Source of the DNA: Verrucomicrobia bacterium S94
GTDB taxonomy: Bacteria > Verrucomicrobiota > Kiritimatiellia > Kiritimatiellales > Pontiellaceae
Assembly (NCBI GenBank): GCA_004299845.1
Contig: CP036201.1
Location: 2,976,001 to 3,040,000, forward strand
DNA: 64,000 nucleotides
Direction: 5' to 3'
In this document: in pieces, positions 1 through 64,000 of the stretch
Layout of the letters: every line of letters starts with the position of its first letter
Position numbering within the stretch: the stretch's first letter is position 1
Notes under the pieces: generated by a model
Seen by the model: the letters and a program-made list of their open reading frames with translations, nothing else
Databases searched by the model: none
Told to the model about the DNA's origin: nothing
Made by a program: the position numbers and the translations under genes

Positions 1-335
1 CTGAACATTATCAGGTCCGCCTCGTCCCCCACGCTGTTTGTCAGTCGCGTCCAGCTGTTGGGATCAATGGCATAGCGGTTATCGCCCAGCAGCACACCGG
101 TTGGATCATCCAGCGATTTTATATGATAGGCCGTAATGAACCAGTTGTTGGAAACATAGGTCACACCCGAATATTTACTGCTGTGATCAATACGGCCCAC
201 ATAGTCCCATCCCTGCCCTCCGGCAGGAGCATTTGTATTCTGCGCTCCATCACCGCCGGCAACAATGACCGCTCCGGCGTTGAAAATCCGGAAAAACAGA
301 AAAAGCGTCATTAAAACAATCTTTATTGGTCTCAT
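1..335 (-). CDS. Secreted trypsin-like serine protease-like protein, 3' part outside window
   Basis: The minus-strand frame opens with ATG at 335 and runs off the left edge without a stop. It begins with a short basic stretch and a hydrophobic segment (VLMTLFLFF), so a signal peptide is likely. Around residues 61-72 it reads VSNNWFITAYHI, which resembles the WVLTAAHC box of trypsin-like proteases, with a His (about residue 71) at the catalytic-histidine position. Only about 111 residues are visible, so the Asp and Ser of a triad cannot be checked. Secreted proteins of this build, often with PEP-CTERM tails, are common in PVC bacteria. The protease call is an inference from one motif; it could be an inactive relative. 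Confidence 0.5.
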   Translation of the reverse strand, partial: MRPIKIVLMTLFLFFRIFNAGAVIVAGGDGAQNTNAPAGGQGWDYVGRIDHSSKYSGVTYVSNNWFITAYHIKSLDDPTGVLLGDNRYAIDPNSWTRLTNSVGDEADLIMF

Positions 336-450
336 AGATCTCCGCCTGTAAACAGATACCGCGCAGGGAATCAGTACCGTTTCAGTAGCATATTCCTTTC
401 CAGTTTACCGACTATTGCTCAAACCGCCGGCTGTGTTATGTTCCGCCCTT

Positions 451-1176
451 ATGAATAAGGACAGAATCTATACTGACTCTCTGGCAAAAATCGCTGATTT
501 CAGTTTCGATGCACAGGTGGCCGATGTGTTCACCGACATGATTGAGCGTTCGGTGCCCGGCTACCGCGCGATTCTCACCATGATCGAAACCCTGACCGAA
601 CACTATGCCCAGCCCGGCTCCAATCTATACGATCTCGGCTGCTCTCTGGGCGGAGCCACCCTGTCCATGCGCCGCGGCATCCGCGTGGAAAACTGCCGGA
701 TTGTGGCGGTTGATAATTCAGACTCCATGATCGAGCGCTGTCAGAAAGCCATGGAACGCGACCATAACCCCACGCCAGTCGAAACGGTCTGTTCTGATAT
801 CCGCGAAATCGATATTCAGGATGCCTCGGTCGTCGTCCTCAATTTCACCCTGCAGTTTATTCCGCCTGCCGACCGTTTCCCGCTCCTGAAAAAAATCTCG
901 GAAGGCATGCGGCCGGGCGGAGTTTTAATCCTTTCCGAGAAAGTCATTTTCAACGATGAGCATCTCGACAAACTGCTGTTCGATATTCATCACGACTTTA
1001 AACGCGCCCATGGCTATTCCGATCTCGAAATCAGCCAGAAACGTTCCGCACTCGAAAATGTCCTGATTCCCGAAACCATCCCCACCCACCGGAACCGACT
1101 GTTCGAAGCGGAATTCACTTCCGTCGATGTCTGGTTCCAGTGCTTCAACTTCATGTCCATGCTTGCCATCAAATAA
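451..1176 (+). CDS. cmoA: Carboxy-S-adenosyl-L-methionine synthase CmoA
   Basis: CmoA converts SAM and prephenate to carboxy-SAM, the donor used to make cmo5U at the wobble base (U34) of several tRNAs. The 241-residue product is close to the usual length of about 247. It shows the SVPGYRAIL segment typical of CmoA (residues 34-42) and the SAM-binding loop DLGCSLGGATL from residue 61. I chose the ATG at 451 because an earlier in-frame ATG at 415 adds a non-conserved leader. cmoB follows 44 bases downstream in the same direction, which gives the standard two-gene pathway order and supports both calls. Confidence 0.95.
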   Translation: MNKDRIYTDSLAKIADFSFDAQVADVFTDMIERSVPGYRAILTMIETLTEHYAQPGSNLYDLGCSLGGATLSMRRGIRVENCRIVAVDNSDSMIERCQKAMERDHNPTPVETVCSDIREIDIQDASVVVLNFTLQFIPPADRFPLLKKISEGMRPGGVLILSEKVIFNDEHLDKLLFDIHHDFKRAHGYSDLEISQKRSALENVLIPETIPTHRNRLFEAEFTSVDVWFQCFNFMSMLAIK

Positions 1177-1220
1177 ACCCATGCAGACACGCAGCGTATT
1201 CTTTGCGTCTGCTCCATCCC

Positions 1221-2174
1221 ATGAAAATTGATTATTCCGAACTGTACGAACAGCTGAAAGACTCCGATCTTGAATCCTGGATTCCGCTCCTGCCGGAGCT
1301 TATTGCACACAGCCTCCGCCCGGAACGCCACGGCCTGCTTCCGAAGTGGCAAAAGGTGCTGGAACAACTGCCGGTCGTTGAAAACAATACCGTTGAGCTG
1401 CAATCAGAAGTCCGGGCTGAAGGTACAGTATTTCCAGATCTGGAAAAACAGCTGAAGACCTTTCATCCCTGGCGCAAAGGCCCCTATCACATTCACGGTA
1501 TACACATCGATACCGAATGGCGGTCCGACTGGAAATGGAACCGGGTTGTTCCACACATCCAGCCCCTGAAAGACCGGACAGTCCTCGATGTCGGCTGCGG
1601 AAACGGCTACCACTGCTGGCGCATGGCCGGCGAAGGCGCAGCACTCGTCATCGGCGTTGATCCCTCCGCACTGTTTGTCTGCCAGTTTTTCGCCCTGAAA
1701 AATTTTCTGCATCATCCCCGGGTCTGGGTACTGCCGCTCGGAATTGAAGACGTTCCGAAAACGCCCGGCAGTTTTGACACCGTCTTTTCCATGGGGGTCC
1801 TGTATCACCGGAAATCGCCGGTCGAACATATTGAACAGTTGAAGTCATTTCTGAAACCCGGCGGAGAACTGGTGCTGGAAACACTGGTGGCGGACGGCCC
1901 CGAAGGATATTCCCTGATCCCGCACGGCCGCTACGCCAAAATGCGCAACGTCTGGTTTATTCCTTCTGTCCAGACCCTGGAACTCTGGCTTAAACGCTGC
2001 GGACTGAAAAAGATTAAAACAGTCGATGTAAATGTCACATCCACCGAAGAACAGCGCTCCACCGACTGGATGACCTTCGAATCTCTCCCCGACTATCTGA
2101 ATCCCGCCGATCCCGCCCGAACTATCGAAGGCTACCCCGCCCCGAAACGGGCCGTAGTAATTGCAACAGTATAA
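1221..2174 (+). CDS. cmoB: tRNA U34 carboxymethyltransferase CmoB
   Basis: CmoB transfers the carboxymethyl group of carboxy-SAM to 5-hydroxyuridine at tRNA position 34, forming cmo5U. The product has 317 residues (family about 323). It contains the CmoB-specific block FHPWRKGPYHIHG, then DTEWRSDWKW, and the methyltransferase motif VLDVGCGNGYHCWRM near residues 119-133. The start at 1221 matches the family N-terminus (MKIDYSELYEQL); longer frames reaching back into cmoA are spurious. It is probably co-transcribed with cmoA. Confidence 0.95.
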   Translation: MKIDYSELYEQLKDSDLESWIPLLPELIAHSLRPERHGLLPKWQKVLEQLPVVENNTVELQSEVRAEGTVFPDLEKQLKTFHPWRKGPYHIHGIHIDTEWRSDWKWNRVVPHIQPLKDRTVLDVGCGNGYHCWRMAGEGAALVIGVDPSALFVCQFFALKNFLHHPRVWVLPLGIEDVPKTPGSFDTVFSMGVLYHRKSPVEHIEQLKSFLKPGGELVLETLVADGPEGYSLIPHGRYAKMRNVWFIPSVQTLELWLKRCGLKKIKTVDVNVTSTEEQRSTDWMTFESLPDYLNPADPARTIEGYPAPKRAVVIATV

Positions 2175-2216
2175 TTTTCCCACAACCTCGCCATGAGCAT
2201 AATGCCCACAGGCGTC

Positions 2217-3128
2217 TTAAAGCCCCGAAGAATCGAGCTCTCCCGGTACCCGGCGGACCGTATCAGTAAATGCCTTCATGCAGTCCGTACGGTATTTTCC
2301 CGCCCGTACCAACTGCAGCAGATCCCTGCGCAAATCGACCAACGGCCGCGATAATTCCACCAGACTGCCGCGCTGCAGTTCGTCCTGTATGGCCAGCCGC
2401 GAAAGACAGCCGATCCCCATTCCGGAGCGGACCGCCTGCTTCACGGCTTCGGTATGCCCGAATTCATAGCGGATATTCAGAACTTCGCCGTGCCGAAGCA
2501 GCGCCCGCTCAAAAACTTCGCGGGTTCCGGAACCGCTTTCCCGCAGAATCCACGATTCATTCAGCAGCTCTTTCCGTTGACATTCCGGACGGGCTGCCAG
2601 CGGATAATCCGGCGCACAGAAAATAACCAATCGGTCTTCCCGCCATACCGAAGACTGAATGCGCGAGTCCGAACAGGAACCCTCCACATAGCCCAGATCA
2701 ATTTCACTGTTAAGCAACCGACCGATAATCTGTTCCGTATTCCCAATAGTCAGCCGAACCCGCACCTCCGGAAACCGATCTGAAAAAGTCCCGATTAAAG
2801 CGGGCATCAGGTAATTGCCGATCGTCGAACTCGCCCCGATTCGCAACAGACCGGAAGGGGCCTGCGTCCTGGAGGAAAACAACGCCTCGATTTCCGCCGC
2901 ACGTTCCAGCAGCTCATCCACTTCACCCAGCAGCCGAACCCCGTTGTGATTCAGCACAATCCGTCGGCCCGGCCGGTCAAACAAACGGACTCCCAGCTGC
3001 TTTTCGAGCTCTGACAGCGCCATACTCGCCGCCGATTGCGTCATTGAAACTTCCTGCGCTGCACGGCCCACATTCCCGTTCCGGGCAATGGCGCGAAATA
3101 CTTCCAGCTGGCGCAGCGTCAGATTCAT
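2217..3128 (-). CDS. LysR-family transcriptional regulator, YeiE-like
   Basis: The 303-residue protein has an N-terminal winged HTH (LRQLEVFRAIARNGNVGRAA, then SQSAASMALSELEKQLG in the recognition region) and a LysR substrate-binding domain from about residue 90 (LRIGASSTIGNYLMPALIGTF). It is divergently transcribed from a YeiH-type membrane protein across an 83-base gap, the arrangement seen for yeiE/yeiH in enterobacteria, so it most likely controls that transporter. The intergenic gap is AT-rich with several TATATCAAT-like and ATTGATATA-like half-sites, as expected for LysR binding. The inducer is unknown; a sulfur-containing or small organic acid would be a guess. Confidence 0.85.
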   Translation of the reverse strand: MNLTLRQLEVFRAIARNGNVGRAAQEVSMTQSAASMALSELEKQLGVRLFDRPGRRIVLNHNGVRLLGEVDELLERAAEIEALFSSRTQAPSGLLRIGASSTIGNYLMPALIGTFSDRFPEVRVRLTIGNTEQIIGRLLNSEIDLGYVEGSCSDSRIQSSVWREDRLVIFCAPDYPLAARPECQRKELLNESWILRESGSGTREVFERALLRHGEVLNIRYEFGHTEAVKQAVRSGMGIGCLSRLAIQDELQRGSLVELSRPLVDLRRDLLQLVRAGKYRTDCMKAFTDTVRRVPGELDSSGL

Positions 3129-3211
3129 AAAACAGCTATATCAATTTTTATGATTAGTTCAATAATTTATATCGATTGGACTGATTTAAAACTCCGCCTT
3201 ATCTTCGCGGC

Positions 3212-4180
3212 ATGAAAACACTGATTCCCGGACTGTTTCCCGCCATTCTAATTGCAATCGCCGCCATTGCTGCGTCTTACTGGAACGCCTCCCTCAATGC
3301 CGTCTGCTCGGCGATTTTTCTGGGCCTGCTTCTGGGTCGACTGTTCCGCAAATACCCCGGTACGGCGGCCGGACTTAATTTCGCTGAAAAACGATTACTG
3401 CCCTGCGCTATTGCCCTCATGGGACTGGAACTCGATCTGCAAAGCCTGAAGGAAATCGGCATCGCGGCGCCCGCAGTCACTCTTCCGGCCATGGCGCTTT
3501 CCATCAGCACGGCCGTATGGGTCGGAAAACGGCTGAATCTTCCGCTGAAAACCGCCCTGCTGACCGGCATCGGAAATTCGGTCTGCGGCTCCTCCGCCGT
3601 ACTGGCCGCCGCTCCCGCACTGCAATCCGGAAAAGAAGACCGTGGCCTAGCGGTTACCGCCGTAAATCTGGCCGGAACCATCGGCATTTTTCTGCTGCCG
3701 GCTGTTGCGCAGGCCGTCGGACTCAGCGGTCAGAAAACCGCCTATCTGCTGGGCGGAAGCCTTCAGGCGGTCGGACAGGTTGCGGCGGCGGCACTCACGG
3801 TTTCAGACCAGATCACCCATCAGGCACTGGTGATCAAAATGCTGCGGGTGCTGATGATCGGACCGATTGTGATTCTGCTGACCCGCCTGAACCGCACCGA
3901 AAACGGAGAGCACAAAGCCTGGTGGAAGCATATTCCGGGTTATATCATCGGTTTCGCAGTCTGCTCGCTGCTGAGCAGTCTCTTCCACAACCACACCGCC
4001 CTGCTGTCCGGACTGAACGCAACCGGCCGGTTTCTGCTTACCGTCGCCATGGTGGCCGTCGGCAGCGGTATGCAGCTTCGGACACTGGGGCGTCAGGGGG
4101 CCGGCATACTCGGCATTACGCTGTTATCGAGTATTGTGCTGACCGGATCCGTACTGCTGCTGAGTGCCCTGTTCCTCTAA
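3212..4180 (+). CDS. YeiH family putative sulfate/anion exporter, multi-pass membrane protein
   Basis: The 322-residue, very hydrophobic protein has about ten predicted membrane spans, beginning with LIPGLFPAILIAIAAIAASY. The GNSVCGSSAVLAAAPAL segment near residue 124 and the later GGSLQAVGQVAAAA segment are typical of the UPF0324/YeiH (Cons_hypoth698) family. Members are annotated as putative sulfate exporters, but transport has little experimental backing. It is paired head to head with the LysR regulator, so the two likely form a substrate-responsive export unit. No frame problems are seen. Confidence 0.85.
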   Translation: MKTLIPGLFPAILIAIAAIAASYWNASLNAVCSAIFLGLLLGRLFRKYPGTAAGLNFAEKRLLPCAIALMGLELDLQSLKEIGIAAPAVTLPAMALSISTAVWVGKRLNLPLKTALLTGIGNSVCGSSAVLAAAPALQSGKEDRGLAVTAVNLAGTIGIFLLPAVAQAVGLSGQKTAYLLGGSLQAVGQVAAAALTVSDQITHQALVIKMLRVLMIGPIVILLTRLNRTENGEHKAWWKHIPGYIIGFAVCSLLSSLFHNHTALLSGLNATGRFLLTVAMVAVGSGMQLRTLGRQGAGILGITLLSSIVLTGSVLLLSALFL

Positions 4181-4212
4181 AAACAGAGTCATAACCCGGC
4201 TGCCCCGCCGCG

Positions 4213-4866
4213 TTATTGATCCTCTACTTCAAGCCGGATAAAATTCATCCGTTTTGAACGGTCAATCTTAGGCAGCGGAACCGTATCTTTTCCGGCTTCG
4301 ATCGACTTCATCAGCCACGCCATGTTTTCGGCCAGATTATCCATTGTCTGCAGCCCTTCCACATCGTGCTCGGCCTCACCTTTGGCCGCGCCGAAGCCCA
4401 TATTCCAATAACTCGATGTGGCAATCGGCATCTGAAGAATGGAAAAGAGATGATGCAGCGTATCCAGCGTATGCTGCCCTCCGGCACGGCGCGCGGCGGT
4501 TACCGCCGCACCGACTTTATTGGCAAGCAACTGATCATTGGCGATTGCAACATAACCCACACGGTCAATCAACGCCTTCATTTCCATGGTGACATCCGAA
4601 AAATAGGTCGGCGACCCCAGTATAATACCATCGGCCGCGAACATCTTTTCCATCCATTCGTTCATCGGATCGTTATAGATTATACAGCGATTGTTTCTGG
4701 TTTTAAAACAGGCCCCGCAGGCCGTACAGCCCGACAGCAGCTCGCCGCCGATTTTAATAATTTCGGTTTCAATGCCGTGCATATTCAGCCGGTCACAGAC
4801 CCGTTTCAACAGCACTTCTGTATTTCCGCCCTTGCGCGGACTCCCGTCAATGGCAACCACGTTCAT
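4213..4866 (-). CDS. NAD(P)H-dependent FMN reductase / iron-sulfur flavoprotein family
   Basis: This 217-residue flavodoxin-fold protein begins with VVAIDGSPRKGGNTEVLLKR, the FMN phosphate-binding loop of the NADPH-dependent FMN reductase family, and continues with GSPTYFSDVTMEMKALIDR, the flavin-ring loop. A cysteine pattern (GCTACGACFKTRNNRC, about residues 47-62) resembles the compact motif of iron-sulfur flavoproteins, so an Fe-S cluster is possible but unproven. It lies 17 bases downstream of an HxlR regulator on the same strand and is likely controlled by it. HxlR/reductase pairs usually respond to electrophiles or quinones. Confidence 0.8.
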   Translation of the reverse strand: MNVVAIDGSPRKGGNTEVLLKRVCDRLNMHGIETEIIKIGGELLSGCTACGACFKTRNNRCIIYNDPMNEWMEKMFAADGIILGSPTYFSDVTMEMKALIDRVGYVAIANDQLLANKVGAAVTAARRAGGQHTLDTLHHLFSILQMPIATSSYWNMGFGAAKGEAEHDVEGLQTMDNLAENMAWLMKSIEAGKDTVPLPKIDRSKRMNFIRLEVEDQ

Positions 4867-4883
4867 AAACTATCCCCTGTTGA

Positions 4884-5225
4884 TCAGCCTTCCGTATTTT
4901 CCGGAAGGCCGAGTTTTTCAATACCCCAATCATGCATTGATTTCAGAATTGGAAAGACGCTTTTCCCCAGTTCGGTCAGCGCATATTCCACACGCGGCGG
5001 AACTTCGGGATAGATCGTCTTTGCAACCAGTCCGTCACGCTCCAGTTCGCGGAGCTGCTGCGAGAGCATTTTCTGACTGACTCCCGGAACGACCCGCTCC
5101 AGTTCCGAATACCGCCTGGTTCCGTCATTCAGGTGCCAGAGCATCAGGCATTTCCACTTGCCGCTAAGCATATCCATGGAAACTTCCACCGGACAGTGGT
5201 ATTTCTTTCCCTTCCACTCGATCAT
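4884..5225 (-). CDS. HxlR-family winged-helix regulator
   Basis: The 113-residue protein matches the HxlR family: CPVEVSMDMLSGKWKCLMLWHL near the N-terminus, followed by RYSELERVVPGVSQKMLSQQLRELERDGLV and VPPRVEYALTELG. The conserved N-terminal Cys (residue 11) is the redox sensor in related proteins such as HypR and QorR. It heads a two-gene minus-strand operon with the FMN reductase, which suggests regulation by electrophile or redox stress. The 250-base gap upstream (5226-5476) holds the promoter and no other gene that I can see. Confidence 0.88.
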   Translation of the reverse strand: MIEWKGKKYHCPVEVSMDMLSGKWKCLMLWHLNDGTRRYSELERVVPGVSQKMLSQQLRELERDGLVAKTIYPEVPPRVEYALTELGKSVFPILKSMHDWGIEKLGLPENTEG

Positions 5226-5476
5226 TGCATGTATTCCTTCAAAAAAGATTTCTTCATCTTCCCGCCGGATGACGGCTATTCAGACCTTCCGGTGCGTACC
5301 GGACCGAAAAGTGCCCTCTTGCACACTTTTCAGAAACACCTATAACCGCTTCCGAATCCTGTGGAGAAATCAATGACACCATAACGAAACCGGCCGTGAT
5401 TGGAAGTCTGCTTCCTGCCGTAAAACAGAATCGCTCCACCCATCCCTAACACCAAACAGCAAAAGGAACAATAACC

Positions 5477-5974
5477 ATGACCTACCCCAGAACATTCTCC
5501 CACATCGGTCTCTCTGTGACGGATCTCGAAAAGGCCGTTGAATTCTACACGGCCGTGCTTGGATGGTATGTCATCATGCCACCCACTGAAATCAAGGCCG
5601 ACGACTCCGCCATCGGTATCATGTGCAACGATGTTTTCGGCGAAGGCTGGGACAGCTTCAGAATTGCCCACCTTTCCACCGGCGACAGAATCGGCGTGGA
5701 GATTTTTGAGTTCAGCAAGGCCGAAGCGCGCGCGAACAACTTCGAATACTGGAAAACCGGAGTCTTCCATTTCTGCGTGCAGGACCCCGACGTCGAAGAT
5801 CTCGCCCGAAAAATCACGGAACACGGCGGCAGGCAGCGCATGCCGGTCCGCGAATACTATCCGGGCGAAAAACCCTACCGCATGGTCTACTGCGAAGATC
5901 CCTTCGGAAACATTATCGAAATTTATTCCCACAGCTATGAGCAGACCTACTCCGCCGGCGCCTATCAGGAATAA
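5477..5974 (+). CDS. VOC/glyoxalase-fold protein
   Basis: The 165-residue single-domain vicinal-oxygen-chelate protein opens with FSHIGLSVTDLEKAVEFYTAVLGW, where His9 is the usual first metal ligand, and ends with YCEDPFGNIIEIYSHSYE, where the Glu of NIIEIY is the usual last ligand. A second in-frame His lies in VFHFCVQDPDVEDL. The layout matches lactoylglutathione-lyase-like and dioxygenase-like VOC proteins, but the substrate cannot be read from the sequence. It stands alone on the plus strand, divergent from the HxlR unit. Confidence 0.82.
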   Translation: MTYPRTFSHIGLSVTDLEKAVEFYTAVLGWYVIMPPTEIKADDSAIGIMCNDVFGEGWDSFRIAHLSTGDRIGVEIFEFSKAEARANNFEYWKTGVFHFCVQDPDVEDLARKITEHGGRQRMPVREYYPGEKPYRMVYCEDPFGNIIEIYSHSYEQTYSAGAYQE

Positions 5975-6025
5975 AAATTTCATCGACCGGGCCCTTCTTT
6001 CGGCGGGCGCGGTTTCCGGACCGCA

Positions 6026-6229
6026 CTACTGCGCGGCGTTTACTTCGTCGAACTTATCTTTCCACGCCCTGCAGGCGTTATAGACGGCCTCGGCCACCGC
6101 CGGAATTTCCTCAAAATCGGACCACAGCCGATCCTCCACCAGATCATGCAGTTCGCTGGCTTTGTTGCCGGCGATGAATTTCAGTTTAGCCGCTTCTTTT
6201 TCCAGTTTCTTAATATCTTCCGTCGTCAT
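6026..6229 (-). CDS. DUF683 / CCE_0567-type nitrogenase-associated small protein
   Basis: The 67-residue, helix-rich protein has the pattern EDIKKLEKEAAKLKFIAG, then ASELHDLVEDRL and FEEIPAVAEAVYNACRAWK. This matches the small helical DUF683 family (CCE_0567-like, described as metal-binding), usually encoded in nif clusters beside nifX and DUF269. Here the upstream neighbour on the same strand is a second nitrogenase-associated protein, 38 bases away, but no nif structural gene is in the window. Family assignment is from memory of the motif. The function is presumably accessory to nitrogenase cofactor assembly. Confidence 0.7.
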   Translation of the reverse strand: MTTEDIKKLEKEAAKLKFIAGNKASELHDLVEDRLWSDFEEIPAVAEAVYNACRAWKDKFDEVNAAQ

Positions 6230-6267
6230 TATTATCCTCTCAGATCATGATCCGTCCGAAACCGGGG

Positions 6268-6669
6268 TCACACACAGCGCTCACCGGTCCGCCGGCAGGC
6301 TTCCATACCGTCGACCGGCTGAAGCAGACCCAGCATCACCTGCACCTGCTCATCAAAACCACAGGCACGCCGCCCGTTCAGATCAATCAGCGGACGGCGG
6401 ATCAGGATCGGTTCCCGCAGCATAATCTCCAGAGCATCCGTTTCGCTGAACGATTCCGGCTCCACCGCACCCCGCTTCACCGCCGGAGCCTTCCGGTTAA
6501 ACCAGTCCGATACCGGCCGCTCCCCGAAATACGTACGCAGTTCATCCTGGTCCCAATCCGAATCCAGAATCGACCGGACATCCAGTGCATACCCCGCCGC
6601 CTCCAGCATGGCTTTTTGCCGGGCATTCCCCTTACACCCCGGCTTTTCATAAAAGATCACGGTCTTCAC
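6268..6669 (-). CDS. Nitrogenase-associated ArsC/Spx-like protein
   Basis: The 133-residue thioredoxin-fold protein starts KTVIFYEKPGCKGNARQKAML, with one Cys (Cys12) at the active-site position of ArsC/Spx proteins. The LRTYFGERPVSDWFNRKAP and LREPILIRRPLI segments are characteristic of the 'nitrogenase-associated protein' subfamily (TIGR01616 type) rather than true arsenate reductase. It is followed on the same strand by the DUF683 gene, so the pair is probably one operon. Its molecular role is unknown in the family. It shares a 201-base divergent promoter region with bioA. Confidence 0.8.
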   Translation of the reverse strand: MKTVIFYEKPGCKGNARQKAMLEAAGYALDVRSILDSDWDQDELRTYFGERPVSDWFNRKAPAVKRGAVEPESFSETDALEIMLREPILIRRPLIDLNGRRACGFDEQVQVMLGLLQPVDGMEACRRTGERCV

Positions 6670-6683
6670 CCCAACACCTCAAT

Positions 6684-6753
6684 TTCAATATTGTCTATAA
6701 CAAATCAATATATACATTACAGAATTCCAAATAATACATTAATTCAATATTGT
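6684..6753. promoter_or_regulatory. Divergent AT-rich promoter region with two 11-base TTCAATATTGT repeats
   Basis: Identical copies of TTCAATATTGT lie at 6684-6694 and 6743-6753, 59 bases apart, in the gap between the nitrogenase-associated gene (minus) and bioA (plus). Each contains the palindrome CAATATTG, so each could bind a small dimeric repressor. The sequence is unlike the E. coli BirA operator, so biotin control is not supported. Function is inferred only from repetition and position. Confidence 0.35.
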
Positions 6754-6870
6754 AATTTCATGAAAGCGTAAAATTCCGCTATATTGGAATCTGCGCCCCA
6801 ACGGGCGGCAGATTGCGGGGTTCTCGATTTTTTATTGCCTGAGCCAATCCGCTGTGGTCTGGTTTCTTCA

Positions 6871-8148
6871 ATGAACCTGAATGAACTGATTGAAACCGAC
6901 CGCCGCCATATCTGGCATCCGTATACCTCCACGCTGAATCCGCTCCCCGTGTATCCGGTCGAGCGGGCCGAAGGATGCCGCATTTTTCTCAAAGACGGGC
7001 GGGAACTCATCGATGGCATGTCCTCCTGGTGGGCGGCCGTGCACGGTTATAACCATCCTGTGCTGAATGCCGCCGCAGAAGCCCAGCTCAAAAAAATGTC
7101 GCATGTTATGTTCGGCGGCCTGACCCACCAACCGGCAGTGGAGCTTGCCCGGAAACTGATTGATCTGACCCCCGCCGAACTGCAGAAAATCTTTTTCTGC
7201 GATTCCGGATCAGTCGCCGTGGAAGTGGCCATGAAAATGGCGATGCAGTTCTGGTCCTCCGGCAGAAAGACCAAAACAAAATTCGCCACGATCCGTTCCG
7301 GCTATCACGGCGACACCTGGAACGCGATGTCGGTCTGCGATCCGGAAACCGGTATGCATCATATCTTTAAAGGCAGCCTCCCGATTCATTATTTTGCCGA
7401 TCAGCCGGAAACCGCGTTCGGAGCCCCCTGGAATCCCGCCGATATCGACTCACTCGCCGACATCATCCGGCAGCATCACGATGAGCTTGCCGCCGTCATT
7501 CTTGAACCCATCGTCCAGGGAGCCGGCGGCATGTGGTTTTATTCGCCGGAATACCTGAAAAATGTCCGCACACTCTGCAATGAATATGATGTACTCCTGA
7601 TTGCCGACGAAATCGCCACCGGATTCGGACGCACCGGAAAACTCTTCGCCTGCGAATATGCCGGAATCACACCCGACATTATGTGCCTCGGAAAAGCCAT
7701 TACCGGCGGCTATATGAGCTTTGCCGCCACCCTGGCCACCGACCGCGTGGCCGACGGAATCAGCTCGGGCGAACCCGGCGTTTTCATGCACGGACCCACC
7801 TTTATGGGCAATCCCCTCGCCTGCGCCGTCGCCAACGCCAGCATCGATCTGCTGCAGCACTCCGACTGGCACACCGCCGTTACCTCGATAGAACAGCAAC
7901 TGATCACCGGCCTTCAGCCCTGCCGGAAGCTGCCGGGCGTCAAAGCCGTACGCTGCCTCGGAGCCATCGGCGTAATCGAACTGAACGAACCGGTGAATAT
8001 GGCCGAAATTCAGAAACAGTTTGTAGAACGCGGCGTATGGGTCCGCCCCTTCGGCCGGCTCATCTACCTCATGCCGCCGTTCATCATTTCCGAACCCGAA
8101 CTGTCCCGGCTCTGCCACGCCGTCTGCGAAGTCGTCGCCGCTCCCTGA
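6871..8148 (+). CDS. bioA: Adenosylmethionine-8-amino-7-oxononanoate aminotransferase BioA
   Basis: BioA is the PLP enzyme that aminates KAPA to DAPA in biotin synthesis, with SAM as amino donor. The 425-residue product shows [10 protein letters not shown] near the N-terminus, [16 protein letters not shown], the cofactor region [18 protein letters not shown], and CLGKAITGG, where Lys275 should form the Schiff base (Lys274 in E. coli). The ATG at 6871 matches the family start; an upstream in-frame ATG at 6784 adds a non-conserved leader. No other bio gene is in the window. Its last 25 codons have a diverged duplicate about 2.1 kb downstream, beyond the hip module. Confidence 0.95.
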
Positions 8149-8199
8149 CCGCACAAAGCCAAACCGGCAATTCCCCGTCTCTCCCATACTGATGCCCTA

Positions 8200-8242
8200 C
8201 GGCAGAACCGGCTGAAAGTTCTGCCGGGTTAGGTTTTCTTTC
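8200..8242 (+). terminator. Rho-independent terminator after bioA
   Basis: GGCAGAAC (8201-8208) and GTTCTGCC (8218-8225) form a perfect 8-base stem with a 9-base loop, followed by a T-rich tract (GGGTTAGGTTTTCTTTCTC). It sits 52 bases after the bioA stop and fits an intrinsic terminator separating bioA from the hip module. Confidence 0.75.
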
Positions 8243-8344
8243 TCTGGATACAACGCATCCTCTTCCTCTCCCTGGGCGAGTGGATCCGCGGGGCAACAGC
8301 AGAGGCCAACCGAATCGATCCCTTCATCGAAGGAACACCATTTA

Positions 8345-8443
8345 TATACCCGATCAGGAACATTAACCACAATTTGTCCCTTGCTATACCCGAACGGGAT
8401 CAGTATACGTCATTCGAATTAATTTATACCCGAAGGGGGATAT
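8345..8443 (+). promoter_or_regulatory. Three TATACCCGA operator repeats at exact 40-base spacing before hipB
   Basis: TATACCCGA occurs at 8345, 8385 and 8425. In the copies at 8385 and 8425 it is followed by a G-run (CGAACGGG, CGAAGGGGG), giving partly palindromic sites such as TATACCC-GAA-GGGGGATA. HipB proteins bind TATCC-N8-GGATA type operators, so these are very likely the autoregulatory sites of the hip operon. The 40-base period is close to four helical turns and would put dimers on one DNA face. The last site is 11 bases before the hipB ATG. Confidence 0.65.
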
Positions 8444-8444
8444 T

Positions 8445-8669
8445 ATGACCGATCCGCTGATTAAATTTATTAAGGAGCGCCGCCGATCCATGGGGTTGAC
8501 CCAAAAAGATCTGGCTGATAAGGCCGGAGTCGGCCTGCGGTTTATTCGTGATTTGGAACAGGGCAAAGCATCCCTCCGACTGGATAAGGTTAATCAGGTA
8601 CTCGTGTTGTTTGGGCATCGAATGGAACCGGCCGCATTCCGCATGGAGGTAAACGATGAGGACAGCTGA
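8445..8669 (+). CDS. hipB: HipB-like antitoxin, HTH DNA-binding protein
   Basis: The 74-residue XRE/Cro-type helix-turn-helix protein (FIKERRRSMGLTQKDLADKA, GVGLRFIRDLEQGKASL) is the short HipB type that represses its own promoter and binds the kinase toxin. The stop codon overlaps the start of the next gene by 14 bases, showing translational coupling. Three putative operators lie immediately upstream. It lacks the long C-terminal tail of E. coli K-12 HipB, as expected for the three-gene HipBST form. Confidence 0.88.
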   Translation: MTDPLIKFIKERRRSMGLTQKDLADKAGVGLRFIRDLEQGKASLRLDKVNQVLVLFGHRMEPAAFRMEVNDEDS

Positions 8670-8985
8670 AGTCTATTTACAGGATCGGCTCGCGGGCATA
8701 CTGGAAGAGCTCGATAACGGATACCGGTTCTCCTACACGGCGGATTATCTCGCACAGAATGATGCCGCCCCCATCAGTCTGTCACTCCCGCTGCAGAAAG
8801 AGCCCTTTGAAGACAAACGCCTGTTCCCGTTCTTTGACGGACTGATCCCGGAAGGATGGTTGCTGAACATTGCCGAAAATACCTGGAAGCTGAATCCGCG
8901 GGATCGCATGGGGCTGCTGTTGAGCTGCTGCCGTGATTGTATCGGCGCGGTTTCTATTGTTCCGATGGAGGTAGAGCATGACTAA
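8656..8985 (+). CDS. hipS: HipS-like antitoxin, free-standing HipA N-terminal subdomain
   Basis: The 109-residue protein corresponds to the N-terminal subdomain 1 of HipA: VYLQDRLAGILEEL, then FSYTADYLAQNDAAPISLSLPL, and the conserved FFDGLIPEGWLLNIAE. In canonical HipA this module is fused to the kinase; as a separate gene between hipB and the kinase it defines the tripartite HipBST system, in which HipS is the toxin-neutralising partner. A GGAGG ribosome site precedes the ATG at 8656 and the gene overlaps both neighbours. Confidence 0.88.
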   Translation: MRTAEVYLQDRLAGILEELDNGYRFSYTADYLAQNDAAPISLSLPLQKEPFEDKRLFPFFDGLIPEGWLLNIAENTWKLNPRDRMGLLLSCCRDCIGAVSIVPMEVEHD

Positions 8986-9928
8986 ACCAACCTGCCACAT
9001 CTGTCTCCAACCATTGGAAAACGGTGAAGACCTCTTTCACGCTACCTGCTGCAAAAAGCTGTTTGGATCCACCAGGCCGCCGATCTTCCCCTATGCATGG
9101 GATGAATTGAACCAAATGGCGGAGCAGATCATCAGCCGGCACATCACCGTTCCCGGAGTTCAACCCAAGTTATCTATGCACATTGAGCGCGGCGGACGGT
9201 CTCAGGATTCACGGCTGACCCTGGTCGGCCTTGAAGGCGGATTCATCCTCAAGCCACCGGTTAAAGCATATCCGGAAATGCCCGAACTCGAACACCTCAC
9301 CATGCGAATGGCCGGCTGCTTTGGTATTGCCACCGCCGAATGCGGACTCATCCCGATGGAAGATGGGCAGCTCGCCTTCATCACCAAGCGCATGGATCGG
9401 ATCGGGAATAACAAACTGCACATGGAGGATATGTGCCAGCTTACCGACAAGTTGACCGAGCAAAAGTACCGCGGCTCCATGGAACAGATTGGCCGCGCCA
9501 TCCTGCGCCACTGCGACAACGCCCTGCTCGATGCCCTTCGCTTTTTCGAGATCACGCTCTTCAGTTTCCTCACCGGCAACTCCGACATGCACCTTAAAAA
9601 CTTCTCACTGCTCTACCAGCCCGGCGGTGCAGTAGCGCTATCCCCATCCTACGACCTGTTACCCACCCGGTTGCTGCTTCCGGAAGACCTCGAAGAATCC
9701 GCTCTCACCATCAACGGCCGCAAACGACGCCTGGACCGAACTGACTTCCTGCGCCTCGCCGAATCCCTGCGCCTGAATGACAAACAGGTTGCCAACGTGT
9801 TCTCACGTTTCAGTCACCATCTTGACAAAGCGTTCCAGATATTGGAATCCGGGCTCTGCTCGCAAGCGATGAAAGAACAATACACCGCCCTTATTCAGGA
9901 CAGGTCTGAGCGTCTAAACCTAAGATAA
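8978..9928 (+). CDS. hipT: HipT-like serine/threonine kinase toxin
   Basis: The 316-residue protein is a HipA-family kinase without the N-terminal subdomain. Visible motifs are ITVPGVQPKLSMHI (Gly/Ser-rich loop), FILKPP with the ATP-binding Lys, ELEHLTMRMA, the catalytic loop GNSDMHLKNFSLL and the metal-binding SPSYDLLPT. The first 30 residues carry CHICLQPL and FHATCCKKLFG, a possible zinc site common in the short HipT type. Characterised HipT phosphorylates tryptophanyl-tRNA synthetase; that target is inferred here. The ATG at 8978 has a GGAGG site and overlaps hipS by 8 bases. Confidence 0.88.
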   Translation: MTKPTCHICLQPLENGEDLFHATCCKKLFGSTRPPIFPYAWDELNQMAEQIISRHITVPGVQPKLSMHIERGGRSQDSRLTLVGLEGGFILKPPVKAYPEMPELEHLTMRMAGCFGIATAECGLIPMEDGQLAFITKRMDRIGNNKLHMEDMCQLTDKLTEQKYRGSMEQIGRAILRHCDNALLDALRFFEITLFSFLTGNSDMHLKNFSLLYQPGGAVALSPSYDLLPTRLLLPEDLEESALTINGRKRRLDRTDFLRLAESLRLNDKQVANVFSRFSHHLDKAFQILESGLCSQAMKEQYTALIQDRSERLNLR

Positions 9929-9968
9929 ACAACGTCCTGCTACCGGCCGAACTTAGTCGCTGCAAATT

Positions 9969-10187
9969 CTATAAAATCCGGTTTTTTAATTTTGGATTAT
10001 CCTTTTTCAGCTCTTCGTATGCTCTGATCTGTTCTTCAACTTTCCCATACTCACCTGCTGGATACATCAAGCAGAGCCACTTGAATAAATAGTTGAGCAG
10101 TGGCTTCTTTACCTCAAACTTTAATGTTTTGCGGTTTCGGTACAGATAGGATCCAAGTATGAGGTATTCCTCCGCGCAATTCTTCAT
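9969..10187 (-). CDS. Small hypothetical protein, possibly a gene fragment
   Basis: A 72-residue frame (from ATG 10187, or 78 residues from GTG 10205) encodes a Lys/Tyr/Leu-rich protein with YLILGSYLYRNRKTL and a helical tail (YGKVEEQIRAYEELKK). I do not recognise it. It is more AT-rich than its surroundings and lies between hipT and the bioA 3' remnant, so it probably came with the insertion. It may be the C-terminal fragment of a larger gene or may not be expressed. Confidence 0.35.
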   Translation of the reverse strand: MKNCAEEYLILGSYLYRNRKTLKFEVKKPLLNYLFKWLCLMYPAGEYGKVEEQIRAYEELKKDNPKLKNRIL

Positions 10188-10198
10188 AACCCCACTGC

Positions 10199-10279
10199 TC
10201 GACACCGCCCTTCATCATCTACAAACCCGAACTGATCCGCCTCTGCAACGCCGTCTGCGAAGTCGTTGCAACCCATTGA
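10199..10279 (+). pseudogene. Second, diverged bioA 3'-end remnant
   Basis: In frame from about 10199 the plus strand reads PPFIIYKPELIRLCNAVCEVVATH and stop. This aligns with the end of BioA ([24 protein letters not shown] and stop at 8148). Roughly 78% of bases match, including CGCCGTCTGCGAAGTCGT in both. No upstream part of bioA is attached. The arrangement suggests that the DNA between the two ends was inserted at the bioA 3' end and that one copy is the displaced original tail. Which copy is ancestral cannot be told from this window. Confidence 0.75.
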
Positions 10280-10714
10280 CCTGCTCTGACCCACCTGCTT
10301 CGGAACGGCTTTTTCATACGTTGCCTCCCTCAGAGGGCTGAAGTTCCGCTTTGGCGGCCGTCCATTTTTTGTCCTCATTTTCTGCAGGAATCCAAACAAC
10401 GATCCGGCCGATACATACCAACCCTTCATATATGACAGAGTATAAAGTGCAGTTTGTTACGAACCCGCGTCGCAAAAGCCCCCTGTCGATTGATTGAAAA
10501 GCTTTCAAACCTCCCCATAACGTCATCATTCTTTACGGGAAGCACAAGCCTATCCATCAAAACATCCCCTGATTTTTTACCCGATAATCCTCAATTATTT
10601 CAACAGTATATAACATACTGCTATATGAACATGTAAAAATCCTTTGACCTTCACATAAAATCCTGCAATAACAGAAAACAGTTTAAGGCATACTGTATCA
10701 GGAAATCTACAGAC
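10280..10714. other. Gap of 435 bases with no convincing gene
   Basis: Between the bioA remnant and the first hsdS only short, non-conserved frames occur on either strand. The last part is AT-rich and presumably contains the promoter of the restriction-modification operon. I see no RNA gene or clear terminator. Confidence 0.5.
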
Positions 10715-11311
10715 ATGACACCGAAAGAAGCCATCGGGAAACTGGCCGAAATCCAAATCGGCTACCAATTCCGCTCCAAGCCGAAAGCCGACGAAAACGG
10801 GAGCGTAAAGCTGATCCAGATTAAGGACATCCTCCCCGGCCGCAACGGAATCCATTCTGATTCAGCCCTGCGATTTGAACCGGAGCGGAATCCGAATAAA
10901 CAGCTGCTTCAAGAAGGTGATGTACTTTTTATGGGCAAAGGCACCGCGCCGTTTGCCTGCCGAATCATGAAACTTACCGGCCCGACCGTGGCCGGCGGCA
11001 TGTTTTTTATCCTGCGACCCGACACGCAGCGGATCCTGCCGGAATATCTGTCCTGGGTGCTGAACAACAAGCAGACACTGGAAAAGCTGAAAATCGCCTC
11101 CGGAACCGGCGTTGCGATGCCCGTGATCCGACGGAAAGAACTGGAGCGGCTGACCATCCCCCTGCCTCCGCTCGAAAACCAGCAACGGATCGGCGAGATC
11201 CAGGCCCTGAAAGAATTAGAGCAAAACCTGATGAAAGACTTGACCAAACAGCAACAGCTGCTTGCTGACGGAATTTGTAAAAAACTGATGGAAGGGAAAA
11301 CCGATGAGTGA
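10715..11311 (+). CDS. Half-size type I restriction specificity protein (single TRD)
   Basis: The 198-residue protein looks like one target-recognition domain plus one conserved helix of HsdS: an N-terminal start resembling KLAEIQIGYQFRSKP, then GDVLFMGKGTAPFACRIM, then MPVIRRKELERLTIPLPPLE and a helical tail (NQQRIGEIQALKELEQNLMK). Normal HsdS has two TRDs in about 400 residues, and a full-size hsdS lies 3 kb downstream. Half-S proteins can dimerise to give symmetric recognition sites. The stop overlaps the hsdM start by 8 bases, so it is translated together with hsdM. Confidence 0.82.
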   Translation: MTPKEAIGKLAEIQIGYQFRSKPKADENGSVKLIQIKDILPGRNGIHSDSALRFEPERNPNKQLLQEGDVLFMGKGTAPFACRIMKLTGPTVAGGMFFILRPDTQRILPEYLSWVLNNKQTLEKLKIASGTGVAMPVIRRKELERLTIPLPPLENQQRIGEIQALKELEQNLMKDLTKQQQLLADGICKKLMEGKTDE

Positions 11312-12815
11312 TCAACAGATTAAGAATGAGATTTTCAATGTGGTGTGGAGCGCCTGCGACACGTTCCGGGGCACGATCGATCCGAGCACCTATAAGGATT
11401 ATATCCTGACCATGCTGTTCGTGAAATACTTGAGCGATGTGCGCAAATCCAAACTTCTCGAATACGAAAAGCAGTATAAAGGGGATAAAACCCGGATCGA
11501 ACGGGCCATGCGGCACGAGCGTTTCACCATTCCCGAAGACTGCACCTTCGACTATCTCTACGGGAAGCGCAACGATCCGGAAATCGGGCAGACGATCAAC
11601 ACCGTCCTCGAAAAGATCGAAGATGCGAACAAAGCCAAACTGCACAATGTGTTCCGCAACATTGACTTCAACAGCGAAGCCAACCTCGGCAAACCCCGCC
11701 AGCGGAATGAGCGGCTCAAAAACCTGCTCGACGATTTTAACTCCCCAAAACTCGACCTTCGCAAAGAGCGGGTCGGTCATATGGATATTATTGGTGATGT
11801 CTATGAATATCTGATTGCAAAGTTTGCCTCGCAGGCCGGTAAAAAGGCGGGCGAATTCTACACCCCGGCCGAAGTATCCGAAACCCTGGCCCGTCTGATC
11901 GAACCGAAAAAAGGCGACCGTATCTGCGACCCGACCTGCGGTTCGGGATCGCTGCTGATTAAAGCCGCAAGACAGGTCGGCTGTAAGGATTTTTCGCTCT
12001 ACGGGCAGGAAATGAACGGCGCCACCTGGGCACTGTGCAAAATGAACATGTTCCTGCACGAAGTGGACAGCGCCCGCATTGAGTGGGAAGACACCATCCG
12101 CGAACCGCAGCTGCTCGAAGGGGACCACCTGATGAAGTTCGATGTGGTGATCGCAAACCCGCCCTTCTCGCTCGACAAATGGGGCCAGGAAATGGCAGCG
12201 ACCGACCGGTTTGAACGGTTCGGCCGCGGCATTCCGCCCAAGAGCAAGGGCGACTGGGCGTTTATCATGCACATGCTCGCCACCGCCGTAGAAGGTAAAG
12301 GCCGCGTCGGCGTGGTGGTTCCCCACGGCGTGCTGTTCCGCGGCGCGGCGGAAGGCAAAATCCGACAGGCCGTGATTGAGGAAAACCTGCTGGCGGGCGT
12401 AGTCGGCCTTCCGGCCAACCTGTTCTACGGGGCGGGTATTCCGGCGGCCCTACTGATCTTCGACAAGGCGCGCAAGCCGGGCGGCAAAGACGACGTTTTC
12501 TTTATCGACGCCTCACGCGAATTTGAACAGGGCACCAATCAGAATGTGCTCAAACCCGAGCACATGGATAAGATTGCAGAAACTTTCCGGAAACGCGAGG
12601 TGAAGGAGAAATACAGCTATTCCGCAACCTTTGATGAAATCAGGGAAAACGATTTCAATCTGAACATTCCGCGCTATGTCGACACCTTCGAACCGGAACC
12701 GGAAGTGGATATCCCGGCGGTGCAAAAAAAGATCGCGGATCTGGAAAAGCAATTGGCCGGGGTGCGAACGAAAATGGATGGATACTTAAAAGAGTTAGGC
12801 TTTCGGGAGAATTAA
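11304..12815 (+). CDS. hsdM: Type I restriction-modification methyltransferase subunit HsdM
   Basis: This 503-residue N6-adenine methyltransferase has the HsdM N-terminal helical domain (about residues 8-135), GEFYTPAEVSETLARLIEP, the SAM motif DPTCGSGSLL (209-218) and the catalytic motif NPPF (285-288). It methylates host DNA with HsdS and forms the restriction complex with HsdR, encoded 6 kb downstream. Length and motifs are normal. It is coupled to the half-size hsdS upstream. Confidence 0.95.
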   Translation: MSDQQIKNEIFNVVWSACDTFRGTIDPSTYKDYILTMLFVKYLSDVRKSKLLEYEKQYKGDKTRIERAMRHERFTIPEDCTFDYLYGKRNDPEIGQTINTVLEKIEDANKAKLHNVFRNIDFNSEANLGKPRQRNERLKNLLDDFNSPKLDLRKERVGHMDIIGDVYEYLIAKFASQAGKKAGEFYTPAEVSETLARLIEPKKGDRICDPTCGSGSLLIKAARQVGCKDFSLYGQEMNGATWALCKMNMFLHEVDSARIEWEDTIREPQLLEGDHLMKFDVVIANPPFSLDKWGQEMAATDRFERFGRGIPPKSKGDWAFIMHMLATAVEGKGRVGVVVPHGVLFRGAAEGKIRQAVIEENLLAGVVGLPANLFYGAGIPAALLIFDKARKPGGKDDVFFIDASREFEQGTNQNVLKPEHMDKIAETFRKREVKEKYSYSATFDEIRENDFNLNIPRYVDTFEPEPEVDIPAVQKKIADLEKQLAGVRTKMDGYLKELGFREN

Positions 12816-12864
12816 CCGCGAAGGAACGCAAAGAGCGCAAAACAGATTCCGAGCATTGAAAGGG
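12816..12864. repeat. Dispersed GAACGCAAAGAGCGCAAA-type spacer repeat after hsdM
   Basis: Right after the hsdM stop lies CCGCGAAGGAACGCAAAG followed by AGCGCAAAACAGATTCCGAG and CATTGAAAGG. It belongs to the same loose family as the spacers at 14231 and 15586, built of repeated A/C-G-C-A-G/A-A units. The CAGATTCC-GA-CATTG tail is shared with the copy at 14231. Such degenerate 8-9-base periodic spacers are known from intergenic regions of many environmental bacteria; their function is not known to me. Confidence 0.45.
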
Positions 12865-12906
12865 TATGTTCAAGAGGCAGGAAAGATGATGGCCCCCGGG
12901 GAATCT

Positions 12907-12955
12907 TTACATATAGATTTTCAAATGTAATGATATCGAATAAAGATTACATATA
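12907..12955 (+). promoter_or_regulatory. AT-rich promoter region of fic with two TTACATATA repeats
   Basis: TTACATATA occurs at 12907-12915 and 12947-12955, exactly 40 bases apart, in the AT-rich stretch before fic (start 12983). They could be binding sites for an autoregulator; the Fic protein itself ends in a winged-helix-like segment. Evidence is only repetition and placement. Confidence 0.35.
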
Positions 12956-12982
12956 AAGCGAATCAGGTCAGGAACCATACCG

Positions 12983-14152
12983 ATGAAAAGAGCCATCCAG
13001 GGCGAATACCAAGTCATTTCGACCGTTGGAGAAAAGGCCACGGCCTTTATCCCGGCAAACCTGCCGCCAACGCCGCCGATTGAGTGGAGCCCGGCACTGC
13101 GCAGCCGCTTCGATGAGGCCTTGCTGGCACTGGGGCGACTCGATAGCGTCACCCTCCTGCTGCCGGACGTTTCCCTTTTTCTCTATACCTATGTACGCAA
13201 GGAAGCCGTGCTTTCCTCGATGATTGAAGGCACGCAATCCTCCCTCTCTGACCTGCTGCTTTTTGAACTGAAAGAATCTCCCGGAGTCCCGTTCGACGAT
13301 GTGAGAGAAGTCAGCAACTATGTCGCGGCGCTGGATCACGGGCTGAATCGACTGCGAGAGGGGTTCCCGCTATCCCTCCGCCTGTTGCGGGAGATGCATG
13401 AATGTCTGTTGAAATCAGGGCGCGGCAGCCGGAAAACCCCGGGGGAATTCCGACGCAGCCAAAACTGGATCGGAGGAACCCGCCCCGGCAATGCCGTGTT
13501 TGTGCCGCCCCCGCCCGAACGGGTGGCCGACTGCATGGGGGCGCTGGAAAAATTTCTACACGACGAGCCAGCACCGGCTTTACTGAAAGCTGCGCTGGCC
13601 CACGTCCAGTTTGAAACCATCCACCCCTTTCTGGACGGCAACGGACGGCTCGGGCGACTGCTGATTACACTATTACTGTGCGAAGCGGGCATCTTAAAAC
13701 TGCCCATGCTCTATCTCAGCCTCTATTTCAAAACGCACCGGCAAGCCTATTACGAATTTTTGAACCGCGTCCGAATCGATGGCGACTGGGAAGTCTGGCT
13801 GGATTTCTTTGCCGAAGCCATCATCGAAACCGCAACCCAGGCGGTCAGCACGGCGCAGCGGCTGGACGCGCTGGCACGGCAGGACCGAGAACGGATTCAG
13901 GCGATCGGGCGGGCCGCCGGTTCCGCGCTGCGGCTGCACCACGAACTTCAGATCCGCCCCGTCACGACCTCCCGTGCGCTGGAACAGGCCACCGGTCTGA
14001 GCCACGTCACTGTCAACAAAACCCTCGACCGCCTTTGCACACTCGGACTGGTCAGCGAACAGACCGGAGCCCGGCGCAACCGAATCTTCAGCTACACCGA
14101 ATACCTTCGTATCTTAAACGAAGGCACCGAACTGCCGGGAGACGGGGCATGA
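12983..14152 (+). CDS. Fic-family AMP transferase with inhibitory helix and C-terminal wHTH
   Basis: The 389-residue protein has an N-terminal Fic_N domain with the inhibitory motif S-x3-E-G (Ser78, Glu82, Gly83 in SSMIEGT), so it is a class II, self-inhibited Fic enzyme. The catalytic motif HPFLDGNGRLGR lies at residues 214-225 and the flap near NWIGGTRPGNAVFVPPPP. The C-terminus (ALEQATGLSHVTVNKTLDRL) looks like a winged helix, so it may bind DNA. Fic proteins transfer AMP or other nucleotides to protein targets; the target here is unknown. It interrupts the hsd gene set, a position where accessory effectors are often found. Confidence 0.9.
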   Translation: MKRAIQGEYQVISTVGEKATAFIPANLPPTPPIEWSPALRSRFDEALLALGRLDSVTLLLPDVSLFLYTYVRKEAVLSSMIEGTQSSLSDLLLFELKESPGVPFDDVREVSNYVAALDHGLNRLREGFPLSLRLLREMHECLLKSGRGSRKTPGEFRRSQNWIGGTRPGNAVFVPPPPERVADCMGALEKFLHDEPAPALLKAALAHVQFETIHPFLDGNGRLGRLLITLLLCEAGILKLPMLYLSLYFKTHRQAYYEFLNRVRIDGDWEVWLDFFAEAIIETATQAVSTAQRLDALARQDRERIQAIGRAAGSALRLHHELQIRPVTTSRALEQATGLSHVTVNKTLDRLCTLGLVSEQTGARRNRIFSYTEYLRILNEGTELPGDGA

Positions 14153-14230
14153 AAATACGCATCCGAACATTAAAAAAAACGAAACTCGGAATAGACTGGA
14201 AACACGCAAAACTCCAAGGACTGGAAGAAT

Positions 14231-14282
14231 TTATCCACAGATGAACGCAGATCGACACAGATTCCCCGAACATTGGAAACCA
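14231..14282. repeat. Dispersed spacer repeat between fic and hsdS
   Basis: TTATCCACAGATGAACGCAG followed by ATCGACACAGATTCCCCGAA and CATTGGAAACC. This is the second member of the spacer family in the restriction island. The end (CAGATTCCCCGAACATTGGAAA) closely resembles the end of the copy after hsdM. Confidence 0.4.
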
Positions 14283-14305
14283 ATAACTTTTAACGGACCA
14301 CGGAT

Positions 14306-15577
14306 ATGACGACCGACCGAAATGAAAACAGACCGGGCTATAAGGAAACCAAGATTGGGTGGATTCCTGAGGAGTGGGAGGCAGTAACGGTCCGAGAAAA
14401 AGCCACAAAAATTGGCAGTGGTATTACACCAAGAGGAGGAAAAAGCGTTTATTTGGACGAAGGCATTCCCTTCATCCGAAGTCAAAATGTTCAAGCAGGA
14501 TATTTTGAACCCAAAGATCTTCAATACATCTCCAACGAGCAAAATGACAAGATGGCCTCTTCAGAAGTGAAGCCTAAGGATATTTTATACAACATTACTG
14601 GAGCCTCAATTGGCAGAGCATGCCTATTTCCTACTGAAATCGGAACAGCCAATGTCAACCAGCATGTCTGCATTGTAAGACTGAAGGCAAACGAGTGTAA
14701 CCCCTCATTTGCAGTTCGGGTGATGAATAGTGACATTGCCAAAAAGCACTTATATGAAAACCAAGCCGGAGGGGGACGCGAGGGCCTAAACTTCCAGAAC
14801 CTCGGAAATTATAGAATCCCCCTCCCCCCTCTCCCCGAGCAGGAGAAGATTGCGGAGGTGCTGGGGTGCTGGGATGAGGGGATCCAGACCTTGGAAGATT
14901 TGATCGAGCAGAAGCGGCTGCGCAAAAAGGGACTGATGCAGCAACTGCTGACCGGTAAAAAACGGTTACCCGGTTTTTCCGAGGATTGGAAAACTGTAAA
15001 ACTGGGAACAATTGCGAGCATTCCAAAAAAGCAGAAACTTGAATCAGTAGAAGGTAAATCTCTTCTCACCGTAAAACTGCATTGCCTTGGCATTGAGAAG
15101 AATGAAAACACCCGGCCCAAGTTATCAGAAAAAGGGCGCCCCTATTTTAAGCGAATGGCCGGCGAATTTCTTATTGGCCGCCAAAATTTTCATAACGGCG
15201 GATTCGGAATTGTTCCTAAAAGCCTAGACGGGTTAATCGCATCAAACGCCATTACAACGCTCAAAATTGACCAGACAAAAGTGTGCAAGAACTTTCTCCT
15301 AATGACATTCTCCAACCCCGACTATTACAAACGTGTAGGTCACAGGATGGACGGCACAGGGCAAAAAGAGCTGTCTGAGAAGGAAATCCTGACGCTAGAC
15401 ATCCCATATCCCCCGCTCGAAGAACAAAAAGCAATCTCAGCGGTGCTGAGAACGGCAGATGAGGAGATTGCACTGCTGGAAGCGGAGCTGGATGCGCTAC
15501 GGAAGCAGAAGAAGGGATTGATGCAGAAGCTGCTGACGGGGGAAGTGCGGTGCCCGGAGTTCCGGACAGCGGTTTAA
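14306..15577 (+). CDS. hsdS: Type I restriction specificity subunit HsdS (two TRDs)
   Basis: The 423-residue protein has two target-recognition domains, each followed by a conserved helix. The first half ends YRIPLPPLPEQEKIAEVLGC with RLRKKGLMQQLLTGKKR; the second ends IPYPPLEEQKAISAVLRTAD with RKQKKGLMQKLLTGEVR. That internal repeat is the signature of full-length HsdS. It should set the sequence specificity of the HsdM/HsdR complex. It lies on the other side of fic from hsdM. The ATG at 14306 gives the usual YKETKIGWIPEEW beginning. Confidence 0.95.
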   Translation: MTTDRNENRPGYKETKIGWIPEEWEAVTVREKATKIGSGITPRGGKSVYLDEGIPFIRSQNVQAGYFEPKDLQYISNEQNDKMASSEVKPKDILYNITGASIGRACLFPTEIGTANVNQHVCIVRLKANECNPSFAVRVMNSDIAKKHLYENQAGGGREGLNFQNLGNYRIPLPPLPEQEKIAEVLGCWDEGIQTLEDLIEQKRLRKKGLMQQLLTGKKRLPGFSEDWKTVKLGTIASIPKKQKLESVEGKSLLTVKLHCLGIEKNENTRPKLSEKGRPYFKRMAGEFLIGRQNFHNGGFGIVPKSLDGLIASNAITTLKIDQTKVCKNFLLMTFSNPDYYKRVGHRMDGTGQKELSEKEILTLDIPYPPLEEQKAISAVLRTADEEIALLEAELDALRKQKKGLMQKLLTGEVRCPEFRTAV

Positions 15578-15585
15578 CGAAATTA

Positions 15586-15622
15586 TTTCACCACAGAGAG
15601 CACAGAGGACACGAAGGAATAT
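15586..15622. repeat. Dispersed CACAGAG-type spacer repeat after hsdS
   Basis: TTTCACCACAGAGAGCACAG followed by AGGACACGAAGGAATATTG, directly after hsdS and directly before the next start codon at 15628. It is the clearest copy of the periodic CACAGAG/ACACGAAG spacer in the window. Its reading in one frame (HHREHRGHEG) is a familiar artefact in annotated genomes. Confidence 0.55.
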
Positions 15623-15627
15623 TGAGC

Positions 15628-17300
15628 ATGAACCTGCCGATTCAATTGCATTACCGCGCAAGCTTTGATGTAAGCGAACCTTATATTAAAGGCGAGCTGT
15701 GGTCTGACTGCACCAAGGAAATCAGAAAATGGATCTCCCGTAAAATTGGTCGGCCACAGCGGGGAGATTCTTTCTGGAGGGGCTGGTTTTTTCGCGGAGG
15801 CGAGTGGAACCATCCTCAGGATAAAGCCACCACAATTCGTACCGGTGCGCTGACGGGATCCGGCACAGAAACCGCGCCGCAATTCTGGGCGTTGCGCTAT
15901 CGGCACGCAGACAGGAGCTGCAGCCACCGGATGTGGCAGACCGACATTGGAATCACTGTTTTGGATGACAACCGCCTGCGTTTCAATATTCAGGTCGGGC
16001 ATTATATGCGGGCCAATTTTCTGGGTGAAATGCCCGCCCTGCCTGAGCCAACTGCCCCGGGTATTGTGCAGAGCCTGCTGAAGAATAACCGCTGGCGGTG
16101 CATGGCGGGAAGCCAGGATTTGTTATCTGAGCCGGAGACCATTAAAGCCGGACAAGTCGAGCAGGTGGTGAAGGCCCTCAAAAACAAGGAACGCACCTGC
16201 CCTGTTATTCTCGTATCAAAAGAGCGCGACAACACACACCCCCTCATCAATGCAGCAACACTACAACGCCTGACGGCGGGTGCCGCCAGCGTATATTTAT
16301 TGGAAACCGAACAGGTTGAAAGTGAGTTTGAGTTTTGGGCGGCCAATCGCTACCGATGCAACCAGGGCATGGTACGGGCTTATCTTCCCGGGCTTGATTT
16401 TAGTAATGAGCATGATGCCCAACGCCATCGCTATTTTTTCCCCCGCCAGATTTCCGAAGAAGGCGCAGAATCTGTCATTCGGCAACTGGTGCGGATGTGC
16501 TGCCGCTTTGCCCCCGGCGCAAAGGCCAGAGTATTTTTTCACTGGAGGAACTGCACAGTGTTGCCCGTGCCCATCGACTGAATGAGTTGAGAGAAAACAA
16601 GACGGATGGAAATCAGGACGAGTGGATCAAACTCCTGGAAGAAACGAATGAGGAACTGGAAAACGAAAACCGTCAATTGGAAGCGGAACGAAATGCGCTG
16701 CAGACACAGGTGCAGGAACTGGACGATGAACTGAGCAATGGTCAATATGAAGTACGATCCGCAAAGAAGGAAGCTAAGCGCCTTCGCACCCAGGCCAGCC
16801 AGATGCAAACAAAGCTACAGGCACTCGAAGAATTTACCACCCTTCCGAGTACCCTGTCCGAAGTTCTCCAGAAAATCGGCAATCTTCACGCCGATAAAGT
16901 GGTTGTCATCGATCGGGCTCTCAAATCCGCCGAAGAATACAAAGGATTTAAGGATCTTCATAAAGCATGGGAATGCCTATGGGCAGCTTCAACTGAACTC
17001 TACAATCTCCATTTCGATGAAGCGGGTGCTAACAACATTGAAATGGATTTTAAGAACCGAACCGGATTTGATCTCTCTCTGAAAGAAGGTCGTATGACGC
17101 AGAACGACCGAGATCTGATGCGGCTGAGGCAAGTTCAGCATAATGGAAAAACACTCGACATCACCCCGCATGTAAAATGGGGAAACAAAGAACCAAAATG
17201 TCTTCGGGTTTATTACGCCCCCTGCCCTGATGAACAGAAGATCATCATCGGCCATTGCGGTCCGCATCTGGATAACCGGACCAGTTCAAAAATCAAGTAG
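15628..17300 (+). CDS. Unrecognised coiled-coil protein of the RM island, interrupted by a -1 frameshift
   Basis: Two overlapping frames (15628-16581 and the later frame to 17300) read as one protein of about 557 residues if the ribosome or sequence shifts -1 at the T6 run 16534-16539 (A TTT TTT C). Joined, the sequence passes smoothly through RVFFSLEELHSVARAHRLNEL. The N-terminal 300 residues are globular (TDIGITVLDDNRLRFNIQVG, CPVILVSKERDNTHPLI), the middle is a strong coiled coil (EETNEELENENRQLEAERNA), and the C-terminus ends VYYAPCPDEQKIIIGHCGPHL. I do not recognise the family. Either one T was lost in sequencing, the gene is decayed, or the shift is programmed. A role in defence is inferred from the neighbours only. 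Confidence 0.6.
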
Positions 17301-17313
17301 TAAGGAAGTCACA

Positions 17314-18033
17314 ATGGAAAAGACAATCAATGTGTATTGCGACGAGAGCTGCCATCTGCCGAACGATGAGTCGAATGCCATGGTGCTGGGCGCTCTATGG
17401 ACATACAAAAGCCGAGCGGCGGAACATAACGCAGCCATTGCGGCCCTGAAAAAGAAACACGGGTTGTCGCGCTACTTTGAAATAAAATGGACGAAGGTGT
17501 CCGGCGGAAAACTCCCTTTCTATCTGGATCTGGTCGATTATTTTTTTTCCCAGCCGGCTATGGGATTTCGGGCCTGGGTGATTCCCGACAAATCCATTCT
17601 GCGGCATGAGGATTACAGGCAGACGCACGATGACTGGTACTACAAAATGTATTTTTATCTGCTGCGCAACCTGATCTGGCGCGATCACCATTATGAGATC
17701 TACATGGACATTAAAGACACGCGCAGTCGCAAACGCCTCCAGGAAATGCAGGCGTATTTGCACAATGCAAAATACGATTTTTCGCGCGATATGATCCGCA
17801 ATATTCAGCATGTTCACTCACATGACATCGGCCTCATGCAGCTTTCCGATCTCTTAATCGGAGCACTTTCCTACAAATTCCGAAAACAAACAGGCAGCAC
17901 GGCCAGGCTGCAGATTATCGAACGCATCAAAGAAAAATCCGGACACCAACTTGAAATGAACACCCTGCCCTCGGAGAAAAAATTCAACCTCTGTATCTGG
18001 ACTCCTAACAGCGGAGGGTTTGAAAATGCCTGA
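17314..18033 (+). CDS. DUF3800 domain protein
   Basis: The 239-residue protein begins INVYCDESCHLPNDESNAMV, the Asp-Glu-Ser start typical of DUF3800, and continues with FEIKWTKVS and YYKMYFYLLRNLI, then MDIKDTRS and IGLMQLSDLLIGAL. These acidic residues are spaced as in the RNase H-like fold proposed for the family; nuclease activity is inferred. DUF3800 proteins are frequent cargo in phage-defence and mobile regions. AAGGA lies 8 bases before the chosen ATG at 17314. It overlaps the next gene by 8 bases, so the two act together. Confidence 0.8.
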   Translation: MEKTINVYCDESCHLPNDESNAMVLGALWTYKSRAAEHNAAIAALKKKHGLSRYFEIKWTKVSGGKLPFYLDLVDYFFSQPAMGFRAWVIPDKSILRHEDYRQTHDDWYYKMYFYLLRNLIWRDHHYEIYMDIKDTRSRKRLQEMQAYLHNAKYDFSRDMIRNIQHVHSHDIGLMQLSDLLIGALSYKFRKQTGSTARLQIIERIKEKSGHQLEMNTLPSEKKFNLCIWTPNSGGFENA

Positions 18034-18556
18034 TTGGCTGCCGGAACTGCTGAACGTCGATCCTTGGAACGGGCAGACCTACGACATGCTTTATCATATC
18101 TTTTGCCGCGATATACGGAATGGGCGTCTGACCTATGACGGACACCGAATATGGTTTTTCCGCGATATGGATGACGGTCGAGAGGAGCTCTTCTGGCATC
18201 TCACTTCCAGGGAAAACAAGCCGAAACCCATCCCCCGCCGAAAACAGCGACACTACCCCAGAGGACAAACGCACGAACCGGAAACGATAGAGCGGTATCC
18301 GGATCTGCGCCGATGCGAGCGGCTGAACTGGGTGAAGCCGCTGACTGAACACACGACCGAACCGGAAGTGCTGGCATGGGACTACGAAGAAGGCAACGGT
18401 ACCATCAAAACCTACGTCTGGATCAAAGACTACGATTTCGTGGTTATTATGAAAAAATATCCTGACGGTGGTCGGCGGCTGATAACCTCATTCTACGTGG
18501 ACAGCGAATACACGAAACAGGATTTTGAGAGGAAATATGCAAATCGTGAAAATTAA
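18026..18556 (+). CDS. Hypothetical protein with RelE/BECR-nuclease-like C-terminus
   Basis: The 176-residue protein has a GGAGGG ribosome site 7 bases before ATG 18026. Its second half reads RRCERLNWVKPLTEH, then IKTYVWIKDYDFVVIMKK and RRLITSFYVDSEYTKQDF. This beta-rich pattern (W/YxWxxDxDYxVxL followed by LxTAFYV) is what I associate with phage-Barnase-EndoU-ColicinE5-RelE-like (BECR) nucleases. The family link is from memory and moderate. It is translationally coupled to the DUF3800 gene, suggesting a two-gene module such as toxin and partner. Confidence 0.55.
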   Translation: MPDWLPELLNVDPWNGQTYDMLYHIFCRDIRNGRLTYDGHRIWFFRDMDDGREELFWHLTSRENKPKPIPRRKQRHYPRGQTHEPETIERYPDLRRCERLNWVKPLTEHTTEPEVLAWDYEEGNGTIKTYVWIKDYDFVVIMKKYPDGGRRLITSFYVDSEYTKQDFERKYANREN

Positions 18557-18558
18557 AA

Positions 18559-18584
18559 AGGTCCGCTCAGACGGCGGACCCATC
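18559..18584 (+). terminator. Hairpin after the BECR-like gene
   Basis: GGTCCGC (18560-18566) and GCGGACC (18574-18580) form a 7-base stem right after the stop codon. The T-tract is weak (CATCTCCTTC), so it may be an imperfect terminator or attenuator separating the accessory genes from hsdR. Confidence 0.5.
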
Positions 18585-18701
18585 TCCTTCAGCTCTTACA
18601 CCCGTGAAGGATGGCCAATGAGTTCCTGCAAGTTACCTCAAATTATTTGTTTGTCAACCTCACTTTCAGTTCGCTGTGCCGAGGCCAATTAATGGAGCCG
18701 T

Positions 18702-21700
18702 ATGATGTCAGAAGAACTCCCGAAATATGAAGCGACCCCAAGCTACCTGGAGGCGGTGCAGTCACAGTTACCGGCCCTGCAACTGCTCATCAACATGGGC
18801 TGGACATATCTGAGCCCGGAGGAGTGTGTGGAGCTGCGCAACGGGCGGCTGAGCACGGCCCTGCTCGAACCGGTGCTGCTTGAGCACATCCGGGAAAATT
18901 GCCGGTATGATTTTAAGGGATGCACACATGCATTTTCCGAAAACGCGATCCAGGCGGCGGTGCAGGAACTCAAAAATATTCAGGCCACCGGGGCGACGTT
19001 CCAGAATGAGGAGGTTTACGACCTCCTCTGCCTGGGAACGAGCCAGCCGCAGACAGTCGAAGGCGACACGAAGAGCTTTGATCTGAAATTCATCGATTGG
19101 CAGAACCCGGAAAACAACAGCTACCACTGCACGGCGGAGTTTAAGGTTGAGCGGGTCGGGCAGTCGAAGCACTATATTCCCGATATTGTGCTTTTTGTGA
19201 ATGGCATTCCCGTGGTGGTGGCGGAATGCAAGCGGGCGGCCTATACCGATCCGAACAAGAAGCCGATTGATCTGGCGATTGCCCAGCTCGGGGATTATCA
19301 GCAGAGCGACGGCATCCCGCAGGTGTTCCTGACCTCGCAGCTTTTGCTGGCACTGGCGCGCGATAAAGCGGAATACGGAACGACAGGCACCCCGCGCAAG
19401 TTCTGGAGCCGGTGGCGCGAAGAAGGCATTGATGATGAAATCCGGGATCTGATCGGCATCACACTGCCGGATGACCAGCAAGTAAAACTGCTCGATGGAC
19501 CGTTTGCCTCCAACAAACACGCATTTATGAAATTGCTCAAGGAAGGCCGCTTTGTCTACGAGCAGGATCGAACCCTTTACGGCATGTGCCGGCCGGACCG
19601 GTTGCTGAGGCTGATATTTCAGTTTATCCTCTACGACAACGGACTGAAAAAGATTGCCCGTTATCAACAATACTTCACCGTGATCGATATTCTAAAGCGG
19701 GTGACCGCCGGGCCGGAAGGCGAACCGCGAACCGGCGGTGTGGTCTGGCATACCCAGGGCAGTGGAAAATCGCTTACGATGGTGATGTTGGCAAAGGCAC
19801 TGGCCTTGTCGGAAAAGATCAGGAATCCGCGCATTATTCTGGTGACCGACCGTATCGACCTGGACGATCAGATTTACGGCACATTCAAGGCGTGCAACCT
19901 GAAGGCGGAACAGGCGCGCACCGGCTCACACCTGATTGAGATGCTGCAGGACGGAAAGCGGCACATCATCACCACGCTCATTAATAAATTTGCGGCAGCG
20001 ACCGCCCGGTCTTCTATTGAGGTGGACCATAATACCTTTGTGCTGGTGGATGAAAGCCACCGGAGCAATTACAGTGAACACCATGCCCGCATGAAACTGG
20101 CGCTTAAAGGTGCCTGTTTTATCGGCTTTTCCGGTACCCCGCTGGCCAAAGACCCGAAAAAGAACACCTTTGCCAAGTTCGGCGAGATGTTTAAACCGCC
20201 CTACACCATTGCGCGGGCCGTTGAGGATAAAGCGGTACTTCCGCTGATTTACGAGGCACGGCACGTTCCCCAACCGGTGCAGAAAGAGGCTATCGATGGC
20301 TGGTTTGAACGGCTGACAAGCCATCTGACCGAGGCCGAACGGGCCGACCTGAAAAAGAAGTACTCATCCGAAAAACAACTGAATAAGGCGGCGCAGAAAA
20401 TCCGGATGGTGGCCTGGGATGTGAGCCTGCACTATGCCATGGCTTATCAGGGAACCGGCCTGAAAGGCCAGCTGGTCGCTCCCGATAAGGAAGCGGCCCG
20501 GCTCTATAAAAAAATGCTGGATGAATTCGGCATGGTGACCAGCGAAGTGCTGGTTTCCGGTCCCGGCACCCATGAAGGCGAAAGTAAGAACCCGGAAGCC
20601 AGTGCTGAAGAAAAAGCGTTCTGGACGGCCATGATGGATCGATACGGCTCCGAACAGAAATACAACAAACAACTTATCAATGCCTTTAAAAAGTCCGAGG
20701 AGCCGGAAATCATCATTGTGGTGGATAAACTGCTGACCGGATTCGATGCACCCTGCAACACCGTGCTTTACCTGGCCCGGACCCTGAAGGACCATACCCT
20801 GCTGCAGGCCATTGCCCGTGTAAACCGCCTTTACGAGGGCAAGGAGTTCGGACTGATTATGGACTACAGCGGGGTCATCGAAAACCTGGACGAAGCCATC
20901 GATTTTTATACTCACCTTGCCGACTACAAACACGAGGATCTGGTCAACACCGTCTCCTTTATTTCCGACGAAACCAAAAAGCTGCCGCAACTGCATTCCG
21001 ACCTTTGGGAATTGTTCACTTCTGTAAAGGGCAGTACAGACACTGAAGTTTATCAGGAGCATCTGCGCGATGATGAGCGTAGAGCAAAATTCTATGAACG
21101 ATTCAGTGCATTCGCGCGGGCCATGGCCCTGGCACTCGCCTCAACGACGTTCCTTGAACAGACGGAGGAAGAGCAGATCAATATCTACAAAAAGGATCTG
21201 AAGTTTTTCCGCAACCTGCGTGCCGAAGCCTCGATCCGGTTTCAAGAGCGGGTTGATTTTTCGGAGTATGAGCCGAAAATCCGAAAACTGCTTGATACGC
21301 ACGTTGGAGCCGGTGATGTGGAGCAGCTCATCGAACCCATCGACCTGCTGAATACCGAACAACGCGAAGAAGTGCTGAACAAAGAGGGCCGGAGTGCGGA
21401 ATCCAAAGCCGACATGATTGCCTCCGCAACCCGGCACACCATAGAAAAGGAGTTCGAAAAAGATCCGGCCTTTTTCACCAAATTTTCCAAGCTGCTGGAA
21501 GACGTATTAGAAGCTCTTCATGAGAAACGTCTGAAGGCCGCGGAAGCGTTGGCCCAAATTAAGGATATTGCCGTCAAGGTGGCCACGCATACCGGTGATG
21601 ATGTGCCCGAGCAACTGGTCGGACATGATATGGCTCGGCGCTATTACGGTACCGTACAGGAAGAAATCAAAGAATACGTCACCGCCAAACCGGATGCAGG

Positions 21701-21911
21701 TGCAACGATTGCTCTTGAAGTGGTGAGGCGTCTGGAACCGCACAAAGTGAGGGACTGGACGAATAACACCGATGCGCTCAATGCGATGCGCCGCGAAATC
21801 GATGACATTTTTTTCGAGGTTGCAGATGAATTCAAACTGAAATTTCCGCTGGAACTGCAGGACAAGCTGATCGACAAATGCCTGGAAATTGCCATCGCCA
21901 ATGAAAAGTAA
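18702..21911 (+). CDS. hsdR: Type I restriction endonuclease subunit HsdR
   Basis: The 1069-residue translocating endonuclease has an N-terminal nuclease domain with PDIVLFVNGIPVVVAECK (Asp161, Glu175, Lys177 as the PD-ExK residues), a helicase motor with Walker A TQGSGKS near residue 352, DESHRSN near 450, and the later motifs VVDKLLTGFDAP and LQAIARVNRLY. It cuts DNA after translocation by the HsdM/HsdS complex. Length and motifs look complete, so the system may be active. The gene overlaps the following metalloprotease gene by 11 bases. Confidence 0.95.
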   Translation: MMSEELPKYEATPSYLEAVQSQLPALQLLINMGWTYLSPEECVELRNGRLSTALLEPVLLEHIRENCRYDFKGCTHAFSENAIQAAVQELKNIQATGATFQNEEVYDLLCLGTSQPQTVEGDTKSFDLKFIDWQNPENNSYHCTAEFKVERVGQSKHYIPDIVLFVNGIPVVVAECKRAAYTDPNKKPIDLAIAQLGDYQQSDGIPQVFLTSQLLLALARDKAEYGTTGTPRKFWSRWREEGIDDEIRDLIGITLPDDQQVKLLDGPFASNKHAFMKLLKEGRFVYEQDRTLYGMCRPDRLLRLIFQFILYDNGLKKIARYQQYFTVIDILKRVTAGPEGEPRTGGVVWHTQGSGKSLTMVMLAKALALSEKIRNPRIILVTDRIDLDDQIYGTFKACNLKAEQARTGSHLIEMLQDGKRHIITTLINKFAAATARSSIEVDHNTFVLVDESHRSNYSEHHARMKLALKGACFIGFSGTPLAKDPKKNTFAKFGEMFKPPYTIARAVEDKAVLPLIYEARHVPQPVQKEAIDGWFERLTSHLTEAERADLKKKYSSEKQLNKAAQKIRMVAWDVSLHYAMAYQGTGLKGQLVAPDKEAARLYKKMLDEFGMVTSEVLVSGPGTHEGESKNPEASAEEKAFWTAMMDRYGSEQKYNKQLINAFKKSEEPEIIIVVDKLLTGFDAPCNTVLYLARTLKDHTLLQAIARVNRLYEGKEFGLIMDYSGVIENLDEAIDFYTHLADYKHEDLVNTVSFISDETKKLPQLHSDLWELFTSVKGSTDTEVYQEHLRDDERRAKFYERFSAFARAMALALASTTFLEQTEEEQINIYKKDLKFFRNLRAEASIRFQERVDFSEYEPKIRKLLDTHVGAGDVEQLIEPIDLLNTEQREEVLNKEGRSAESKADMIASATRHTIEKEFEKDPAFFTKFSKLLEDVLEALHEKRLKAAEALAQIKDIAVKVATHTGDDVPEQLVGHDMARRYYGTVQEEIKEYVTAKPDAGATIALEVVRRLEPHKVRDWTNNTDALNAMRREIDDIFFEVADEFKLKFPLELQDKLIDKCLEIAIANEK

Positions 21912-22632
21912 TGCGCAACATGAGTATATTTTGGCGTTCGGTAACCGACGGATTCCCTATCGTCTGGTACGCGAAGAGCGCAAGCGTTACCGCATTACGA
22001 TTACACCGGATATGCGGGTAACGGTGTCGGCCCCCAAACAGGCAACGGACGCACAGATTGAGACCATGCTGAATGGCAAAAAAAGGTGGATCGTTCGAAA
22101 GCTCGATCTCGTCGAATCGTTCATCCCCCTGCCCGCCCCCCTCCGTTATGTGAGCGGGGAAACGATCCGCTATATAGGGAGGCAATACCGACTTAAAGTC
22201 GAGAGCAGCGAGCAGTATTCCGCCAAATTGAAAGGGAAATATCTCGAGATTTGCGTGACCGACAAAAACGATTTCGAAGCCATCAAGGGGATGGTTGACA
22301 AGTGGTATCAAACACGTGCGGAAGAAATCTTCAAACGGTATATGGCTACGTGTGAAAAAATTGCCGGCCGGCATGACATTCCTCCTGCAACGTTTGTTCT
22401 CCGCAAGATGCAGACACGCTGGGGAAGCTGCAGCAGCAAAGGGCGCATTATCTTAAACACTCATTTGATTCAGGCACCTGTTCATTGTATTGAATATGTA
22501 ATCATGCACGAACTCTGCCATCTCAAACACCACAACCACTCACCGGCCTTTTACCGCCTGCTCACCCGATGCATGCCGGACTGGAAACAACGGAAAGCGC
22601 TGCTGGATCGGATTGCGTTGCCACAAAGCTAA
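21901..22632 (+). CDS. YgjP-like M48-type metallopeptidase (DUF45)
   Basis: The 243-residue protein has the YgjP/DUF45 hallmark: TRWGSCSSKGRIILN, then YVIMHELCHLKHHNHSPAFY, where HELCH is the HExxH zinc site, followed by MPDWKQRKALL. Family members are routinely encoded directly after hsdR in type I RM loci. Their role there is unclear, possibly proteolytic control of the complex. I chose ATG 21901, overlapping the last codons of hsdR, over the in-frame ATG at 21889. Confidence 0.88.
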   Translation: MKSNAQHEYILAFGNRRIPYRLVREERKRYRITITPDMRVTVSAPKQATDAQIETMLNGKKRWIVRKLDLVESFIPLPAPLRYVSGETIRYIGRQYRLKVESSEQYSAKLKGKYLEICVTDKNDFEAIKGMVDKWYQTRAEEIFKRYMATCEKIAGRHDIPPATFVLRKMQTRWGSCSSKGRIILNTHLIQAPVHCIEYVIMHELCHLKHHNHSPAFYRLLTRCMPDWKQRKALLDRIALPQS

Positions 22633-22883
22633 CTGGAGAAACGTTCCATTTCTCACAGAGTGGATGAATCGTATCTCCGTCTGGCTTCTACCATCAATTG
22701 TAACGATTCTTTTGATCCGGTTGTCGTACATAACCGAACCGTCATTCCACCTTTTCTCCGGAAAGTTCAGCAACAGCTTTCCGGAAAGGCGGAGAGGTGT
22801 AAGATTTGCAACCAATCCCATTTACTAAAACATTCCGGTCTTCACGACAGCGTTATTCCGCGCAGCGACGCAGAGCAACTGTG

Positions 22884-23470
22884 TCATAACTCAACCTTTA
22901 TTTCTGCTTTTCTAAGTTCGGACTGCATGTGGATGAGCATTTTCCTCATCCCTGCGACCATTGCACATTTATAGGGTTTCCCGCGCGATTGGAGTCCATC
23001 GGTATAGGCTTTGATTACAGGATTATACATCGCTGCAGTTCTGGTCGCCATATACAGAGCTTTTCTGACCTTCGCACGCCCGCCTTTGATTTTTCGTTTT
23101 CCTTTAAATCTGCCGCTGTCTCTGTTGTAGGGGGCAACGCCGGCGAGAGCAACGAGTTCATTTCTGCTGAGCATCGTGATTTCACCGAGGAAGGCCATGA
23201 TCATCCATGCGCTAACTTCGCCAACGCCTTTGATGGCAGTGAGACAGGATAAACAGGCCGACAGACTCTCATCGGATTTGATCAGTTCCCGGATGCGCTT
23301 CTCAATGGCTGTGATTTCTTTTTTCAGGACATTGAGCATGCGTTTGATAGAGGCATGGATGAAGTCGGGGGAGTTCCGGATCCGGTTCTTTTCCCGTGCA
23401 CCCTGTTCTTTAAGATGATCGCGGAACCATTTATGACTGAATTTCTCTGCGTCCTCAGCCTCTGAGAGGG
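22884..23470 (-). pseudogene. IS110-family transposase, C-terminal remnant
   Basis: Only the C-terminal half of an IS110/IS116/IS902 transposase remains. From ATG 23339 it reads LSCLTAIKGVGEVSAWMIM, LVALAGVAPYNRDSGRFKGK and KVRKALYMATRTAAMYNP, the Transposase_20 region. The open frame continues upstream to a stop at about 23470 without the N-terminal DEDD/RuvC domain, so it cannot transpose. At 23439-23470 the frame runs into a CTCTGCGTCCTCAGCCTCTG spacer-type sequence, likely the truncation junction. It lies 120 bases from a tRNA gene at the end of the restriction island. Confidence 0.82.
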
Positions 23471-23591
23471 ATCAAATTTATACCGAAGGATAATTTTAAC
23501 GTTTGGTATAATTCGCGCTTTTCAACAATTCCGACGAAACAGATTCTCAAAAAGAAACCCTCGCAACCGACTGATTACGAGGGTTTTAAAA

Positions 23592-23666
23592 TGGAGCCGG
23601 CGGTCAGAGTCGAACTGACGACCAACGGATTACAAATCCGTTGCTCTGCCACTGAGCTACGCCGGC
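23592..23666 (-). tRNA. tRNA-Thr (TGT)
   Basis: Read on the minus strand, GCCGGCG (acceptor, from 23666) pairs with CGCCGGC near the 3' end, followed by T and an encoded CCA (23592-23594). The D arm is GCTCAGTGGCAGAGC, the anticodon stem-loop ACGGA-TTTGTAA-TCCGT gives anticodon TGT (threonine, ACA codon), and the T arm contains GTTCGACTC. All stems pair. It marks the boundary of the island at 10-23 kb, but I see no duplicated tRNA 3' end that would prove integration here. Confidence 0.95.
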
Positions 23667-23859
23667 AGGGGTTTTCCAGTGACTGGAAAAACGAAGCGCG
23701 AATTATGCGAATATTCGGGGGTGAGTCAATCCCGATTGGAAGAATTATTCTGCGCGGTCAAAAGGTCAATTCCTGTGAATCGTGTACTATTTTTTACTTA
23801 GTTCCGGCGCCTGAAAATGATACTGATTTCGTCTTACTTCCGCGATGAAAGGATCGAAG

Positions 23860-25224
23860 ATGGAAATGAATTCGGAAAAGACGTGGCGTTGTTCAATCTG
23901 CGGTTATCTGCATTATGGCGATCAGGCACCGGAAACCTGCCCGATCTGCGATGCCAAACCGGAGGATTTTAAGGAGATAGAGACGACGGTCCGGCCTGAA
24001 CGCAGAAATCCGGGACATGAACGGGTGGTGATTATCGGGGCCGGTATTGCCGGGGTTTCGGCGGCGGAGACGATTCGAGAACACGCCCCGGATGCGGAAA
24101 TTATTCTGCTTTCTAAGGAGAAGGGCCTGCCCTATTGGAGGCTGAACCTGACGCGTATGCTGGCGGGGGATTTTCAGGACAAGAATCTGCCGCTGCATGC
24201 GGCAGCATGGTATGAAGAGCGGAATATTGATCTGCGCGACGGTGTATCGGTCACCCGAATTCTGCTGACAGAAAAAGCGGTTGAACTGGAGTCCGGCGAT
24301 ACCATCCAGTTTGATAAACTGATTGTTGCCACGGGATCGCACCCGTTTATTCCGCCGATTCCGGGAGCGGATCTGGATCATGTTTTTGCGGTACGGACGG
24401 CTGATGATGTGCGCCAGATCCTGAATGTCATTCATGAGGGTTCGCGGGTGGTCTGCATCGGCGGGGGTATTCTGGGGCTGGAAACGGCGGCGGCACTGGC
24501 AAAACAGAAAACGGATGTGACGGTACTGGAGTCGTTTGATTACATTATGCCATTACAGCTCAATCCGGAAGGCAGCGAAGTGATGCGGGCGCATCTTGGC
24601 CGAATGAATGTGAAGGTGGTGACCCAGGCGCAGGCGGACTGCCTGATTGGCGATGGTCATGTGACGGGGGTTCATCTGAAACGTGGACAACTGATTCCGG
24701 CGGATGTGGTGGTGATCACTGCGGGAGACCGGGCCAACTCGGAACTGCTGGAGGACGCCGGGCTGATGGTGAAAAAGGGCGTGCTGGTGGATAATTTTCT
24801 GCGGACGTCGAATCCGGATATCTATGCGGTGGGGGACGTGGCGGAACACGATGGTGTACGCTACGGCGCCTGGGCTCCGGCGATGTATATGGGTAAAATT
24901 GCGGGAATGAATGCGGCCGGTGTTCCGACGGAATTCGGCGGCATCCCGCGTTCGCACATGATTAAAGTGGTTGGAAAGCCGATGCTCAGTATCGGGGTGA
25001 TTACTCCGGTCGACGGCAGCTACCGGATGATTGAGGATTATGCCGATGGCGGTTACCGTATGTTCATGCTGCGCGACGGCCGGTTTGTCGGCTGTCTGCT
25101 GCTGGGCAAGATGAAACTGCTTAAACCGGTTCGTAAAGCGATTCAGGCGCGGCTGGATCTGAAGGCCATGCTCACCTCTGAAACCACAGCTCAGGATATT
25201 GCGGACTTTCTTACCGCCTTCTAA
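23860..25224 (+). CDS. Rubredoxin-domain / NAD(P)H:FAD oxidoreductase fusion
   Basis: The N-terminal 45 residues form a rubredoxin-like knuckle pair (CSICGYLHYGDQAPETCPIC), and the rest is a two-Rossmann FAD/NAD(P) oxidoreductase: VVIIGAGIAGVSAAETI, then VVCIGGGILGLETAAALA and IYAVGDVAEHDG. The fusion of an electron carrier with its reductase suggests electron delivery from NAD(P)H to oxygen- or peroxide-detoxifying partners in an anaerobe, as with rubredoxin reductases. AAAGGA lies 6 bases before ATG 23860, so I prefer that start to 23845. Length 454 residues. Confidence 0.85.
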   Translation: MEMNSEKTWRCSICGYLHYGDQAPETCPICDAKPEDFKEIETTVRPERRNPGHERVVIIGAGIAGVSAAETIREHAPDAEIILLSKEKGLPYWRLNLTRMLAGDFQDKNLPLHAAAWYEERNIDLRDGVSVTRILLTEKAVELESGDTIQFDKLIVATGSHPFIPPIPGADLDHVFAVRTADDVRQILNVIHEGSRVVCIGGGILGLETAAALAKQKTDVTVLESFDYIMPLQLNPEGSEVMRAHLGRMNVKVVTQAQADCLIGDGHVTGVHLKRGQLIPADVVVITAGDRANSELLEDAGLMVKKGVLVDNFLRTSNPDIYAVGDVAEHDGVRYGAWAPAMYMGKIAGMNAAGVPTEFGGIPRSHMIKVVGKPMLSIGVITPVDGSYRMIEDYADGGYRMFMLRDGRFVGCLLLGKMKLLKPVRKAIQARLDLKAMLTSETTAQDIADFLTAF

Positions 25225-25247
25225 ACCACACCGTCAGACCCCGTTTT

Positions 25248-25327
25248 TTCACACATTTAAATGTATGAAAAAATATCAGGGCCTGATTTAAATATTTTTT
25301 TAATTTCACACATTTAAATGTATGAAA
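25248..25327. repeat. Pair of near-palindromic TTCACACATTTAAATGTATGAA elements between convergent genes
   Basis: Identical 23-base copies lie at 25248-25270 and 25305-25327, 57 bases apart. Each is an imperfect inverted repeat around ATTTAAAT (arms TTCA-ACATTT and AAATGT-TGAA). They sit between the stop of the rubredoxin fusion and the end of the convergent pyruvyl transferase gene. They could act as a two-way terminator through stem-loops or as a protein site; T-runs adjoin both. Confidence 0.55.
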
Positions 25328-25328
25328 C

Positions 25329-26549
25329 CTATAAAGACCGGTTCAGCACCTCGGCCAACCGCACCTTAGCTTCTTCCAATCGCTGCAGCAGCATGTTGTG
25401 CACCGCCGTACTGACCTCTTCGAATTCGGCCCGGCTTTCGATAAGCCGGTCGAGTTCGGTCTGCATATGGTCGAAATCGCATTCATCCACACTTCCTGCT
25501 GAAACGTGGTCGAACATGGTCAGAAAATTATCCACCTTGCTGCCGCGGCTGATTCCAATGATCGGAACGTGCAGCACCGAGGCCAGAATCAGCAGATGCA
25601 GCCGGCTGCTGATGACGAGGTCGAGTTTCCCGGCAATGGCCAGAATTTCGCCGGGGGTCCGTTTGCCGCCGATGACCACGGAGTGCACTTTATTCTGCAT
25701 CCGTTCGCGCATGGATTCCATCAGCGGCGCATCGGTTGCGTGGTTCATGGGCAGGAAAATAATCCGGTAATCGCGGTCGGCCAGCTGATCCATAAATTCG
25801 ATGAGTTCATCTTCATGCACGAGCTGACGTTGAGCAGATATACACAGGCCGATCTTCCGGGCGGATGATGCGAGCACCGCCTGGGCATCGCGCGTCAGAC
25901 GGATCTGCTCCCAGGGCGCGGGCTGGAGCAGTTCGGCGGAATCGGCACCGACGATCACATCGGGTACGTGCCCGCAGTGCTGAACCGCATTCAGCGTTTC
26001 CGGATCGCGCAGCACCACCAGATCGCAACGGTTCAGTTCTTCGACAATCTTATTACGGGCCCGGGTCTCGCGCTTTTCCTCCAGGCGCCGGATAAAGTTG
26101 ATGCGATTGAACGTAAGGCCGCTGAGCAGGCGCAGCAACAGCTGTTTTTTCCCGGGCAGCACTTTATAGAGGTAGGGATTGAGCTCGTCGTTCATGCCGA
26201 CGCCCCACAGTACGGTTTTTGTTTTATGGCGGTGAGCAATCTCCAGCATCGCGAGCGGAATTTCGGGATAGTCTGAAAGCCCGGTTGCACCGGCCCAGAT
26301 AAAAATATCCGCACGCGCTATTTCCTCTTCCATCTGCCGGGGACTGTAGGCAGGCTGAAAACCGAACAAGGGGACCGTCCGGACGCCCAGTCGTTTTTCG
26401 GTCTCCTGCTGACTGTCGGTGCTTACGGTGATGGAACATCCGGGCGCAAGCTCTTTCAGCAATCCGACCACGCATTCAAGGATTGCCTCATCACCCACAT
26501 TATTTCGGCCGAACGGAACGCCACCCAGCAGGATTTCAACCTTTTGCAT
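25329..26549 (-). CDS. Polysaccharide pyruvyl transferase family protein
   Basis: The 406-residue protein matches the pyruvyl transferase (CsaB-like) family: GGVPFGRNNVGDEAILECVV at the N-terminus, TVLWGVGMNDELNPY, VVLRDPETLNAV, then GLCISAQRQL and VISSRLHLLILASVLHVPIIG near the C-terminus. Such enzymes add ketal-linked pyruvate to cell-wall or capsule sugars. No polysaccharide genes are nearby, so the acceptor is unknown. It is divergent from maf and may share its promoter gap of 62 bases. Confidence 0.82.
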   Translation of the reverse strand: MQKVEILLGGVPFGRNNVGDEAILECVVGLLKELAPGCSITVSTDSQQETEKRLGVRTVPLFGFQPAYSPRQMEEEIARADIFIWAGATGLSDYPEIPLAMLEIAHRHKTKTVLWGVGMNDELNPYLYKVLPGKKQLLLRLLSGLTFNRINFIRRLEEKRETRARNKIVEELNRCDLVVLRDPETLNAVQHCGHVPDVIVGADSAELLQPAPWEQIRLTRDAQAVLASSARKIGLCISAQRQLVHEDELIEFMDQLADRDYRIIFLPMNHATDAPLMESMRERMQNKVHSVVIGGKRTPGEILAIAGKLDLVISSRLHLLILASVLHVPIIGISRGSKVDNFLTMFDHVSAGSVDECDFDHMQTELDRLIESRAEFEEVSTAVHNMLLQRLEEAKVRLAEVLNRSL

Positions 26550-26611
26550 GCGCTCCTTGTGCCATGCAGATCAAGCTTTTAAAAGCCCGCTTTGCAACAT
26601 ATTCTCCTCAC

Positions 26612-27181
26612 ATGCATAATTATCCGAATCTTGGCAAACTGATCCTCGGCAGCGCATCGCCACGCCGAAGCGAACTGCTGGCGTCTCTGGGCGTGAAGTT
26701 TGAGGTCCGTATTCCCGACATTGACGAAACCCCTGTGGCGAACGAAGCACCCCGCACCTATGCCGAAAGAATGGCAGCGGAAAAGGCGGCGGCCGTTCCT
26801 GCGGACTCCGACGAAACCGTCATCGCTGCAGATACCATTGTCGTACTGGATGATCAGATCCTCGGGAAACCCCGGGACAGCGACCAGGCATTTGATATGC
26901 TTTCCGCTCTTTCCGGCCGCACACACCAGGTCATCACGGCGGTCGGCATCCGCAGGGGAAAAGAGATGAACGTTTTCTCCGTGACGACGCAGGTTATTTT
27001 CCGAATACTGGCAGAACAGGAAATCATAGATTACATTGCATCCGGCTGTCCGATGGATAAGGCGGGCGCATATGCGATTCAGGGTGGAGCCCTTCATATG
27101 GTAAAAGCAATATCCGGATCATACACCAATGTGGTCGGTCTGCCCCTTTGCGAAGTCCATGAAGCATTGATTTCACTTTAA
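26612..27181 (+). CDS. Maf-family nucleotide pyrophosphatase
   Basis: Maf proteins hydrolyse non-canonical or modified nucleoside triphosphates. The 189-residue product starts GKLILGSASPRRSELLASLG, the Maf signature, and has ETVIAADTIVVLDDQILGKP and a C-terminal YTNVVGLPLCEVHEAL. The MDKAGAYAIQGG segment fits the YhdE (dTTP/UTP) type. Start ATG 26612 is supported by the family N-terminus; longer frames extend into the divergent gene. Confidence 0.92.
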   Translation: MHNYPNLGKLILGSASPRRSELLASLGVKFEVRIPDIDETPVANEAPRTYAERMAAEKAAAVPADSDETVIAADTIVVLDDQILGKPRDSDQAFDMLSALSGRTHQVITAVGIRRGKEMNVFSVTTQVIFRILAEQEIIDYIASGCPMDKAGAYAIQGGALHMVKAISGSYTNVVGLPLCEVHEALISL

Positions 27182-27228
27182 CAACAGCATTCTTATAGCT
27201 CATAGTATGTGAATACAAATCCGAAAAA

Positions 27229-28743
27229 ATGGCAGCGGTTAACTCAATGAACAGATTCAGCGTGATTTTTGCAGTATCCGGAATTACGGGGGCCGTCCGG
27301 TGTGCAGATGCGGCGGAAGTGGCGGATGCCGGATTATTGCAGGCCGGCATAACCGGCCCCGTGCTGCTTTCCATATGTGCCTTTTTCATCACTGCACTGC
27401 TGATCCGGGTGAAAAAACTTCGCTCTGCTCTTACCGAAAAAACCGAAGCATTGAACAAAAGTGTAAATCATATTGAGCTGATGGGAGATCATCTGCCGAA
27501 TGTAACCATCTTCCAGCTGATGCAATCCAAAGATGGAACGTATGCATTCACTCACCTGAGTCAGGGATGTGAACAGATCCTCGGACTGGATCACGAGCAG
27601 ATTCTGGCCGATGCCCGCCTGATCTACGACCACGTTTATGAAGACGATCTGCCCAGTCTGAACGCGGCGCTTGAGGCCTCCCGTACCGGCTCCTCCATTC
27701 AACTTGAACTGCGTGTGCTGGATAATGATGGAAATCTTAAATGGCTGTATATCAGTGCCGTACCGAATCATGAAAAAGACAAACTGATCTGGGACGGATT
27801 GATACAGGATATCTCGTTGAACAAGCGCGTTGAGGATGCCCTCATAGAGGAAAACCGGAATTTTCAGAATCTGTTTGAAACCATTGACGATCTACTGCTG
27901 GTCTGCGACCTCGAAGGACGCCTTCTGCACACCAACCCGTCTGTCAGTAAACGGCTGAATTATTCACGTGATGAACTCCGGGAGATGAGCATCTTTGAAC
28001 TCTATCCGGAAGAAGCACGCGACGAAGTCTACCGAATCATGGCCTACATGCAGACAGAACGTTCAACCACGGCCAATATGCCGTTACAGATCAAACACGG
28101 CGGCTGTATACCGGTTGAAATGAGCATTTTTCAGGGATTCTGGAAAAACCGCAAGGCGGTTTTCGGTGTTGCCCGCGATATTGCCGGACGGCAGCAGGCC
28201 GAAAATGCGCTGCGCAAATCCCAACGTATGCTGCAGCTGATTATGGACTCCATTCCCATGTCGGTTTTCTGGAAAGACAAAGATTCCATCTATCTTGGCT
28301 GCAATAAAACCTTTATCCGGGAATGCGGGCTGAAATCGCTTGATGATGTTGTGGGCCAGACGCCTTATGACCTGTTTGATCCCAAACAGGCCCTGTCAGT
28401 CGTCGAACGCGACCAGGATGTTATTCGGAATAACCATCCGATCTATAATTTCACGCAATCCCATACCCGCGCCGACGGCAGCATCGGATGGCGGGAAATA
28501 AGTAAAATCCCTCTGAGGGACGAAGAAGGCCGCGCCGTTGGAGTTCTCGACGTCTGGCGCGATGTCACTGAACAGAACCGGGCCGAAGAACGGCTCAAGC
28601 GAACGCTCGAAGATATGGAACGATTCAATCAGCTCATGCGCGGCCGGGAGCGCAGAACTCTGGAACTGAAAGCCGAAGTGAATGTGCTGCTTCAGCAGCT
28701 CGGCCAGTTTAAAAAATACCGAACCACAACGGAAGACCTCTGA
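27229..28743 (+). CDS. Membrane-anchored multi-PAS sensor protein without kinase domain
   Basis: The 504-residue protein has a signal-like N-terminus, one membrane span (about residues 37-60, PVLLSICAFFITALLI), then three PAS domains (about 80-200, 205-330 and 330-455; for example FQNLFETIDDLLLVCDLEGR and LDVWRDVTEQNRAEERL) and a coiled-coil tail ending ERRTLELKAEVNVLLQQLG. It has no HisKA or ATPase domain. Its stop overlaps the next start by one base, so it is part of a three-gene signalling operon. The start could also be ATG 27247. It probably acts as a sensor partner of the downstream kinase. Confidence 0.78.
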   Translation: MAAVNSMNRFSVIFAVSGITGAVRCADAAEVADAGLLQAGITGPVLLSICAFFITALLIRVKKLRSALTEKTEALNKSVNHIELMGDHLPNVTIFQLMQSKDGTYAFTHLSQGCEQILGLDHEQILADARLIYDHVYEDDLPSLNAALEASRTGSSIQLELRVLDNDGNLKWLYISAVPNHEKDKLIWDGLIQDISLNKRVEDALIEENRNFQNLFETIDDLLLVCDLEGRLLHTNPSVSKRLNYSRDELREMSIFELYPEEARDEVYRIMAYMQTERSTTANMPLQIKHGGCIPVEMSIFQGFWKNRKAVFGVARDIAGRQQAENALRKSQRMLQLIMDSIPMSVFWKDKDSIYLGCNKTFIRECGLKSLDDVVGQTPYDLFDPKQALSVVERDQDVIRNNHPIYNFTQSHTRADGSIGWREISKIPLRDEEGRAVGVLDVWRDVTEQNRAEERLKRTLEDMERFNQLMRGRERRTLELKAEVNVLLQQLGQFKKYRTTTEDL

Positions 28744-29627
28744 TGAAGGATCGACCGACTAATCGATATGGTACATTTATTCTGGCCGCCGCTGTATATG
28801 TGGCCGGTGTAATTCTGTTTTCACTGTGGTCCTTCAATGCACACCGCCGCGCACTGCGCAACTATGTTGATAAAGCGCTGGTCGATGCGGCATTCGCACT
28901 GGAGGAACTTCTGGACAGTGACAAACTGACTGAACTTGAACAGAACGTGAGTGCGGGGAACTCCGACTTTTTAGCCACCAGCGCGCAGCTTGAACGTGTC
29001 GCCATGCATGGGAACTTCAGTGCGGTACTCGCCGGGACTGTACAGCATAAGCATATCAATATCGTCGTATCAGGATCGTCGGAGAGCCGCTCGAAACACC
29101 GCAGTCTTGCACACGAACTGCTGCTGACCGAAAAACTGGAAAAGCGGATTCTGCAGATGGCCTCTGCCGGCCGCCATGCCACGGAAATGTTTACAACAAC
29201 GCATCCGGCCTTCGGAAAAATCCGCTATGCTTTGATATACAACCCCGATACTCCGGAACATGGCCATCTTTATGCGGCTGCTCAGGAGAGCCGGTATATC
29301 GAACAGCAGATCGGCAGCCAGCTGTTGCGGATGGGTATTGCCGCCATCGGTATGCTCCTGCTGGCCATTCCGCTGATCACACTTTTCAGCCGGACACAGC
29401 GCCTGGCGGCACAGAATCTGGCGGAGCTGAACGCCCATCTGCAGAACGATGTTGAAATCCGGCGGGCCCGTGAAGAAGAACTGAAGGATGCTATCAAGGA
29501 CCTTGAGCGCTTTAATGCCGTTACGGCCGAGCGCGAATGCCGCATCATCGAACTCAAGGCCGAGGTTAATGCCCTGCTGAAAGAAATGAACCGCGATAAA
29601 CGCTACACGATCGATAAAATTGACTGA
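28743..29627 (+). CDS. Two-span membrane sensor protein with coiled-coil tail
   Basis: The 294-residue protein has two membrane spans (about 11-30 and 198-218, [17 protein letters not shown]) flanking a 165-residue presumed periplasmic domain, then a cytoplasmic coiled coil that ends [20 protein letters not shown]. This tail matches the tail of the upstream PAS protein (ERFN--R-R-ELKAEVN-LL), suggesting a shared docking element. No catalytic domain is visible. It sits between the PAS protein and the hybrid kinase with almost no spacing. Confidence 0.7.
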
Positions 29628-29629
29628 CC

Positions 29630-32146
29630 ATGGACGCACCGAAAATAAAATTTCCTGAAATTAAAAAACGGCTGGGCCGCATTTTTGCAGTCATTTTTTC
29701 GCTGATTGCCATGGGCTTTGCGGTGGCTGTTTATCTGATTATGCGCTCCGGCAGCTCAAACACCCCCTGGCTGATTACGCTGGCAGTTATCATGGTCATC
29801 GTCCTCGGTTATACCCTCGGTCGTCTGATCGGAGGAGGCCTGGAACGCGACGAATACGAACGCAACTCTGAAATCCATGATAATCTCAAAGTCGTTCATG
29901 AGCTGATCAAAGCCAACGAATACCTCGAAACCGAAACGCTCGATCTCAAAAAACACCGCAAGGCTCTGCTCAGTATCATGGAGGATGCCGAGCGTTACAA
30001 TGAAGAGCTGAAACACGAGATCATTGAGCGTAAACGCCTCGAGGCTGAAGCCGCCCGGGCGCGCGATAACATGGACCTCATCCTGCATGGCGGTGACCTC
30101 GGCTACTGGGACTGGGACCTGGAGAATAACACCTATACCTTCAATGAGCGGCTGGCCGTCATTCTGGGCTACCGTCTCGAAGAACTGCCAAACGATATGG
30201 ACTGGCGCAAACAGCTCACTGAACCGGAGGATTATGAGGCCATCCAGAACAGTATGAATCTTCATTTAGACGGAAAAGCCGACACCTACAACTGCGAGTA
30301 CCGTATTCATCGGGGTCCCGAAGACTGGATCTGGGTACTGGACCGCGGGCGCGTTATTGAACGTAATGAACAGCAGCACGCTATACGGATGGTCGGTACG
30401 CTGCTCGACATTACCGATCGCAAAGAATATGAACTTGAAATGAAAGAGGCGAACCGCCTTCTCGACAAACGCAGTCGTGAACTGGAGGAAAACCAGCACA
30501 TCATCATGGGCATGATGGAAGATGCCAACGAAGCGCGCGAAAGTCTTGAAAGCGCAAACCGCCAACTGCTCATTGCCCGCGAACGGGCCGAAAAGGCAAC
30601 ACAGGCCAAATCGGACTTTCTGGCGTCCATGTCCCACGAAATACGGACTCCGATGAACGGTATCATCGGCACAGCCAGTCTGCTATATGATACCGCACTC
30701 AACCCTGAACAGCGGGAATACCTCCGTATCATCCAGACCTCCGGCGACGCCCTGCTCACCCTGCTTAACGACATTCTTGATTTCTCTAAAATCGAAGCCG
30801 GCAAACTCGACCTTGAACTCCAGCCGTTCGACCTGCGCGAAACCTGCGAGCACATCACCGAACTGCTCACTCCAACCGCTCTGGAAAAAGGGATTGATCT
30901 CATCCTGCGTTTTTCACCCAACACCCCGCCCTTCGTGGTCGGCGATGCCGGACGCATCCGCCAGGTACTGATGAACCTTGCCGGTAATGCGCTTAAATTC
31001 ACCCGCAAGGGATACGTCTATATCAATGTGGAAGCCGTTGCCGGTACTGAAAAGGAAACCACCATCAATTTCACCGTATCCGATACCGGAATCGGCGTTT
31101 CACGCGAAGATCTCCCCCAGCTGTTCCAGAAATTTTCACAGGGCGATTCATCCACCACGCGCGAATTCGGCGGAACGGGCCTCGGACTGGCGATCTGCAA
31201 ACAGCTGGTCAGCCTCATGGGCGGAAAAATCGGTATGGAAAGTGAGCTCGGTAAAGGATCAACATTCTGGTTCCGCCTCAACCTGCCTGTTGCCAATCGC
31301 TCGCGGATGTCTGAAATTGACAAATCCATTTTCAAAGGTGAACCGATCATGATTGTCGACGAAAAGAAAATCATGGGTCAGTCACTTTCCGAATGGATGA
31401 GCCGCTGGGGGCTGAATCCTGAAGTTTCAAGCTCCGTTGATGACGCGGCACAGCGTATTCGCGAGGGCAGCCACCGCATTGTTCTGATTGAAGAACATCT
31501 CGCCTACGACACCGAAAACCCGCTTTTCACCCAGCCTGAATTTGAGAAACTGGGAAAACTGATTGTCTGTTCGATCACCAACCGCGACATGCGCACGCTC
31601 ACCGGCGCCGGCCTGGCCAACAATCTCGTGAAACCGATACGGCTCGGCAACCTCTTATGGAAAATCGCAGAAATTCTGGGCTATCAGCTGGGCACGCTGG
31701 CGATGCATCCGCCTAAAACCGTCAATGCCCAACCCACCGTCGAACTCTCCACTATCAAAAGCGCCGGCACACGCCGTATCCTCGTCACCGAAGACAATAT
31801 TGTTAACCAGACGGTCGCCAAACGCATGCTCGCCAAAGGAGGATATGAAGTTGATGTGGCTGAAAACGGGGAGATTGCACTGAACAAGATTAAAGAGGGA
31901 ACAAGGTATGATCTCATCTTCATGGACTGCCAGATGCCCAGAATGGATGGGTATGAGGCTTCCCGCCAAATCCGCAAATTAGAAGAGGATTCCTCTACTG
32001 AATCACATGTACCGATCGTGGCCCTCACCGCCAATGCCATGCAGGGCGATCGGGAAAAATGCCTCAGCGCCGGGATGGATGACTACATTCCGAAACCGGT
32101 CAAAAAAGAAGCCCTTTTTGATATGATCAACCGCTATATCGATTGA
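29630..32146 (+). CDS. Hybrid sensor histidine kinase (PAS-HisKA-HATPase-REC-like-REC)
   Basis: The 838-residue protein has two membrane spans (about 18-40 and 44-66), coiled coils, a PAS domain (about 150-265), HisKA with the phospho-acceptor His336 in [13 protein letters not shown], and a HATPase ([22 protein letters not shown]). A receiver-like domain follows (about 565-680), in which the expected Asp is replaced (IVLIEEHL), so it is probably not phosphorylated. The C-terminal true receiver has Asp766 in [14 protein letters not shown]. The output regulator is not encoded nearby; the signal may pass through a phosphotransfer protein elsewhere. Confidence 0.9.
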
Positions 32147-32159
32147 GCCGCCGAAAACA

Positions 32160-32657
32160 CTATTTCTTCAGTTTACACTGCTTGCACTGACTACGCTCAT
32201 GCCCATGCGCTTTACAGAAATAGCCCTCGGCATTTTCCATCCAGCTGGCATCAAAACGCGCACAGTGTTTGGTATATTCCGCAAACTGTACAAAACGCTG
32301 CAGAATATGATCCGGAATCGTGTGCTCCATAGAGCAGGCAAACTCTTCGGCTTCTTCGGCTTCGATTCCGAGCACCTGCTTGAAAAAATCGAGCAGCGCT
32401 TCGTGTTTGACCGCAATTTTGGAGGCGACTTCCCGGCCCTTTTCTGTAAGTGTGGCCGAGGCGTAAGGGGCATAATTGACCAGTCCTTTTTCGGCAAGCG
32501 ATTTCAGCGCACCGGTCACCGACGCAGCACGAACCTGCATTTTTTCGGCAATATCCTTCGGTCGCGCTTTTCCATCCTCTCGGGAAAGAAAGAAAATCGT
32601 TTCGAGATAATCCTCTAGACTGGCACTGAGTTCGGGGGTCTGCATGCTCGCATTCAT
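32160..32657 (-). CDS. DtxR/MntR-family metal-dependent repressor
   Basis: The 165-residue regulator has the DtxR wHTH (LSASLEDYLETIFFLSREDG, AEKMQVRAASVTGALKSLAE), the metal-binding helix region (KHEALLDFFKQVLGIEAEEA, then CSMEHTIPDHILQRFVQF) and an unusual His/Cys-rich tail (CKAHGHERSQCKQCKLKK) that could bind extra metal. Cys-Ser-Met-Glu-His in the dimerisation region resembles the iron- or manganese-sensing members. A TTAGGTTGAGC-like site lies just upstream, suggesting self-control. It is convergent with the kinase gene. Confidence 0.85.
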   Translation of the reverse strand: MNASMQTPELSASLEDYLETIFFLSREDGKARPKDIAEKMQVRAASVTGALKSLAEKGLVNYAPYASATLTEKGREVASKIAVKHEALLDFFKQVLGIEAEEAEEFACSMEHTIPDHILQRFVQFAEYTKHCARFDASWMENAEGYFCKAHGHERSQCKQCKLKK

Positions 32658-32671
32658 ACCAGAACCTTCAC

Positions 32672-32687
32672 TTTAAGCTCAACCTAA
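32672..32687 (-). promoter_or_regulatory. Candidate DtxR-type operator upstream of the DtxR-family gene
   Basis: On the minus strand the site reads TTAGGTTGAGCTTAAA, 15 bases before the regulator start codon. The first half matches the TTAGGTTAG half of known DtxR/IdeR operators, while the second half is degenerate. Position fits autoregulation. Confidence 0.4.
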
Positions 32688-32946
32688 CTTTTTTATTTTC
32701 TCCCCGGCGCCCCTTTCTCTGATCCCGTATTGATTTTTCGGCGGATTTTTAACGAAAGGCGCATTGACCAAGAGTACCGGAATCATGACCTTTCGCATCA
32801 ATCCCCTCCAAAAATATCCTCGACACCCCGGAACAGATCTTTCTTCGGAACCCTGAAGACGCTCCGTTTCGGCAAAGTAGCCGTTTTCTTTTAAGACATA
32901 ATCTAAATTGCTCGCATTCTACTTTCCGATGCATAGGATACACGCC

Positions 32947-34713
32947 ATGGATTTATCAGGACAGATCGGCAAACTCTTCAAACCCAAAGAACGCCCCCAT
33001 TCCCCCACCGCCGAACTCTCGGTGAAAACAGGAAAAGGGTGCGCAAAAAAAGATTTCCAGTGGCTGACAACCAATGTTCCCTGCCAGGCCGCCTGCCCGG
33101 CAGGAACCGATATTCCCGGTTATCTCACGGCGATTGCCGGGGGCGAATATGAAAAGGCTTATCGCATCAACCTGATTGACAATGTATTCCCCGCCGTACT
33201 CGGCCGCGTCTGCGCCCGTCCGTGCGAATCCGCCTGCCGGCACGGCTACGAAGGACTCGGCGATCCTGTGGCCATCTGTTTTTCAAAACGCTCTGCCGAC
33301 GATTTCAACGCTTCCGGACCGGTTCTTCTCGAGCCATGGTTTCCGAACTCCGGAAAAAAAGTCGCCGTCATCGGTGCCGGTGTCGCCGGCCTTACCGCCG
33401 CCCGCCAGCTCAAACTGATGGGCCACGATGTGACCGTCTATGAAAAACACGACTCTCCCGGCGGCATGCTGAATCAGGGCATTCCCGAATTCCGCCTGCC
33501 GCGCGAAATCATCGCCCGCGAAATTGCTCAGATCACCGGCCTCGGTATCGAGATTCAATGCGGGGTTTCCATTGGAGATGACCTGAAATTAACGGATTTA
33601 ATTCCCGACGTTGACGCCGTTGTCATGGCCGCAGGCACCCTGAAACCCAACCTGCTGAATCTGCCGAATCATGAACTGCCCGGCATTATGCACGGCCTCG
33701 ATTTCCTGCTGCAGGTCAATGAAGGCAAAACTCCTCACCTGGGAAAAAATGTGATTGTCATCGGCGGCGGTTTCACCGCCATGGATTGTGCGCGCACCGC
33801 CCGGCGGCTCGGTGCGGAAACCGCACAGTGGGACCTGAAGGTGCTCTATCGTCGCTCGAAAGACGTGATGCGTGTGACACCCGGAGAACTGGAAGAACTC
33901 GATATCGAAGGAATTCCGCTGGAATGCCACGCCACACCGGTCGCCTATCTCGAAAAAAACGGCCGGCTGACCGGCATGAAATTCCGGCGCACCGGAACGC
34001 ATGAAGAGTTTGATGTTCCGGCCGATACCGTCCTGCTCGCCACGGGCCAGTTTCCCGATCACAGCTGGGAATGCGAACCCGAAACGTTCCAGACGCTGGA
34101 AAATTTCCAGAAGGTGTTTGCCGCCGGCGATTATGCCTCGGGAGCATCATCGCTGATCGATGCCATCGGCCATGCAAAAAAAGTGGCCGAAAAAGTGGAT
34201 CAATTTCTGATGGGCGAAAAACGGATGGAAAAATCAGTGCTCGTGGAGCCGGCCGAAACCACCGGGCGATCGGTTGAAATGAACCGTATTCCACGCAACC
34301 GCATGCCGATGCTGCCCGTTGCCGAACGCAGCCTCCATGGCGAAGTGGAAACCGGCTACCGTCGAAAAGATGCGGTTTCCGAAGCCAACCGCTGCTACCG
34401 CTGCCACTTTAAATTCGAAATCGACCAGGACAAATGCATCAAGTGCGACTGGTGCCTGAAAGCCAAACCGCGGCCGGAATGTATCCTGATGCTCAAATCC
34501 ATCGAGCACGACAACGAAGGCCGCGCGGTGTCCTGGGAAGCGACCGACTATGTCCGCGAAATGAATATGATCTGGATTAATCAGGATGAATGTATCCGCT
34601 GCGGAGCCTGCCTGAAAGCCTGCCCGGTCGATGCCATCAGTCTCCAGAAGGTTTCTCTTTTCTCCGGAACCAATATCGACAACACTGGAGAAAACCCGGA
34701 GAACAGTGAATGA
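32947..34713 (+). CDS. GltD-like NAD(P)-dependent oxidoreductase with C-terminal 2x[4Fe-4S] ferredoxin domain
   Basis: The 588-residue protein has an N-terminal Fe-S helical domain (NVPCQAACPAGTDIPGYL, RVCARPCESACRHG), FAD binding (VAVIGAGVAGLTAARQL), NAD(P) binding (VIVIGGGFTAMDCARTARR), and a C-terminal ferredoxin domain (QDKCIKCDWCLKAKP, DECIRCGACLKACP). This is the glutamate synthase small subunit-like architecture used in electron bifurcating or ferredoxin-dependent enzymes. There is no glutamate synthase large subunit here, so the partner is unknown. Start ATG 32947; the stop overlaps the next gene by 4 bases, so they are coupled. Confidence 0.85.
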   Translation: MDLSGQIGKLFKPKERPHSPTAELSVKTGKGCAKKDFQWLTTNVPCQAACPAGTDIPGYLTAIAGGEYEKAYRINLIDNVFPAVLGRVCARPCESACRHGYEGLGDPVAICFSKRSADDFNASGPVLLEPWFPNSGKKVAVIGAGVAGLTAARQLKLMGHDVTVYEKHDSPGGMLNQGIPEFRLPREIIAREIAQITGLGIEIQCGVSIGDDLKLTDLIPDVDAVVMAAGTLKPNLLNLPNHELPGIMHGLDFLLQVNEGKTPHLGKNVIVIGGGFTAMDCARTARRLGAETAQWDLKVLYRRSKDVMRVTPGELEELDIEGIPLECHATPVAYLEKNGRLTGMKFRRTGTHEEFDVPADTVLLATGQFPDHSWECEPETFQTLENFQKVFAAGDYASGASSLIDAIGHAKKVAEKVDQFLMGEKRMEKSVLVEPAETTGRSVEMNRIPRNRMPMLPVAERSLHGEVETGYRRKDAVSEANRCYRCHFKFEIDQDKCIKCDWCLKAKPRPECILMLKSIEHDNEGRAVSWEATDYVREMNMIWINQDECIRCGACLKACPVDAISLQKVSLFSGTNIDNTGENPENSE

Positions 34714-35885
34714 GCAAAAAACCACCCGTCGTTTTCATCGCCGGCGAACGCCAGCATGCCGGCAAAACCGTTACCAGCCTCGGAGTCATTTCCGCCATCA
34801 GCAAACTCATTGACCCGAAAGATATCGGTTACTTTAAGCCCGTCGGCCAGGAAATGATCACTCTGCCGAACGGTCAGAAAATCGACAAGGACGTCCGGAT
34901 TGTCAAAGAGTTCACCGGACTTGATATGCCGGATATGGGCATTCTGTCCCCGGTACGTGTGGTCTCGGGCGTTACGCGTGATTATATCTCCGGTACGAAT
35001 CAGGCGGAGATTACCGCAAAGTTTGAAAAAAATATCCGCGATACCATGGACGCTCTTTCCGACAAAAAAATTATCATCGCCGAAGGTACCGGCCACCCGG
35101 GTGTCGGCTCGGTGGTCGGCCTTTCCAATGCCCGTGTAGCCAATATGATCGAGGCAAAAATCCTTTATCTGGTCGGCGGCGGTATCGGACGCACCATTGA
35201 TGAACTGGAAGTGGATTTCTCCTATTTTTCGCATCATAAAAGCAAAGTGGCCGGCGTCCTGTTCAACAAAGTGCTCCCGAAAAAACTGGATCAGATGAAG
35301 GAAATCATCACGGAAGATGCGCTGAACCGTATCTTTCCGGAATGGGACCCGAAACTGAACGTTTTCGGCCATATGCCGATCGTGAAATACCTGAACAACC
35401 CGTCGATGCAGTTGATCAGCCAGAGCTTCAGAAAACATCGGGCGATTAAAGGCGGAAAATGTGCCGCGGCCTGGCACAGGGCCTGCCGGAAAGTGAAAAT
35501 CATTTCATTGGATTTTGAAAATTTCAGTCCCGACCGGGCGTTGCGCCCGCGCGATATTGCCGTACTCGGCGCTGCGTCGCACCGCCGCCTGAAAAGAGTG
35601 ATTGACTGGAATAACGCCCAGCCGACCGAAAAAAAACTCGGCGGGCTTATTCTCACCTGCGCCAGCAATAAAATACCGGATGCCGCCGCTGAAGCACTGG
35701 TGGCCGACAGCGGACTGCCGACAATTGCCGTTATGCAGGATACCGCCGAAACTGATGCCATGCTCTACAAATGCTTCAACGACACTAAAATCCAGCTCTA
35801 CGATAAAATGAAGCACCGGAAAATTGTGAATCTTTTTGCAGAGCACTTTGACATCGAAAAATTCCTGAATGCCTTCGGAGTTTAA
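34710..35885 (+). CDS. P-loop BioD/Pta-N-like protein (DRTGG-type family)
   Basis: The 391-residue protein has a P-loop (FIAGERQHAGKTVTSLG, residues 9-25) and dethiobiotin-synthetase-like features (IGYFKPVGQ, IIAEGTGHPGVGSVVGLSNA). The C-terminal part (GGLILTCASNKIPDAAAEAL, ADSGLPTIAVMQDTAETDAM) resembles the DRTGG domain that precedes phosphotransacetylase in long Pta proteins. It lacks the Pta catalytic domain, so a regulatory or nucleotide-sensing role is likely. Coupled by an ATGA overlap to the GltD-like gene. A biotin role is not supported by motifs. Confidence 0.7.
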   Translation: MSKKPPVVFIAGERQHAGKTVTSLGVISAISKLIDPKDIGYFKPVGQEMITLPNGQKIDKDVRIVKEFTGLDMPDMGILSPVRVVSGVTRDYISGTNQAEITAKFEKNIRDTMDALSDKKIIIAEGTGHPGVGSVVGLSNARVANMIEAKILYLVGGGIGRTIDELEVDFSYFSHHKSKVAGVLFNKVLPKKLDQMKEIITEDALNRIFPEWDPKLNVFGHMPIVKYLNNPSMQLISQSFRKHRAIKGGKCAAAWHRACRKVKIISLDFENFSPDRALRPRDIAVLGAASHRRLKRVIDWNNAQPTEKKLGGLILTCASNKIPDAAAEALVADSGLPTIAVMQDTAETDAMLYKCFNDTKIQLYDKMKHRKIVNLFAEHFDIEKFLNAFGV

Positions 35886-36649
35886 TCAATAAAAAACCGG
35901 GCCTGTCCGTCGATTTCATGACGGCTAACCGGAATATCATAAACCGCACTGAGATTTTCCGACGTCAATACGGTATCGACATCATCGTGTTCCACAATCT
36001 CTCCGTCTTTCATGAGGATGATACGGTCGGCATACGACGCCGCCAGATTGATGTCGTGCAGAATGCACAGCACCGTCATACTGAACTGCTCCACCTGCCG
36101 TCGGACATAACCAAGAATCTGACTCTGATGCCGAAGATCCAGTGCGGAAGTCGGTTCATCCAGCATCAGAAGCGCACCCTCCCGCTCCCAGACCTGAGCC
36201 AGTACCCGCGCCAGCTGTACCCGCTGTTTTTCCCCGCCGGAGAGGGTCGAAAATTCGCGTTCTTTCAGGCTGCACGCATCCACATGCTGCAGTGCCTGTT
36301 CTATAATTTTATGGTCCGATTCCGTTTCTCCCCGGACAATATGCGGGTTCCGCCCCATCAGCACCACTTCATGTACTTTAAACGGGAATGCAATTTCGGT
36401 GGACTGCGAAAGAACCGCACGCCGAAGAGCCAGTTCCTTGCGGGAATACTCCTGCAGTTTTTTCCCATCGATGAAAACCTCGCCGCCACTCAGGCGGTTA
36501 GCCCCGCTCAGACATTTCAGCAGCGTCGATTTACCGGCACCGTTCGGTCCGAGCACAACCGTGATTCCTGCTCCGGAAAGTTCAACATTGACCGGTTTGA
36601 GAATCTGTTTTGAACCCACTGAAAAGTGAATATTTTCCGCTTTGATCAT
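35882..36649 (-). CDS. hmuV: Heme ABC transporter ATP-binding protein HmuV
   Basis: The 255-residue ATPase has Walker A (VVLGPNGAGKSTLLKCLSG), the signature LSGGEKQRVQLAR and Walker B (LLMLDEPTSALDLRHQ), followed by the switch His in LCILHDINLAASYADR. It powers heme import through the inner membrane with HmuU and HmuT. The ATG at 36649 overlaps the repaired hmuU stop by 4 bases (ATGA). It is the last gene of the minus-strand heme operon. Confidence 0.9.
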   Translation of the reverse strand: MIKAENIHFSVGSKQILKPVNVELSGAGITVVLGPNGAGKSTLLKCLSGANRLSGGEVFIDGKKLQEYSRKELALRRAVLSQSTEIAFPFKVHEVVLMGRNPHIVRGETESDHKIIEQALQHVDACSLKEREFSTLSGGEKQRVQLARVLAQVWEREGALLMLDEPTSALDLRHQSQILGYVRRQVEQFSMTVLCILHDINLAASYADRIILMKDGEIVEHDDVDTVLTSENLSAVYDIPVSRHEIDGQARFFID

Positions 36650-37652
36650 GATGCCCTCCCTGCATACTGACGAATCAGCAGCCAGAGAAAAAACGGCCCT
36701 CCGATCAGACTCGTAATAATCCCACCGGAATTTCCGCCGGAGCCACAACCGTGCGGGAAACCGTGTCGGCCGCCAGCAGCATGGCAGCACCCAGCAGGGC
36801 TGAAGCGGGAAGAAGGATGCGATGATCGGGCCCGATAAAAAGACGGATCAGATGCGGAACCACCAGCCCCACAAATCCGATAAAACCGCTGACAGCGACG
36901 CCCGCTCCAACGGCCAGGGCAATCATAATGATCAAACGGTTTTTCAGTTTATCACAGTCCACCCCCAGATAACCGGCATCCTCCTCACCCAGCATCAGCA
37001 TATTCAGGTTGCGTGCATTTTTCAGGATAACCATTGAGGCGGGAATAACACACGTGGCGGAAACAATCACTGTAGGCCACAGCGCATTGGCCAGACTGCC
37101 CATCGTCCAGAACGTGAGCGTACGCAGCTGCTGATCATCACTGATATAGGTCAGAAATCCGGTTGCGGAACCTGCAATGGCATTGACTGCAATGCCGGCC
37201 AGCAGCATATAGAGCACCGATACTGATTGCGAAGCCCGTGCAAACCGCATGATGACGAAACAGGTGAAAATGGCGCCGGTAAAAGCAGCTATACTGAGCC
37301 CATAGGTGCCCAGAAAACCGGCGGTCGGGCCAACCAGCACAATCATAACCGCAACAGCAAGCGAAGCCCCGCTGGTGATCCCGATCAGACCGGGATCAGC
37401 CAGCGGATTCCGGAACAGCCCCTGCATCGCACCCCCGGAAACGGCCAGAGCCGATCCGACAATGACCCCCAGAAGCATGCGCGGAATCCGAATGGAAAAC
37501 AAAACCGCCTGCTGTAAATCATCCAGCTGTCCGCTCAGCAACACCCGCACCGGAATGGCAACCGCACCGACCGAAACCGCAACCAGAACAGCCAGAAGCA
37601 GCACCACCGCAAGAAGGATCAGCCAGCGGATCTGTTTTCCGGTTTTACTCAT
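36646..37652 (-). CDS. hmuU: Heme ABC transporter permease HmuU (single-base frameshift near the 3' end)
   Basis: This FecCD-type permease starts with SKTGKQIRWLILLAVVLLL (ATG 37652), has about ten spans and the conserved GAMQGLFRNPLADPGLIGI and ISGFIGFVGLVVPHLIRL-like segments (here VSGFIGFVGLVVPHLIRL). The frame breaks after APAEIPVG: as given it ends LLRV and stop at 36705. Restoring one G in the run 36721-36723 gives IITSLIGGPFFLWLLIRQY, exactly the family ending, and a stop overlapping hmuV (ATGA). A missing base in sequencing is the simplest explanation; a real mutation would remove the last helix. Confidence 0.88.
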
Positions 37653-38466
37653 AGGAACGATGCAGTTCCGTCGCCGCTTCAATAACACGCGGCCCGAAAC
37701 CGAGCAGAAGCAGAGAATCCATTTCAATGAATTTTTTATTCTTCCCCGCCGGCGTCAGTGCTACCCCGGGAATGGCCAGCACATTCTGATGTTGTCCCGG
37801 AGCCGGAACCCCTGTCGTGGACGTCAGAATATAATCCGGTTTCAGTTCGATCAGCTCCTCCGGAGAAAGCGGTTTATACCCCTGAAATTCCGTCACCGCA
37901 TTTTCGGCACCGGACAGAGCGATGATTTCATCCGCCGTGGTGCCTTTCCCTCCGGCCTGCGGAGCCCCGCCGTGCGTCAGAATAAAAAGAACCCTGGGTT
38001 TATTTTCCACGCTCGCCAGTTCAGCATCGAGAACAGCTTTTTCCGCTTTTAACGTTGCAATCAGCGCCGCCGCTTCATCGGTTTTCTCCAATTTAACCCC
38101 GATGTCGCGGATATTCTCCAGCACACCGTCGAAACTTTCCGCAGCGTCCAGTTTGAGGATATCCACCCCCGTACTTTCCAGCTGCCGGATCACCGCCGGC
38201 GGTCCGGCCTTATCGGTCAGAATCACCAGATCCGGATTAAGGGAAATGATGCCCTCCGCAGGCAGCATCCGCTGATATCCCACCTTTGGAAGCCGGTTGG
38301 CCTCCGGCGGGTAATAACTGGAAACACAGTTCCCGACCAGCAGGTCCTGTGCACCCAGCGCATACACGATTTCGTTCACCGCGCCGCCGACCACCACCAG
38401 CCGCTCCGGTGCCGCGCGCCCGATGGATGCAATGGCAAGCAGTATGCTTAGAAACAACGTCCTCAT
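37645..38466 (-). CDS. hmuT: Periplasmic heme-binding protein HmuT
   Basis: The 273-residue protein has a cleavable signal (FLSILLAIASIGRA) and a cluster A/B BTUF-like fold: RLVVVGGAVNEIVYALGAQD, VGYQRMLPAEGIISLNPDLV, and GGAPQAGGKGTTADEIIAL. These are typical of heme-binding HmuT/ShuT. No lipobox is seen, so it is probably soluble in the periplasm. It overlaps hmuU by 8 bases and hmuS by 4, giving a tightly packed operon. Confidence 0.9.
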   Translation of the reverse strand: MRTLFLSILLAIASIGRAAPERLVVVGGAVNEIVYALGAQDLLVGNCVSSYYPPEANRLPKVGYQRMLPAEGIISLNPDLVILTDKAGPPAVIRQLESTGVDILKLDAAESFDGVLENIRDIGVKLEKTDEAAALIATLKAEKAVLDAELASVENKPRVLFILTHGGAPQAGGKGTTADEIIALSGAENAVTEFQGYKPLSPEELIELKPDYILTSTTGVPAPGQHQNVLAIPGVALTPAGKNKKFIEMDSLLLLGFGPRVIEAATELHRSYE

Positions 38467-39539
38467 GCAGACACCTCTTCACGCGGCAGTTCCGCAACAA
38501 TTTCACGCCACAGTTCGAGCTCCGGAATTCCGGGTTTGCGCTTCCCGAAAAAGGTAACAATCAGCTCACCTTCGGCATCAAACACTTCAACCGCCGTAAC
38601 ATGTCCGGTTTCGGTCGGTTTCCGCGTGACCCAGGTGTTGGCAATCGACGTGGTTTTCAGATGCAGGTTGAAGTCCGGATCAAGCACATTGTACCAACCT
38701 TCCATCTCGACCAGTTTCTGAACCGGCCCGGTATGAATGCCGATGCAGCCGCGGTTGCCGACAAACACCATGATCTCACAGTTTTTATCCCGCGCCGCTT
38801 CGAGCAGCCGTTTAGATGCGTCGTTGCTTACCGGATAGGCGATATCATCGCCCACATTCCGGAAGGCCTGCTGGCGGTCCACCTTGTATTTTCGGAGCAG
38901 CGGGAAAAAGTCGTGTGTATCACGCATGGCCTCCCAGGCTGCACGGAACTCCTGCCAGTCGACTTCCCCGTCCGACGGCGGAGCAGCCGGCGGGTCGTAG
39001 GCCTCGACCTCAATCCAGCGCGGCTGTTCGTCGGCGGCAAACCGTTCAACCAGCTTTTCATACTCATCCAGGTTCGACTCATCGGTCATATAGATCTTAT
39101 GCACAGCAGTGCCGGATTTATCAAAAAACTGCAGACTGCGCATCGTGCGATCCTGCACCAGATCCGTAACGGCAAAACAGAAATTCCAGTGGTTCATAAA
39201 CAGGCGCAGATCAATATCGGCTCCAACAAAAGTTCCGACGACCATCGGCCCGTGCTGCGAAAAATTATAGTTTTTGTAGACGCCCTTGCGCTCATTAACG
39301 CAGTTCTCGTTACGGGTCAGCGCCATAACCTTTCCGAGCGGCTCCATCTGTTCAAGAATCGCCTGTGCTTCGCTTTTCAGACGGATCACATTTTCACCTA
39401 CCCGGCTGGCCAGCAGCTGACCTTCAGACACACCGAGGGCGGCGGCAGCATTGCGGATGCGCATGGGTCTTTCCTCGATCAGTTCCCGGTATTTTTCCCG
39501 CAACTCAGCGGCAGCTTCATCTGTATTTACTTGGTTCAT
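38463..39539 (-). CDS. hmuS: Hemin-degrading/heme-handling factor HmuS (ChuS/HemS type)
   Basis: The 358-residue cytoplasmic protein has two ChuX/HutX-like repeats: GKVMALTRNENCVNERKGVY and FVGADIDLRLFMNHWNFCFA in the first, then CEIMVFVGNRGCIGIHTGPV and HLKTTSIANTWVTRKPT in the second. ChuS-type proteins bind imported heme and release iron or hand it on. In this operon a separate radical SAM enzyme (HutW/ChuW type) lies 5 kb away and could do the ring opening. The length matches the two-repeat family. Confidence 0.9.
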   Translation of the reverse strand: MNQVNTDEAAAELREKYRELIEERPMRIRNAAAALGVSEGQLLASRVGENVIRLKSEAQAILEQMEPLGKVMALTRNENCVNERKGVYKNYNFSQHGPMVVGTFVGADIDLRLFMNHWNFCFAVTDLVQDRTMRSLQFFDKSGTAVHKIYMTDESNLDEYEKLVERFAADEQPRWIEVEAYDPPAAPPSDGEVDWQEFRAAWEAMRDTHDFFPLLRKYKVDRQQAFRNVGDDIAYPVSNDASKRLLEAARDKNCEIMVFVGNRGCIGIHTGPVQKLVEMEGWYNVLDPDFNLHLKTTSIANTWVTRKPTETGHVTAVEVFDAEGELIVTFFGKRKPGIPELELWREIVAELPREEVSA

Positions 39540-39566
39540 GGTTTTCTCCTTGTTTTATAGCCTTGT

Positions 39567-40001
39567 TCAGACGGCCTCCGCCATGGGCTCACGCGCGCCG
39601 TCGCTTTCCTGTTCTTCAAGCAGCTGTTGAAGGGTGATCCCCCGGAAATAATTCCGCAGTGTTCTGCTGGCCCCGCACCACAGATTGTTCATACACGGCA
39701 GCGTGCACCGGCTGCAGCGCTCAAGCTGCCCCACCACATCCAGAATGCCCTCTGCAGCAATGATCAGGTCATACAACGTAATATCGGCAGCAGGACGGCC
39801 CAGCCGGTAACCGCCGTAAATTCCCCGCTGACTGCGAACGAGCCCGGCATTTTTCAGCTGCATGATGATCTGCCCGATATAAGCCGCAGAGATCCCGGTC
39901 TGTTTGGCCAGAAAGGTTTTGGATACCGGCCGGGCGTGACGGTTCCGGGCAATACATAACATAATGCTCGCGGCGCTTAATCCTCTGTTCGATACCGTCA
40001 T
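39567..40001 (-). CDS. Rrf2-family regulator with Cys cluster (iron or Fe-S sensing)
   Basis: The 144-residue winged-helix protein (KTFLAKQTGISAAYIGQIIM, GGYRLGRPAADITLYDLI) carries four cysteines C96, C99, C103 and C109 (CSRCTLPC, then LWC), the region that holds an Fe-S cluster in IscR, NsrR and RirA. It is encoded inside the heme operon between the receptor and hmuS, so it most likely controls heme or iron uptake according to cluster status. This is a RirA-like logic by inference; nitric oxide sensing is the alternative. Confidence 0.85.
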   Translation of the reverse strand: MTVSNRGLSAASIMLCIARNRHARPVSKTFLAKQTGISAAYIGQIIMQLKNAGLVRSQRGIYGGYRLGRPAADITLYDLIIAAEGILDVVGQLERCSRCTLPCMNNLWCGASRTLRNYFRGITLQQLLEEQESDGAREPMAEAV

Positions 40002-40012
40002 TGTTCTATCCT

Positions 40013-42241
40013 TTAAAATGCAACATTCAGAGTGAGGACACCATTGATCCCGGGCTGTACCGACAGCTCCGGATTTTCCAAATCCGCGTGATCCACACGG
40101 CCGGCATTCGGCCAGAGCCAGTATTTTTCATCGGTCAGGTTGCGGATGGTCGCTTCGATGGAAATGCGGCGGGTAATATTCCAGTACGCCGACCAGTCCA
40201 CCACAAACGAGGTGGGCGGCACAAAATAGGTCCAGTCATCAGAAACCTCGTTCTTTTTCGCCCGATAGGTTCCTGTTATACGTGAACCCCATTTTCCGGA
40301 ACCATGGTCGTATGCAAGATAGAGCACGGTCTCAAACGGATCCACGGAATCGACCGCATCACCATCGGTTCGGTTATACCCATCCGACCAGACCGCACGG
40401 ATCCCCGTTGAAAACCCTTCGAGCACATTCCGGAAGGCTCCCAGCCGGAAATCCATCCTGGCCTCTACACCGTAGATTTCCACATTTCCGATATTCTGTA
40501 CCTGACGGCTGGTGGACGAGAGTATGACCTCTTCAATAAAATCCTGATAATAGGTGTAATAGACCGAGGTATCGAAGGAGACCGCCTCTCCACCGCCTTT
40601 GAATCCCACTTCGAACCCATCTGCGGTTTCCTCTTTCAGCCCGGGATTCGGCAGCCGTTCAAAATCGCCGTGATCAAAGTAACCCACATAATTCTCCATC
40701 GAAGGATTCCGCACGCTATGGGCATAACGCGTCCACACCATGGCATTGCGCGACAGCAGATAATCCGCCGAGACACTCGGAGAAACCGCGAAGTTATGAT
40801 AGTCGGCTTTGGGATCGGTTCCCGTTGCGATCAGATAGTCCGGATCGTTCCCCGGTTTAATGGTGTAGTCAATCAGCCGGACGCCTGCAGAAAAATTCCA
40901 GCGGCCACGCGATATCGCATCTTCCATATACGCTTCAAAGCGGTATAGATCCGATGGATCAAACGCATTCGGCGAACTCGTCGGGTTCGGCGCATCATTA
41001 TATACCACATCCCGTTGAAAAGTGTTCTCCGCATGCTCATAGCCCAGCTCAATGCCATAATTGAGTTCATGCTCAAATGCTCCGGCATCAAAATCGTGCA
41101 GCACGTTTGCCGTGGTGCCGATCAGGTCATGATCAAACCCGATATGATCGGTACGCTGCAGATCGTTGGTCACCGGATCGAAACCCGACGGAGCGGGATC
41201 CACCCAGAATGAATTCCGGTGGTTTATGCTCTCCGATTCCGCCGTCTGAAAATAGCCCTTAACCGCCAGCCGGTCCCACCAGCCGGCCTCCGGAGAGCTG
41301 ACATAATCCAGACTGACCCGCGAACGTTCATTCGTATTCTGCGAGGCCGCATAAACCACATCGCCAACTTCTGAGCTGTGCAGTTGCGTGTCGCTCTGAT
41401 AAACAAAATTTTCCGCCGTCAGCCACAACCGGTTCTGTTCATCCGGAATCCAGGATACCGTACTCAGGAAATGGTTCTGCTGATAGTCCAGCGGATTGGC
41501 ATCCACATTCCCTTTGGCATTTTCAACCTCCCGCCCTTCGGTGTACGACTCACTGACGGTGATATACATGTCGTCGCCGCGCACTCCCGCATTCAGCAGT
41601 CCGTTGATACTCCGGTCCACCGACTTCAGCGTTGTACTGCCCCGCACCAGCCAGGGCTCGGGCGAATATTCCAGTTCTTCCGTCAGTGATTTACTTCGGA
41701 ACATCACTGCGCCACCAAGTGCTTCACTGCCATATTGCGCGGAGCCGGGCCCTTTCAGAATATCCACCCCGCCGTACACCCGCGGATCAAAAAAGGTCCT
41801 GCCCATGCCGCCGCTCTGATTAAATTCCGGCGGCTGGCGAATTCCGTCAATCGTCATAAGCAGCCGGTTTCCGCCGACACCGCGGATCTGATAACTGGTA
41901 AACCCGTTATTTCCATAAGGTACATAAGGATCCGCTCCCACAACATCGGTCGGAATGGAAACTCCGGGCTGATAGCGGGCAACATCCCCGGCATCGGACA
42001 CCGAACCGCCTTTATGCGAATCAAAATCCATGCGGACGACGGAAGCCGGAATACGGTCCGTCTCCTTCCGATCCCGGGAACCGTCGACTTCGGTAACACC
42101 CAGTTCGGGCGGAAGATCCTCTCCCTCCGCGCCCTGAGACCACGAACGCTGCGCTATCCCTGCACAACATCCGGCCAGAACAATTAATGTGGCTCTGAAT
42201 GGTACGTACAAAATATTACTCCAACCAGGCCTCCACAGCAT
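40013..42241 (-). CDS. TonB-dependent outer-membrane receptor, heme type
   Basis: The 742-residue receptor has an N-terminal export signal (LIVLAGCCAGIAQRSWS), a plug (VARYQPGVSIPTDVVG, YQIRGVGGNRLLMTIDGIRQ, DILKGPGSAQYGSEALGG) and a beta-barrel ending in Phe (NGVLTLNVAF). NPGLKEETADGFEVGF corresponds to the NPNLKPE motif of heme/hemoglobin receptors. Together with the hmu genes downstream this supports heme uptake. The start overlaps the previous secreted-protein gene by 26 bases, so translation is coupled; the exact start is uncertain. Confidence 0.88.
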   Translation of the reverse strand: MLWRPGWSNILYVPFRATLIVLAGCCAGIAQRSWSQGAEGEDLPPELGVTEVDGSRDRKETDRIPASVVRMDFDSHKGGSVSDAGDVARYQPGVSIPTDVVGADPYVPYGNNGFTSYQIRGVGGNRLLMTIDGIRQPPEFNQSGGMGRTFFDPRVYGGVDILKGPGSAQYGSEALGGAVMFRSKSLTEELEYSPEPWLVRGSTTLKSVDRSINGLLNAGVRGDDMYITVSESYTEGREVENAKGNVDANPLDYQQNHFLSTVSWIPDEQNRLWLTAENFVYQSDTQLHSSEVGDVVYAASQNTNERSRVSLDYVSSPEAGWWDRLAVKGYFQTAESESINHRNSFWVDPAPSGFDPVTNDLQRTDHIGFDHDLIGTTANVLHDFDAGAFEHELNYGIELGYEHAENTFQRDVVYNDAPNPTSSPNAFDPSDLYRFEAYMEDAISRGRWNFSAGVRLIDYTIKPGNDPDYLIATGTDPKADYHNFAVSPSVSADYLLSRNAMVWTRYAHSVRNPSMENYVGYFDHGDFERLPNPGLKEETADGFEVGFKGGGEAVSFDTSVYYTYYQDFIEEVILSSTSRQVQNIGNVEIYGVEARMDFRLGAFRNVLEGFSTGIRAVWSDGYNRTDGDAVDSVDPFETVLYLAYDHGSGKWGSRITGTYRAKKNEVSDDWTYFVPPTSFVVDWSAYWNITRRISIEATIRNLTDEKYWLWPNAGRVDHADLENPELSVQPGINGVLTLNVAF

Positions 42242-43028
42242 AGAACCCCTGGGCGTTCAGCGTGGAATTGGTTATTGAAAGGGTTGATCCGTCACCGGAA
42301 ACCGGACCGGCAACAACCGCCCATTCCGTCAACGCATTGGTAAGAGACTGCGAACAGATCAGTTGATAGACCACCCCCGGCTCACTTGTAAACCGGAGCA
42401 CCGGATCGGTTCCGCTGAACGTTATTTCCAGCTCAGGTACCGGGGCGGTCGGCACGCCCGCCTCGGTATCCAGACGCAGTTCATCCAGGCTGGAATGGAT
42501 AACCGTATCAAACCGGATCGTATAGTTTGTTGCGTTCAGTCCCGCCAGATCCCACTCCATTTTATAGCCCAGTGTGTGGTATTGCCCATACTCCCCCTGA
42601 TCATCCACAAAATGATAAAAATTCGTCAGGCTGTCCGGAGATAATGACATTCCGCCATCCAGTTCCAGTCGCACGGTTTCGTTCGACAGCGCATCGGCCT
42701 CGCCCCAGGTAAAAAACTGCAGACAGACTTTTCCCAATACATTCGTCGAAGAACCGGTCAGCTCAAACGACAGATCGGACGAATAGCTGTATATATTTCC
42801 ACTGCTCGTAATCAGAGCAGGATTAAACTGCCGCAGCTCCAGATTGGGCGATCCCGATTCCCACTGCGGGGTATTCACCCCCGCAGTGGTATTGGCATAG
42901 GTAAATGTTGACCACTGCGCAAACTGGCTCTCCCCCGTATACCCGGGATCAAGAAAAGTCAGCGCCGATACACTTTGAACGAGACCGGAAACGGCGGCAA
43001 AAAACGGCAGAAGTTTTGTATTCATCAC
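42216..43028 (-). CDS. Secreted protein co-transcribed with the heme receptor, possible hemophore
   Basis: The 270-residue protein has a signal peptide (LLPFFAAVSGLVQSVSA), a beta-rich domain (about 22-190; FLDPGYTGESQFAQW, EWDLAGLNATNYTIRFD) and a C-terminal module of about 70 residues (LEITFSGTDPVLRFTSEP, VYQLICSQSLTNALTEW, FYAVEAWLE) that is common on PVC secreted proteins. I do not recognise the main domain. Being first or second in the heme operon and overlapping the receptor gene, it may bind heme outside the cell, like HmuY or HasA, but no heme-ligand motif is proven. Confidence 0.7.
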   Translation of the reverse strand: MMNTKLLPFFAAVSGLVQSVSALTFLDPGYTGESQFAQWSTFTYANTTAGVNTPQWESGSPNLELRQFNPALITSSGNIYSYSSDLSFELTGSSTNVLGKVCLQFFTWGEADALSNETVRLELDGGMSLSPDSLTNFYHFVDDQGEYGQYHTLGYKMEWDLAGLNATNYTIRFDTVIHSSLDELRLDTEAGVPTAPVPELEITFSGTDPVLRFTSEPGVVYQLICSQSLTNALTEWAVVAGPVSGDGSTLSITNSTLNAQGFYAVEAWLE

Positions 43029-43058
43029 ATGTATTCCCTGTATCGACGCAGATTTCAG

Positions 43059-43751
43059 TTAGCAGATACGCATACGGCGCAGCATAAACAGGGCCCCGCC
43101 GGCACCACCGATCAGCACCATCGTGGCCGGTTCCGGAATCGCTTCGGTATACGTGTCGCTCTGCTCCAGCTGCAGTCCATACTGCTGTGCGTGCTCACCG
43201 ACATCGTAGCTGATGGAGAATGAAGTCACCGTTTCGCCCAGGCTGCTCAGGTCCCACTGGAATACATCGGTCGTCAGCGTAACCTCAAATCCGCCGATAG
43301 TGTCGTTATAGGAACCCAGATTGAAGGTCGAGTCCGCGGCACCGATCACGGTAGATCCGTTTATTGTCAAAGTAGGCCCGTTAGTGAAGCTTGCCGAAGT
43401 GCCCGCACCGTACCCCACCGCAAATACAATCGTCTCCAGATCCGCAACCACACTGTCCTGCGAGACTTCAAAAACACCGCCCGCCGGGGAATAAAGAGAG
43501 GAACCGCCCGCATAGCCGGTTCCGGAAATTTTAGCCAATTCACCGCCATTCGATCCTGCCTCATTTGCAACCATCGGACCCGGCCATGCACCGGAGCCCG
43601 GATACGAGCCATAGCCCGGATACTGGGCACTGGTCAGCCCGTCCCAGCCGTCATACAGTGTGTTCCCGCTCAAACCGAAATCAGTCAGCGACGCCTGCGA
43701 TACAGCCGCAGCCATCAGAGCCGCTGCCATCATTTTTATTTTTTTATTCAT
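43059..43751 (-). CDS. PEP-CTERM secreted protein heading the heme operon
   Basis: The 230-residue protein has a signal peptide (KMMAAALMAAAVSQAS), a beta-rich body and a classical C-terminal sorting signal: IPEPATMVLIGGAGGALFML and RRMRIC. PEP-CTERM tails are processed by exosortase and direct proteins to the surface or matrix. The central part (SLGETVTSFSISYDVGEHAQ) resembles the neighbouring secreted protein only in general style. Start ATG 43751 follows AAGGAGAA. Its place directly before the heme receptor and behind a candidate Fur box suggests an iron-regulated surface heme binder. Confidence 0.78.
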   Translation of the reverse strand: MNKKIKMMAAALMAAAVSQASLTDFGLSGNTLYDGWDGLTSAQYPGYGSYPGSGAWPGPMVANEAGSNGGELAKISGTGYAGGSSLYSPAGGVFEVSQDSVVADLETIVFAVGYGAGTSASFTNGPTLTINGSTVIGAADSTFNLGSYNDTIGGFEVTLTTDVFQWDLSSLGETVTSFSISYDVGEHAQQYGLQLEQSDTYTEAIPEPATMVLIGGAGGALFMLRRMRIC

Positions 43752-44267
43752 ATGTTCTCCTTGTTTGAAAAGTAAGGTGCTGTTGATACGCATTCTCATC
43801 CACGGCCTCTACTCCGGCACGGAGCAAAAACAGCCCGGGACGGAGAGCGGGAACAGCCTGAAGCAGATCCGGAACTGTTTACCGTGCAGACCGCAAAACC
43901 AACACCCCACTGTCCCTGCATACAAAAGGGCCGGGCGAGGAGCCACACCCGCCCGGCCCGTACATGAACGCCGAGGAAGCGTCACACATAACTAACCAAG
44001 TAATAATCAAGCAGTCGGATGGTTCAGAGGGGATAGCTCTGTCCGTCAATTGATCATGCATACACCCTAATGGATCCCCCTCCCCGCCTCCACCCGGTCA
44101 CGGAGCAAAAACAACCCGGGGCGGAGCGCCTGAAGTTAAGACCAGCTAAAACTGCAACACGGTATCAATTAAGCAGTTGCCGCTTTTTAGCGTGCATGCA
44201 GTCCCGGGAGTGCTACCGTACTTTCATTAAAGCGGAATTCCGCATAACTTAACCAAGGAGGGTTATT
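43752..44267. other. 516-base intergenic region with a 28-base duplicated element and a GC-rich hairpin
   Basis: The region separates the heme operon and the ferredoxin gene. A 28-base element starting CACGGAGCAAAAACA occurs at 43818-43845 and 44099-44126 with 26 identical bases. Between them GGGCCGGGCG (43928-43937) and CGCCCGGCCC (43950-43959) form a perfect 10-base stem with a 12-base loop and no T-run. I find no gene. It may hold a structured leader or a regulatory RNA; a known riboswitch class was not recognised. Confidence 0.5.
43784..43798 (-). promoter_or_regulatory. Candidate Fur box upstream of the heme operon
   Basis: The plus strand reads TGATACGCATTCTCA (minus: TGAGAATGCGTATCA). 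It matches the 7-1-7 Fur consensus TGATAAT-A-ATTATCA at 11 of 14 arm positions. It lies 33 bases before the first gene of the heme operon. It is consistent with iron repression; no fur gene is in the window. Confidence 0.5.
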
Positions 44268-44438
44268 ATGGCCTATGTAATCTCAGACGAATGCACCAGC
44301 TGTGGCGCCTGCGCAAGCGAATGCCCGGTCGATGCCATCAGCGAAGGCGACGGCAAATACGTCATCAATGCCGACACCTGCACCGATTGCGGGTCCTGCG
44401 AAGCAGTCTGCCCGGTTGATGCCATCTCTGCCGGTTAG
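44268..44438 (+). CDS. 2x[4Fe-4S] ferredoxin, copy 1
   Basis: This 56-residue bacterial-type ferredoxin has two CxxCxxCxxxC(P) clusters: CTSCGACASECP and CTDCGSCEAVCP. It is an electron donor for low-potential reactions. Its ribosome site AAGGAGG lies in a leader (TTAACCAAGGAG) also found before ferredoxin copy 2 at 54110. It is near the radical SAM heme enzyme, for which it may supply electrons, and is followed by a terminator shared with that convergent gene. Confidence 0.93.
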   Translation: MAYVISDECTSCGACASECPVDAISEGDGKYVINADTCTDCGSCEAVCPVDAISAG

Positions 44439-44460
44439 CCCTGTTCCGGAAGCAGAAAAC

Positions 44461-44497
44461 AAAAACCCCGCCATCCATTTCAGCGGGGTTTCTTTCT
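44461..44497. terminator. Bidirectional terminator between ferredoxin 1 and the HutW gene
   Basis: AACCCCGC (44464-44471) and GCGGGGTT (44483-44490) form a stem flanked by AAAAA on the left and TTCTTTC on the right. It can end transcription from both strands, and both converging genes end nearby. Confidence 0.8.
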
Positions 44498-44519
44498 GCT
44501 CCAATAACGGACAATCGCC

Positions 44520-46004
44520 TCATCCTGCAATCTCCATCAATTTAAGCCCTATCAGTTTCTGCAGATTCACACTCCAGAACTCGCCTGCCGGCGTAAGCCG
44601 GATATCATCCTGATCTTCAATCAGTCCGGCCTTTTTCCAGGTATCAAGCAGAGGAAACAATGTTTCACGGAGCGACATCCCGGCCACCTTTTCCAGCTCC
44701 CGGACATCAATTCTTCGCTGTTCAATCTGTCCCGTTGCAGAAGCCATCACCGAAGCACAGGCCGGATCCTTCGATGCCGAAATGACCGGCTTCAACCCTT
44801 CCGTCACCGATGTACTGAAACGGTGCACATCGCTCTGCTGAAAAAACCGGCTGCCGTTCCAGCGCCCTCCGGCCCCTGCCCCCAGCGGAATGCAGTCCAC
44901 ATTCAACTTATTCCATAGATTATACCGGTTACGTTCCCGCGCATCGCGTCCCCAATGTGCAATGGTAAGCCGGTCAAATCCATGTTCGAGCATTCGGGAC
45001 CGGCCGGCCAGAAACAAATCGGCCTGCTGTTTCAGCGTCGCCATCGATGGCAGTGCATTAAGCTTTTTCATCAGCGGTGTCGCCGGCAGCAGATTGATCT
45101 GATAAAGATCCAGCCCGTGAATCCCGGTCTCGTTCACCCCGCAGTCGATGCTGTCAATCCACTCGGCCTCCCTCTGGCCCGGCAAACCGTAGATCAGATC
45201 AATCACCACCGCAGCATGATAGGGATCGCCCAGCTCAACAATACGGTTCAGCCGTTCAATCAGTTCTTCCCGGCCGAGAACCCGCCCCATCATGCGGCGG
45301 ATTCCGGTATCGAAACTCTGTACGCCGAACGAAAACCGGTTCGCTCCGGCATCCAGTGCGGCAGCGACTTTTTCATCGGTAAAATCATACAACCGACCTT
45401 CTACCGTAATCTCACAATCCGTCGTTAACGGCAGCTCCCTGCGAATGGTCCGGATCAGCTTTTCCAGTTCCGACGCCTGCAGATCCGTCGGGGTTCCACC
45501 GCCGAAATAAACGGCCGACAGTTTTCGTCCGGTGTTCCGGAGCCCGGCCCCGGTCAGTTCGATATCGCGCACAACAGCATCGGTATAACCGGCAATCGCG
45601 GTCGGCTCCGTGGTCTCGGCATAGAATCCGCAGAAAAGACAGCGCGTACAGCAGAACGGCACATGCAGGTAGGCCATGGCAGGTGCTTCACTATCGACGG
45701 AATCCTCCAGACATTGGAAAAAATGTTCCACCGGATTTCCGGTTACAGCCGCGCCGCCGGACATGCCGGCATGTACCCCGTATTTGCGGTCAAACGCATC
45801 ATGAATCGGATCCACAGAAATACACGGCGCCGGAAATTTTTCCACCGGATGCCGGGAACCGGTCTGCATAGACTGCACAAAAGCCGCGTCAATCTGCGTA
45901 CGCTGTTCTCCGCGCGCTCTGACTTCCGCCTTTTCACGAATCCGCTCCCGCACGAAGGCGGGAACTGCTCCCAGCAGCTCTTCAGCATCCTCGGTCCAGA
46001 ACAT
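44520..46004 (-). CDS. HutW/ChuW-type radical SAM heme-degrading enzyme with N-terminal PCP_red-like domain
   Basis: The 494-residue protein is a HemN-like class C radical SAM enzyme: YLHVPFCCTRCLFCGFYAE carries the C-x3-C-x2-C cluster (Cys118, Cys122, Cys125), followed by VYFGGGTPTDL and FSFGVQSFD. The family (HutW/ChuW) opens heme anaerobically by methyl transfer and frees iron. The first 45 residues (FWTEDAEELLGAVPAFVRER) look like the small PCP_red domain otherwise found at the end of light-independent protochlorophyllide reductase BchB and in some redox proteins. ATG 46004 is preceded by GGAAAAAAGTG. It overlaps the DUF2023 gene by 23 bases. Confidence 0.85.
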   Translation of the reverse strand: MFWTEDAEELLGAVPAFVRERIREKAEVRARGEQRTQIDAAFVQSMQTGSRHPVEKFPAPCISVDPIHDAFDRKYGVHAGMSGGAAVTGNPVEHFFQCLEDSVDSEAPAMAYLHVPFCCTRCLFCGFYAETTEPTAIAGYTDAVVRDIELTGAGLRNTGRKLSAVYFGGGTPTDLQASELEKLIRTIRRELPLTTDCEITVEGRLYDFTDEKVAAALDAGANRFSFGVQSFDTGIRRMMGRVLGREELIERLNRIVELGDPYHAAVVIDLIYGLPGQREAEWIDSIDCGVNETGIHGLDLYQINLLPATPLMKKLNALPSMATLKQQADLFLAGRSRMLEHGFDRLTIAHWGRDARERNRYNLWNKLNVDCIPLGAGAGGRWNGSRFFQQSDVHRFSTSVTEGLKPVISASKDPACASVMASATGQIEQRRIDVRELEKVAGMSLRETLFPLLDTWKKAGLIEDQDDIRLTPAGEFWSVNLQKLIGLKLMEIAG

Positions 46005-46365
46005 CACTTTTTTCCGTCGATTGCGCCTGACGTTTTTCCCACTTAACCCGCTGCTCCAGATAGCGCACGCACTGCTGCCGCCGGTCATAACCCAGCATGG
46101 TCCCCAGCATGAAATCCTCTTCCGGCGTATAGTGATTCAGATCATCTTTTCCAATCACCCGGATCACATCAACACTCTCTTTCGCACCGAAAAAAATATT
46201 TACGCGATCCGTATTTTTAACCGGATAGGTCTGATACTCAATTTCCGCAAGTTCCAGACGATGAATCGCAGCATGAAGCTCATCGGCACGAACCGTATGC
46301 AGTACCAGATTCCGCAATCCTTTGCGGTATTCATAAACATGATGACCGAAAACCTGCATACTCAT
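45982..46365 (-). CDS. DUF2023 family protein
   Basis: The 127-residue protein reads MQVFGHHVYEYRKGLRNLVL near the start, then VNIFFGAKESVDVIRVIG and YTPEEDFMLGTMLGYDRRQQ. These are DUF2023 hallmarks. DUF2023 genes usually sit beside a flavodoxin, as here (flavodoxin ends 3 bases upstream). The function is unknown; the pairing and the downstream HutW gene suggest a part in flavodoxin-dependent electron transfer to heme degradation. Confidence 0.85.
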   Translation of the reverse strand: MSMQVFGHHVYEYRKGLRNLVLHTVRADELHAAIHRLELAEIEYQTYPVKNTDRVNIFFGAKESVDVIRVIGKDDLNHYTPEEDFMLGTMLGYDRRQQCVRYLEQRVKWEKRQAQSTEKSDVLDRGC

Positions 46366-46368
46366 GTG

Positions 46369-46859
46369 CTAAACCTCTTGTCTGATCTGTTCCGCCCAGG
46401 TCTTCAGCCGGCCTGCGGTCTTATCTTCTTCATTATCCTGATCCAGCGCCAGACCCACAAATGCATCGCCGTCCTGAGCGCGGGATTCCGAAAACGCATA
46501 CCCTTCCGTCGGCCAGCTGCCCACCAACCGGAGTCCTTTTTCCTTAACCGCCTCAGCCATATCAGCCATACCGTCCACAAACGTATCGCCATAGCCGAAC
46601 TGATCGCCCAGCCCGAAAACGGCTGCCGCGGATGCCGTTACCTCCATCGACGCAAAACCGGAAAGGAAATCCGCCATATCATCCTGCAGATCCCCTGCTC
46701 CCCAGGTGGAAGCCCCAGCACCAGCAGATCGCAGCCTTCCAGCGCCGCCGTATCAGCTTCCGTCGCGGCCACGGCTGTTCCCTCCAGAATAGCGGCCAGA
46801 TCCTCGGCAACCGCCTGCGTGGTTCCGGTCATACTTCCATAAACAACTACACACTTCAT
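46369..46859 (-). CDS. Flavodoxin (single-base frameshift)
   Basis: The FMN phosphate loop is intact (KCVVVYGSMTGTTQAVAEDL). The frame breaks after LLVLG; restoring one G in the G4 run at 46713-46716 yields ASTWGAGDLQDDMADFLSGF, the expected flavin-binding loop, and continues to VFGLGDQFGYGDTFVDGM and the C-terminus KTWAEQIRQEV. The repaired protein of about 163 residues has normal flavodoxin length. It is encoded between the AraC regulator and DUF2023, so it is probably the iron-sparing electron carrier of this operon. A sequencing error is the likely cause of the break. Confidence 0.85.
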
Positions 46860-46878
46860 TTTTGGTTCCTTTCCTTAT

Positions 46879-47868
46879 TCAGTTAACATCCTTCGGTTTT
46901 TCCGCACCGGCCTGATGCATGTTCTGGTACGCCTTCGGCTTCATTCCGAAACGTTCCTGAAACCCCCGTGCAAAATGGCTGGGATTGCTGTAGCCAACCT
47001 CGTTGGCAATTTCGATGACGGACAACTCGCCTTCTCTCAGCAGCTGTTCCGCCCGCTGGAAACGCAGTTCCCGCAAATAGCCGAACACCGTAATGCCGTA
47101 CATCGCCTTGAAATTACGTTTCAGCTTGAATTCGTTGATATAAAAGCGGCGGCAGAGATCCGCCAGCGAATGCTCCTCTTCCAGATGCTTCTCCAGATAA
47201 GCTGCCACTTTGCGCAATGCCTCGGCATCGTGTGCGGAACACCCGAATTCCTTGTCATCCTTTTCCGCCAGTGTCGGCTGATTCACCAGTTCACTGATCC
47301 ACTCCAGGCTGCGCGCTTCCAGTTCCATACGGCCTTTAAGTTCATCCGCCGACGCAATGGAGATCTGTTCCGAAAGCCACTGCAGTTTTTTATTGGCCCG
47401 CCCGTGAAGCACGGTCGGTTTATGCTGATTAACACAGGCAAAACAGTGCAGCTTATCCGCCACCACCGTTTCACAGAGACTGACCAGAGAACCCATGACA
47501 TGCGGGCACATCGAAAAAGACATCAGCTCCACATCGGCCTCTTTTTCGGCCAGAACCTGCATTTCTTCAATACGGACAATAAACCATTCCCCCGCCTGCA
47601 CCGTCTTTCTTCCAAGATCCGGAAGAAGAACGGTTTTCGTTCCGCGCCGCACATAGCCGAGCCATACCGAATCGGCACCGAACTCAACCTTGAAACTGCA
47701 CTTCGCATCCGGCAGCAGTTCCGCCTCATGCAGTTTCATCCCGGCACGAACCCGGACATGACGGCCCCGCAACCGCGCACCGGAAACCCGCGTATCATAT
47801 TTCACCGGCCGTTCAAACAGCGTTTCGGCCGGAGCGTTCCGTTTAAAATTTTTATGCTTATCATCCAT
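46879..47868 (-). CDS. AraC-family regulator, PchR-like
   Basis: The 329-residue regulator has a C-terminal AraC double HTH: SLADLCRRFYINEFKLKRNF and SVIEIANEVGYSNPSHFARG followed by QERFGMKPKAYQ. The N-terminal domain carries a Cys/His segment (ADKLHCFACVNQHKPTVLHG). The build and the KLKRNFKAMYG segment resemble PchR-type siderophore or heme regulators, but the ligand is not known. It is 19 bases upstream of the flavodoxin gene on the same strand, so it may start the flavodoxin-DUF2023-HutW operon and control it. Confidence 0.85.
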   Translation of the reverse strand: MDDKHKNFKRNAPAETLFERPVKYDTRVSGARLRGRHVRVRAGMKLHEAELLPDAKCSFKVEFGADSVWLGYVRRGTKTVLLPDLGRKTVQAGEWFIVRIEEMQVLAEKEADVELMSFSMCPHVMGSLVSLCETVVADKLHCFACVNQHKPTVLHGRANKKLQWLSEQISIASADELKGRMELEARSLEWISELVNQPTLAEKDDKEFGCSAHDAEALRKVAAYLEKHLEEEHSLADLCRRFYINEFKLKRNFKAMYGITVFGYLRELRFQRAEQLLREGELSVIEIANEVGYSNPSHFARGFQERFGMKPKAYQNMHQAGAEKPKDVN

Positions 47869-48341
47869 CTTATTTTCATTCGGTGTGCCGTCGGGAAGTG
47901 TGGAGGATGCAGTCCTGTCCAGTGCTTACCGGCGGCCGGTTTCCGGTTTGCTGTTCCGCCACGGAACCCGCTTGCCGGTCTATACCTAAACACCTTCAGG
48001 ACCACCCTGATAGGACCTGCACAGGAGCTGATTTTCCAACGAACGGAAAGTTAGGCGCTCCTGAACTTTCAATGCTCAAAAATTTGCAGACCCCAAAATG
48101 TTTGTAAAGCCTAATACTGAGATTAAATCTAAATAAGCGGATTTTTCATTTGATTTTGCGCCGCACCTTCGCAATATTCCGCCCGATTTTCCAACCGTTT
48201 CTACACCGGGAAAATCAGCTGTCAGGACGGGCCTGAAGCTTCACAACTCATTACATTCAGATCCCTTACGGTTTCGCGACGAAACGTATGGCGAAATAAA
48301 AACGCGCAGATTTCTGCGCAATGTGACGCTTTAACCGGTTT
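47869..48341. other. 473-base divergent regulatory gap with a nested hairpin (48023-48062)
   Basis: No convincing gene is present. AGGAGC (48023-48028) pairs with GCTCCT (48057-48062), and inside it TTTCC (48033-48037) pairs with GGAAA (48045-48049). Read on the minus strand this would be in the untranslated leader of the AraC gene, along with a second stem GTTCCG/CGGAAC. It may be a structured leader RNA. The other half should hold the promoter of the TonB operon. Confidence 0.4.
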
Positions 48342-49099
48342 ATGATCAACAAACTGAAAATCTGCATCCCGGCATTCACAACCCTCGTCCTTCTTCATTC
48401 GGCAACGGCACAGAAGTCGCCCGACTCCTCCCGGGAAAAACTACTGCAATGGATTGAAATTAAAAAAATCATCAGCGCTGAATCCGCAGCCTGGAAAGCC
48501 GAAAAACAGCAGCTCAACGATTTAAATACCATCCGGCGGAAAGAGATCGAACAACTCGACGAAATACTCGTCCGCTCCGAAACCCGGCGTACGGAAAACC
48601 GCGCACTGCTCGAAAAAAAACAGGCCGAAGCAGAAAGCGCGGAAACCCGGCGCAGCCAGCTGGCTCTCAGAATTGCAGAACTCGAAAAACAGATTCTTCC
48701 CCTCACCCGGAAGCTGCCCGCTCCGCTCTTCCGCAAACTGGAACCCGAAATAGCCGCACTTGAACAATCCGGCCGGCCGCTGCAGGAACGCTATCGAGAT
48801 CTGACCGCTATGCTGATCGAAATCGGGGACTTCAATGCCTCAATCACCCTCGATACCGAAATCCGGGAAACCGCACATGGGAAAACCGAAGTAGACATCC
48901 TTTACCTCGGTCTCGCACATGCCTGGTATGTCAACCGCACCGGCACCAGCGCCGGTTACGGTATCCCGACATCCTCCGGCTGGAAGTGGAGCGAAGATCC
49001 GTCCATGGCGGCACAGATCCGATCGGCCATCGCCATCGTCGGGAAACAGGCTCCCCCGCCTTCACCGCTCTCACACTTCATCCGGAGGGCACAAAATGA
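48342..49099 (+). CDS. DUF3450 periplasmic coiled-coil protein of TonB system 1 (single-base frameshift)
   Basis: The protein has a signal peptide (FTTLVLLHSATA), a long coiled coil (KAEKQQLNDLNTIRRKEIEQ), and the DUF3450 end YLGLAHAWYVNRTGTSAGYG and WSEDPSMAAQIRSAIAIVGK. As given the frame runs on to 49319, but adding one C to the C5 run at 49050-49054 gives QAPPAFTALTLHPEGTK and a stop at 49097-49099, the ending I would expect for the family. DUF3450 proteins are the first gene of extended TonB/ExbB operons and probably brace the motor in the periplasm. It leads a six-gene plus-strand operon. Confidence 0.82.
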
Positions 49100-49176
49100 T
49101 CCCCCCTTTTTTCTGCCACAGCGCTACCGCGAAAAAAAATACAACCCGCCGCACTCCTGTGTCCGCCGGGAGTCCC

Positions 49177-50499
49177 ATGGTGAAAACCATATCCCTTTCA
49201 TTTATACTCCCCGCCTTGACATTTGCCTCCAATTCCATCGATCCGGACCTTCAGTCGGAACTGGAAAAACTGTCCACCCTTCGGGAAACCATCGCCGAGG
49301 AAAAACCGGAGCTCGCTAAAGAAACCCGTCAAATTGCTTCCGAACTCGCCCTCAAACGCCGGGAAGCTCAGTTCATCGAACTCGACCGCAGTGAATTCCG
49401 GCAAAAACTGGATTCATTCACTCAACGGATTTCCGCACTCGAAAATGAGTACAGCTATATCGACAACCTCCTCTTCGACTATCGCAAGCAGTTTGAATCC
49501 CAGCTCTCTTCCGCGGCGGCAGAAAACAGGCGCACAGCGCTGCTCGAAGCCGATCAACATCTTGAAGCGCGACTGGATCTGCTGGAACAGGCCATCGCCC
49601 ACTATGACACCGCCTGCGGAATTACTGCATTCAGCGGAACAGCCATCGATACCGACGGGCATGCATACGACGGTTCCTTCCTGCAGGCCGGTCCGGTGGT
49701 CTGGTTTATTTCCAGCGATCAGAAAACCGGCGGCCTGACCTTCGAAAACCGGAATCTGATGGCAGAAATCGTTCCGGGAACCGCCAATCCGGCCGAGCTC
49801 AAAAAACTCGCGGCCGGGCAGCCTGCCCGGCCGCGCTTTGACCCTACCCGAGGCGCGGCCATTGCTCTCGATAAAGCCACCGACAACTGGATCGACCACA
49901 TCCGTAAAGGCGGTTTCTGGGTCTACCCGATTCTGCTCCTGGCTCTGATCTCCACCATTGCAGCTCTGGGAAAATGGCTCCAGCTTTCCCGGATTCGCGA
50001 ACTTCGTCCTGACGTCATACGCCTCGTGCTTAATGCGTTGAAAGAACAGGACCGCCTCAAGGCTGAAACCGCGCTGGAAAATGTTCGCCACCCGTCCAAA
50101 ACCCTCCTGCAGCGCGGCATTGAACTGAGCAACCGTCCAGCCGACGACATTGAAGAAGGTATGTATGAAAAATTTCTGGAAGCCGAACCCGCTCTGCAGC
50201 GCGGTTTATCCTTTATTGCCATCACCTCCGCCACCGCCCCGCTGCTCGGCCTGCTCGGTACCGTTACCGGTATGATCTATACCTTCCGCCTCATTAACGT
50301 CTTCGGCACCGGCGATGCCAAAGCCCTCGCCTCCGGTATTTCCGAAGCCCTTGTCACCACAGAAATGGGACTGGTGGTCGCCATTCCGGCACTGATCATG
50401 CATGCCCTGCTTTCCCGACGCGTGCAGGGCATACGCACCTCCATGGAACTCACCACGCTCGCTTTTCTCAACGGAATCAACCACGGAGAACAGACATGA
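49177..50499 (+). CDS. Long MotA/TolQ/ExbB-family proton channel protein, TonB system 1
   Basis: The 440-residue protein has a signal (SLSFILPALTFA), a periplasmic coiled-coil domain (to about residue 220) and then the ExbB channel part with three membrane spans (GGFWVYPILLLALISTIAAL, TSATAPLLGLLGTVTGMIYT, TTEMGLVVAIPALIMHALL). The extended N-terminus is typical of ExbB proteins paired with DUF3450. ATG 49177 directly precedes the signal; ATG 49096, with a GGAGG site and overlapping the corrected upstream stop, is an alternative. It should form a channel with ExbD. Confidence 0.87.
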   Translation: MVKTISLSFILPALTFASNSIDPDLQSELEKLSTLRETIAEEKPELAKETRQIASELALKRREAQFIELDRSEFRQKLDSFTQRISALENEYSYIDNLLFDYRKQFESQLSSAAAENRRTALLEADQHLEARLDLLEQAIAHYDTACGITAFSGTAIDTDGHAYDGSFLQAGPVVWFISSDQKTGGLTFENRNLMAEIVPGTANPAELKKLAAGQPARPRFDPTRGAAIALDKATDNWIDHIRKGGFWVYPILLLALISTIAALGKWLQLSRIRELRPDVIRLVLNALKEQDRLKAETALENVRHPSKTLLQRGIELSNRPADDIEEGMYEKFLEAEPALQRGLSFIAITSATAPLLGLLGTVTGMIYTFRLINVFGTGDAKALASGISEALVTTEMGLVVAIPALIMHALLSRRVQGIRTSMELTTLAFLNGINHGEQT

Positions 50500-51068
50500 T
50501 CGGTGAACTATTCCAGGAAATCACCACCCTTTCCAGCCAAGGCGGTTTTGCATTCTATGCCTTGATCGTACTGGCCTTTTCCATTGCCTATACCCTGATC
50601 TCCATCTCCCACGCCCTGCTGTTGCCGGATGCCCCCTTTCTATCCCAACGTCAATGGCAATACATACTGTCACGCCGCGACATTCCACCCCAGATGATCC
50701 GCCGGCTCTCCAATGAACTCGATGCTGAAAATCCGGATGAACATTTCCACGAACTTGACCATCAGCTTTTCGCCAACCTGGAGCGCCGTTTTCCCTTTGC
50801 CTTCGTACTGATCGGCGCCGCACCGCTGATCGGACTGCTCGGAACGGTTTCCGGTATGCTCACCACCTTCAGCGGCATGGGCTCCTCGGATGCCCTGTCG
50901 GTCGATGCCGTTTCTTCCGGCGTTTCCGAAGCCCTCATCACCACACAGGCCGGACTCGTCATCGGTGTATCAGCGCTTTTTATCTGCTCCCTGATGCGCT
51001 TTCGTTATGAACAGCTTAAATCCGGATTCCTGCGGCTGGAAGCCGCCGTAAAACAACTGCAAGGATGA
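50496..51068 (+). CDS. exbB: Short ExbB/TolQ-family protein, TonB system 1
   Basis: The 190-residue protein has three membrane spans: AFYALIVLAFSIAYTLISIS, FVLIGAAPLIGLLGTVSGML and TTQAGLVIGVSALFICSLM. The second and third hold the ExbB core motif GAAPLIGLLGTVSGM. It overlaps the long ExbB by 4 bases (ATGA) and the next gene by 4, so the genes are translated together. Two ExbB paralogues per unit is characteristic of this operon type. Confidence 0.9.
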   Translation: MIGELFQEITTLSSQGGFAFYALIVLAFSIAYTLISISHALLLPDAPFLSQRQWQYILSRRDIPPQMIRRLSNELDAENPDEHFHELDHQLFANLERRFPFAFVLIGAAPLIGLLGTVSGMLTTFSGMGSSDALSVDAVSSGVSEALITTQAGLVIGVSALFICSLMRFRYEQLKSGFLRLEAAVKQLQG

Positions 51069-51484
51069 CCATGAGCCGAGGATTTCCACGCTATAAAAAA
51101 CGGACGTTCCATCATGAAGGGGAAATCAATATTTCTCCGCTCATCGACATTGTGTTCATCCTTCTGATCTTCTTTATCGTTACCACGGTATTCGTCGACG
51201 AAACCGGTCTGGAAATTGAAAAACCGCGCGCCGCCACACAACAGGACATTGAGCGCAACAGCATTCTCATCGGCATCGATCCGCAGGGAGCGGTTTATTA
51301 TAACAGCCGCGAAGTCGGCATCGGCGGCGTCCGTGCCGTGGTGAGACGGCTGCTCCGACAGGAAAGCATGCCCGTCATTATCCAGGCCGACCGCCGGACA
51401 CCGACCGACCGGACCATTGCCGTGCTCGACGAAGCGCGCAGTGCCGGTGCTCAACAGGTTTTTGTATCCACACTATCCGACTGA
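51065..51484 (+). CDS. exbD: ExbD/TolR-family protein, TonB system 1
   Basis: The 139-residue protein has a short cytoplasmic tail, one span with the proton-relay Asp (INISPLIDIVFILLIFFIV) and a periplasmic domain (ILIGIDPQGAVYYNSREVG, VIIQADRRTPTDRTIAVLDE). ExbD couples proton flow to TonB with ExbB. The start may be ATG 51071, which has the better AAGGA spacing. The stop is 3 bases before tonB. Confidence 0.92.
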   Translation: MTMSRGFPRYKKRTFHHEGEINISPLIDIVFILLIFFIVTTVFVDETGLEIEKPRAATQQDIERNSILIGIDPQGAVYYNSREVGIGGVRAVVRRLLRQESMPVIIQADRRTPTDRTIAVLDEARSAGAQQVFVSTLSD

Positions 51485-51487
51485 ACC

Positions 51488-52195
51488 ATGGCATATTACA
51501 CCTTTTCCAGCCTCCGGAACCCCGGCCCGTCCAGCCGCCTGGCGGGTATCGGCATGCACAGTGCCGGAGCTCTGGCGCTGACAGCACTGATGCTGCTGTT
51601 CCTCGGCTGGATGCGCTGGAAGGAAAACCACCGGATTCCAAAACAGACCTTCCGGACACTGGAAACCCTGAAAGAGCCCATTGCCCCACCTCCTCCTGCC
51701 TCTCCGCCGCCGACACAAACCCCGACCGAACCGAAACTGCCCGAACTGCCGCAGCTTGACGTTAACCCGGCGTACACCGCTCCGCCTCTGAAGGCCCGGT
51801 TGAAACCCGTCATCAAACCGCCGCTCCTTGAAACCGAATTTAAGCTGGCGGCACAACCTCAGCCGGTCCCGACAATATCCACCCCGGATCCGGGAAATCA
51901 GGAGGAGTTTTTTGAATGGAACGAACTCGACCGCCACCCGGTGCCGCTCAATAAACCCCAGGTCCCCTATCCGGCCTCACTGGCGCGGCAGGGCATTTAT
52001 AAAAGCACCGTTAAACTGATCATTCAGCTCGGGCCGGACGGGCGGCCGAAAATCGAGCAGTTCGTCCGCTGCGATTATCCCGAGCTTGAAAAAATGGCAC
52101 GGCAATACGCGCAGCGCGCCCGTTTTACTCCTCCGGTAAAAGACGGAAAACCCGTCACGACCCGTTTCACCTGGACCGTCAACCTTTCGAGATAA
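51488..52195 (+). CDS. tonB: TonB energy-transducing protein, system 1
   Basis: The 235-residue protein has one N-terminal span (ALALTALMLLFLGWM), a proline-rich spacer (APPPPASPPPTQTPTEPKLP), and a TonB C-terminal domain: YPASLARQGIYKSTVKLIIQ and ARFTPPVKDGKPVTTRFTW. TonB carries the proton-motive force to outer-membrane receptors. It probably serves the heme receptor or the copper-type receptor. It shares the RFxPxVKDGKPV ending with the second TonB of the window. Confidence 0.9.
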   Translation: MAYYTFSSLRNPGPSSRLAGIGMHSAGALALTALMLLFLGWMRWKENHRIPKQTFRTLETLKEPIAPPPPASPPPTQTPTEPKLPELPQLDVNPAYTAPPLKARLKPVIKPPLLETEFKLAAQPQPVPTISTPDPGNQEEFFEWNELDRHPVPLNKPQVPYPASLARQGIYKSTVKLIIQLGPDGRPKIEQFVRCDYPELEKMARQYAQRARFTPPVKDGKPVTTRFTWTVNLSR

Positions 52196-52197
52196 TC

Positions 52198-53508
52198 ATG
52201 AAATCAACGTTATACCTTCTTGTTTCTGCTCTGAATGTCATGGCACAGGTACCGATACCGGTTTCCAGCCTATGGAAGTCTGAACCGTTCCGGAATGAAT
52301 TCACCGCCAGTTACGGCGTTGACGCCGCTGTTGAACCGCGGATTTCCGCGGAGGAAAAACAGGTACTCGATTCAATTGCCGGTAAAATGAGGGATGAAAA
52401 CCGAAAGGGCGCTATCGCCAAACTCGAGGAAAGTATCTGGCTCGCGAAAAGCGCCGCACTGCAGTTCACTCTGGCCAATCTGCTGGTGGAGGAAAACCGC
52501 GCCGCCGACGCAATTCCGTATTTTGAAAAAGCGATCGAACTCTATCCTTCCTTCCGTGATGCCCACCGTAACCTTGCCCTTGCGCTGATACAGGAAAATC
52601 AGATCGATGCTGCAATGAAACCGCTGATTCGAGCCATTGAACTGCGCGCATCGGATGGCCTGACCTATGGGCTGCTCGCCTACTGCCACAGTGAATCCGG
52701 GCGGTTTTCCTCCGCCCTTCAGGCCTACCGGCAGGCGCAGCTGCTGATGCCCGATGAATGGCAGTGGAAACTCGGCGAAGCTAATGCACTCCTGATGCTG
52801 GGCGAATATGCATCAGCGGCGGAGCTGTTCGGTGAACTGCTGGAACAGCAGCCGAAAAACGAACAGCTATGGCTTGCGCAGGCCGATGCCTATCTGGCTG
52901 ACGGCCGGACCGAACGCGCGATTGCCAACCGCGAGGTTGTGCGGCGCATGGGTAGACTCCCCCCGGACGGCCTATTGGTGCTTGGTCATCTTTATCTCAA
53001 TATCGATCTGCCCGACAGCGCGATCGATTGCTATATATCCGCTCTATCCGGCATTGAACTCCCGGACGCTCTGGAAGCCCTTGACCGCCTGATCACATCC
53101 AGACATTGGAAACAGGCCGAAATCCTGCTTTCGGAAATTTCAACCGAAGACCCCGCCGTCAAACGCGCCGAAGCATTTATTCAGGTTCAGACAGGAGAAC
53201 TGCTGACCGGCATCCGGATTCTGGAAACCATTGTGGCGGACGACCCGATGGATGCCGAAGCCCTGCTCATGCTGGGGAAAGCCTACCGCCGGACAGATCA
53301 ACTGGAAAAATCAGCGCTGGTTCTGGAACAGGCCGCCCGCAGTAAAAGCGCCAAACCGGAAGCCCTGCTGCTTCTGGGACAGGTCCTTACCGAGCAGGAA
53401 CAATATGAACAGGCTATCCTGGTTCTGGAACGCGCTAACCGGCTGCAGCCCAATCCCTCGGTCGCAGAATACATCGCGGCGATCCAAAACCTGCTTCAGC
53501 ATCCCTGA
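52198..53508 (+). CDS. Secreted TPR-repeat protein, TonB system 1
   Basis: The 436-residue protein has a signal peptide (TLYLLVSALNVMAQ) and about ten tetratricopeptide repeats (for example AIPYFEKAIELYPSFRDAHR, ALQAYRQAQLLMPDEWQ, ALLLLGQVLTEQEQYEQAIL). TPR proteins close the DUF3450-ExbB-ExbB-ExbD-TonB operons and probably act as periplasmic scaffolds. A second operon with the same order is mirrored downstream. Confidence 0.85.
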   Translation: MKSTLYLLVSALNVMAQVPIPVSSLWKSEPFRNEFTASYGVDAAVEPRISAEEKQVLDSIAGKMRDENRKGAIAKLEESIWLAKSAALQFTLANLLVEENRAADAIPYFEKAIELYPSFRDAHRNLALALIQENQIDAAMKPLIRAIELRASDGLTYGLLAYCHSESGRFSSALQAYRQAQLLMPDEWQWKLGEANALLMLGEYASAAELFGELLEQQPKNEQLWLAQADAYLADGRTERAIANREVVRRMGRLPPDGLLVLGHLYLNIDLPDSAIDCYISALSGIELPDALEALDRLITSRHWKQAEILLSEISTEDPAVKRAEAFIQVQTGELLTGIRILETIVADDPMDAEALLMLGKAYRRTDQLEKSALVLEQAARSKSAKPEALLLLGQVLTEQEQYEQAILVLERANRLQPNPSVAEYIAAIQNLLQHP

Positions 53509-53574
53509 AGGCCTTGCCTTTGTTTAGATTTCATCTACGCTGTAGTACTGAAGCAAGTCAAGGAGACCTTTCCG

Positions 53575-53987
53575 ATGAGCGAACTGATTCATAACACCGA
53601 GCAACGCCGTTAACTTTTAAAACATACTCCATGAGGGTGCGGCTCCTGATCAGGTGAAAAAGAAAGTTTCCGAGCTGCTTGCCACGATTCCCCACGGCGA
53701 TGTTGTGGCCGTGGAACAGGAACTGATTGCCGAAGGACTGCCGGAAGGGGAAATTCTGAAACTGTGCGATCTGCATCATCCGGCTCGATGTCGCCGAAAC
53801 CATTCAGGCCGGCGGAGTTCCGCTGGCTGAGGTCCTCGATGCCGCACACTCCCTGAAACCAGGGAATATCCTCGAATTAACGGTTCCATTTTATCCGGCA
53901 CCGATCATTGAAAAACTCCGCCACGAAGGATTTAAGATCTGGTCACAGCAGCACTCCAACCCGTTCATCACCTACTTTACACACTGA
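53575..53987 (+). pseudogene. Broken DUF438/DUF2249 protein remnant
   Basis: MSELIHNTEQRR at 53575 is followed by a stop, but the next frame gives ILHEGAAPDQVKKKVSELLA and EGLPEGEILKLCDLHH, the DUF438 domain that precedes hemerythrin-like modules. The sequence then changes frame into LDVAETIQAGGVPLAEVLDA and PGNILELTVPFYPAPIIEKL, ending FITYFTH, a DUF2249 domain. The middle of the protein is missing. At least two frame changes and an internal deletion make it non-functional. Intact relatives are linked to nitric oxide and oxygen stress in anaerobes. Confidence 0.75.
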
Positions 53988-54109
53988 CACATTTTCAGCT
54001 CACCTAAATTTGATACGCCGTTCAAATTTCGTGGAAACACCGTTTTTACGTGCATCCACGTCGACCCGTGATACCTTCTGCCCCGTTAACTTTAACCAAG
54101 GAGCTTATC

Positions 54110-54280
54110 ATGGCCTATGTAATTTCCGACGAATGCACCAGCTGCGGCGCCTGTGCCGCCGGTTGTCCGGTGGAAGCCATCAGCGAAGGTGAAGGCAAAT
54201 ATGTAATCGATGCAGATACCTGCACGGACTGCGGTGCCTGCGAATCCACCTGCCCGATGGAAGCCATTTCCGCCGGTTAG
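54110..54280 (+). CDS. 2x[4Fe-4S] ferredoxin, copy 2
   Basis: This 56-residue ferredoxin has clusters CTSCGACAAGCP and CTDCGACESTCP and differs from copy 1 at few positions. Its leader (TTTAACCAAGGAG) also matches copy 1. ATG 54110 is the family start; the longer upstream frame from 54050 is spurious. It stands between the two convergent TonB operons. The two copies may be differently regulated electron donors. Confidence 0.93.
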   Translation: MAYVISDECTSCGACAAGCPVEAISEGEGKYVIDADTCTDCGACESTCPMEAISAG

Positions 54281-54304
54281 TCTTTATCCAAAGACTGAAC
54301 ATGC

Positions 54305-54335
54305 AAAACCCCGCCCTCAAGCGGGGTTTTTCTGT
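54305..54335. terminator. Bidirectional terminator after ferredoxin 2
   Basis: AAACCCCGC (54306-54314) pairs with GCGGGGTTT (54321-54329), followed by TTTCTG; an A-run precedes it. It resembles the terminator after ferredoxin 1 and also faces the end of the convergent TPR gene. Confidence 0.82.
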
Positions 54336-54380
54336 ATCCGAAGGGCGAAACACAGTCTCAAAACAAGAGCCATCCTTCAA

Positions 54381-55646
54381 TCAATCCTCTGTCAGTTTCA
54401 ACAGGGCCTGCGCTGTCGGATCGGCGGGATGTTTTTCCAGATACGTTTTAAGGACCTCCGCGGCCTCCTTCATCCTCGCTTCGCGAATAAGCCAATGCGC
54501 ATAATCGAGCGCTATCGGTGTCCGGTATTCCGGATCCAATGTCATTCCCTGCAGCAACCATTTTTCAGCAAAGGATGATTCCGCGTCCATGGCGTTCCGG
54601 GCAGCCCATCGCCAGAGCACCGCATCAGGCTCCGGATACCGCAGCATGCGGGATAACGCCTCATCCGCGCGGTCGAATGTGCCGCTCCGAATGTAGGTTA
54701 CCGCTGCGACACGCCAGTAGGCCGCATCATCCGACGGCTCGATTTTTCCCACCCATTCCCGCGCGGTTTCAAAATCCTCCCCCATAATAGCGGCCTGTAC
54801 ACAGTAAAGGGCGGTTTTCCGGTCCGGCGAATTCTCCATCAGTATTTTCGCCTGCGCCACTGCCTCTTCAAAATGACCGGCCGCCAGCTGAGCCGACAGA
54901 TGCATGCGCCGCACGTTCATATCCTCCGGATCAGCCAGAACAGCAGCCTCCAGCCGGGCCATCTGAAGATTTCCGTTATTTTCCGATCCGGCCGCGCGGC
55001 TCTGCCACCATTTTACCTCCAGCGGCTCCTGGAGCAGCATCGCATCGGTTGCACGGACCAGCGCCGCCTGATCTTCGGCTTCCACCGCCTGCTGAATATC
55101 CATTTCCCGGATATAGCGGGAAGCGGGAAAACGCATCAGACCCCAACGTATAAGTTCCTGAACCAGCCGGGGATCCCCGCTTTGCGAAGCAAGACTGAGA
55201 TAGGATTCCAGTGCTGCCTGATCACAGGAGGACAAATCAATATGCCGGCCGAACAGCTGCAGCGCTTCGTCACTCTGCTCCAGCTCCACCAGACAGACCG
55301 CCAGTGCCAGACCGAACTGCGAATCGGGATTGCGCTGATAGGCCTCACGAAGAGCGGCTTCGGCGTCGACCGGTCTGCCCTGTGCCAGGTAAACCTGACC
55401 CAATGCGTTATACCACAGTGCATTTCTATCGCCGTTAAAGGTTTCCAAAGCCGTCTCCGCACTCTTCCAGTCCCGGGCCTCCAACGCCAACTGCACCTGT
55501 TCAAGGGTTTTCCCAAGCTCCGGAGAGATCGAAGGCATAGCCGCGGATACAGAAGTACACAATAGAAAGACGTACAAACCGCAGGAACACCAGAAAGCTA
55601 AAACATTGCATTTAAAAAAACAGGTCATGTCTACATTCCGTTTCAT
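54381..55646 (-). CDS. Secreted TPR-repeat protein, TonB system 2
   Basis: The 421-residue protein starts at ATG 55646, whose first base overlaps the tonB stop (TAATG). A signal segment (GLYVFLLCTSVSAA) is followed by TPR-like helices (VQLALEARDWKSAETALETF, ALGQVYLAQGRPVDAEAALR, KEAAEVLKTYLEKHPADPTA). It occupies the same last position as the TPR gene of system 1, but similarity is low. It is presumably a periplasmic scaffold. Confidence 0.83.
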   Translation of the reverse strand: MKRNVDMTCFFKCNVLAFWCSCGLYVFLLCTSVSAAMPSISPELGKTLEQVQLALEARDWKSAETALETFNGDRNALWYNALGQVYLAQGRPVDAEAALREAYQRNPDSQFGLALAVCLVELEQSDEALQLFGRHIDLSSCDQAALESYLSLASQSGDPRLVQELIRWGLMRFPASRYIREMDIQQAVEAEDQAALVRATDAMLLQEPLEVKWWQSRAAGSENNGNLQMARLEAAVLADPEDMNVRRMHLSAQLAAGHFEEAVAQAKILMENSPDRKTALYCVQAAIMGEDFETAREWVGKIEPSDDAAYWRVAAVTYIRSGTFDRADEALSRMLRYPEPDAVLWRWAARNAMDAESSFAEKWLLQGMTLDPEYRTPIALDYAHWLIREARMKEAAEVLKTYLEKHPADPTAQALLKLTED

Positions 55647-56344
55647 TATCTTGCCCCCGGCGGAATCCATTCCAGCCGTATACGTTTGGTTACAGCAACC
55701 GGCTTTCCGTCTTTAACCGCCGGTTGAAACCGGGCATGAGCCGCTCCCTTCAGAGCAGCTTTTTCAAAAATGCCACGCGGCTCGGAAGAGATTACACGCG
55801 CACCGGCCACTCTGCCGGTTTCAGAAATATCAAATTCGATTACTGACACCCCGCTGATTCGCCGGACCCGCGCCGCCGCAGGATAAAACCGGTCAAAGAC
55901 CGCGCGGTTAAGCAATTGGGCCGAATGATCCGGCCGGCCGTCACCCGACCCGGAATCAGAGACGATAGAATAACTTCCAAGATCGGGCGAAAATGTACCG
56001 GGTATCGGCTGCGCTGAAAGCTCGGGATAAACCGGCGCCTCGATATCGAATGGGAAATCAAAGGCCGGCAGTCGGGCCGGAGCGGCAGACGCCGAAGGCA
56101 GCACCGATTTCCAGGCTCTGGAAGACGCTCCTGATGAAGCCGGGGGCTGATGCGCAGGTTCCGGCGGCGGAGGGTCATTAATGATCGAAGCCGTATATAC
56201 TTTTTCCTGAACAGCAGCCGGTTTCTCCACCTGCTGAATAATGGAGCCCAGCAACAGCAGATTCACAGCAAGACTGAATGCCACCGAAACCGGCCAGCGC
56301 AACCAGACGGAGGACCTATTCCTTTGCAGCTGCAAGGTCGACAT
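55646..56344 (-). CDS. tonB: TonB energy-transducing protein, system 2
   Basis: The 232-residue protein has one N-terminal span (VAFSLAVNLLLLGSII), a Pro/Ser spacer (NDPPPPEPAHQPPASSG) and a C-terminal TonB domain (RRISGVSVIEFDISETGRVA, then HARFQPAVKDGKPVAVTKRI). It overlaps exbD by 29 bases and the TPR gene by 1. It likely energises the receptor encoded at 59695. Confidence 0.88.
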   Translation of the reverse strand: MSTLQLQRNRSSVWLRWPVSVAFSLAVNLLLLGSIIQQVEKPAAVQEKVYTASIINDPPPPEPAHQPPASSGASSRAWKSVLPSASAAPARLPAFDFPFDIEAPVYPELSAQPIPGTFSPDLGSYSIVSDSGSGDGRPDHSAQLLNRAVFDRFYPAAARVRRISGVSVIEFDISETGRVAGARVISSEPRGIFEKAALKGAAHARFQPAVKDGKPVAVTKRIRLEWIPPGAR

Positions 56345-56717
56345 GTGCTGCCCCCGCCTCCCGGCTTACATCCATTGCGTGCATCAGATCGGCCGTACTG
56401 GTCCGGCCGTCTGCATGAATAACCACATGACTGCTCTGCTTTTTCGCCAGCTGTTGGGCAATGGCGGCCTGTGCAAAATGGCCCACCATTTCGTTTCCAA
56501 CATAAAGATCTCCCCGACGGTCCACCGAAACATGCACGGCAAGATCCTGCACCCGTTCCGCCTGCGTACTGGACGGCGGGTCCAGTTCGACTACCGATTC
56601 CTCCGTCATCCGCGCTGTCACCAGGGTAAAAATCAGCAGCAGAAAAACCATATCGATCATGGGCCCCATATCGATGGAGGCAACGTCTTTATCTCTGGAC
56701 CGGAGTCTGCTTTTCAT
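56316..56717 (-). CDS. exbD: ExbD/TolR-family protein, TonB system 2
   Basis: The 133-residue protein has the ExbD span with its Asp (SIDMGPMIDMVFLLLIFTLV) and a periplasmic domain (DLAVHVSVDRRGDLYVGNE, VVIHADGRTSTADLMHAMD). The final segment (SREAGAAHVDLAAAKE) matches ExbD ends. It overlaps exbB by 4 bases. Confidence 0.9.
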   Translation of the reverse strand: MKSRLRSRDKDVASIDMGPMIDMVFLLLIFTLVTARMTEESVVELDPPSSTQAERVQDLAVHVSVDRRGDLYVGNEMVGHFAQAAIAQQLAKKQSSHVVIHADGRTSTADLMHAMDVSREAGAAHVDLAAAKE

Positions 56718-57220
56718 GCCTCGTCCTCCAGCATAAATTCATTTACCAGCTGACGCCCGCGCTCATAGAGCAGGTCAGAGCGACGCTTCCAGATGCGGTG
56801 AAAAAACATACCGGGAATCGCGAGTACCAGCGCATACTGCGTGGTCAGCAGTGCTTTATCAATACCCCCCTCCATGCCTCCGGTCTGCGCCTGATAAGCA
56901 CTCATCAGTCCGCTGACGGTTCCCAGCAATCCCAGCATAATCAGCACCTGCACCAATCCGGCAATAAGGGTTGTTCCGGCCGTCAGCCGTTTTTTCTCGC
57001 GGGCCAGCAGATCCTCCAGCGCATCGCCGCGTTTCCAATCGCAATACTCCGTATCCAACAGATTCTTCCAGGCCTGTTTGCGACGATCCGGTTTCCAATA
57101 GGGCGACAACGCCTCGCAACCGCGCTCGAACAGCAGGATAAACAGCAGCAGACCCAGCGCGCCGATGATATAGAGCCAGGGACCGCCGGCTTTAAACCAT
57201 AAGAGCACGGTTCCCATCAT
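56714..57220 (-). CDS. exbB: Short ExbB/TolQ-family protein, TonB system 2
   Basis: The 168-residue protein has spans GGPWLYIIGALGLLLFILLF, LIAGLVQVLIMLGLLGTVSG and TTQYALVLAIPGMFFH, with the LLGTVSG core motif. It corresponds to the short ExbB of system 1. Start and stop overlap both neighbours by 4 bases. Confidence 0.9.
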   Translation of the reverse strand: MMGTVLLWFKAGGPWLYIIGALGLLLFILLFERGCEALSPYWKPDRRKQAWKNLLDTEYCDWKRGDALEDLLAREKKRLTAGTTLIAGLVQVLIMLGLLGTVSGLMSAYQAQTGGMEGGIDKALLTTQYALVLAIPGMFFHRIWKRRSDLLYERGRQLVNEFMLEDEA

Positions 57221-58512
57221 TGGACATCCCCGCTCTGTTCCGCAATCACCGCCATCATGGCATGACCGGCCTGCTCCAGCCGGATGACCCGGCGGTCAAT
57301 CAACCGGTTGAAGGAGGCATGCAGCAGCAGTAGCGGAACCGCAACAACCAGCCCGACCTGCGTCGTTATCAGCGCTTCCGAAATACCCTGTGAAAGCGCA
57401 TCTCCACCGGCGTCCAGTCCCAGCGACTTAAATGTCTGAATCATCCCGGTTACAGTTCCCAGCAGCCCCAGCAGCGGAGCAATGGCCGCGCACGCGGCAA
57501 TCATCGTCATAGAGCGTTCCAGGCGCGGCACCTCTTCGAGAATCGCATTTTCAATATGCGCCTCCATTTTATCCCGGGCCACTTCACGGGCATGCACCCC
57601 TTTATGCAATACACGCTGCAGCGGCGTAGCCTGGGCATCCACCAGTTCGTGCACCTTTTCCCAGTCCGTACTTCGGGCAGAATCCATCACCGCATCCAGC
57701 AGCTCCGGAGGACTGCGATGTCGGAAAATATTAATGCAGCGTTCTCCAACCAGCAGCATTCCGAACAGCCCGACCGCAATAATCGGATAAAGAAAAATGC
57801 CGCCGGCTTCAAGATAGTGCTGAATGAAGCTCTTCTGCACCGGAGCCGAAGCAAGCCGCAGACTGACATCAATCGGGATACACCCTTCACCCACCTCTTC
57901 AGGAGCAGCTCCAACCAGATAAGCATGACCGTCCGGTGTGGTTTCAACCCAGCCGCACTGCAGCGGCCCCTCTCCCAGCGCTATAGTCTGAACCGCACCG
58001 ATTTCAAGCACCGGAACGGTTGCCGCTCTGCCGGTGTGATCCAGCAGTTCAAGTTCATGCCGGCGCAAAGCGGTTCGTTCAGATAACGAGCCCAGCTGGT
58101 TCTGAATCCCCCTTTTCAACGTTTCACGGATATCACTCCACAGCTGATCCGGCATCACAGTAACACGGGCCGCAGTCAAAAGTTCACGCAGCAGCTGCTG
58201 ATTTTTCGCCGCCGCCAGCGAATGCCGGAGTTTCAATTCCTTAAACTCCTCTTCCGCCTTTACCAGCTCCAGCGACGCTTCAGCAGCATCCGTCTTTGCC
58301 GCCTCCAACGCAGCATAGGCCTGCTGAATTTTCTGCTGCAGCTCCTCATGTTCAGCCTGCACGTCCGAACGCAATTCCGCCAACGCTTCTGACGCCGCCT
58401 CCTCTTTGGCCTTCGCCTGGTTTAAGAAATCATCCGGCGACCCGGCCAATGAAGTAACGGCAACCCACAGTGCCACAATAAACATAAAGATCTTCCGGGT
58501 TTCCACCTTCAT
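57217..58512 (-). CDS. Long MotA/TolQ/ExbB-family proton channel protein, TonB system 2
   Basis: The 431-residue protein has a signal (FMFIVALWVAVTSLAG), a periplasmic coiled coil (to about residue 130; EELQQKIQQAYAALEAAKTD), and three channel spans (LEAGGIFLYPIIAVGLFGML, AACAAIAPLLGLLGTVTGMI, TTQVGLVVAVPLLLLHASF). It matches the long ExbB of system 1 in size and order. It overlaps the DUF3450 gene by 4 bases. Confidence 0.88.
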   Translation of the reverse strand: MKVETRKIFMFIVALWVAVTSLAGSPDDFLNQAKAKEEAASEALAELRSDVQAEHEELQQKIQQAYAALEAAKTDAAEASLELVKAEEEFKELKLRHSLAAAKNQQLLRELLTAARVTVMPDQLWSDIRETLKRGIQNQLGSLSERTALRRHELELLDHTGRAATVPVLEIGAVQTIALGEGPLQCGWVETTPDGHAYLVGAAPEEVGEGCIPIDVSLRLASAPVQKSFIQHYLEAGGIFLYPIIAVGLFGMLLVGERCINIFRHRSPPELLDAVMDSARSTDWEKVHELVDAQATPLQRVLHKGVHAREVARDKMEAHIENAILEEVPRLERSMTMIAACAAIAPLLGLLGTVTGMIQTFKSLGLDAGGDALSQGISEALITTQVGLVVAVPLLLLHASFNRLIDRRVIRLEQAGHAMMAVIAEQSGDVQ

Positions 58513-59249
58513 GGATTCACCTCCCGAAACGGTAGATAGATCCAGTGCGGAGCCCGTCGCCCTTCCATGATCTGAAAGGCTTTACGCAATTCATCCTTCG
58601 CATCTCCGGATACAGGAAATTCGATAAGCCCGACCGCTTCGTCCGTATTCTCCGGCGGAACCAGAAATCCGGCACGGTCTCCGTTTTCGTCCAGCCACCA
58701 GCCTAAAGAGGTTCCCACCAGCAGCGCTTTTACCTTTACCGCCTCGTCGTTCAGCAGTCCGACCGTCACCTGCACATCCACCTGCTGCATGGCGTCTTCT
58801 GTTGCTTTCCAGCGCGACATCGTCTGCTGCCATTGTTCTTTGAGCTCACCGTAGGCCTGTTCCCGGGCAGGCACCGTTCCCGGAATCGATACCGCAGCCA
58901 GCTGATCCAACGCCGCATGAATTTCATCCATCAGCTCAATGCACGCCTGCTGCACGCCGGCTCCGGCCTCTTCATCCCGCAACAGCTCAGCCGATGCCGC
59001 CTTGTATTGCTCCGCCTGCTTTCGGTCCGCCTCCGCTTTAATACGGGTCTGTTTCTCGACCGATTCCAGGCTCGCCAGCAACGTTTCCATCTTCGCCTTA
59101 TTTTCCTGCCATGCCCGGTATTCTGCATCGCGGGCACTGCGCAACCGATTGGCTTCCGCCAAATGGTTTTCCACCTGATTGTGTATCGGCAGCTCGTCAG
59201 CCAGAACCGCCGCAGAACACCATGCTACAATAAAAAAGATTTTCTTCAT
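58509..59249 (-). CDS. DUF3450 periplasmic coiled-coil protein of TonB system 2
   Basis: The 246-residue protein has a signal (IFFIVAWCSAAVLA), an extended coiled coil (LLASLESVEKQTRIKAEADR, ADRKQAEQYKAASAELLRDE), and the family end VKALLVGTSLGWWLDENGDR with DAKDELRKAFQIMEGRRAPH. It is the counterpart of the DUF3450 gene of system 1 and is intact. Its start overlaps the stop of the ABC-ATPase-like remnant by 4 bases. Confidence 0.82.
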   Translation of the reverse strand: MKKIFFIVAWCSAAVLADELPIHNQVENHLAEANRLRSARDAEYRAWQENKAKMETLLASLESVEKQTRIKAEADRKQAEQYKAASAELLRDEEAGAGVQQACIELMDEIHAALDQLAAVSIPGTVPAREQAYGELKEQWQQTMSRWKATEDAMQQVDVQVTVGLLNDEAVKVKALLVGTSLGWWLDENGDRAGFLVPPENTDEAVGLIEFPVSGDAKDELRKAFQIMEGRRAPHWIYLPFREVNP

Positions 59250-59665
59250 GTATTCGGCTCCAAAGCAGCAATCACCACCGGGGCCCCGTCATCAGGTGCG
59301 GTGACAATGGTTGATTCAATCCCATAAAGCGTTTGGACTAAATTGGAGCTGACAATATCAGAAGGTTTCCCCTCCGCCACTAATTTTCCATCTTTCATCG
59401 CCACCAGACGGTCGGCATAACGCGCAGCCGCAATCAGGTCGTGCAGAACCACCACCACAGTCTTCCCCTCCGCCGCCAGTTCCTTGACCGCGCTGCTCAA
59501 ATCCAAATCCAGTTCTCCGGTGACCGAAATCGCCTCGTCCGTCGGATACGACGATGTGCTCCATTTTTCCGTGTTTTCTGCAAGCATTTCAGCTGCTCTC
59601 CCTCCGTATTTTTCCCAGAACCGAACCCCGTCACCAAACAACCCACTCTTAAATACATATTGCAA
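59246..59665 (-). pseudogene. Chimeric fragment with FecE-like ABC ATPase C-terminus
   Basis: The last 75 residues (VKELAAEGKTVVVVLHDLIA, ARYADRLVAMKDGKLVAEGK, PSDIVSSNLVQTLYGI) are the C-terminus of an iron/cobalamin ABC ATPase, with the switch His in LHDL. Walker A, the signature and Walker B are missing. The first 50 residues (FGDGVRFWEKYGGRAAEML) come from something else, perhaps the start of a SAM methyltransferase. The frame is open and coupled by ATGA to the DUF3450 gene. It looks like a deletion fusion; it may survive only as a leader peptide of the operon. Confidence 0.65.
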
Positions 59666-59694
59666 AAATGCCTATTAAATTTTAACATTTATAA

Positions 59695-61794
59695 ATGAAA
59701 CCGGTTCATTATGTTCTGCTGCTGATCTGCTGGAGTTTCCCGGCTCAAGGAGATCAACCCCATTCCTCAGTTTCCAATCCACTGGAAACCATCGTGATTC
59801 ATGGACAGCGGCCCCGTCTGACGGCCTATGAGCTGACCCAGGCGGAACTGCTGGATGATGTCCGGAATCTTGATGCCGGACATGCCGCCGCATCGATTCC
59901 CGGAATTTCTTCGGCCTGTGCATCAGTTGATGCACCGGAACCTTCCATCCGTGGACTGGGCTGGGAGCGGGTGACCACGCAGCTTGATTTTCTTCCGATC
60001 TATGGAAGCTGTCCCGCACGTATGGATCCGCCCACCGTTTATCTCACACCGGAAGCCATTGAAAACCTCGTTATCATCAAAGGCCTGCCCTCCGTAACCT
60101 ACGGACCAGGCGGAACCGGCGGACGGGTCATGGCGCGCACAACAGCCGACCCGGCACAGCCGGCCCTCAACAGCACATCGGCTCATGCTTCGGCCACCTA
60201 TAACGGTGGACGCGACGGTTTCTCCGTCCGCGCCGGCGGAAAGGTCGGTAACGGAACCGTTGAAGCCGGCATATCGGCCAACGCCATTGATTTCGACGAC
60301 TATGAATCCGGTTCCGGCCAAACCGTGCCCGGCGAAAACCGATCATACGGTGCCGGCGCGACGCTCCGCTGGACACCTGATGCAGACAGCGGATACTGGC
60401 TTAACTGGAACGGTCATAGAACAGATCATCTCGACTATCCCGCCCTCCCGATGAATGCCACGGATGTGGATTCCAATATCCTGACGTTCGGCTCACGCCT
60501 CCCGGTTCATGGCGAAATGTTTCAGGCGCTGGAATGGCAGGCCGGAATGGCCGATATAGACCACACCATGGACAATGACGGCAAACCGAACCGCAGTACC
60601 ATGGAAGCGGAAGCGGTTACCGAATCGCAGACTTTCGGTGCACGAATCGCCACCGAATGGAATTTCAGCCCGGATGCGGACTGGACCATTGGAGCGGACG
60701 GACATTACCTCTCCCGCGATGCCCTGCGCGAACGTTATATGGTTGCGTCCGGCAACACATTTTACGATCCCATCTGGCCCGATGCTGCCCAGGGGCAGCT
60801 TGGCCTCTTCATCGAACGTACGGCCCTATTCTCCAATGGCCGTAAACTGCGACTGGGCCTTCGTTTTGACGGCGTTGACAGTGCCATCGGCAAAGGCAGC
60901 GAACCGCTCGATCTCCCGCTCGCCGTCTTTGGAACCGTCGATGATGCCTACGCCTATTTTTACGGGGAAGACGCCCGAGACACAGACCGGACCGAATTTC
61001 TGATTTCCGGAAATGCACTCTGGGAAATCCCTCAGACCGATAATCTCCAGTGGTTCCTCGGTGCCGGTGCGGTACAGCGATCCGCCAGCGTTACCGAGCG
61101 CTATTATTCCTTCGCTCCGGCTTCCGGCGGATACCTCGTCGGCAATCCCGATCTCGATCCCGAAACCAAATTTGAAATAGACGGTGGTGCCTACTTTTCC
61201 GCGGAATACGTTGAAATCGGGGTGCAGCTTTTCGCCGCGGGTGTCCAGAACTACATCCTCGAAACCGGTATTGCTTCGGAGGATGTAAACGGCGACCTTA
61301 CTCCGGATCAGATCCGCGGGTTCCTGAATACGGACGCCCTGCTGACCGGCGGTGAAGTGGACGGAAATATCCGGTTTTCGGATCACTGGAGGATCCCGTT
61401 TTCGGCAGCATACGTTCGCGGCCGCGATCTTTCCGAAAATGAGGACCTTCCCCTCATTTCCCCCCTCAACGGTCGCATCGGATTCCGCTGGGATGGAAGC
61501 TCATCGGTTCAGCCCTGGGCGGAAGCGATCGTTCACCTTGCCGCCAAACAGAGCCATATCGATCCGCGCTATCCCGAAACAGAAACCCCCGGCTATCAGA
61601 TTCTTAACCTGCGCGGCGGTTTCCGGCTGCCCTGCGGCTGCAGCCTCGAAGCCGGTGTGGAAAATGTTTTCGATCAGGATTATACCGACCACCTCAGCCG
61701 GACCACGGTTTTTACAGTAGGCGACCTCGCCGCCGGTGAAAAAGTTCCAATGCCCGGAAGATTCTTCTATGCATCCATTTTATGGAGTCTGTAG
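59695..61794 (+). CDS. TonB-dependent receptor, OprC/NosA copper-receptor-like
   Basis: The 699-residue receptor has a signal (YVLLLICWSFPAQG), a plug (LDAGHAAASIPGISSACAS, PSIRGLGWERVTTQLDFLPI) and a barrel ending RFFYASILWSL. The plug contains YGSCPARMDPP (Cys106, Met110), matching the CxxxM motif and MDPP segment that bind copper in OprC/NosA. LVIIKGLPSVTYGPGGTGG follows as usual. So copper, not iron, is the likely cargo; this is inferred from the motif. It is divergent from TonB system 2 over 29 bases. Confidence 0.83.
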   Translation: MKPVHYVLLLICWSFPAQGDQPHSSVSNPLETIVIHGQRPRLTAYELTQAELLDDVRNLDAGHAAASIPGISSACASVDAPEPSIRGLGWERVTTQLDFLPIYGSCPARMDPPTVYLTPEAIENLVIIKGLPSVTYGPGGTGGRVMARTTADPAQPALNSTSAHASATYNGGRDGFSVRAGGKVGNGTVEAGISANAIDFDDYESGSGQTVPGENRSYGAGATLRWTPDADSGYWLNWNGHRTDHLDYPALPMNATDVDSNILTFGSRLPVHGEMFQALEWQAGMADIDHTMDNDGKPNRSTMEAEAVTESQTFGARIATEWNFSPDADWTIGADGHYLSRDALRERYMVASGNTFYDPIWPDAAQGQLGLFIERTALFSNGRKLRLGLRFDGVDSAIGKGSEPLDLPLAVFGTVDDAYAYFYGEDARDTDRTEFLISGNALWEIPQTDNLQWFLGAGAVQRSASVTERYYSFAPASGGYLVGNPDLDPETKFEIDGGAYFSAEYVEIGVQLFAAGVQNYILETGIASEDVNGDLTPDQIRGFLNTDALLTGGEVDGNIRFSDHWRIPFSAAYVRGRDLSENEDLPLISPLNGRIGFRWDGSSSVQPWAEAIVHLAAKQSHIDPRYPETETPGYQILNLRGGFRLPCGCSLEAGVENVFDQDYTDHLSRTTVFTVGDLAAGEKVPMPGRFFYASILWSL

Positions 61795-61803
61795 ACTGTT
61801 CTC

Positions 61804-62823
61804 ATGAAAAGACGAGAATTACTTCAGCAGATGGCGGTTGCCGGAACGGTGCTGGCTCCTCCGGCCTCCATGAGCAATACTTTACCCTCCGATTCGCTTG
61901 GATCTGTACTGCCACGCCGCACATTGGGAAAAACCGGAGAAGAAATCACCTGCCTAGGGCTGGGTGGATACCATGTCGGCTGGCCGGACGATGAAGCGGT
62001 TGCCCAGGCCACAATCGAAAAAGCACTCGAAACCGGAATCCGTTTTTTCGATACCGCCGAAAGTTACGGCGAAGGCCGCAGTGAGGAACGATACGGAAAA
62101 TTTCTGATTCCGAAATATCGGGACCACATATTCCTGATGACCAAAACCGGCGCACGGGATGCTCAAACAGCCCGCGAACATCTCGAAGGTTCGCTGCGCC
62201 GCCTGAAAACCGACCATATTGATCTCTGGCAGATGCATTCCCTTGATGACCCCGCTGATGCCGATGCCCGTCTCGAAGCCGGCGTTCTCGAGGTCGCAAT
62301 GAAAGCCCGAGAAGAAGGTAAAATCCGGCACATCGGTTTCACCGGCCATGCATCGCCCTATGCCCATATCCGGATGACGGAGCACAAAGATGTTCTGGAA
62401 AACTGCTCTACCTGTCAGTTCCCGATCAACCCGGTGGATGCTGCCTCCAGACACAGTTTTATTGAAAACACCCTGCCCGTCCTGCAGAAAAACCGTTTCG
62501 GCGTGCTGGCCATGAAGACGCTGGCCGACGGCCGCTTTTTCGGCCGCAAAGTGATGAATGGAAAAACAATGTGGACCCTCGACAAACCGGTGGTTCCCGA
62601 TGTGCTTTCCATCGAAGAATGCATTCATTTTGCCCTCTCGCTTCCCGTCAGTGTGCTGATTACCGGAGCGGAAAACCCGCAGCTGGTCGAAGAAAAAGCG
62701 GCCATGGTCCGGAACTTTTCCCATCTTTCCGGAGAACAGCGCCTCGCTCTTTCAGACAAAGTCGCTGCATTTGCCGCAGCCGGCAAAGTCGAATACTATA
62801 AAAACGACGACCTCCGCACCTGA
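61804..62823 (+). CDS. Aldo/keto reductase, possibly Tat-exported
   Basis: The 339-residue AKR has the catalytic set in place: FFDTAESYGEGRSEERYG (Asp, Tyr), LMTKTGARDA (Lys) and LWQMHSLDDP (His). The N-terminus KRRELLQQMAVAGTVLAPPA has a twin-Arg and hydrophobic stretch, so Tat export is possible. It starts 9 bases after the receptor stop on the same strand and may share its transcript. The substrate is unknown. Confidence 0.85.
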   Translation: MKRRELLQQMAVAGTVLAPPASMSNTLPSDSLGSVLPRRTLGKTGEEITCLGLGGYHVGWPDDEAVAQATIEKALETGIRFFDTAESYGEGRSEERYGKFLIPKYRDHIFLMTKTGARDAQTAREHLEGSLRRLKTDHIDLWQMHSLDDPADADARLEAGVLEVAMKAREEGKIRHIGFTGHASPYAHIRMTEHKDVLENCSTCQFPINPVDAASRHSFIENTLPVLQKNRFGVLAMKTLADGRFFGRKVMNGKTMWTLDKPVVPDVLSIEECIHFALSLPVSVLITGAENPQLVEEKAAMVRNFSHLSGEQRLALSDKVAAFAAAGKVEYYKNDDLRT

Positions 62824-64000
62824 TCAGTAAACCCGGTTCACCGGATAACCGTGCGATTCAAGCGCACCGAGAATCCGGTCCACGTGGGCATGACCGTTCG
62901 TTTCCACCGTAACTTCCAGCTGCACCTCTTTCAGACGGTCGAGCGATTTAAACTGGTTATGATCGAGTTTGATGATATTCGCATTTTCATCCGAAAGAAT
63001 TTTTGAAACCGCCAGCAGCTGACCCGGTTCATCAGGCAGATCCACCGAAAAACAGCAGATGCGGCCGCGTCGTACCAGACCGTTATCAATCATCGCCGAC
63101 ATCGTTACCACATCGATATTACCACCGCTCACCACCGGCACCACATTCCAGCCTTTGGCCCCCAGTGCATGCAGCGCCGCCAGCGCCAGCACCCCGGAAT
63201 TTTCCGCCACCAGTTTGTGGCGTTCCAGCAGCAGCAGAAAGGATTCCATCAGTCCGGAATCCGGAACCGTAATGATGTCATCCACCAGGTTCCGGATAAT
63301 TTCAAAAGTTTTCACCCCCGGATTTTTCACCGCCACGCCGTCGGCAATCGTATCCACCTTTTTCATGGGGACAATGCGTCCGGCTTCGAGCGATTTCTTC
63401 ATAGCACACGCCCCCTCCGGTTCCACGCCGATCACCTTGACCTCCGGCCGCAACGCCTTCACCGCTGTCACAATTCCGGCAATCAGTCCCCCGCCGCCGA
63501 TCGGCACAAGAATCGCATCCACATGTTCCAGATCCTGGAGAATTTCCAGTCCGATTGTCCCCTGACCGGCCATCACATCCTCATCATCAAACGGATGAAT
63601 GAAAACATGGCCTTTTTCTTTTTCCAGGCGCCGCGCTTCGGCATACGCCTCATCATAAAAATCGCCCGCCAGCACTACATCCGCCCCATACCGCCGCGTC
63701 GCCTCAACTTTAATCAGCGGTGTATTTTTCGGCATCACAATCGTGGCCTTCATCCCCAGCTTCTGCGCCGCCAGAGCCACCCCCTGCGCATGGTTGCCGG
63801 CCGATGAAGAAATCACACCGCACGCCTTTTCCGCATCGTTCAGATTCGCCATTTTAAAATAGGCCCCGCGCAATTTAAACGCCCCGGTCAACTGCAGATT
63901 TTCCGGTTTCAGATAAACCTGATTTCCCGACTCCTCGCTGAACACCGGACTGTGAATCAGCTCGGTGTGCAGCGCCACATTCTCCAGGGTGTTTGCCGCA
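62824..64000 (-). CDS. Threonine dehydratase (IlvA/TdcB type) with C-terminal ACT domain, 5' end outside window
   Basis: This PLP enzyme deaminates threonine to 2-oxobutyrate. It shows VYLKPENLQLTGAFKLRGAY (PLP Lys in TGAFK), GVISSSAGNHAQGVALAAQK, the Gly-rich phosphate loop PIGGGGLIAGIVTA and a C-terminal ACT-like domain (DLPDEPGQLLAVSKILSDEN, LEVTVETNGHAHVDRILGAL). The frame stays open to the right edge (ANTLENVALHTELIH precedes), so the start lies outside; a GTG at 63978 is not the real start. It converges with the AKR gene, the stops abutting with no gap. Confidence 0.92.
   Translation of the reverse strand, partial: AANTLENVALHTELIHSPVFSEESGNQVYLKPENLQLTGAFKLRGAYFKMANLNDAEKACGVISSSAGNHAQGVALAAQKLGMKATIVMPKNTPLIKVEATRRYGADVVLAGDFYDEAYAEARRLEKEKGHVFIHPFDDEDVMAGQGTIGLEILQDLEHVDAILVPIGGGGLIAGIVTAVKALRPEVKVIGVEPEGACAMKKSLEAGRIVPMKKVDTIADGVAVKNPGVKTFEIIRNLVDDIITVPDSGLMESFLLLLERHKLVAENSGVLALAALHALGAKGWNVVPVVSGGNIDVVTMSAMIDNGLVRRGRICCFSVDLPDEPGQLLAVSKILSDENANIIKLDHNQFKSLDRLKEVQLEVTVETNGHAHVDRILGALESHGYPVNRVY

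Follow-up and report, generated by a model that had tools for sequence, protein, structure and literature searches.

The PDC-M04 gene pair, the family of phage P1 rlfA/rlfB, lies beside an interrupted HEC-07 gene in a type I restriction-modification operon of a Verrucomicrobiota bacterium

The gene for the anticodon nuclease PrrC is placed within the prr locus, which holds the type I restriction-modification (RM) system EcoprrI. PrrC is tied to type I RM and carries ABC-ATPase motifs (PMC2610378). In EPEC (E. coli), a type I system in a phage-defending RRDM island has DarTG2 between its hsdS and hsdR genes (PMC12255303). For DUF3800 proteins, an RNase H fold has been predicted and the genes have been linked to RNAs (PMC10910872). 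The pair rlfA/rlfB of phage P1 is annotated as 'possibly associated with lytic replication', and PADLOC lists the defence candidates PDC-M04 and HEC-07. A full-text literature search returned no paper with a mechanism for PDC-M04 and none linking PDC-M04, HEC-07, DUF3800, rlfA/rlfB and embedded defences; the preprint doi 10.1101/2024.01.29.577857 lies outside the scope of that search.

We analysed a stretch of 64,000 nucleotides (the window) from Verrucomicrobia bacterium S94, contig CP036201.1, which holds an operon of the following genes.

10715..11311, + strand: half-length hsdS with one target-recognition domain, first operon gene (Pfam Methylase_S 1.1e-8)
11304..12815, + strand: hsdM, type I DNA methyltransferase (Pfam N6_Mtase 2e-105; TIGR00497 above cut-off)
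12983..14152, + strand: fic (SoFic-like), slot 1 cargo in the hsdM-hsdS interval (Pfam Fic_N and Fic; PADLOC SoFic 1.3e-119)
14306..15577, + strand: full-length hsdS (Pfam Methylase_S 8e-26, two stretches)
15628..16581, + strand: HEC-07 family gene, part 1, to the frame break at about 16.54 kb; slot 2 cargo (PADLOC HEC-07 1.7e-28, profile 86-294)
16497..17300, + strand: HEC-07 family gene, part 2, which is in another frame and holds the coiled coil and the C-terminal domain (PADLOC HEC-07 3e-20, profile 302-553; NsnC 6.5e-12)
17314..18033, + strand: PDC-M04A / RlfA (M04A), DUF3800 protein, predicted RNase H-like nuclease (Pfam DUF3800 3.7e-16; PADLOC PDC-M04A 1.7e-91)
18020..18556, + strand: PDC-M04B / RlfB (M04B), predicted BECR-fold RNase; alternative ATG at 18026 (PADLOC PDC-M04B 2.8e-47)
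18702..21911, + strand: hsdR, type I restriction subunit (TIGR00348 1.5e-130, above cut-off)
21889..22632, + strand: ygjP-like metallopeptidase gene, last operon gene (Pfam YgjP-like 3.8e-63)

HsdM, HsdS and HsdR, which together define a type I RM system, are all present by Pfam, PADLOC and NCBIfam profiles. The genes that the initial annotation had seen at 10715-22632 were confirmed, and its description of accessory genes embedded in a type I RM locus is borne out by the open reading frames and by Pfam matches to HsdM, HsdS, HsdR, Fic, DUF3800 and YgjP. Also present in the ORF list are the 13-base gap that it gave between the coiled-coil and DUF3800 genes and the overlap of the latter with the next gene, which measures 14 bases from the TTG start and fewer from the ATG; the product that it counted as 176 residues is encoded as 178 aa, 176 being the length from the next ATG. 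Promoter and terminator scans stayed at chance level, and an Rfam search of window positions 10000-23500 gave nothing above the gathering score, two matches (E up to 1) falling far below it.

The operon follows a recurrent type I RM design, running half-hsdS, hsdM, slot 1, hsdS, slot 2, hsdR, ygjP. Among 17 related operons, a half-hsdS-like gene stands 5' of hsdM in 13, a ygjP-like gene follows hsdR in 15, and other cargo lies between hsdS and hsdR in 14, while slot 2 of the closest related operon (hsdR 88% identical) is empty. Six of the nine slot-2 proteins scanned in these relatives match PADLOC at 1e-5, including NucC, a CBASS cyclase, PDC-S39, PDC-S23 and PDC-S01. We propose that both slots would accept exchangeable defence cargo, here fic in slot 1 and, in slot 2, two unrelated modules: the interrupted HEC-07 gene and the overlapping PDC-M04A/B pair. 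The locus adds one more example of defence genes within an RM operon, built from candidates already in PADLOC, and the operon family forms a compact natural series for studying hsdS-hsdR cargo.

The coiled-coil protein had been called unrecognised, and its two pieces had been treated as a joined protein of 557 residues. In fact both halves, which lie in two frames, match one PADLOC profile, HEC-07, in order (86-294, then 302-553), and the joined protein is not encoded by the sequence as it stands, the frame being interrupted in the assembly. The family is in a single open piece at 38 of 41 related loci and no shared shift site was seen, which led us to reject a programmed frameshift; mutation or assembly error is the likelier origin of the break. 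Broken copies also occur at three other loci (L160, L167 and L170), at other places in the profile than the break in the window, and a quick fold around the latter, run without a control, showed nothing striking. The structure modelled for a HEC-07 relative combines a long coiled coil with a thioredoxin-like domain that lacks CxxC. Structural match lists for the family are dominated by the thioredoxin-like part together with weak Bet v 1-like matches, and among the matches listed none assigned the N-terminal or the C-terminal domain to a family; Pfam gave only weak matches, mostly coiled-coil, on 27 members. We rejected thioredoxin activity of the middle domain, since the modelled sequence lacks CxxC and the motif is found anywhere in only 5 of 27 relatives. 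Profile searches for HEC-07 found no match in phages and 11 plasmid records, all of them partial matches, and a sequence search against solved structures gave nothing convincing for HEC-07, M04A or M04B.

The coiled-coil, DUF3800 and BECR genes had been proposed to form a unit of their own, as a set not described before. Across 288 genomes of the phylum, PDC-M04A matches 17 and HEC-07 matches 23, and only this genome has both; when it is left out, the 16 PDC-M04A and 22 HEC-07 genomes among the other 287 share none (1.2 expected). PDC-M04 was found in the flanks examined of 0 of 41 HEC-07 loci, and HEC-07 is absent from viral loci L071-L132 and from cellular PDC-M04 loci L051-L058. Each is found in RM operons without the other: one relative has HEC-07 and no PDC-M04 in the same type of operon, and a second PDC-M04 pair in this genome lies inside a type III RM system without HEC-07. 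The initial annotation had named two findings that would tell against its trio, namely lack of co-occurrence in other genomes and matches to a known defence family; we found no co-occurrence, and the parts match the catalogued PADLOC candidates HEC-07 and PDC-M04 A and B. The conserved unit is the pair of DUF3800 and small protein, not the trio.

In the window, the PDC-M04A match spans profile positions 1-229 of 232 (E 1.7e-91), and the PDC-M04B match is to the adjacent, overlapping gene. P1 RlfA and RlfB match the same two profiles at E 1e-95 and 1.3e-51; judged by sequence, PDC-M04 is the same two-gene family as P1 rlfA/rlfB. Window A and RlfA are 48% identical over 227 aa, and window B and RlfB 24% over 144 aa. 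Among the viral or phage loci, which include many near-copies of P1, B overlaps or directly follows A at 55 of 61, and the pairing is kept in all eight cellular loci L051-L058. P1 has a res-mod region of its own besides rlfAB.

By raw count, a DNA-methyltransferase system accompanies 7 of the 10 cellular PDC-M04A loci examined. The partner is type I in the window and at L057, type III at L051 and L053, Hma-like at L052 and type IIG-like at L055 and L058; at L054, L056 and L237, no RM partner was seen in the DNA examined. On viral contigs, searched with the window's genes, hsd-like genes occur at only 5 of 59 loci. Two near-identical viral contigs (L100 and L103) have the pair in the hsdS-hsdR interval without HEC-07. 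In another genome (G375), that interval contains a B-like gene, and no A gene was seen within the 19 kb examined. Prompted by the reported link between DUF3800 genes and RNAs, we looked for a structured RNA partner; Rfam at nine other loci returned tRNA and the C4 elements of P1 and nothing beside the pair, and this candidate was dropped.

The proposal that the DUF3800 protein is a putative nuclease is supported by its family membership (PF12686, 60.6 bits against a gathering score of 21) and by five acidic residues, D10, E11, E56, D132 and D179, that are invariant in 49 of 49 M04A sequences; its RNase H fold is a prediction taken from the literature. For the 178-aa protein, Pfam gave no match at E 1. 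We obtained an AF2 model (pLDDT 92.2) and compared it with VIA-align, in which ranks 1-20 (Z 6.2 to 3.7) were toxins, 19 of them by title; HP0892, also within these ranks, we take to be a toxin, and the top-ranked class (colicin D, CdiA-CT, RelE, HigB, BrnT) we take to be BECR RNases. The first clearly unrelated row came at rank 27 (Z 3.2). Across 34 sequences, H60 and R98 are invariant (34/34) and F58, R101 and W104 are at least 90% conserved, as aligned, putative catalytic-type positions. The earlier assignment of this protein as BECR-type thus finds moderate structural support in the model and in the toxins that head its match list. Because the structural matches are modest (best Z 6.2, below 8; identity 4 to 16% over the top 26 rows or fewer; no Foldseek match of the model to PDB at E 0.001 or better), we regard the predicted BECR fold as likely, not proven.

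Our preferred reading, to which we give a probability of roughly 0.5, is of an RM chassis with an embedded nuclease pair that would mount a putative RNA-directed, abortive-type response to infection. Once released or activated, M04B would cut tRNA or mRNA as a BECR-fold RNase whose shape recalls the colicin D, CdiA and RelE/HigB toxins. M04A, whose set of acidic residues is invariant, would be an RNase H-like enzyme that either controls M04B or works jointly with it. The pair may serve as a guard, or second line of defence, triggered when modification-based systems are defeated or overwhelmed, in the manner of PrrC for EcoprrI; such a role fits because the pair sits among several kinds of DNA-modification systems. 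Counting against this reading, the C1 operator before P1 rlfA suits a lytic-phase role as well as a prophage-borne defence. So do the modest structural matches of M04B, the three cellular loci with no RM partner in the DNA examined, the low number of viral loci with hsd-like genes, and the B-like gene of G375 with no A gene seen nearby count against it. A wider version is more tentative, and we hold it to be possible though rather doubtful: PDC-M04/RlfAB would be a mobile guard made of two nucleases, in which an RNase H-like partner checks a BECR RNase or works with it. This guard would plug into at least four kinds of methyltransferase defence (types I, IIG and III RM, and Hma-like) and attack the RNA of infected cells when these defences are defeated, and P1 rlfAB would be a defence cassette, not a replication function.

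The alternative that survives best is a plain toxin-antitoxin (TA) or addiction module, in which M04B would be the toxin and M04A its neutraliser, stabilising the RM operon or prophage with no anti-phage role. The two genes overlap with the putative toxin second, and the M04B model resembles TA and CDI toxins. At the rlfAB place, two of three P1-like plasmids have hokD (the third has other small genes), and in one element the orfs replacing rlfAB include an antibacterial toxin (PMC6906374). However, M04A is large and its acidic set is invariant in 49/49, which is unusual for a binding antitoxin, and the frequent siting of the pair within methyltransferase-based defence systems suggests more than addiction. 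We consider this alternative somewhat unlikely; it overlaps with the preferred reading, as many TA pairs act in defence.

Alternatively, the pair could serve the phage or mobile element itself, in lytic replication, host takeover or counter-defence, with bacterial copies captured or turned to defence. The position of P1 rlfAB downstream of repL/oriL and the annotated C1 operator is in keeping with this, as is the presence of A or part of A on 59 viral contigs. Yet rlfA and rlfB are listed as non-essential in P1 (PMC10695390), their region counts among the eight that are highly variable across P1-like elements (PMC9603915), and 7 of 10 cellular copies lie beside methyltransferase systems, making phage service quite unlikely.

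Hitch-hiking is very unlikely; on this view the hsdS-hsdR slot would be a recombination hotspot whose contents need not act with the RM enzyme, or at all, and HEC-07 would already be decaying. The slot has been described as a potential hotspot (PMC12255303), cargo varies among related operons down to the empty slot 2 of the closest one, and HEC-07 is frame-interrupted here and broken at three other loci. But A and B are intact in the window with their invariant residues kept, A and B remain together at most of the phage and bacterial loci examined, and PADLOC families account for six of the nine slot-2 proteins scanned in relatives. Finally, a compound system of HEC-07, DUF3800 protein and small nuclease, with the coiled-coil protein as sensor, would fit the close spacing of the trio on one strand, and the coiled coil and CxxC-less thioredoxin-like domain modelled for a HEC-07 relative could belong to a sensor or scaffold, but this system is extremely unlikely given the 0/41 flanking loci, the lack of any other shared genome among the 288, the HEC-07-free viral and cellular pairs, the RM operons with either family alone and the interrupted gene here.

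The added value of the locus is the link to P1, a textbook phage whose rlfA/rlfB pair falls into a candidate family that is also embedded in RM systems. Since the model of the window's RlfB-type protein resembles RNase toxins, the unassigned P1 pair gains a concrete, testable hypothesis. The label 'replication protein' on RlfB and PHROG 16230 may be misleading.

Among known systems, P1 RlfA/RlfB (RapA/RapB in P7) correspond to the window pair in genes and in gene order, with the two genes abutting or overlapping, but stand behind repL and a C1 operator rather than in an RM operon and are annotated as possibly replication-linked. Both components of PADLOC candidate PDC-M04 match adjacent window genes in order, with no difference in matching, and the HEC-07 profile likewise matches both halves of its gene in order, although here that gene is in two frames and in a type I RM operon. 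Compared with the BECR toxins (colicin D, CdiA-CT, RelE, HigB, BrnT) that occupy the top of its structural list, modelled M04B has an extra N-terminal part and reaches Z of at most 6.2. PrrC/EcoprrI resembles the window in that a type I RM locus houses a putative RNase, which in the window is proposed to act upon restriction defeat. However, PrrC has ABC-ATPase motifs (PMC2610378), whereas searches of M04A and M04B against Pfam, PADLOC and NCBIfam gave no ATPase family, and a PrrC-type anticodon nuclease, with ABC-ATPase and nuclease in one protein, was rejected. The DarTG2/RRDM island also carries defence cargo in the hsdS-hsdR interval, but that cargo is unrelated to the window's (PMC12255303).

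On the + strand, the operon at 10715-22632 comprises half-hsdS, hsdM, fic, hsdS, a coiled-coil gene in two frames, a DUF3800 gene, a 178-aa gene, hsdR and ygjP, as the initial annotation correctly listed; the RM, Fic, DUF3800 and YgjP identities are backed by Pfam and NCBIfam. The DUF3800 gene starts 13 bases past the coiled-coil gene, and the 178-aa gene overlaps it. The half-length hsdS accompanies a full hsdS and may provide a second DNA specificity.

8656-9928, left of the operon: two neighbouring ORFs that we take to resemble the two parts of a HipA kinase
10715-11311, + strand: half-length hsdS with one recognition domain, first gene of the operon
15628-17300, + strand: coiled-coil gene
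17314-18033, + strand: DUF3800 gene (M04A)
18020-18556, + strand: 178-aa gene (M04B)
22884-23339, - strand, just right of the operon: ORF that we take to resemble part of an IS110-type transposase
23592-23666, - strand, just right of the operon: tRNA-Thr gene

When the accessory proteins were compared with PADLOC-DB 2.0.0 profiles, all three genes were already represented there. The DUF3800 protein matches PDC-M04A (1.7e-91), the 178-aa protein PDC-M04B (2.8e-47), and the halves of the coiled-coil gene match HEC-07 in profile order (1.7e-28, profile 86-294; 3e-20, profile 302-553). The claim that no such system has been described may be true of the three genes together, but is not true of each one singly. 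In the window's assembly, the HEC-07 reading frame breaks near 16.54 kb. The family is one open piece in 38/41 related loci; in L160 (Rhodocyclus tenuis, L160:9171-10975), L167 and L170 it is likewise broken over two or more frames, at profile positions other than the window's.

The real unit is the M04A-M04B pair. M04B overlaps or directly follows M04A in 55/61 viral or phage loci (58 of 59 viral contigs, L132 being dropped for lack of a scorable A ORF, plus P1, P7 and Bbif-1), many of them near-copies of P1 (42 A sequences are left on dereplication). Six loci lack an adjoining M04B (L092, L109, L124, L126, L128 and L129), and L109, L128 and L129 end at or inside A. Both genes are present in all eight cellular loci L051-L058. 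Strong as it is, the pairing is not without exception: in genome G375, a B-like gene lies between hsdS and hsdR (L238:8987-9427, - strand) with no PDC-M04A gene found in the 19 kb around it. Residues C9, D10, E11, E56, K58, R86, D132, K134, S169, Q176, D179 and K223 of A are invariant in 49/49 sequences, as are H60 and R98 of B in 34/34, with F58, R101 and W104 conserved in at least 90%. Among the ten cellular PDC-M04A loci matched at 1e-30, seven have a methyltransferase-based system alongside: type I (window, L057), type III (L051, L053), Hma-like (L052) or type IIG-like (L055, L058). None was seen in the stretches of L054, L056 and L237, the last cut by a contig end. Two near-identical viral contigs (L100, L103) have the gene order hsdM-hsdS-A-B-hsdR, and hsd-like genes occur on another three of the 59 (L091, L113, L123). 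We favour a defence-linked RNase pair, with a probability of about 0.5.

The M04B model (34-row alignment; mean pLDDT 92.2, pTM 0.84) gave no Foldseek match in the PDB at E ≤0.001, the best being toxin-antitoxin entry 6af4 (0.029); one phage protein in the viral structure library matches at 4.4e-11. The first 20 VIA-align rows are all toxins, 19 of them so titled and one, HP0892, taken here to be one; they include CdiA-CT (Z = 6.2), colicin D (5.5 to 4.7), HigB1 (5.0), BrnT (4.3) and RelE (4.3 and below), and clearly unrelated folds begin at rank 27 (Z = 3.2). These toxins presumably share the BECR fold, and such top rows lend moderate support to the earlier guess that M04B is a BECR-fold protein, as we also predict. 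M04A is predicted to be RNase H-like from literature on DUF3800 proteins beside Cas12, for which PMC10910872 gives an RNase H fold with catalytic rearrangement. The toxin-headed list also fits the second reading in our order of belief, an addiction-type toxin-antitoxin system, against which the frequent methyltransferase-based neighbours speak and which we consider possible though clearly less probable than a defence-linked RNase pair.

The point of real interest is the pair's identity with rlfA/rlfB of phage P1; otherwise the parts are ordinary, being candidates already catalogued, at a type of site already known. RlfA is 48% identical to the window DUF3800 protein over 227 aa, and RlfB 24% to B over 144 aa; the PDC-M04A and PDC-M04B profiles match them at 1e-95 and 1.3e-51, respectively. 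The P1 genes (rapA/rapB in P7) lie downstream of repL and an annotated C1 operator, and are annotated 'possibly associated with lytic replication'. Both the P1 record and PHROG 16230 label RlfB (L071:4693-5157) a 'replication protein', which may mislead annotation of RM-embedded relatives. A phage-serving function would agree with these annotations, and we rank it third, as unlikely. Published sources list both genes as non-essential in P1 (PMC10695390), describe rlfA-rlfB-pmgF as one of eight highly variable regions, with low G+C for rlfAB and res-mod (PMC9603915), and report that other P1-like elements have rlfA/rlfB deleted or different genes in their place (PMC6906374). The same variation at this place is found among plasmid records: 710 match the repL-to-pmgG stretch, 98 of them over at least 80% of its length. 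Among three of the others, two have, between repL and a bplB-like gene, a small hypothetical gene and hokD, one adding a MazG-like gene, and a third has a small hypothetical gene and another hypothetical gene.

The site between hsdS and hsdR (slot 2) is a recurrent one. The window hsdR was matched at E ≤1e-100 in 22/240 phylum genomes; stretches were taken for 18 of the 22 non-window matches (same-class relative G038 was already covered; G209, G218 and G156 were left out), and L194 was too short, leaving 17 related operons. Of these, 13 have a gene labelled half-hsdS-like and 15 one labelled ygjP; cargo, read by eye from ORF lists, occupies slot 2 in 14 (none in L201, L210 and L216). Slot 1, between hsdM and hsdS, is taken by an AlbA_2/Fic-C protein in L201, the nearest relative, whose hsdR is 88% identical. 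Profile search found neither HEC-07 nor PDC-M04 in the 17. Nine of 22 listed slot-2 ORFs were run through PADLOC; six match at ≤1e-5 (PDC-S39, NucC, an HNH-type protein matching PDC-M68A and CBASS effectors, a CBASS cyclase, PDC-S23, PDC-S01), and those of L202, L209 and L214 have no match at 1e-5. In L202, slot 2 is made up of six small ORFs (L202:9729-13416); one that we take to resemble a nucleotide cyclase (L202:10373-11107) matches nothing in PADLOC or Pfam at the cut-offs applied. Slot 1 of G038 (L064:3720-7714), where the window has fic, holds a 789-aa protein weakly matching ZacB/PDC-M27B/PbeA and a 573-aa protein without a PADLOC match. In EPEC, PMC12255303 describes DarTG2 between hsdS and hsdR as a defence system embedded in another, and the site as a potential recombination hotspot. 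That M04AB is a passenger at such a site is a little less likely even than service to the phage.

The initial annotation observed the three accessory genes correctly, but grouped them mostly wrongly. At E 0.001, PDC-M04A matches occur in 17 and HEC-07 matches in 23 of 288 phylum genomes, lists whose weak ends may consist of DUF3800 or coiled-coil proteins of other kinds (E is below 1e-60 in 8/17 of the former). The window's genome is the only one on both lists; with it left out, 0 are shared vs. 1.2 expected (Fisher p 0.62), which indicates neither linkage nor avoidance. Neither M04A nor M04B was found near HEC-07 at any of 41 loci in GTDB genomes (flanks up to 10 kb, often shorter where contigs end), nor HEC-07 in viral loci L071-L132 or cellular PDC-M04 loci L051-L058. 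The operon recurs in G038 (L064, also L133), there with a one-frame HEC-07 in slot 2 and no PDC-M04; L138 (Gemmatales) and L145 (uncultured bacterium) likewise have HEC-07 in slot 2. A second PDC-M04 pair in the window's own genome (L051, also L002; G000:C1:2231499-2232182) lies inside a type III RM system, with the methyltransferase gene (6.8e-234) on one side and the restriction gene (1.4e-223) on the other, and has no HEC-07. That type III system comes with a DrmD-like helicase. On these counts, a single unit of all three genes is very improbable and comes last in our order. At L068:9066-10649, HEC-07 sits amid large genes that we take to resemble a BREX system, possibly another host system for it. 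In the HEC-07 model from L133 (27 rows; pLDDT 85.9, pTM 0.62), an N-terminal domain is followed by a thioredoxin-like one (~171-317; structural Z up to 10.5) without CxxC in that sequence, then by a long coiled coil and, at the C terminus, an alpha/beta domain; the protein may act as a sensor or scaffold.

For M04AB as a defence-linked RNase pair, B would cleave RNA of the infected cell, A would control or assist B, and the RM setting may supply the trigger. PMC2610378 describes PrrC as kept silent by the type I RM enzyme to which it is linked, and as switched on by an anti-restriction factor of the phage; the likeness that we propose for M04AB would lie in this RM-given trigger.

Follow-up and report, generated by a model that had tools for sequence, protein, structure and literature searches.

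The question raised by this locus is why two exported proteins should stand at the head of an operon for heme uptake. In the 64,000-nucleotide window analysed here, a single stretch of the genome of Verrucomicrobia bacterium S94, the operon runs in the order PEP, SEC2, TonB receptor, Rrf2, HemS, HmuT, HmuU, HmuV, where PEP denotes a PEP-CTERM protein and SEC2 a second secreted protein (Table 1). An earlier note had proposed the pair as candidate hemophores, and we confirmed that the two exported genes head the operon directly before the receptor gene. The 26-base overlap between SEC2 and the receptor that it also described holds only if translation of the receptor starts at the ATG; the alternative TTG, which has GGAG in front, leaves no overlap, and a non-overlapping receptor ATG was seen by inspection in two relatives (G114 and G126).

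Table 1. Features of the heme locus and its leader, in positions of the window.
Feature	Position	Strand	Evidence and remarks
HmuV ATPase	35882..36790	-	Start uncertain; ORF, order kept in relatives
HmuU permease	36705..37727	-	Start uncertain; PF01032, E 1.2e-82
HmuT periplasmic binding protein	37645..38466	-	PF01497, E 5.5e-34
HemS/ChuS heme-handling protein	38463..39539	-	Two domains; PF05171, E 1e-80
Rrf2-family regulator	39567..40001	-	Not found in G114
TonB-dependent heme-type receptor	40013..42241	-	Start uncertain: ATG 42241 or TTG ~42211
SEC2, exported, 269 aa	42216..43025	-	No PEP-CTERM; PEP-homologous N-terminal domain, Ig/Fn3-like C-terminal domain (~195-269)
PEP, exported, 230 aa	43059..43751	-	PEP-CTERM sorting tail (~204-230); candidate surface heme capture protein
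Leader element, proximal copy (core)	43820..43845	-	Paired element
Intrinsic terminator	43928..43959	-	Separates the element copies; kept in four species
Leader element, distal copy (core)	44101..44126	-	Paired element
HutW/ChuW radical SAM enzyme, anaerobic heme degradation	44520..46088	-	Upstream gene group, same locus; TIGR04107, 427.5 bits (cut-off 400)
AraC-family regulator	46879..47868	-	Upstream of the operon also in relatives, including G152

Both proteins carry a Sec signal peptide as judged by eye, and they differ at the other end. PEP closes with AIPEPATMVLIGGAGGALFMLRRMRIC, which matched the sorting-signal model TIGR02595 at 20.4 bits (cut-off 16) and Pfam PF07589 at 17.6, under its cut-off of 20.7; the AIPEP of this tail was invariant in six homologues, and the S94 genome has one exosortase gene (PF09721, C1:1831269-1832015, E 6.2e-52). 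SEC2 ends in FYAVEAWLE and gave no PEP-CTERM match with the Pfam and NCBIfam profiles. Apart from the PEP-CTERM signal, neither protein had a Pfam match up to E 10, a range in which the HMMER filters drop very weak matches, and neither matched a Pfam or NCBIfam profile of HmuY, HasA, NEAT or another named hemophore family, or any hemophore in a profile search of solved structures. Other PEP-CTERM proteins of S94 were considered as relatives of PEP and set aside, their matches stemming mostly from the common sorting tail. PEP and the N-terminal domain of SEC2, on the other hand, align colinearly (BLASTP E 0.003) with a profile score of 31.2 that none of 200 column-shuffled decoys reached, and by these comparisons the two are homologous. 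In the C-terminal portion of the shared domain, one His (PEP H187, SEC2 H177) was aligned in all PEP and SEC2 sequences, including those of the diverged genome G152, and is a possible iron ligand. Compared to the nearest relative, dN/dS was about 0.1 for PEP and for SEC2; together with a gene order kept in five genomes, this argues that the arrangement of PEP, SEC2 and receptor is not due to chance.

The receptor itself was best matched by the profile models TIGR01786 and TIGR01785, the former (the hemoglobin/transferrin/lactoferrin subfamily) reaching 289.9 bits, below its cut-off of 323.75, and its best solved match was PhuR (E 2.6e-52, residues 47-717). Between its FRAP-like and NPNL-like boxes lies H524 (FDHG...NPGL), invariant in five receptors, which we take to correspond in role to the His of HemR. 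The heme-ligand His in the plug domain of PhuR had no counterpart, AQTHRNYVDPD being aligned with SGGMGRTFFDPR, which contains no His.

The candidate Fur box that the earlier note had placed ahead of the operon could not be upheld. The window held no 19-mer match with three or fewer mismatches, and the lone 15-mer match (43784-43798, three mismatches) was what shuffled sequence gives. The leader contains instead a paired element, different from a Fur box, with exactly two occurrences in the genome. A cobalamin riboswitch was also considered for the GC-rich leader; Rfam found none.

Whether homologues of the pair keep to heme loci was addressed by comparative genomics. Among the 29 genomes of the family, HemS and full-length PEP occurred in the same five, which would have a chance of 1 in 119,000 if the two were independent, a figure that relatedness makes optimistic. 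Among the 346 genomes of the class, all seven PEP carriers fell within the 14 HemS carriers (3e-11 if independent, again optimistic because of relatedness). The earlier note had given homologues mostly outside iron or heme loci as a refutation of its proposal; instead, five of the seven full-length homologues sat at the same place in the heme operon, and a sixth, in another family (G043), was divergent from and adjoining a second HemS gene. The strongly diverged locus of G152, where PEP is 29% and the receptor 37% identical, kept the order AraC, PEP, SEC2, receptor, HemS, HmuTUV. Overall, the association of the PEP/SEC2 pair with heme use is strong. PEP is not required for such use, since the PEP gene of G062 lies 37 kb away from the heme operon and seven genomes of the class carry HemS without PEP. 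In heme operons of two other families, the gene immediately following HemS encodes another kind of exported protein, which in one of the two has a PEP-CTERM anchor.

The same genus provides a parallel for vitamin B12. In G126, each of two AdoCbl riboswitches is followed by the gene of a PEP-CTERM-anchored DUF4465 protein and then by a TonB receptor gene, and S94 likewise has an AdoCbl riboswitch ahead of the genes for a PEP-CTERM protein and a TonB receptor. Binding of B12 by the DUF4465 domain has been proven experimentally (PMC13398666), and the best solved match of the DUF4465 protein was 9hmu (E 1.3e-24). Exosortase-anchored capture ahead of a receptor therefore already exists in the genus, and the heme pair looks like a heme version of that arrangement. 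We also considered PEP as a DUF4465 member itself, for which a motif looked promising, but profile and decoy tests did not bear this out. PF14717 had no match in the S94 genome at E 0.001 and none in PEP or SEC2 at E 10, the comparison of PEP with the DUF4465 profile covered only 19 columns at a score that 2 of 200 decoys reached, and at the place of the HI-loop NTPAYF PEP has EHAQQYGLQL, in which only the Tyr agrees.

From the gene context and the sequences, we favour, with moderate confidence, the explanation that PEP and SEC2 capture heme or a heme-carrying protein at the surface and pass it to the adjoining receptor. The two paralogous beta-sandwich proteins would leave the cytoplasm through Sec and be produced jointly with the heme receptor. 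Exosortase would sort PEP by its tail, and PEP would be held on the cell envelope. The tail-less SEC2 would probably remain at the surface or close to it in some other way, its C-terminal Ig-like domain being one possible means. Outside the outer membrane both would bind heme or a heme-carrying protein and hand it to the receptor encoded next, after which HmuTUV would import the heme for use by HemS and HutW. Surface location, heme as the ligand and hand-over to the receptor are what we infer for the pair. Structure prediction, which the earlier note had suggested together with heme docking, yielded models of both proteins that were too poor for pocket analysis: with close homologues as the only input, AlphaFold reached a pLDDT of 48.5 and 49.8.

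Fold searches with these poor models returned generic beta-sandwich and jellyroll folds, all with Z below 8 and none convincing, and the nearest were carbohydrate-binding modules (CBM35, CBM27, CBM61) and Fn3 domains. An alternative explanation is that the pair, as CBM-like jellyroll proteins of the surface, binds carbohydrate or matrix material and anchors cells on polysaccharides or on the extracellular matrix, with the heme link reflecting co-regulation, for example in iron starvation or biofilm. PEP-CTERM proteins were first linked with exopolysaccharide genes (Haft 2006, as cited in PMC4960237), and related Pontiella degrade macroalgal polysaccharides (PMC10880615). However, the models are too poor for the weak CBM matches to be trusted, co-occurrence is with HemS and has been shown for no polysaccharide gene, and even at 29% identity the position directly ahead of the heme receptor is unchanged, so that we consider this explanation unlikely. 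Somewhat less probable still is that the pair captures a host or environmental hemoprotein, or docks on the receptor as an accessory, without binding free heme, comparable to the accessory proteins that bind hemoglobin or transferrin for other receptors. The subfamily of the receptor's best model would suit this, as would two paralogues, one anchored and one not, forming a relay or docking pair, but hemoglobin is scarce in marine anoxic sediment and the aligned His in both proteins weakly suggests contact with a metal or heme.

Binding of a corrinoid or other tetrapyrrole by distant DUF4465 (BtuJ) relatives, in an operon serving more than heme, appears very unlikely. It could draw on the stretch WDLSSLGETVTSF...QQYGLQLE of PEP, which is similar to the HI region of DUF4465 and retains its Tyr, and on the PEP-CTERM tails of DUF4465 proteins in the same genus; against it stand the failed profile tests above, the missing cobalamin riboswitch, which the B12 operons of the genus do have, and HemS, HutW and HmuTUV, which indicate heme. 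The least credible account makes the two proteins passengers, generic PEP-CTERM surface proteins that entered the operon by accident and have no role in uptake. The genome does hold at least ten PEP-CTERM matches and the G062 homologue lies outside the heme operon, but this account is opposed by a gene order that even a strongly diverged locus has retained, by purifying selection, by the exact co-occurrence in the family and by B12 operons of the same layout. DUF4465 structures, which have an augmented beta-jellyroll fold, were absent among the fold matches listed, which excludes nothing given the quality of the models.

If surface capture is right, a PEP-CTERM protein would gain a clear job, nutrient capture ahead of a TonB receptor, and there would be two new candidate heme-binding families and a suggestion of how PVC bacteria can retain surface capture proteins by means other than lipoproteins. 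Whether exosortase and PEP-CTERM in Kiritimatiellota form a general receptor-coupled capture class in place of the surface lipoproteins of Bacteroidota, with DUF4465 serving B12 and the unrelated PEP/SEC2 pair, along with a third family of other lineages, serving heme, we regard as evenly balanced. The B12 parallel in the genus, with its riboswitches and biochemically proven binding domain, makes the capture idea testable at once.

Among known systems, HasA, HxuA, HusA and the NEAT-domain hemophores catch heme extracellularly and deliver it to a dedicated uptake system; PEP and SEC2 have no sequence match to them and use other routes of secretion and anchoring. In the hmuYRSTUV loci of Porphyromonas and Bacteroides, the HmuY gene stands directly before the TonB receptor gene and HmuSTUV-type genes, and the S94 locus is similar in having the genes of candidate surface proteins directly ahead of such a set. 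HmuY is a heme-binding surface protein (PMC2671838, PMC3040768), but it is a lipoprotein of another family, unmatched by PEP and SEC2 in Pfam, whereas the S94 pair consists of two paralogous proteins, of which PEP has a PEP-CTERM anchor. Among the open-access full-text papers searched, none describes a PEP-CTERM hemophore or a B12 capture protein anchored by PEP-CTERM, and PEP/SEC2 probably represent heme capture with an anchor type not previously reported for it. The vitamin B12 proteins DUF4465/BtuJ, BtuG and BtuH also act at the surface, bind a tetrapyrrole and have their genes next to those of TonB receptors (PMC13398666), some DUF4465 proteins of Pontiellaceae being PEP-CTERM-anchored; the Bacteroides members are lipoproteins, while the predicted ligand of PEP/SEC2 is heme and the pair lacks PF14717 and the HI-loop motif. 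PEP and SEC2 are thus probable receptor-coupled surface capture proteins, similar to HmuY and BtuJ in their predicted working and members of neither family. With the generic PEP-CTERM proteins of PVC bacteria, few of which have an assigned function, PEP shares the Sec signal, the PEP motif with hydrophobic helix and basic end, and an exosortase in the genome, and it differs from them in being fixed in a heme operon.

The heme locus lies on the minus strand of a genome consisting of a single 4.1 Mb contig (C1, of which the window covers C1:2976001-3040000) and runs in the order HutW, PEP, SEC2, TonB receptor, Rrf2 regulator, HemS, HmuT, HmuU and HmuV. We confirmed from gene order and from relatives that the exported proteins PEP and SEC2 stand before the receptor and are conserved there, as proposed in the earlier note, which considered them candidate hemophores. 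The PEP-CTERM of PEP scored above the TIGR02595 cut-off and below that of Pfam, and one exosortase gene is present in the genome. Apart from this PEP-CTERM, no further known domain was found in either protein by Pfam, NCBIfam and solved-structure profile searches. Both are under purifying selection compared to the closest relative (dN/dS ~0.05/0.55 for PEP and ~0.05/0.36 for SEC2). Two other details proposed for the locus did not hold: a motif search of the window found no convincing Fur box, and the 26-base overlap of SEC2 with the receptor hinges on a receptor ATG at 42241. By inspection, an alternative TTG at ~42211 has a better placed GGAG, and a receptor start past the SEC2 stop is available in two relatives.

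Coordinates of features in the window and in loci of other genomes
Feature	Position	Strand	Remarks
HutW	44520-46088	-	radical SAM protein; TIGR04107 above cut-off; N-terminal PCP_red domain (PF08369, E 5.8e-10)
PEP	43059-43751	-	Sec signal peptide (by eye), C-terminal PEP-CTERM
SEC2	42216-43025	-	signal peptide (by eye), without PEP-CTERM
SEC2 end domain	42216-42440		75 residues, Ig/Fn3-like look
TonB receptor	40013-42241	-	heme-type family models; start codon in doubt
Leader element cores	43820-43845; 44101-44126	-	26 bases each
Leader terminator	43928-43959		conserved, between the cores
Ferredoxin gene	44268-44438	+	2[4Fe-4S], 56 aa; divergent from PEP leader
Flavodoxin gene	46369-46880	-	beside HutW and DUF2023; split by a frameshift
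ExbB/ExbD/TonB-type modules	48342-52195; 55646-59249		two separate, near the heme locus
Another TonB receptor	59695-61794		adjoins the second module
Truncated PEP copy	L074 ~9024-9393	+	G043
AdoCbl-riboswitch/PEP-CTERM/TonB receptor loci	L166 8319-9569; L076 6903-11097	-; +	G126 and the window's genome
DRWMYPF-protein heme operons	L121 6751-8489; L122 6995-8742; L123 7523-9252; L124 1482-3217; L125 9938-12586; L126 7602-9227; L127 9241-11693

Co-occurrence was checked with HemS (PF05171) and a PEP profile, and the outcome agreed with the idea. Full-length PEP and HemS occurred in the same 5 of all 29 family genomes; among 346 class genomes, HemS was found in 14 and full-length PEP in 7, all of them HemS carriers (chance if independent, 8e-6 and 3e-11 respectively, both optimistic given shared ancestry). 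The order HutW, PEP, SEC2, receptor, HemS, HmuTUV is kept in three congeners. Genome G152 is the most telling case, with identities of 29% (PEP) and 37% (receptor) and an order that is still AraC, PEP, SEC2-like, receptor, HemS, HmuT, HmuU, HmuV. In another family, a PEP homologue adjoins a second HemS in divergent orientation in G043 and lies 37 kb away from the heme operon in G062. The truncated second copy in G043 is flanked by adenosylhomocysteinase and cysteine-synthase/decarboxylase genes, which could form a small metallophore-like cluster.

Among genes near the operon, the PCP_red domain of HutW is familiar from protochlorophyllide reductase. The flavodoxin frame is open in three relatives; its frameshift here reflects either a sequencing error or a real loss. 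The small ferredoxin sequence is kept in two other genomes (G061 and G114). The PEP leader carries two copies of a ~39-base element whose core has exactly two occurrences in the genome, both of them in front of PEP; no third match was found allowing up to 3 mismatches. The pair is kept in four species, and a TATAAT-like (-10-like) stretch follows each copy. A plausible arrangement would have one regulator, possibly the AraC protein encoded nearby, acting on two promoters, and the distal copy may give rise to a short RNA because the terminator stands between the copies (compensatory changes in 5 of 26 predicted pairs, four sequences).

The best family models of the receptor were hemoglobin/heme receptor subfamilies (TIGR01786, 289.9 bits, below the cut-off of 323.75), and its best solved relative was PhuR (E 2.6e-52, nearly full length). 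Across five species, the His that stands between FRAP-like and NPNL-like boxes does not vary; the alignment showed no counterpart to the plug His of PhuR. Heme is the most likely substrate since HemS, HmuTUV and HutW adjoin the receptor.

Judged from sequence, PEP and SEC2 are homologous to each other: BLASTP gave a colinear alignment (E 0.003), and profiles without signal peptides and tails scored 31.2 over 154 columns (decoy mean 12.5), reached by none of 200 column-shuffled decoys. A His near the domain end is aligned in every sequence including G152 (PEP H187, GEHAQQY; SEC2 H177, VIHSSL) and can at most be called a candidate iron ligand. AlphaFold models (five input sequences for PEP, three for SEC2; mean pLDDT 48.5 and 49.8) contained beta-sandwich domains only, with carbohydrate-binding modules and Fn3 domains as nearest folds, at scores that mean little. 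The SEC2 end domain (model residues 200-268, pLDDT mostly 60-86) had no Pfam match. Since its relatives lie <=30 residues from the protein C-terminus at 26 of 26 loci (L043-L068), it may serve in sorting or attachment and is a candidate for a C-terminal sorting domain of Kiritimatiellota.

Exported partners in heme operons are recurrent in the class and of more than one kind, as in two other families HmuTUV-HemS precedes the gene of an unrelated exported protein carrying a DRWMYPF motif. In one family (G031, G043, G062, G092) this protein has ~305 aa and a PEP-CTERM anchor; in the other (G012, G050, G059) it has ~545 aa and, by eye, ends like SEC2. A pseudopilin-like gene follows it in most of these operons.

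What we consider the best argument for the hemophore idea, absent from the earlier note, is a vitamin B12 parallel. We counted five TonB plug domains in the window's genome, where a second receptor (C1:2811862) has a PEP-CTERM protein, possibly a beta-propeller, directly upstream and behind an AdoCbl riboswitch. At the corresponding place, G126 carries two PEP-CTERM proteins with DUF4465 (PF14717, E 2.8e-33 and 2.6e-50); an AdoCbl riboswitch precedes each of them, and the receptor comes next. Eight divergent DUF4465 members bind vitamin B12, some with crystal structures (PMC13398666), and a G126 protein matched 9hmu (E 1.3e-24). By strong homology, the same genus thus probably has exosortase-anchored B12 capture immediately ahead of a TonB receptor. 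The stretch WDLSSLG...QLEQ of PEP resembles the DUF4465 HI region, including the key Tyr. Membership of PEP was rejected, as the profile test covered only 19 columns, 2 of 200 decoys scored equally and PF14717 gave no match; PEP may work like a DUF4465 protein though not a member. In the heme operon, PEP and SEC2 occupy the position that the predicted B12 capture proteins have before their receptor. The likeliest function of the pair is to capture heme at the surface, which we consider somewhat probable from association and parallel; if true, the known receptor-coupled surface capture would gain an anchoring route by exosortase as well as new families of proteins.
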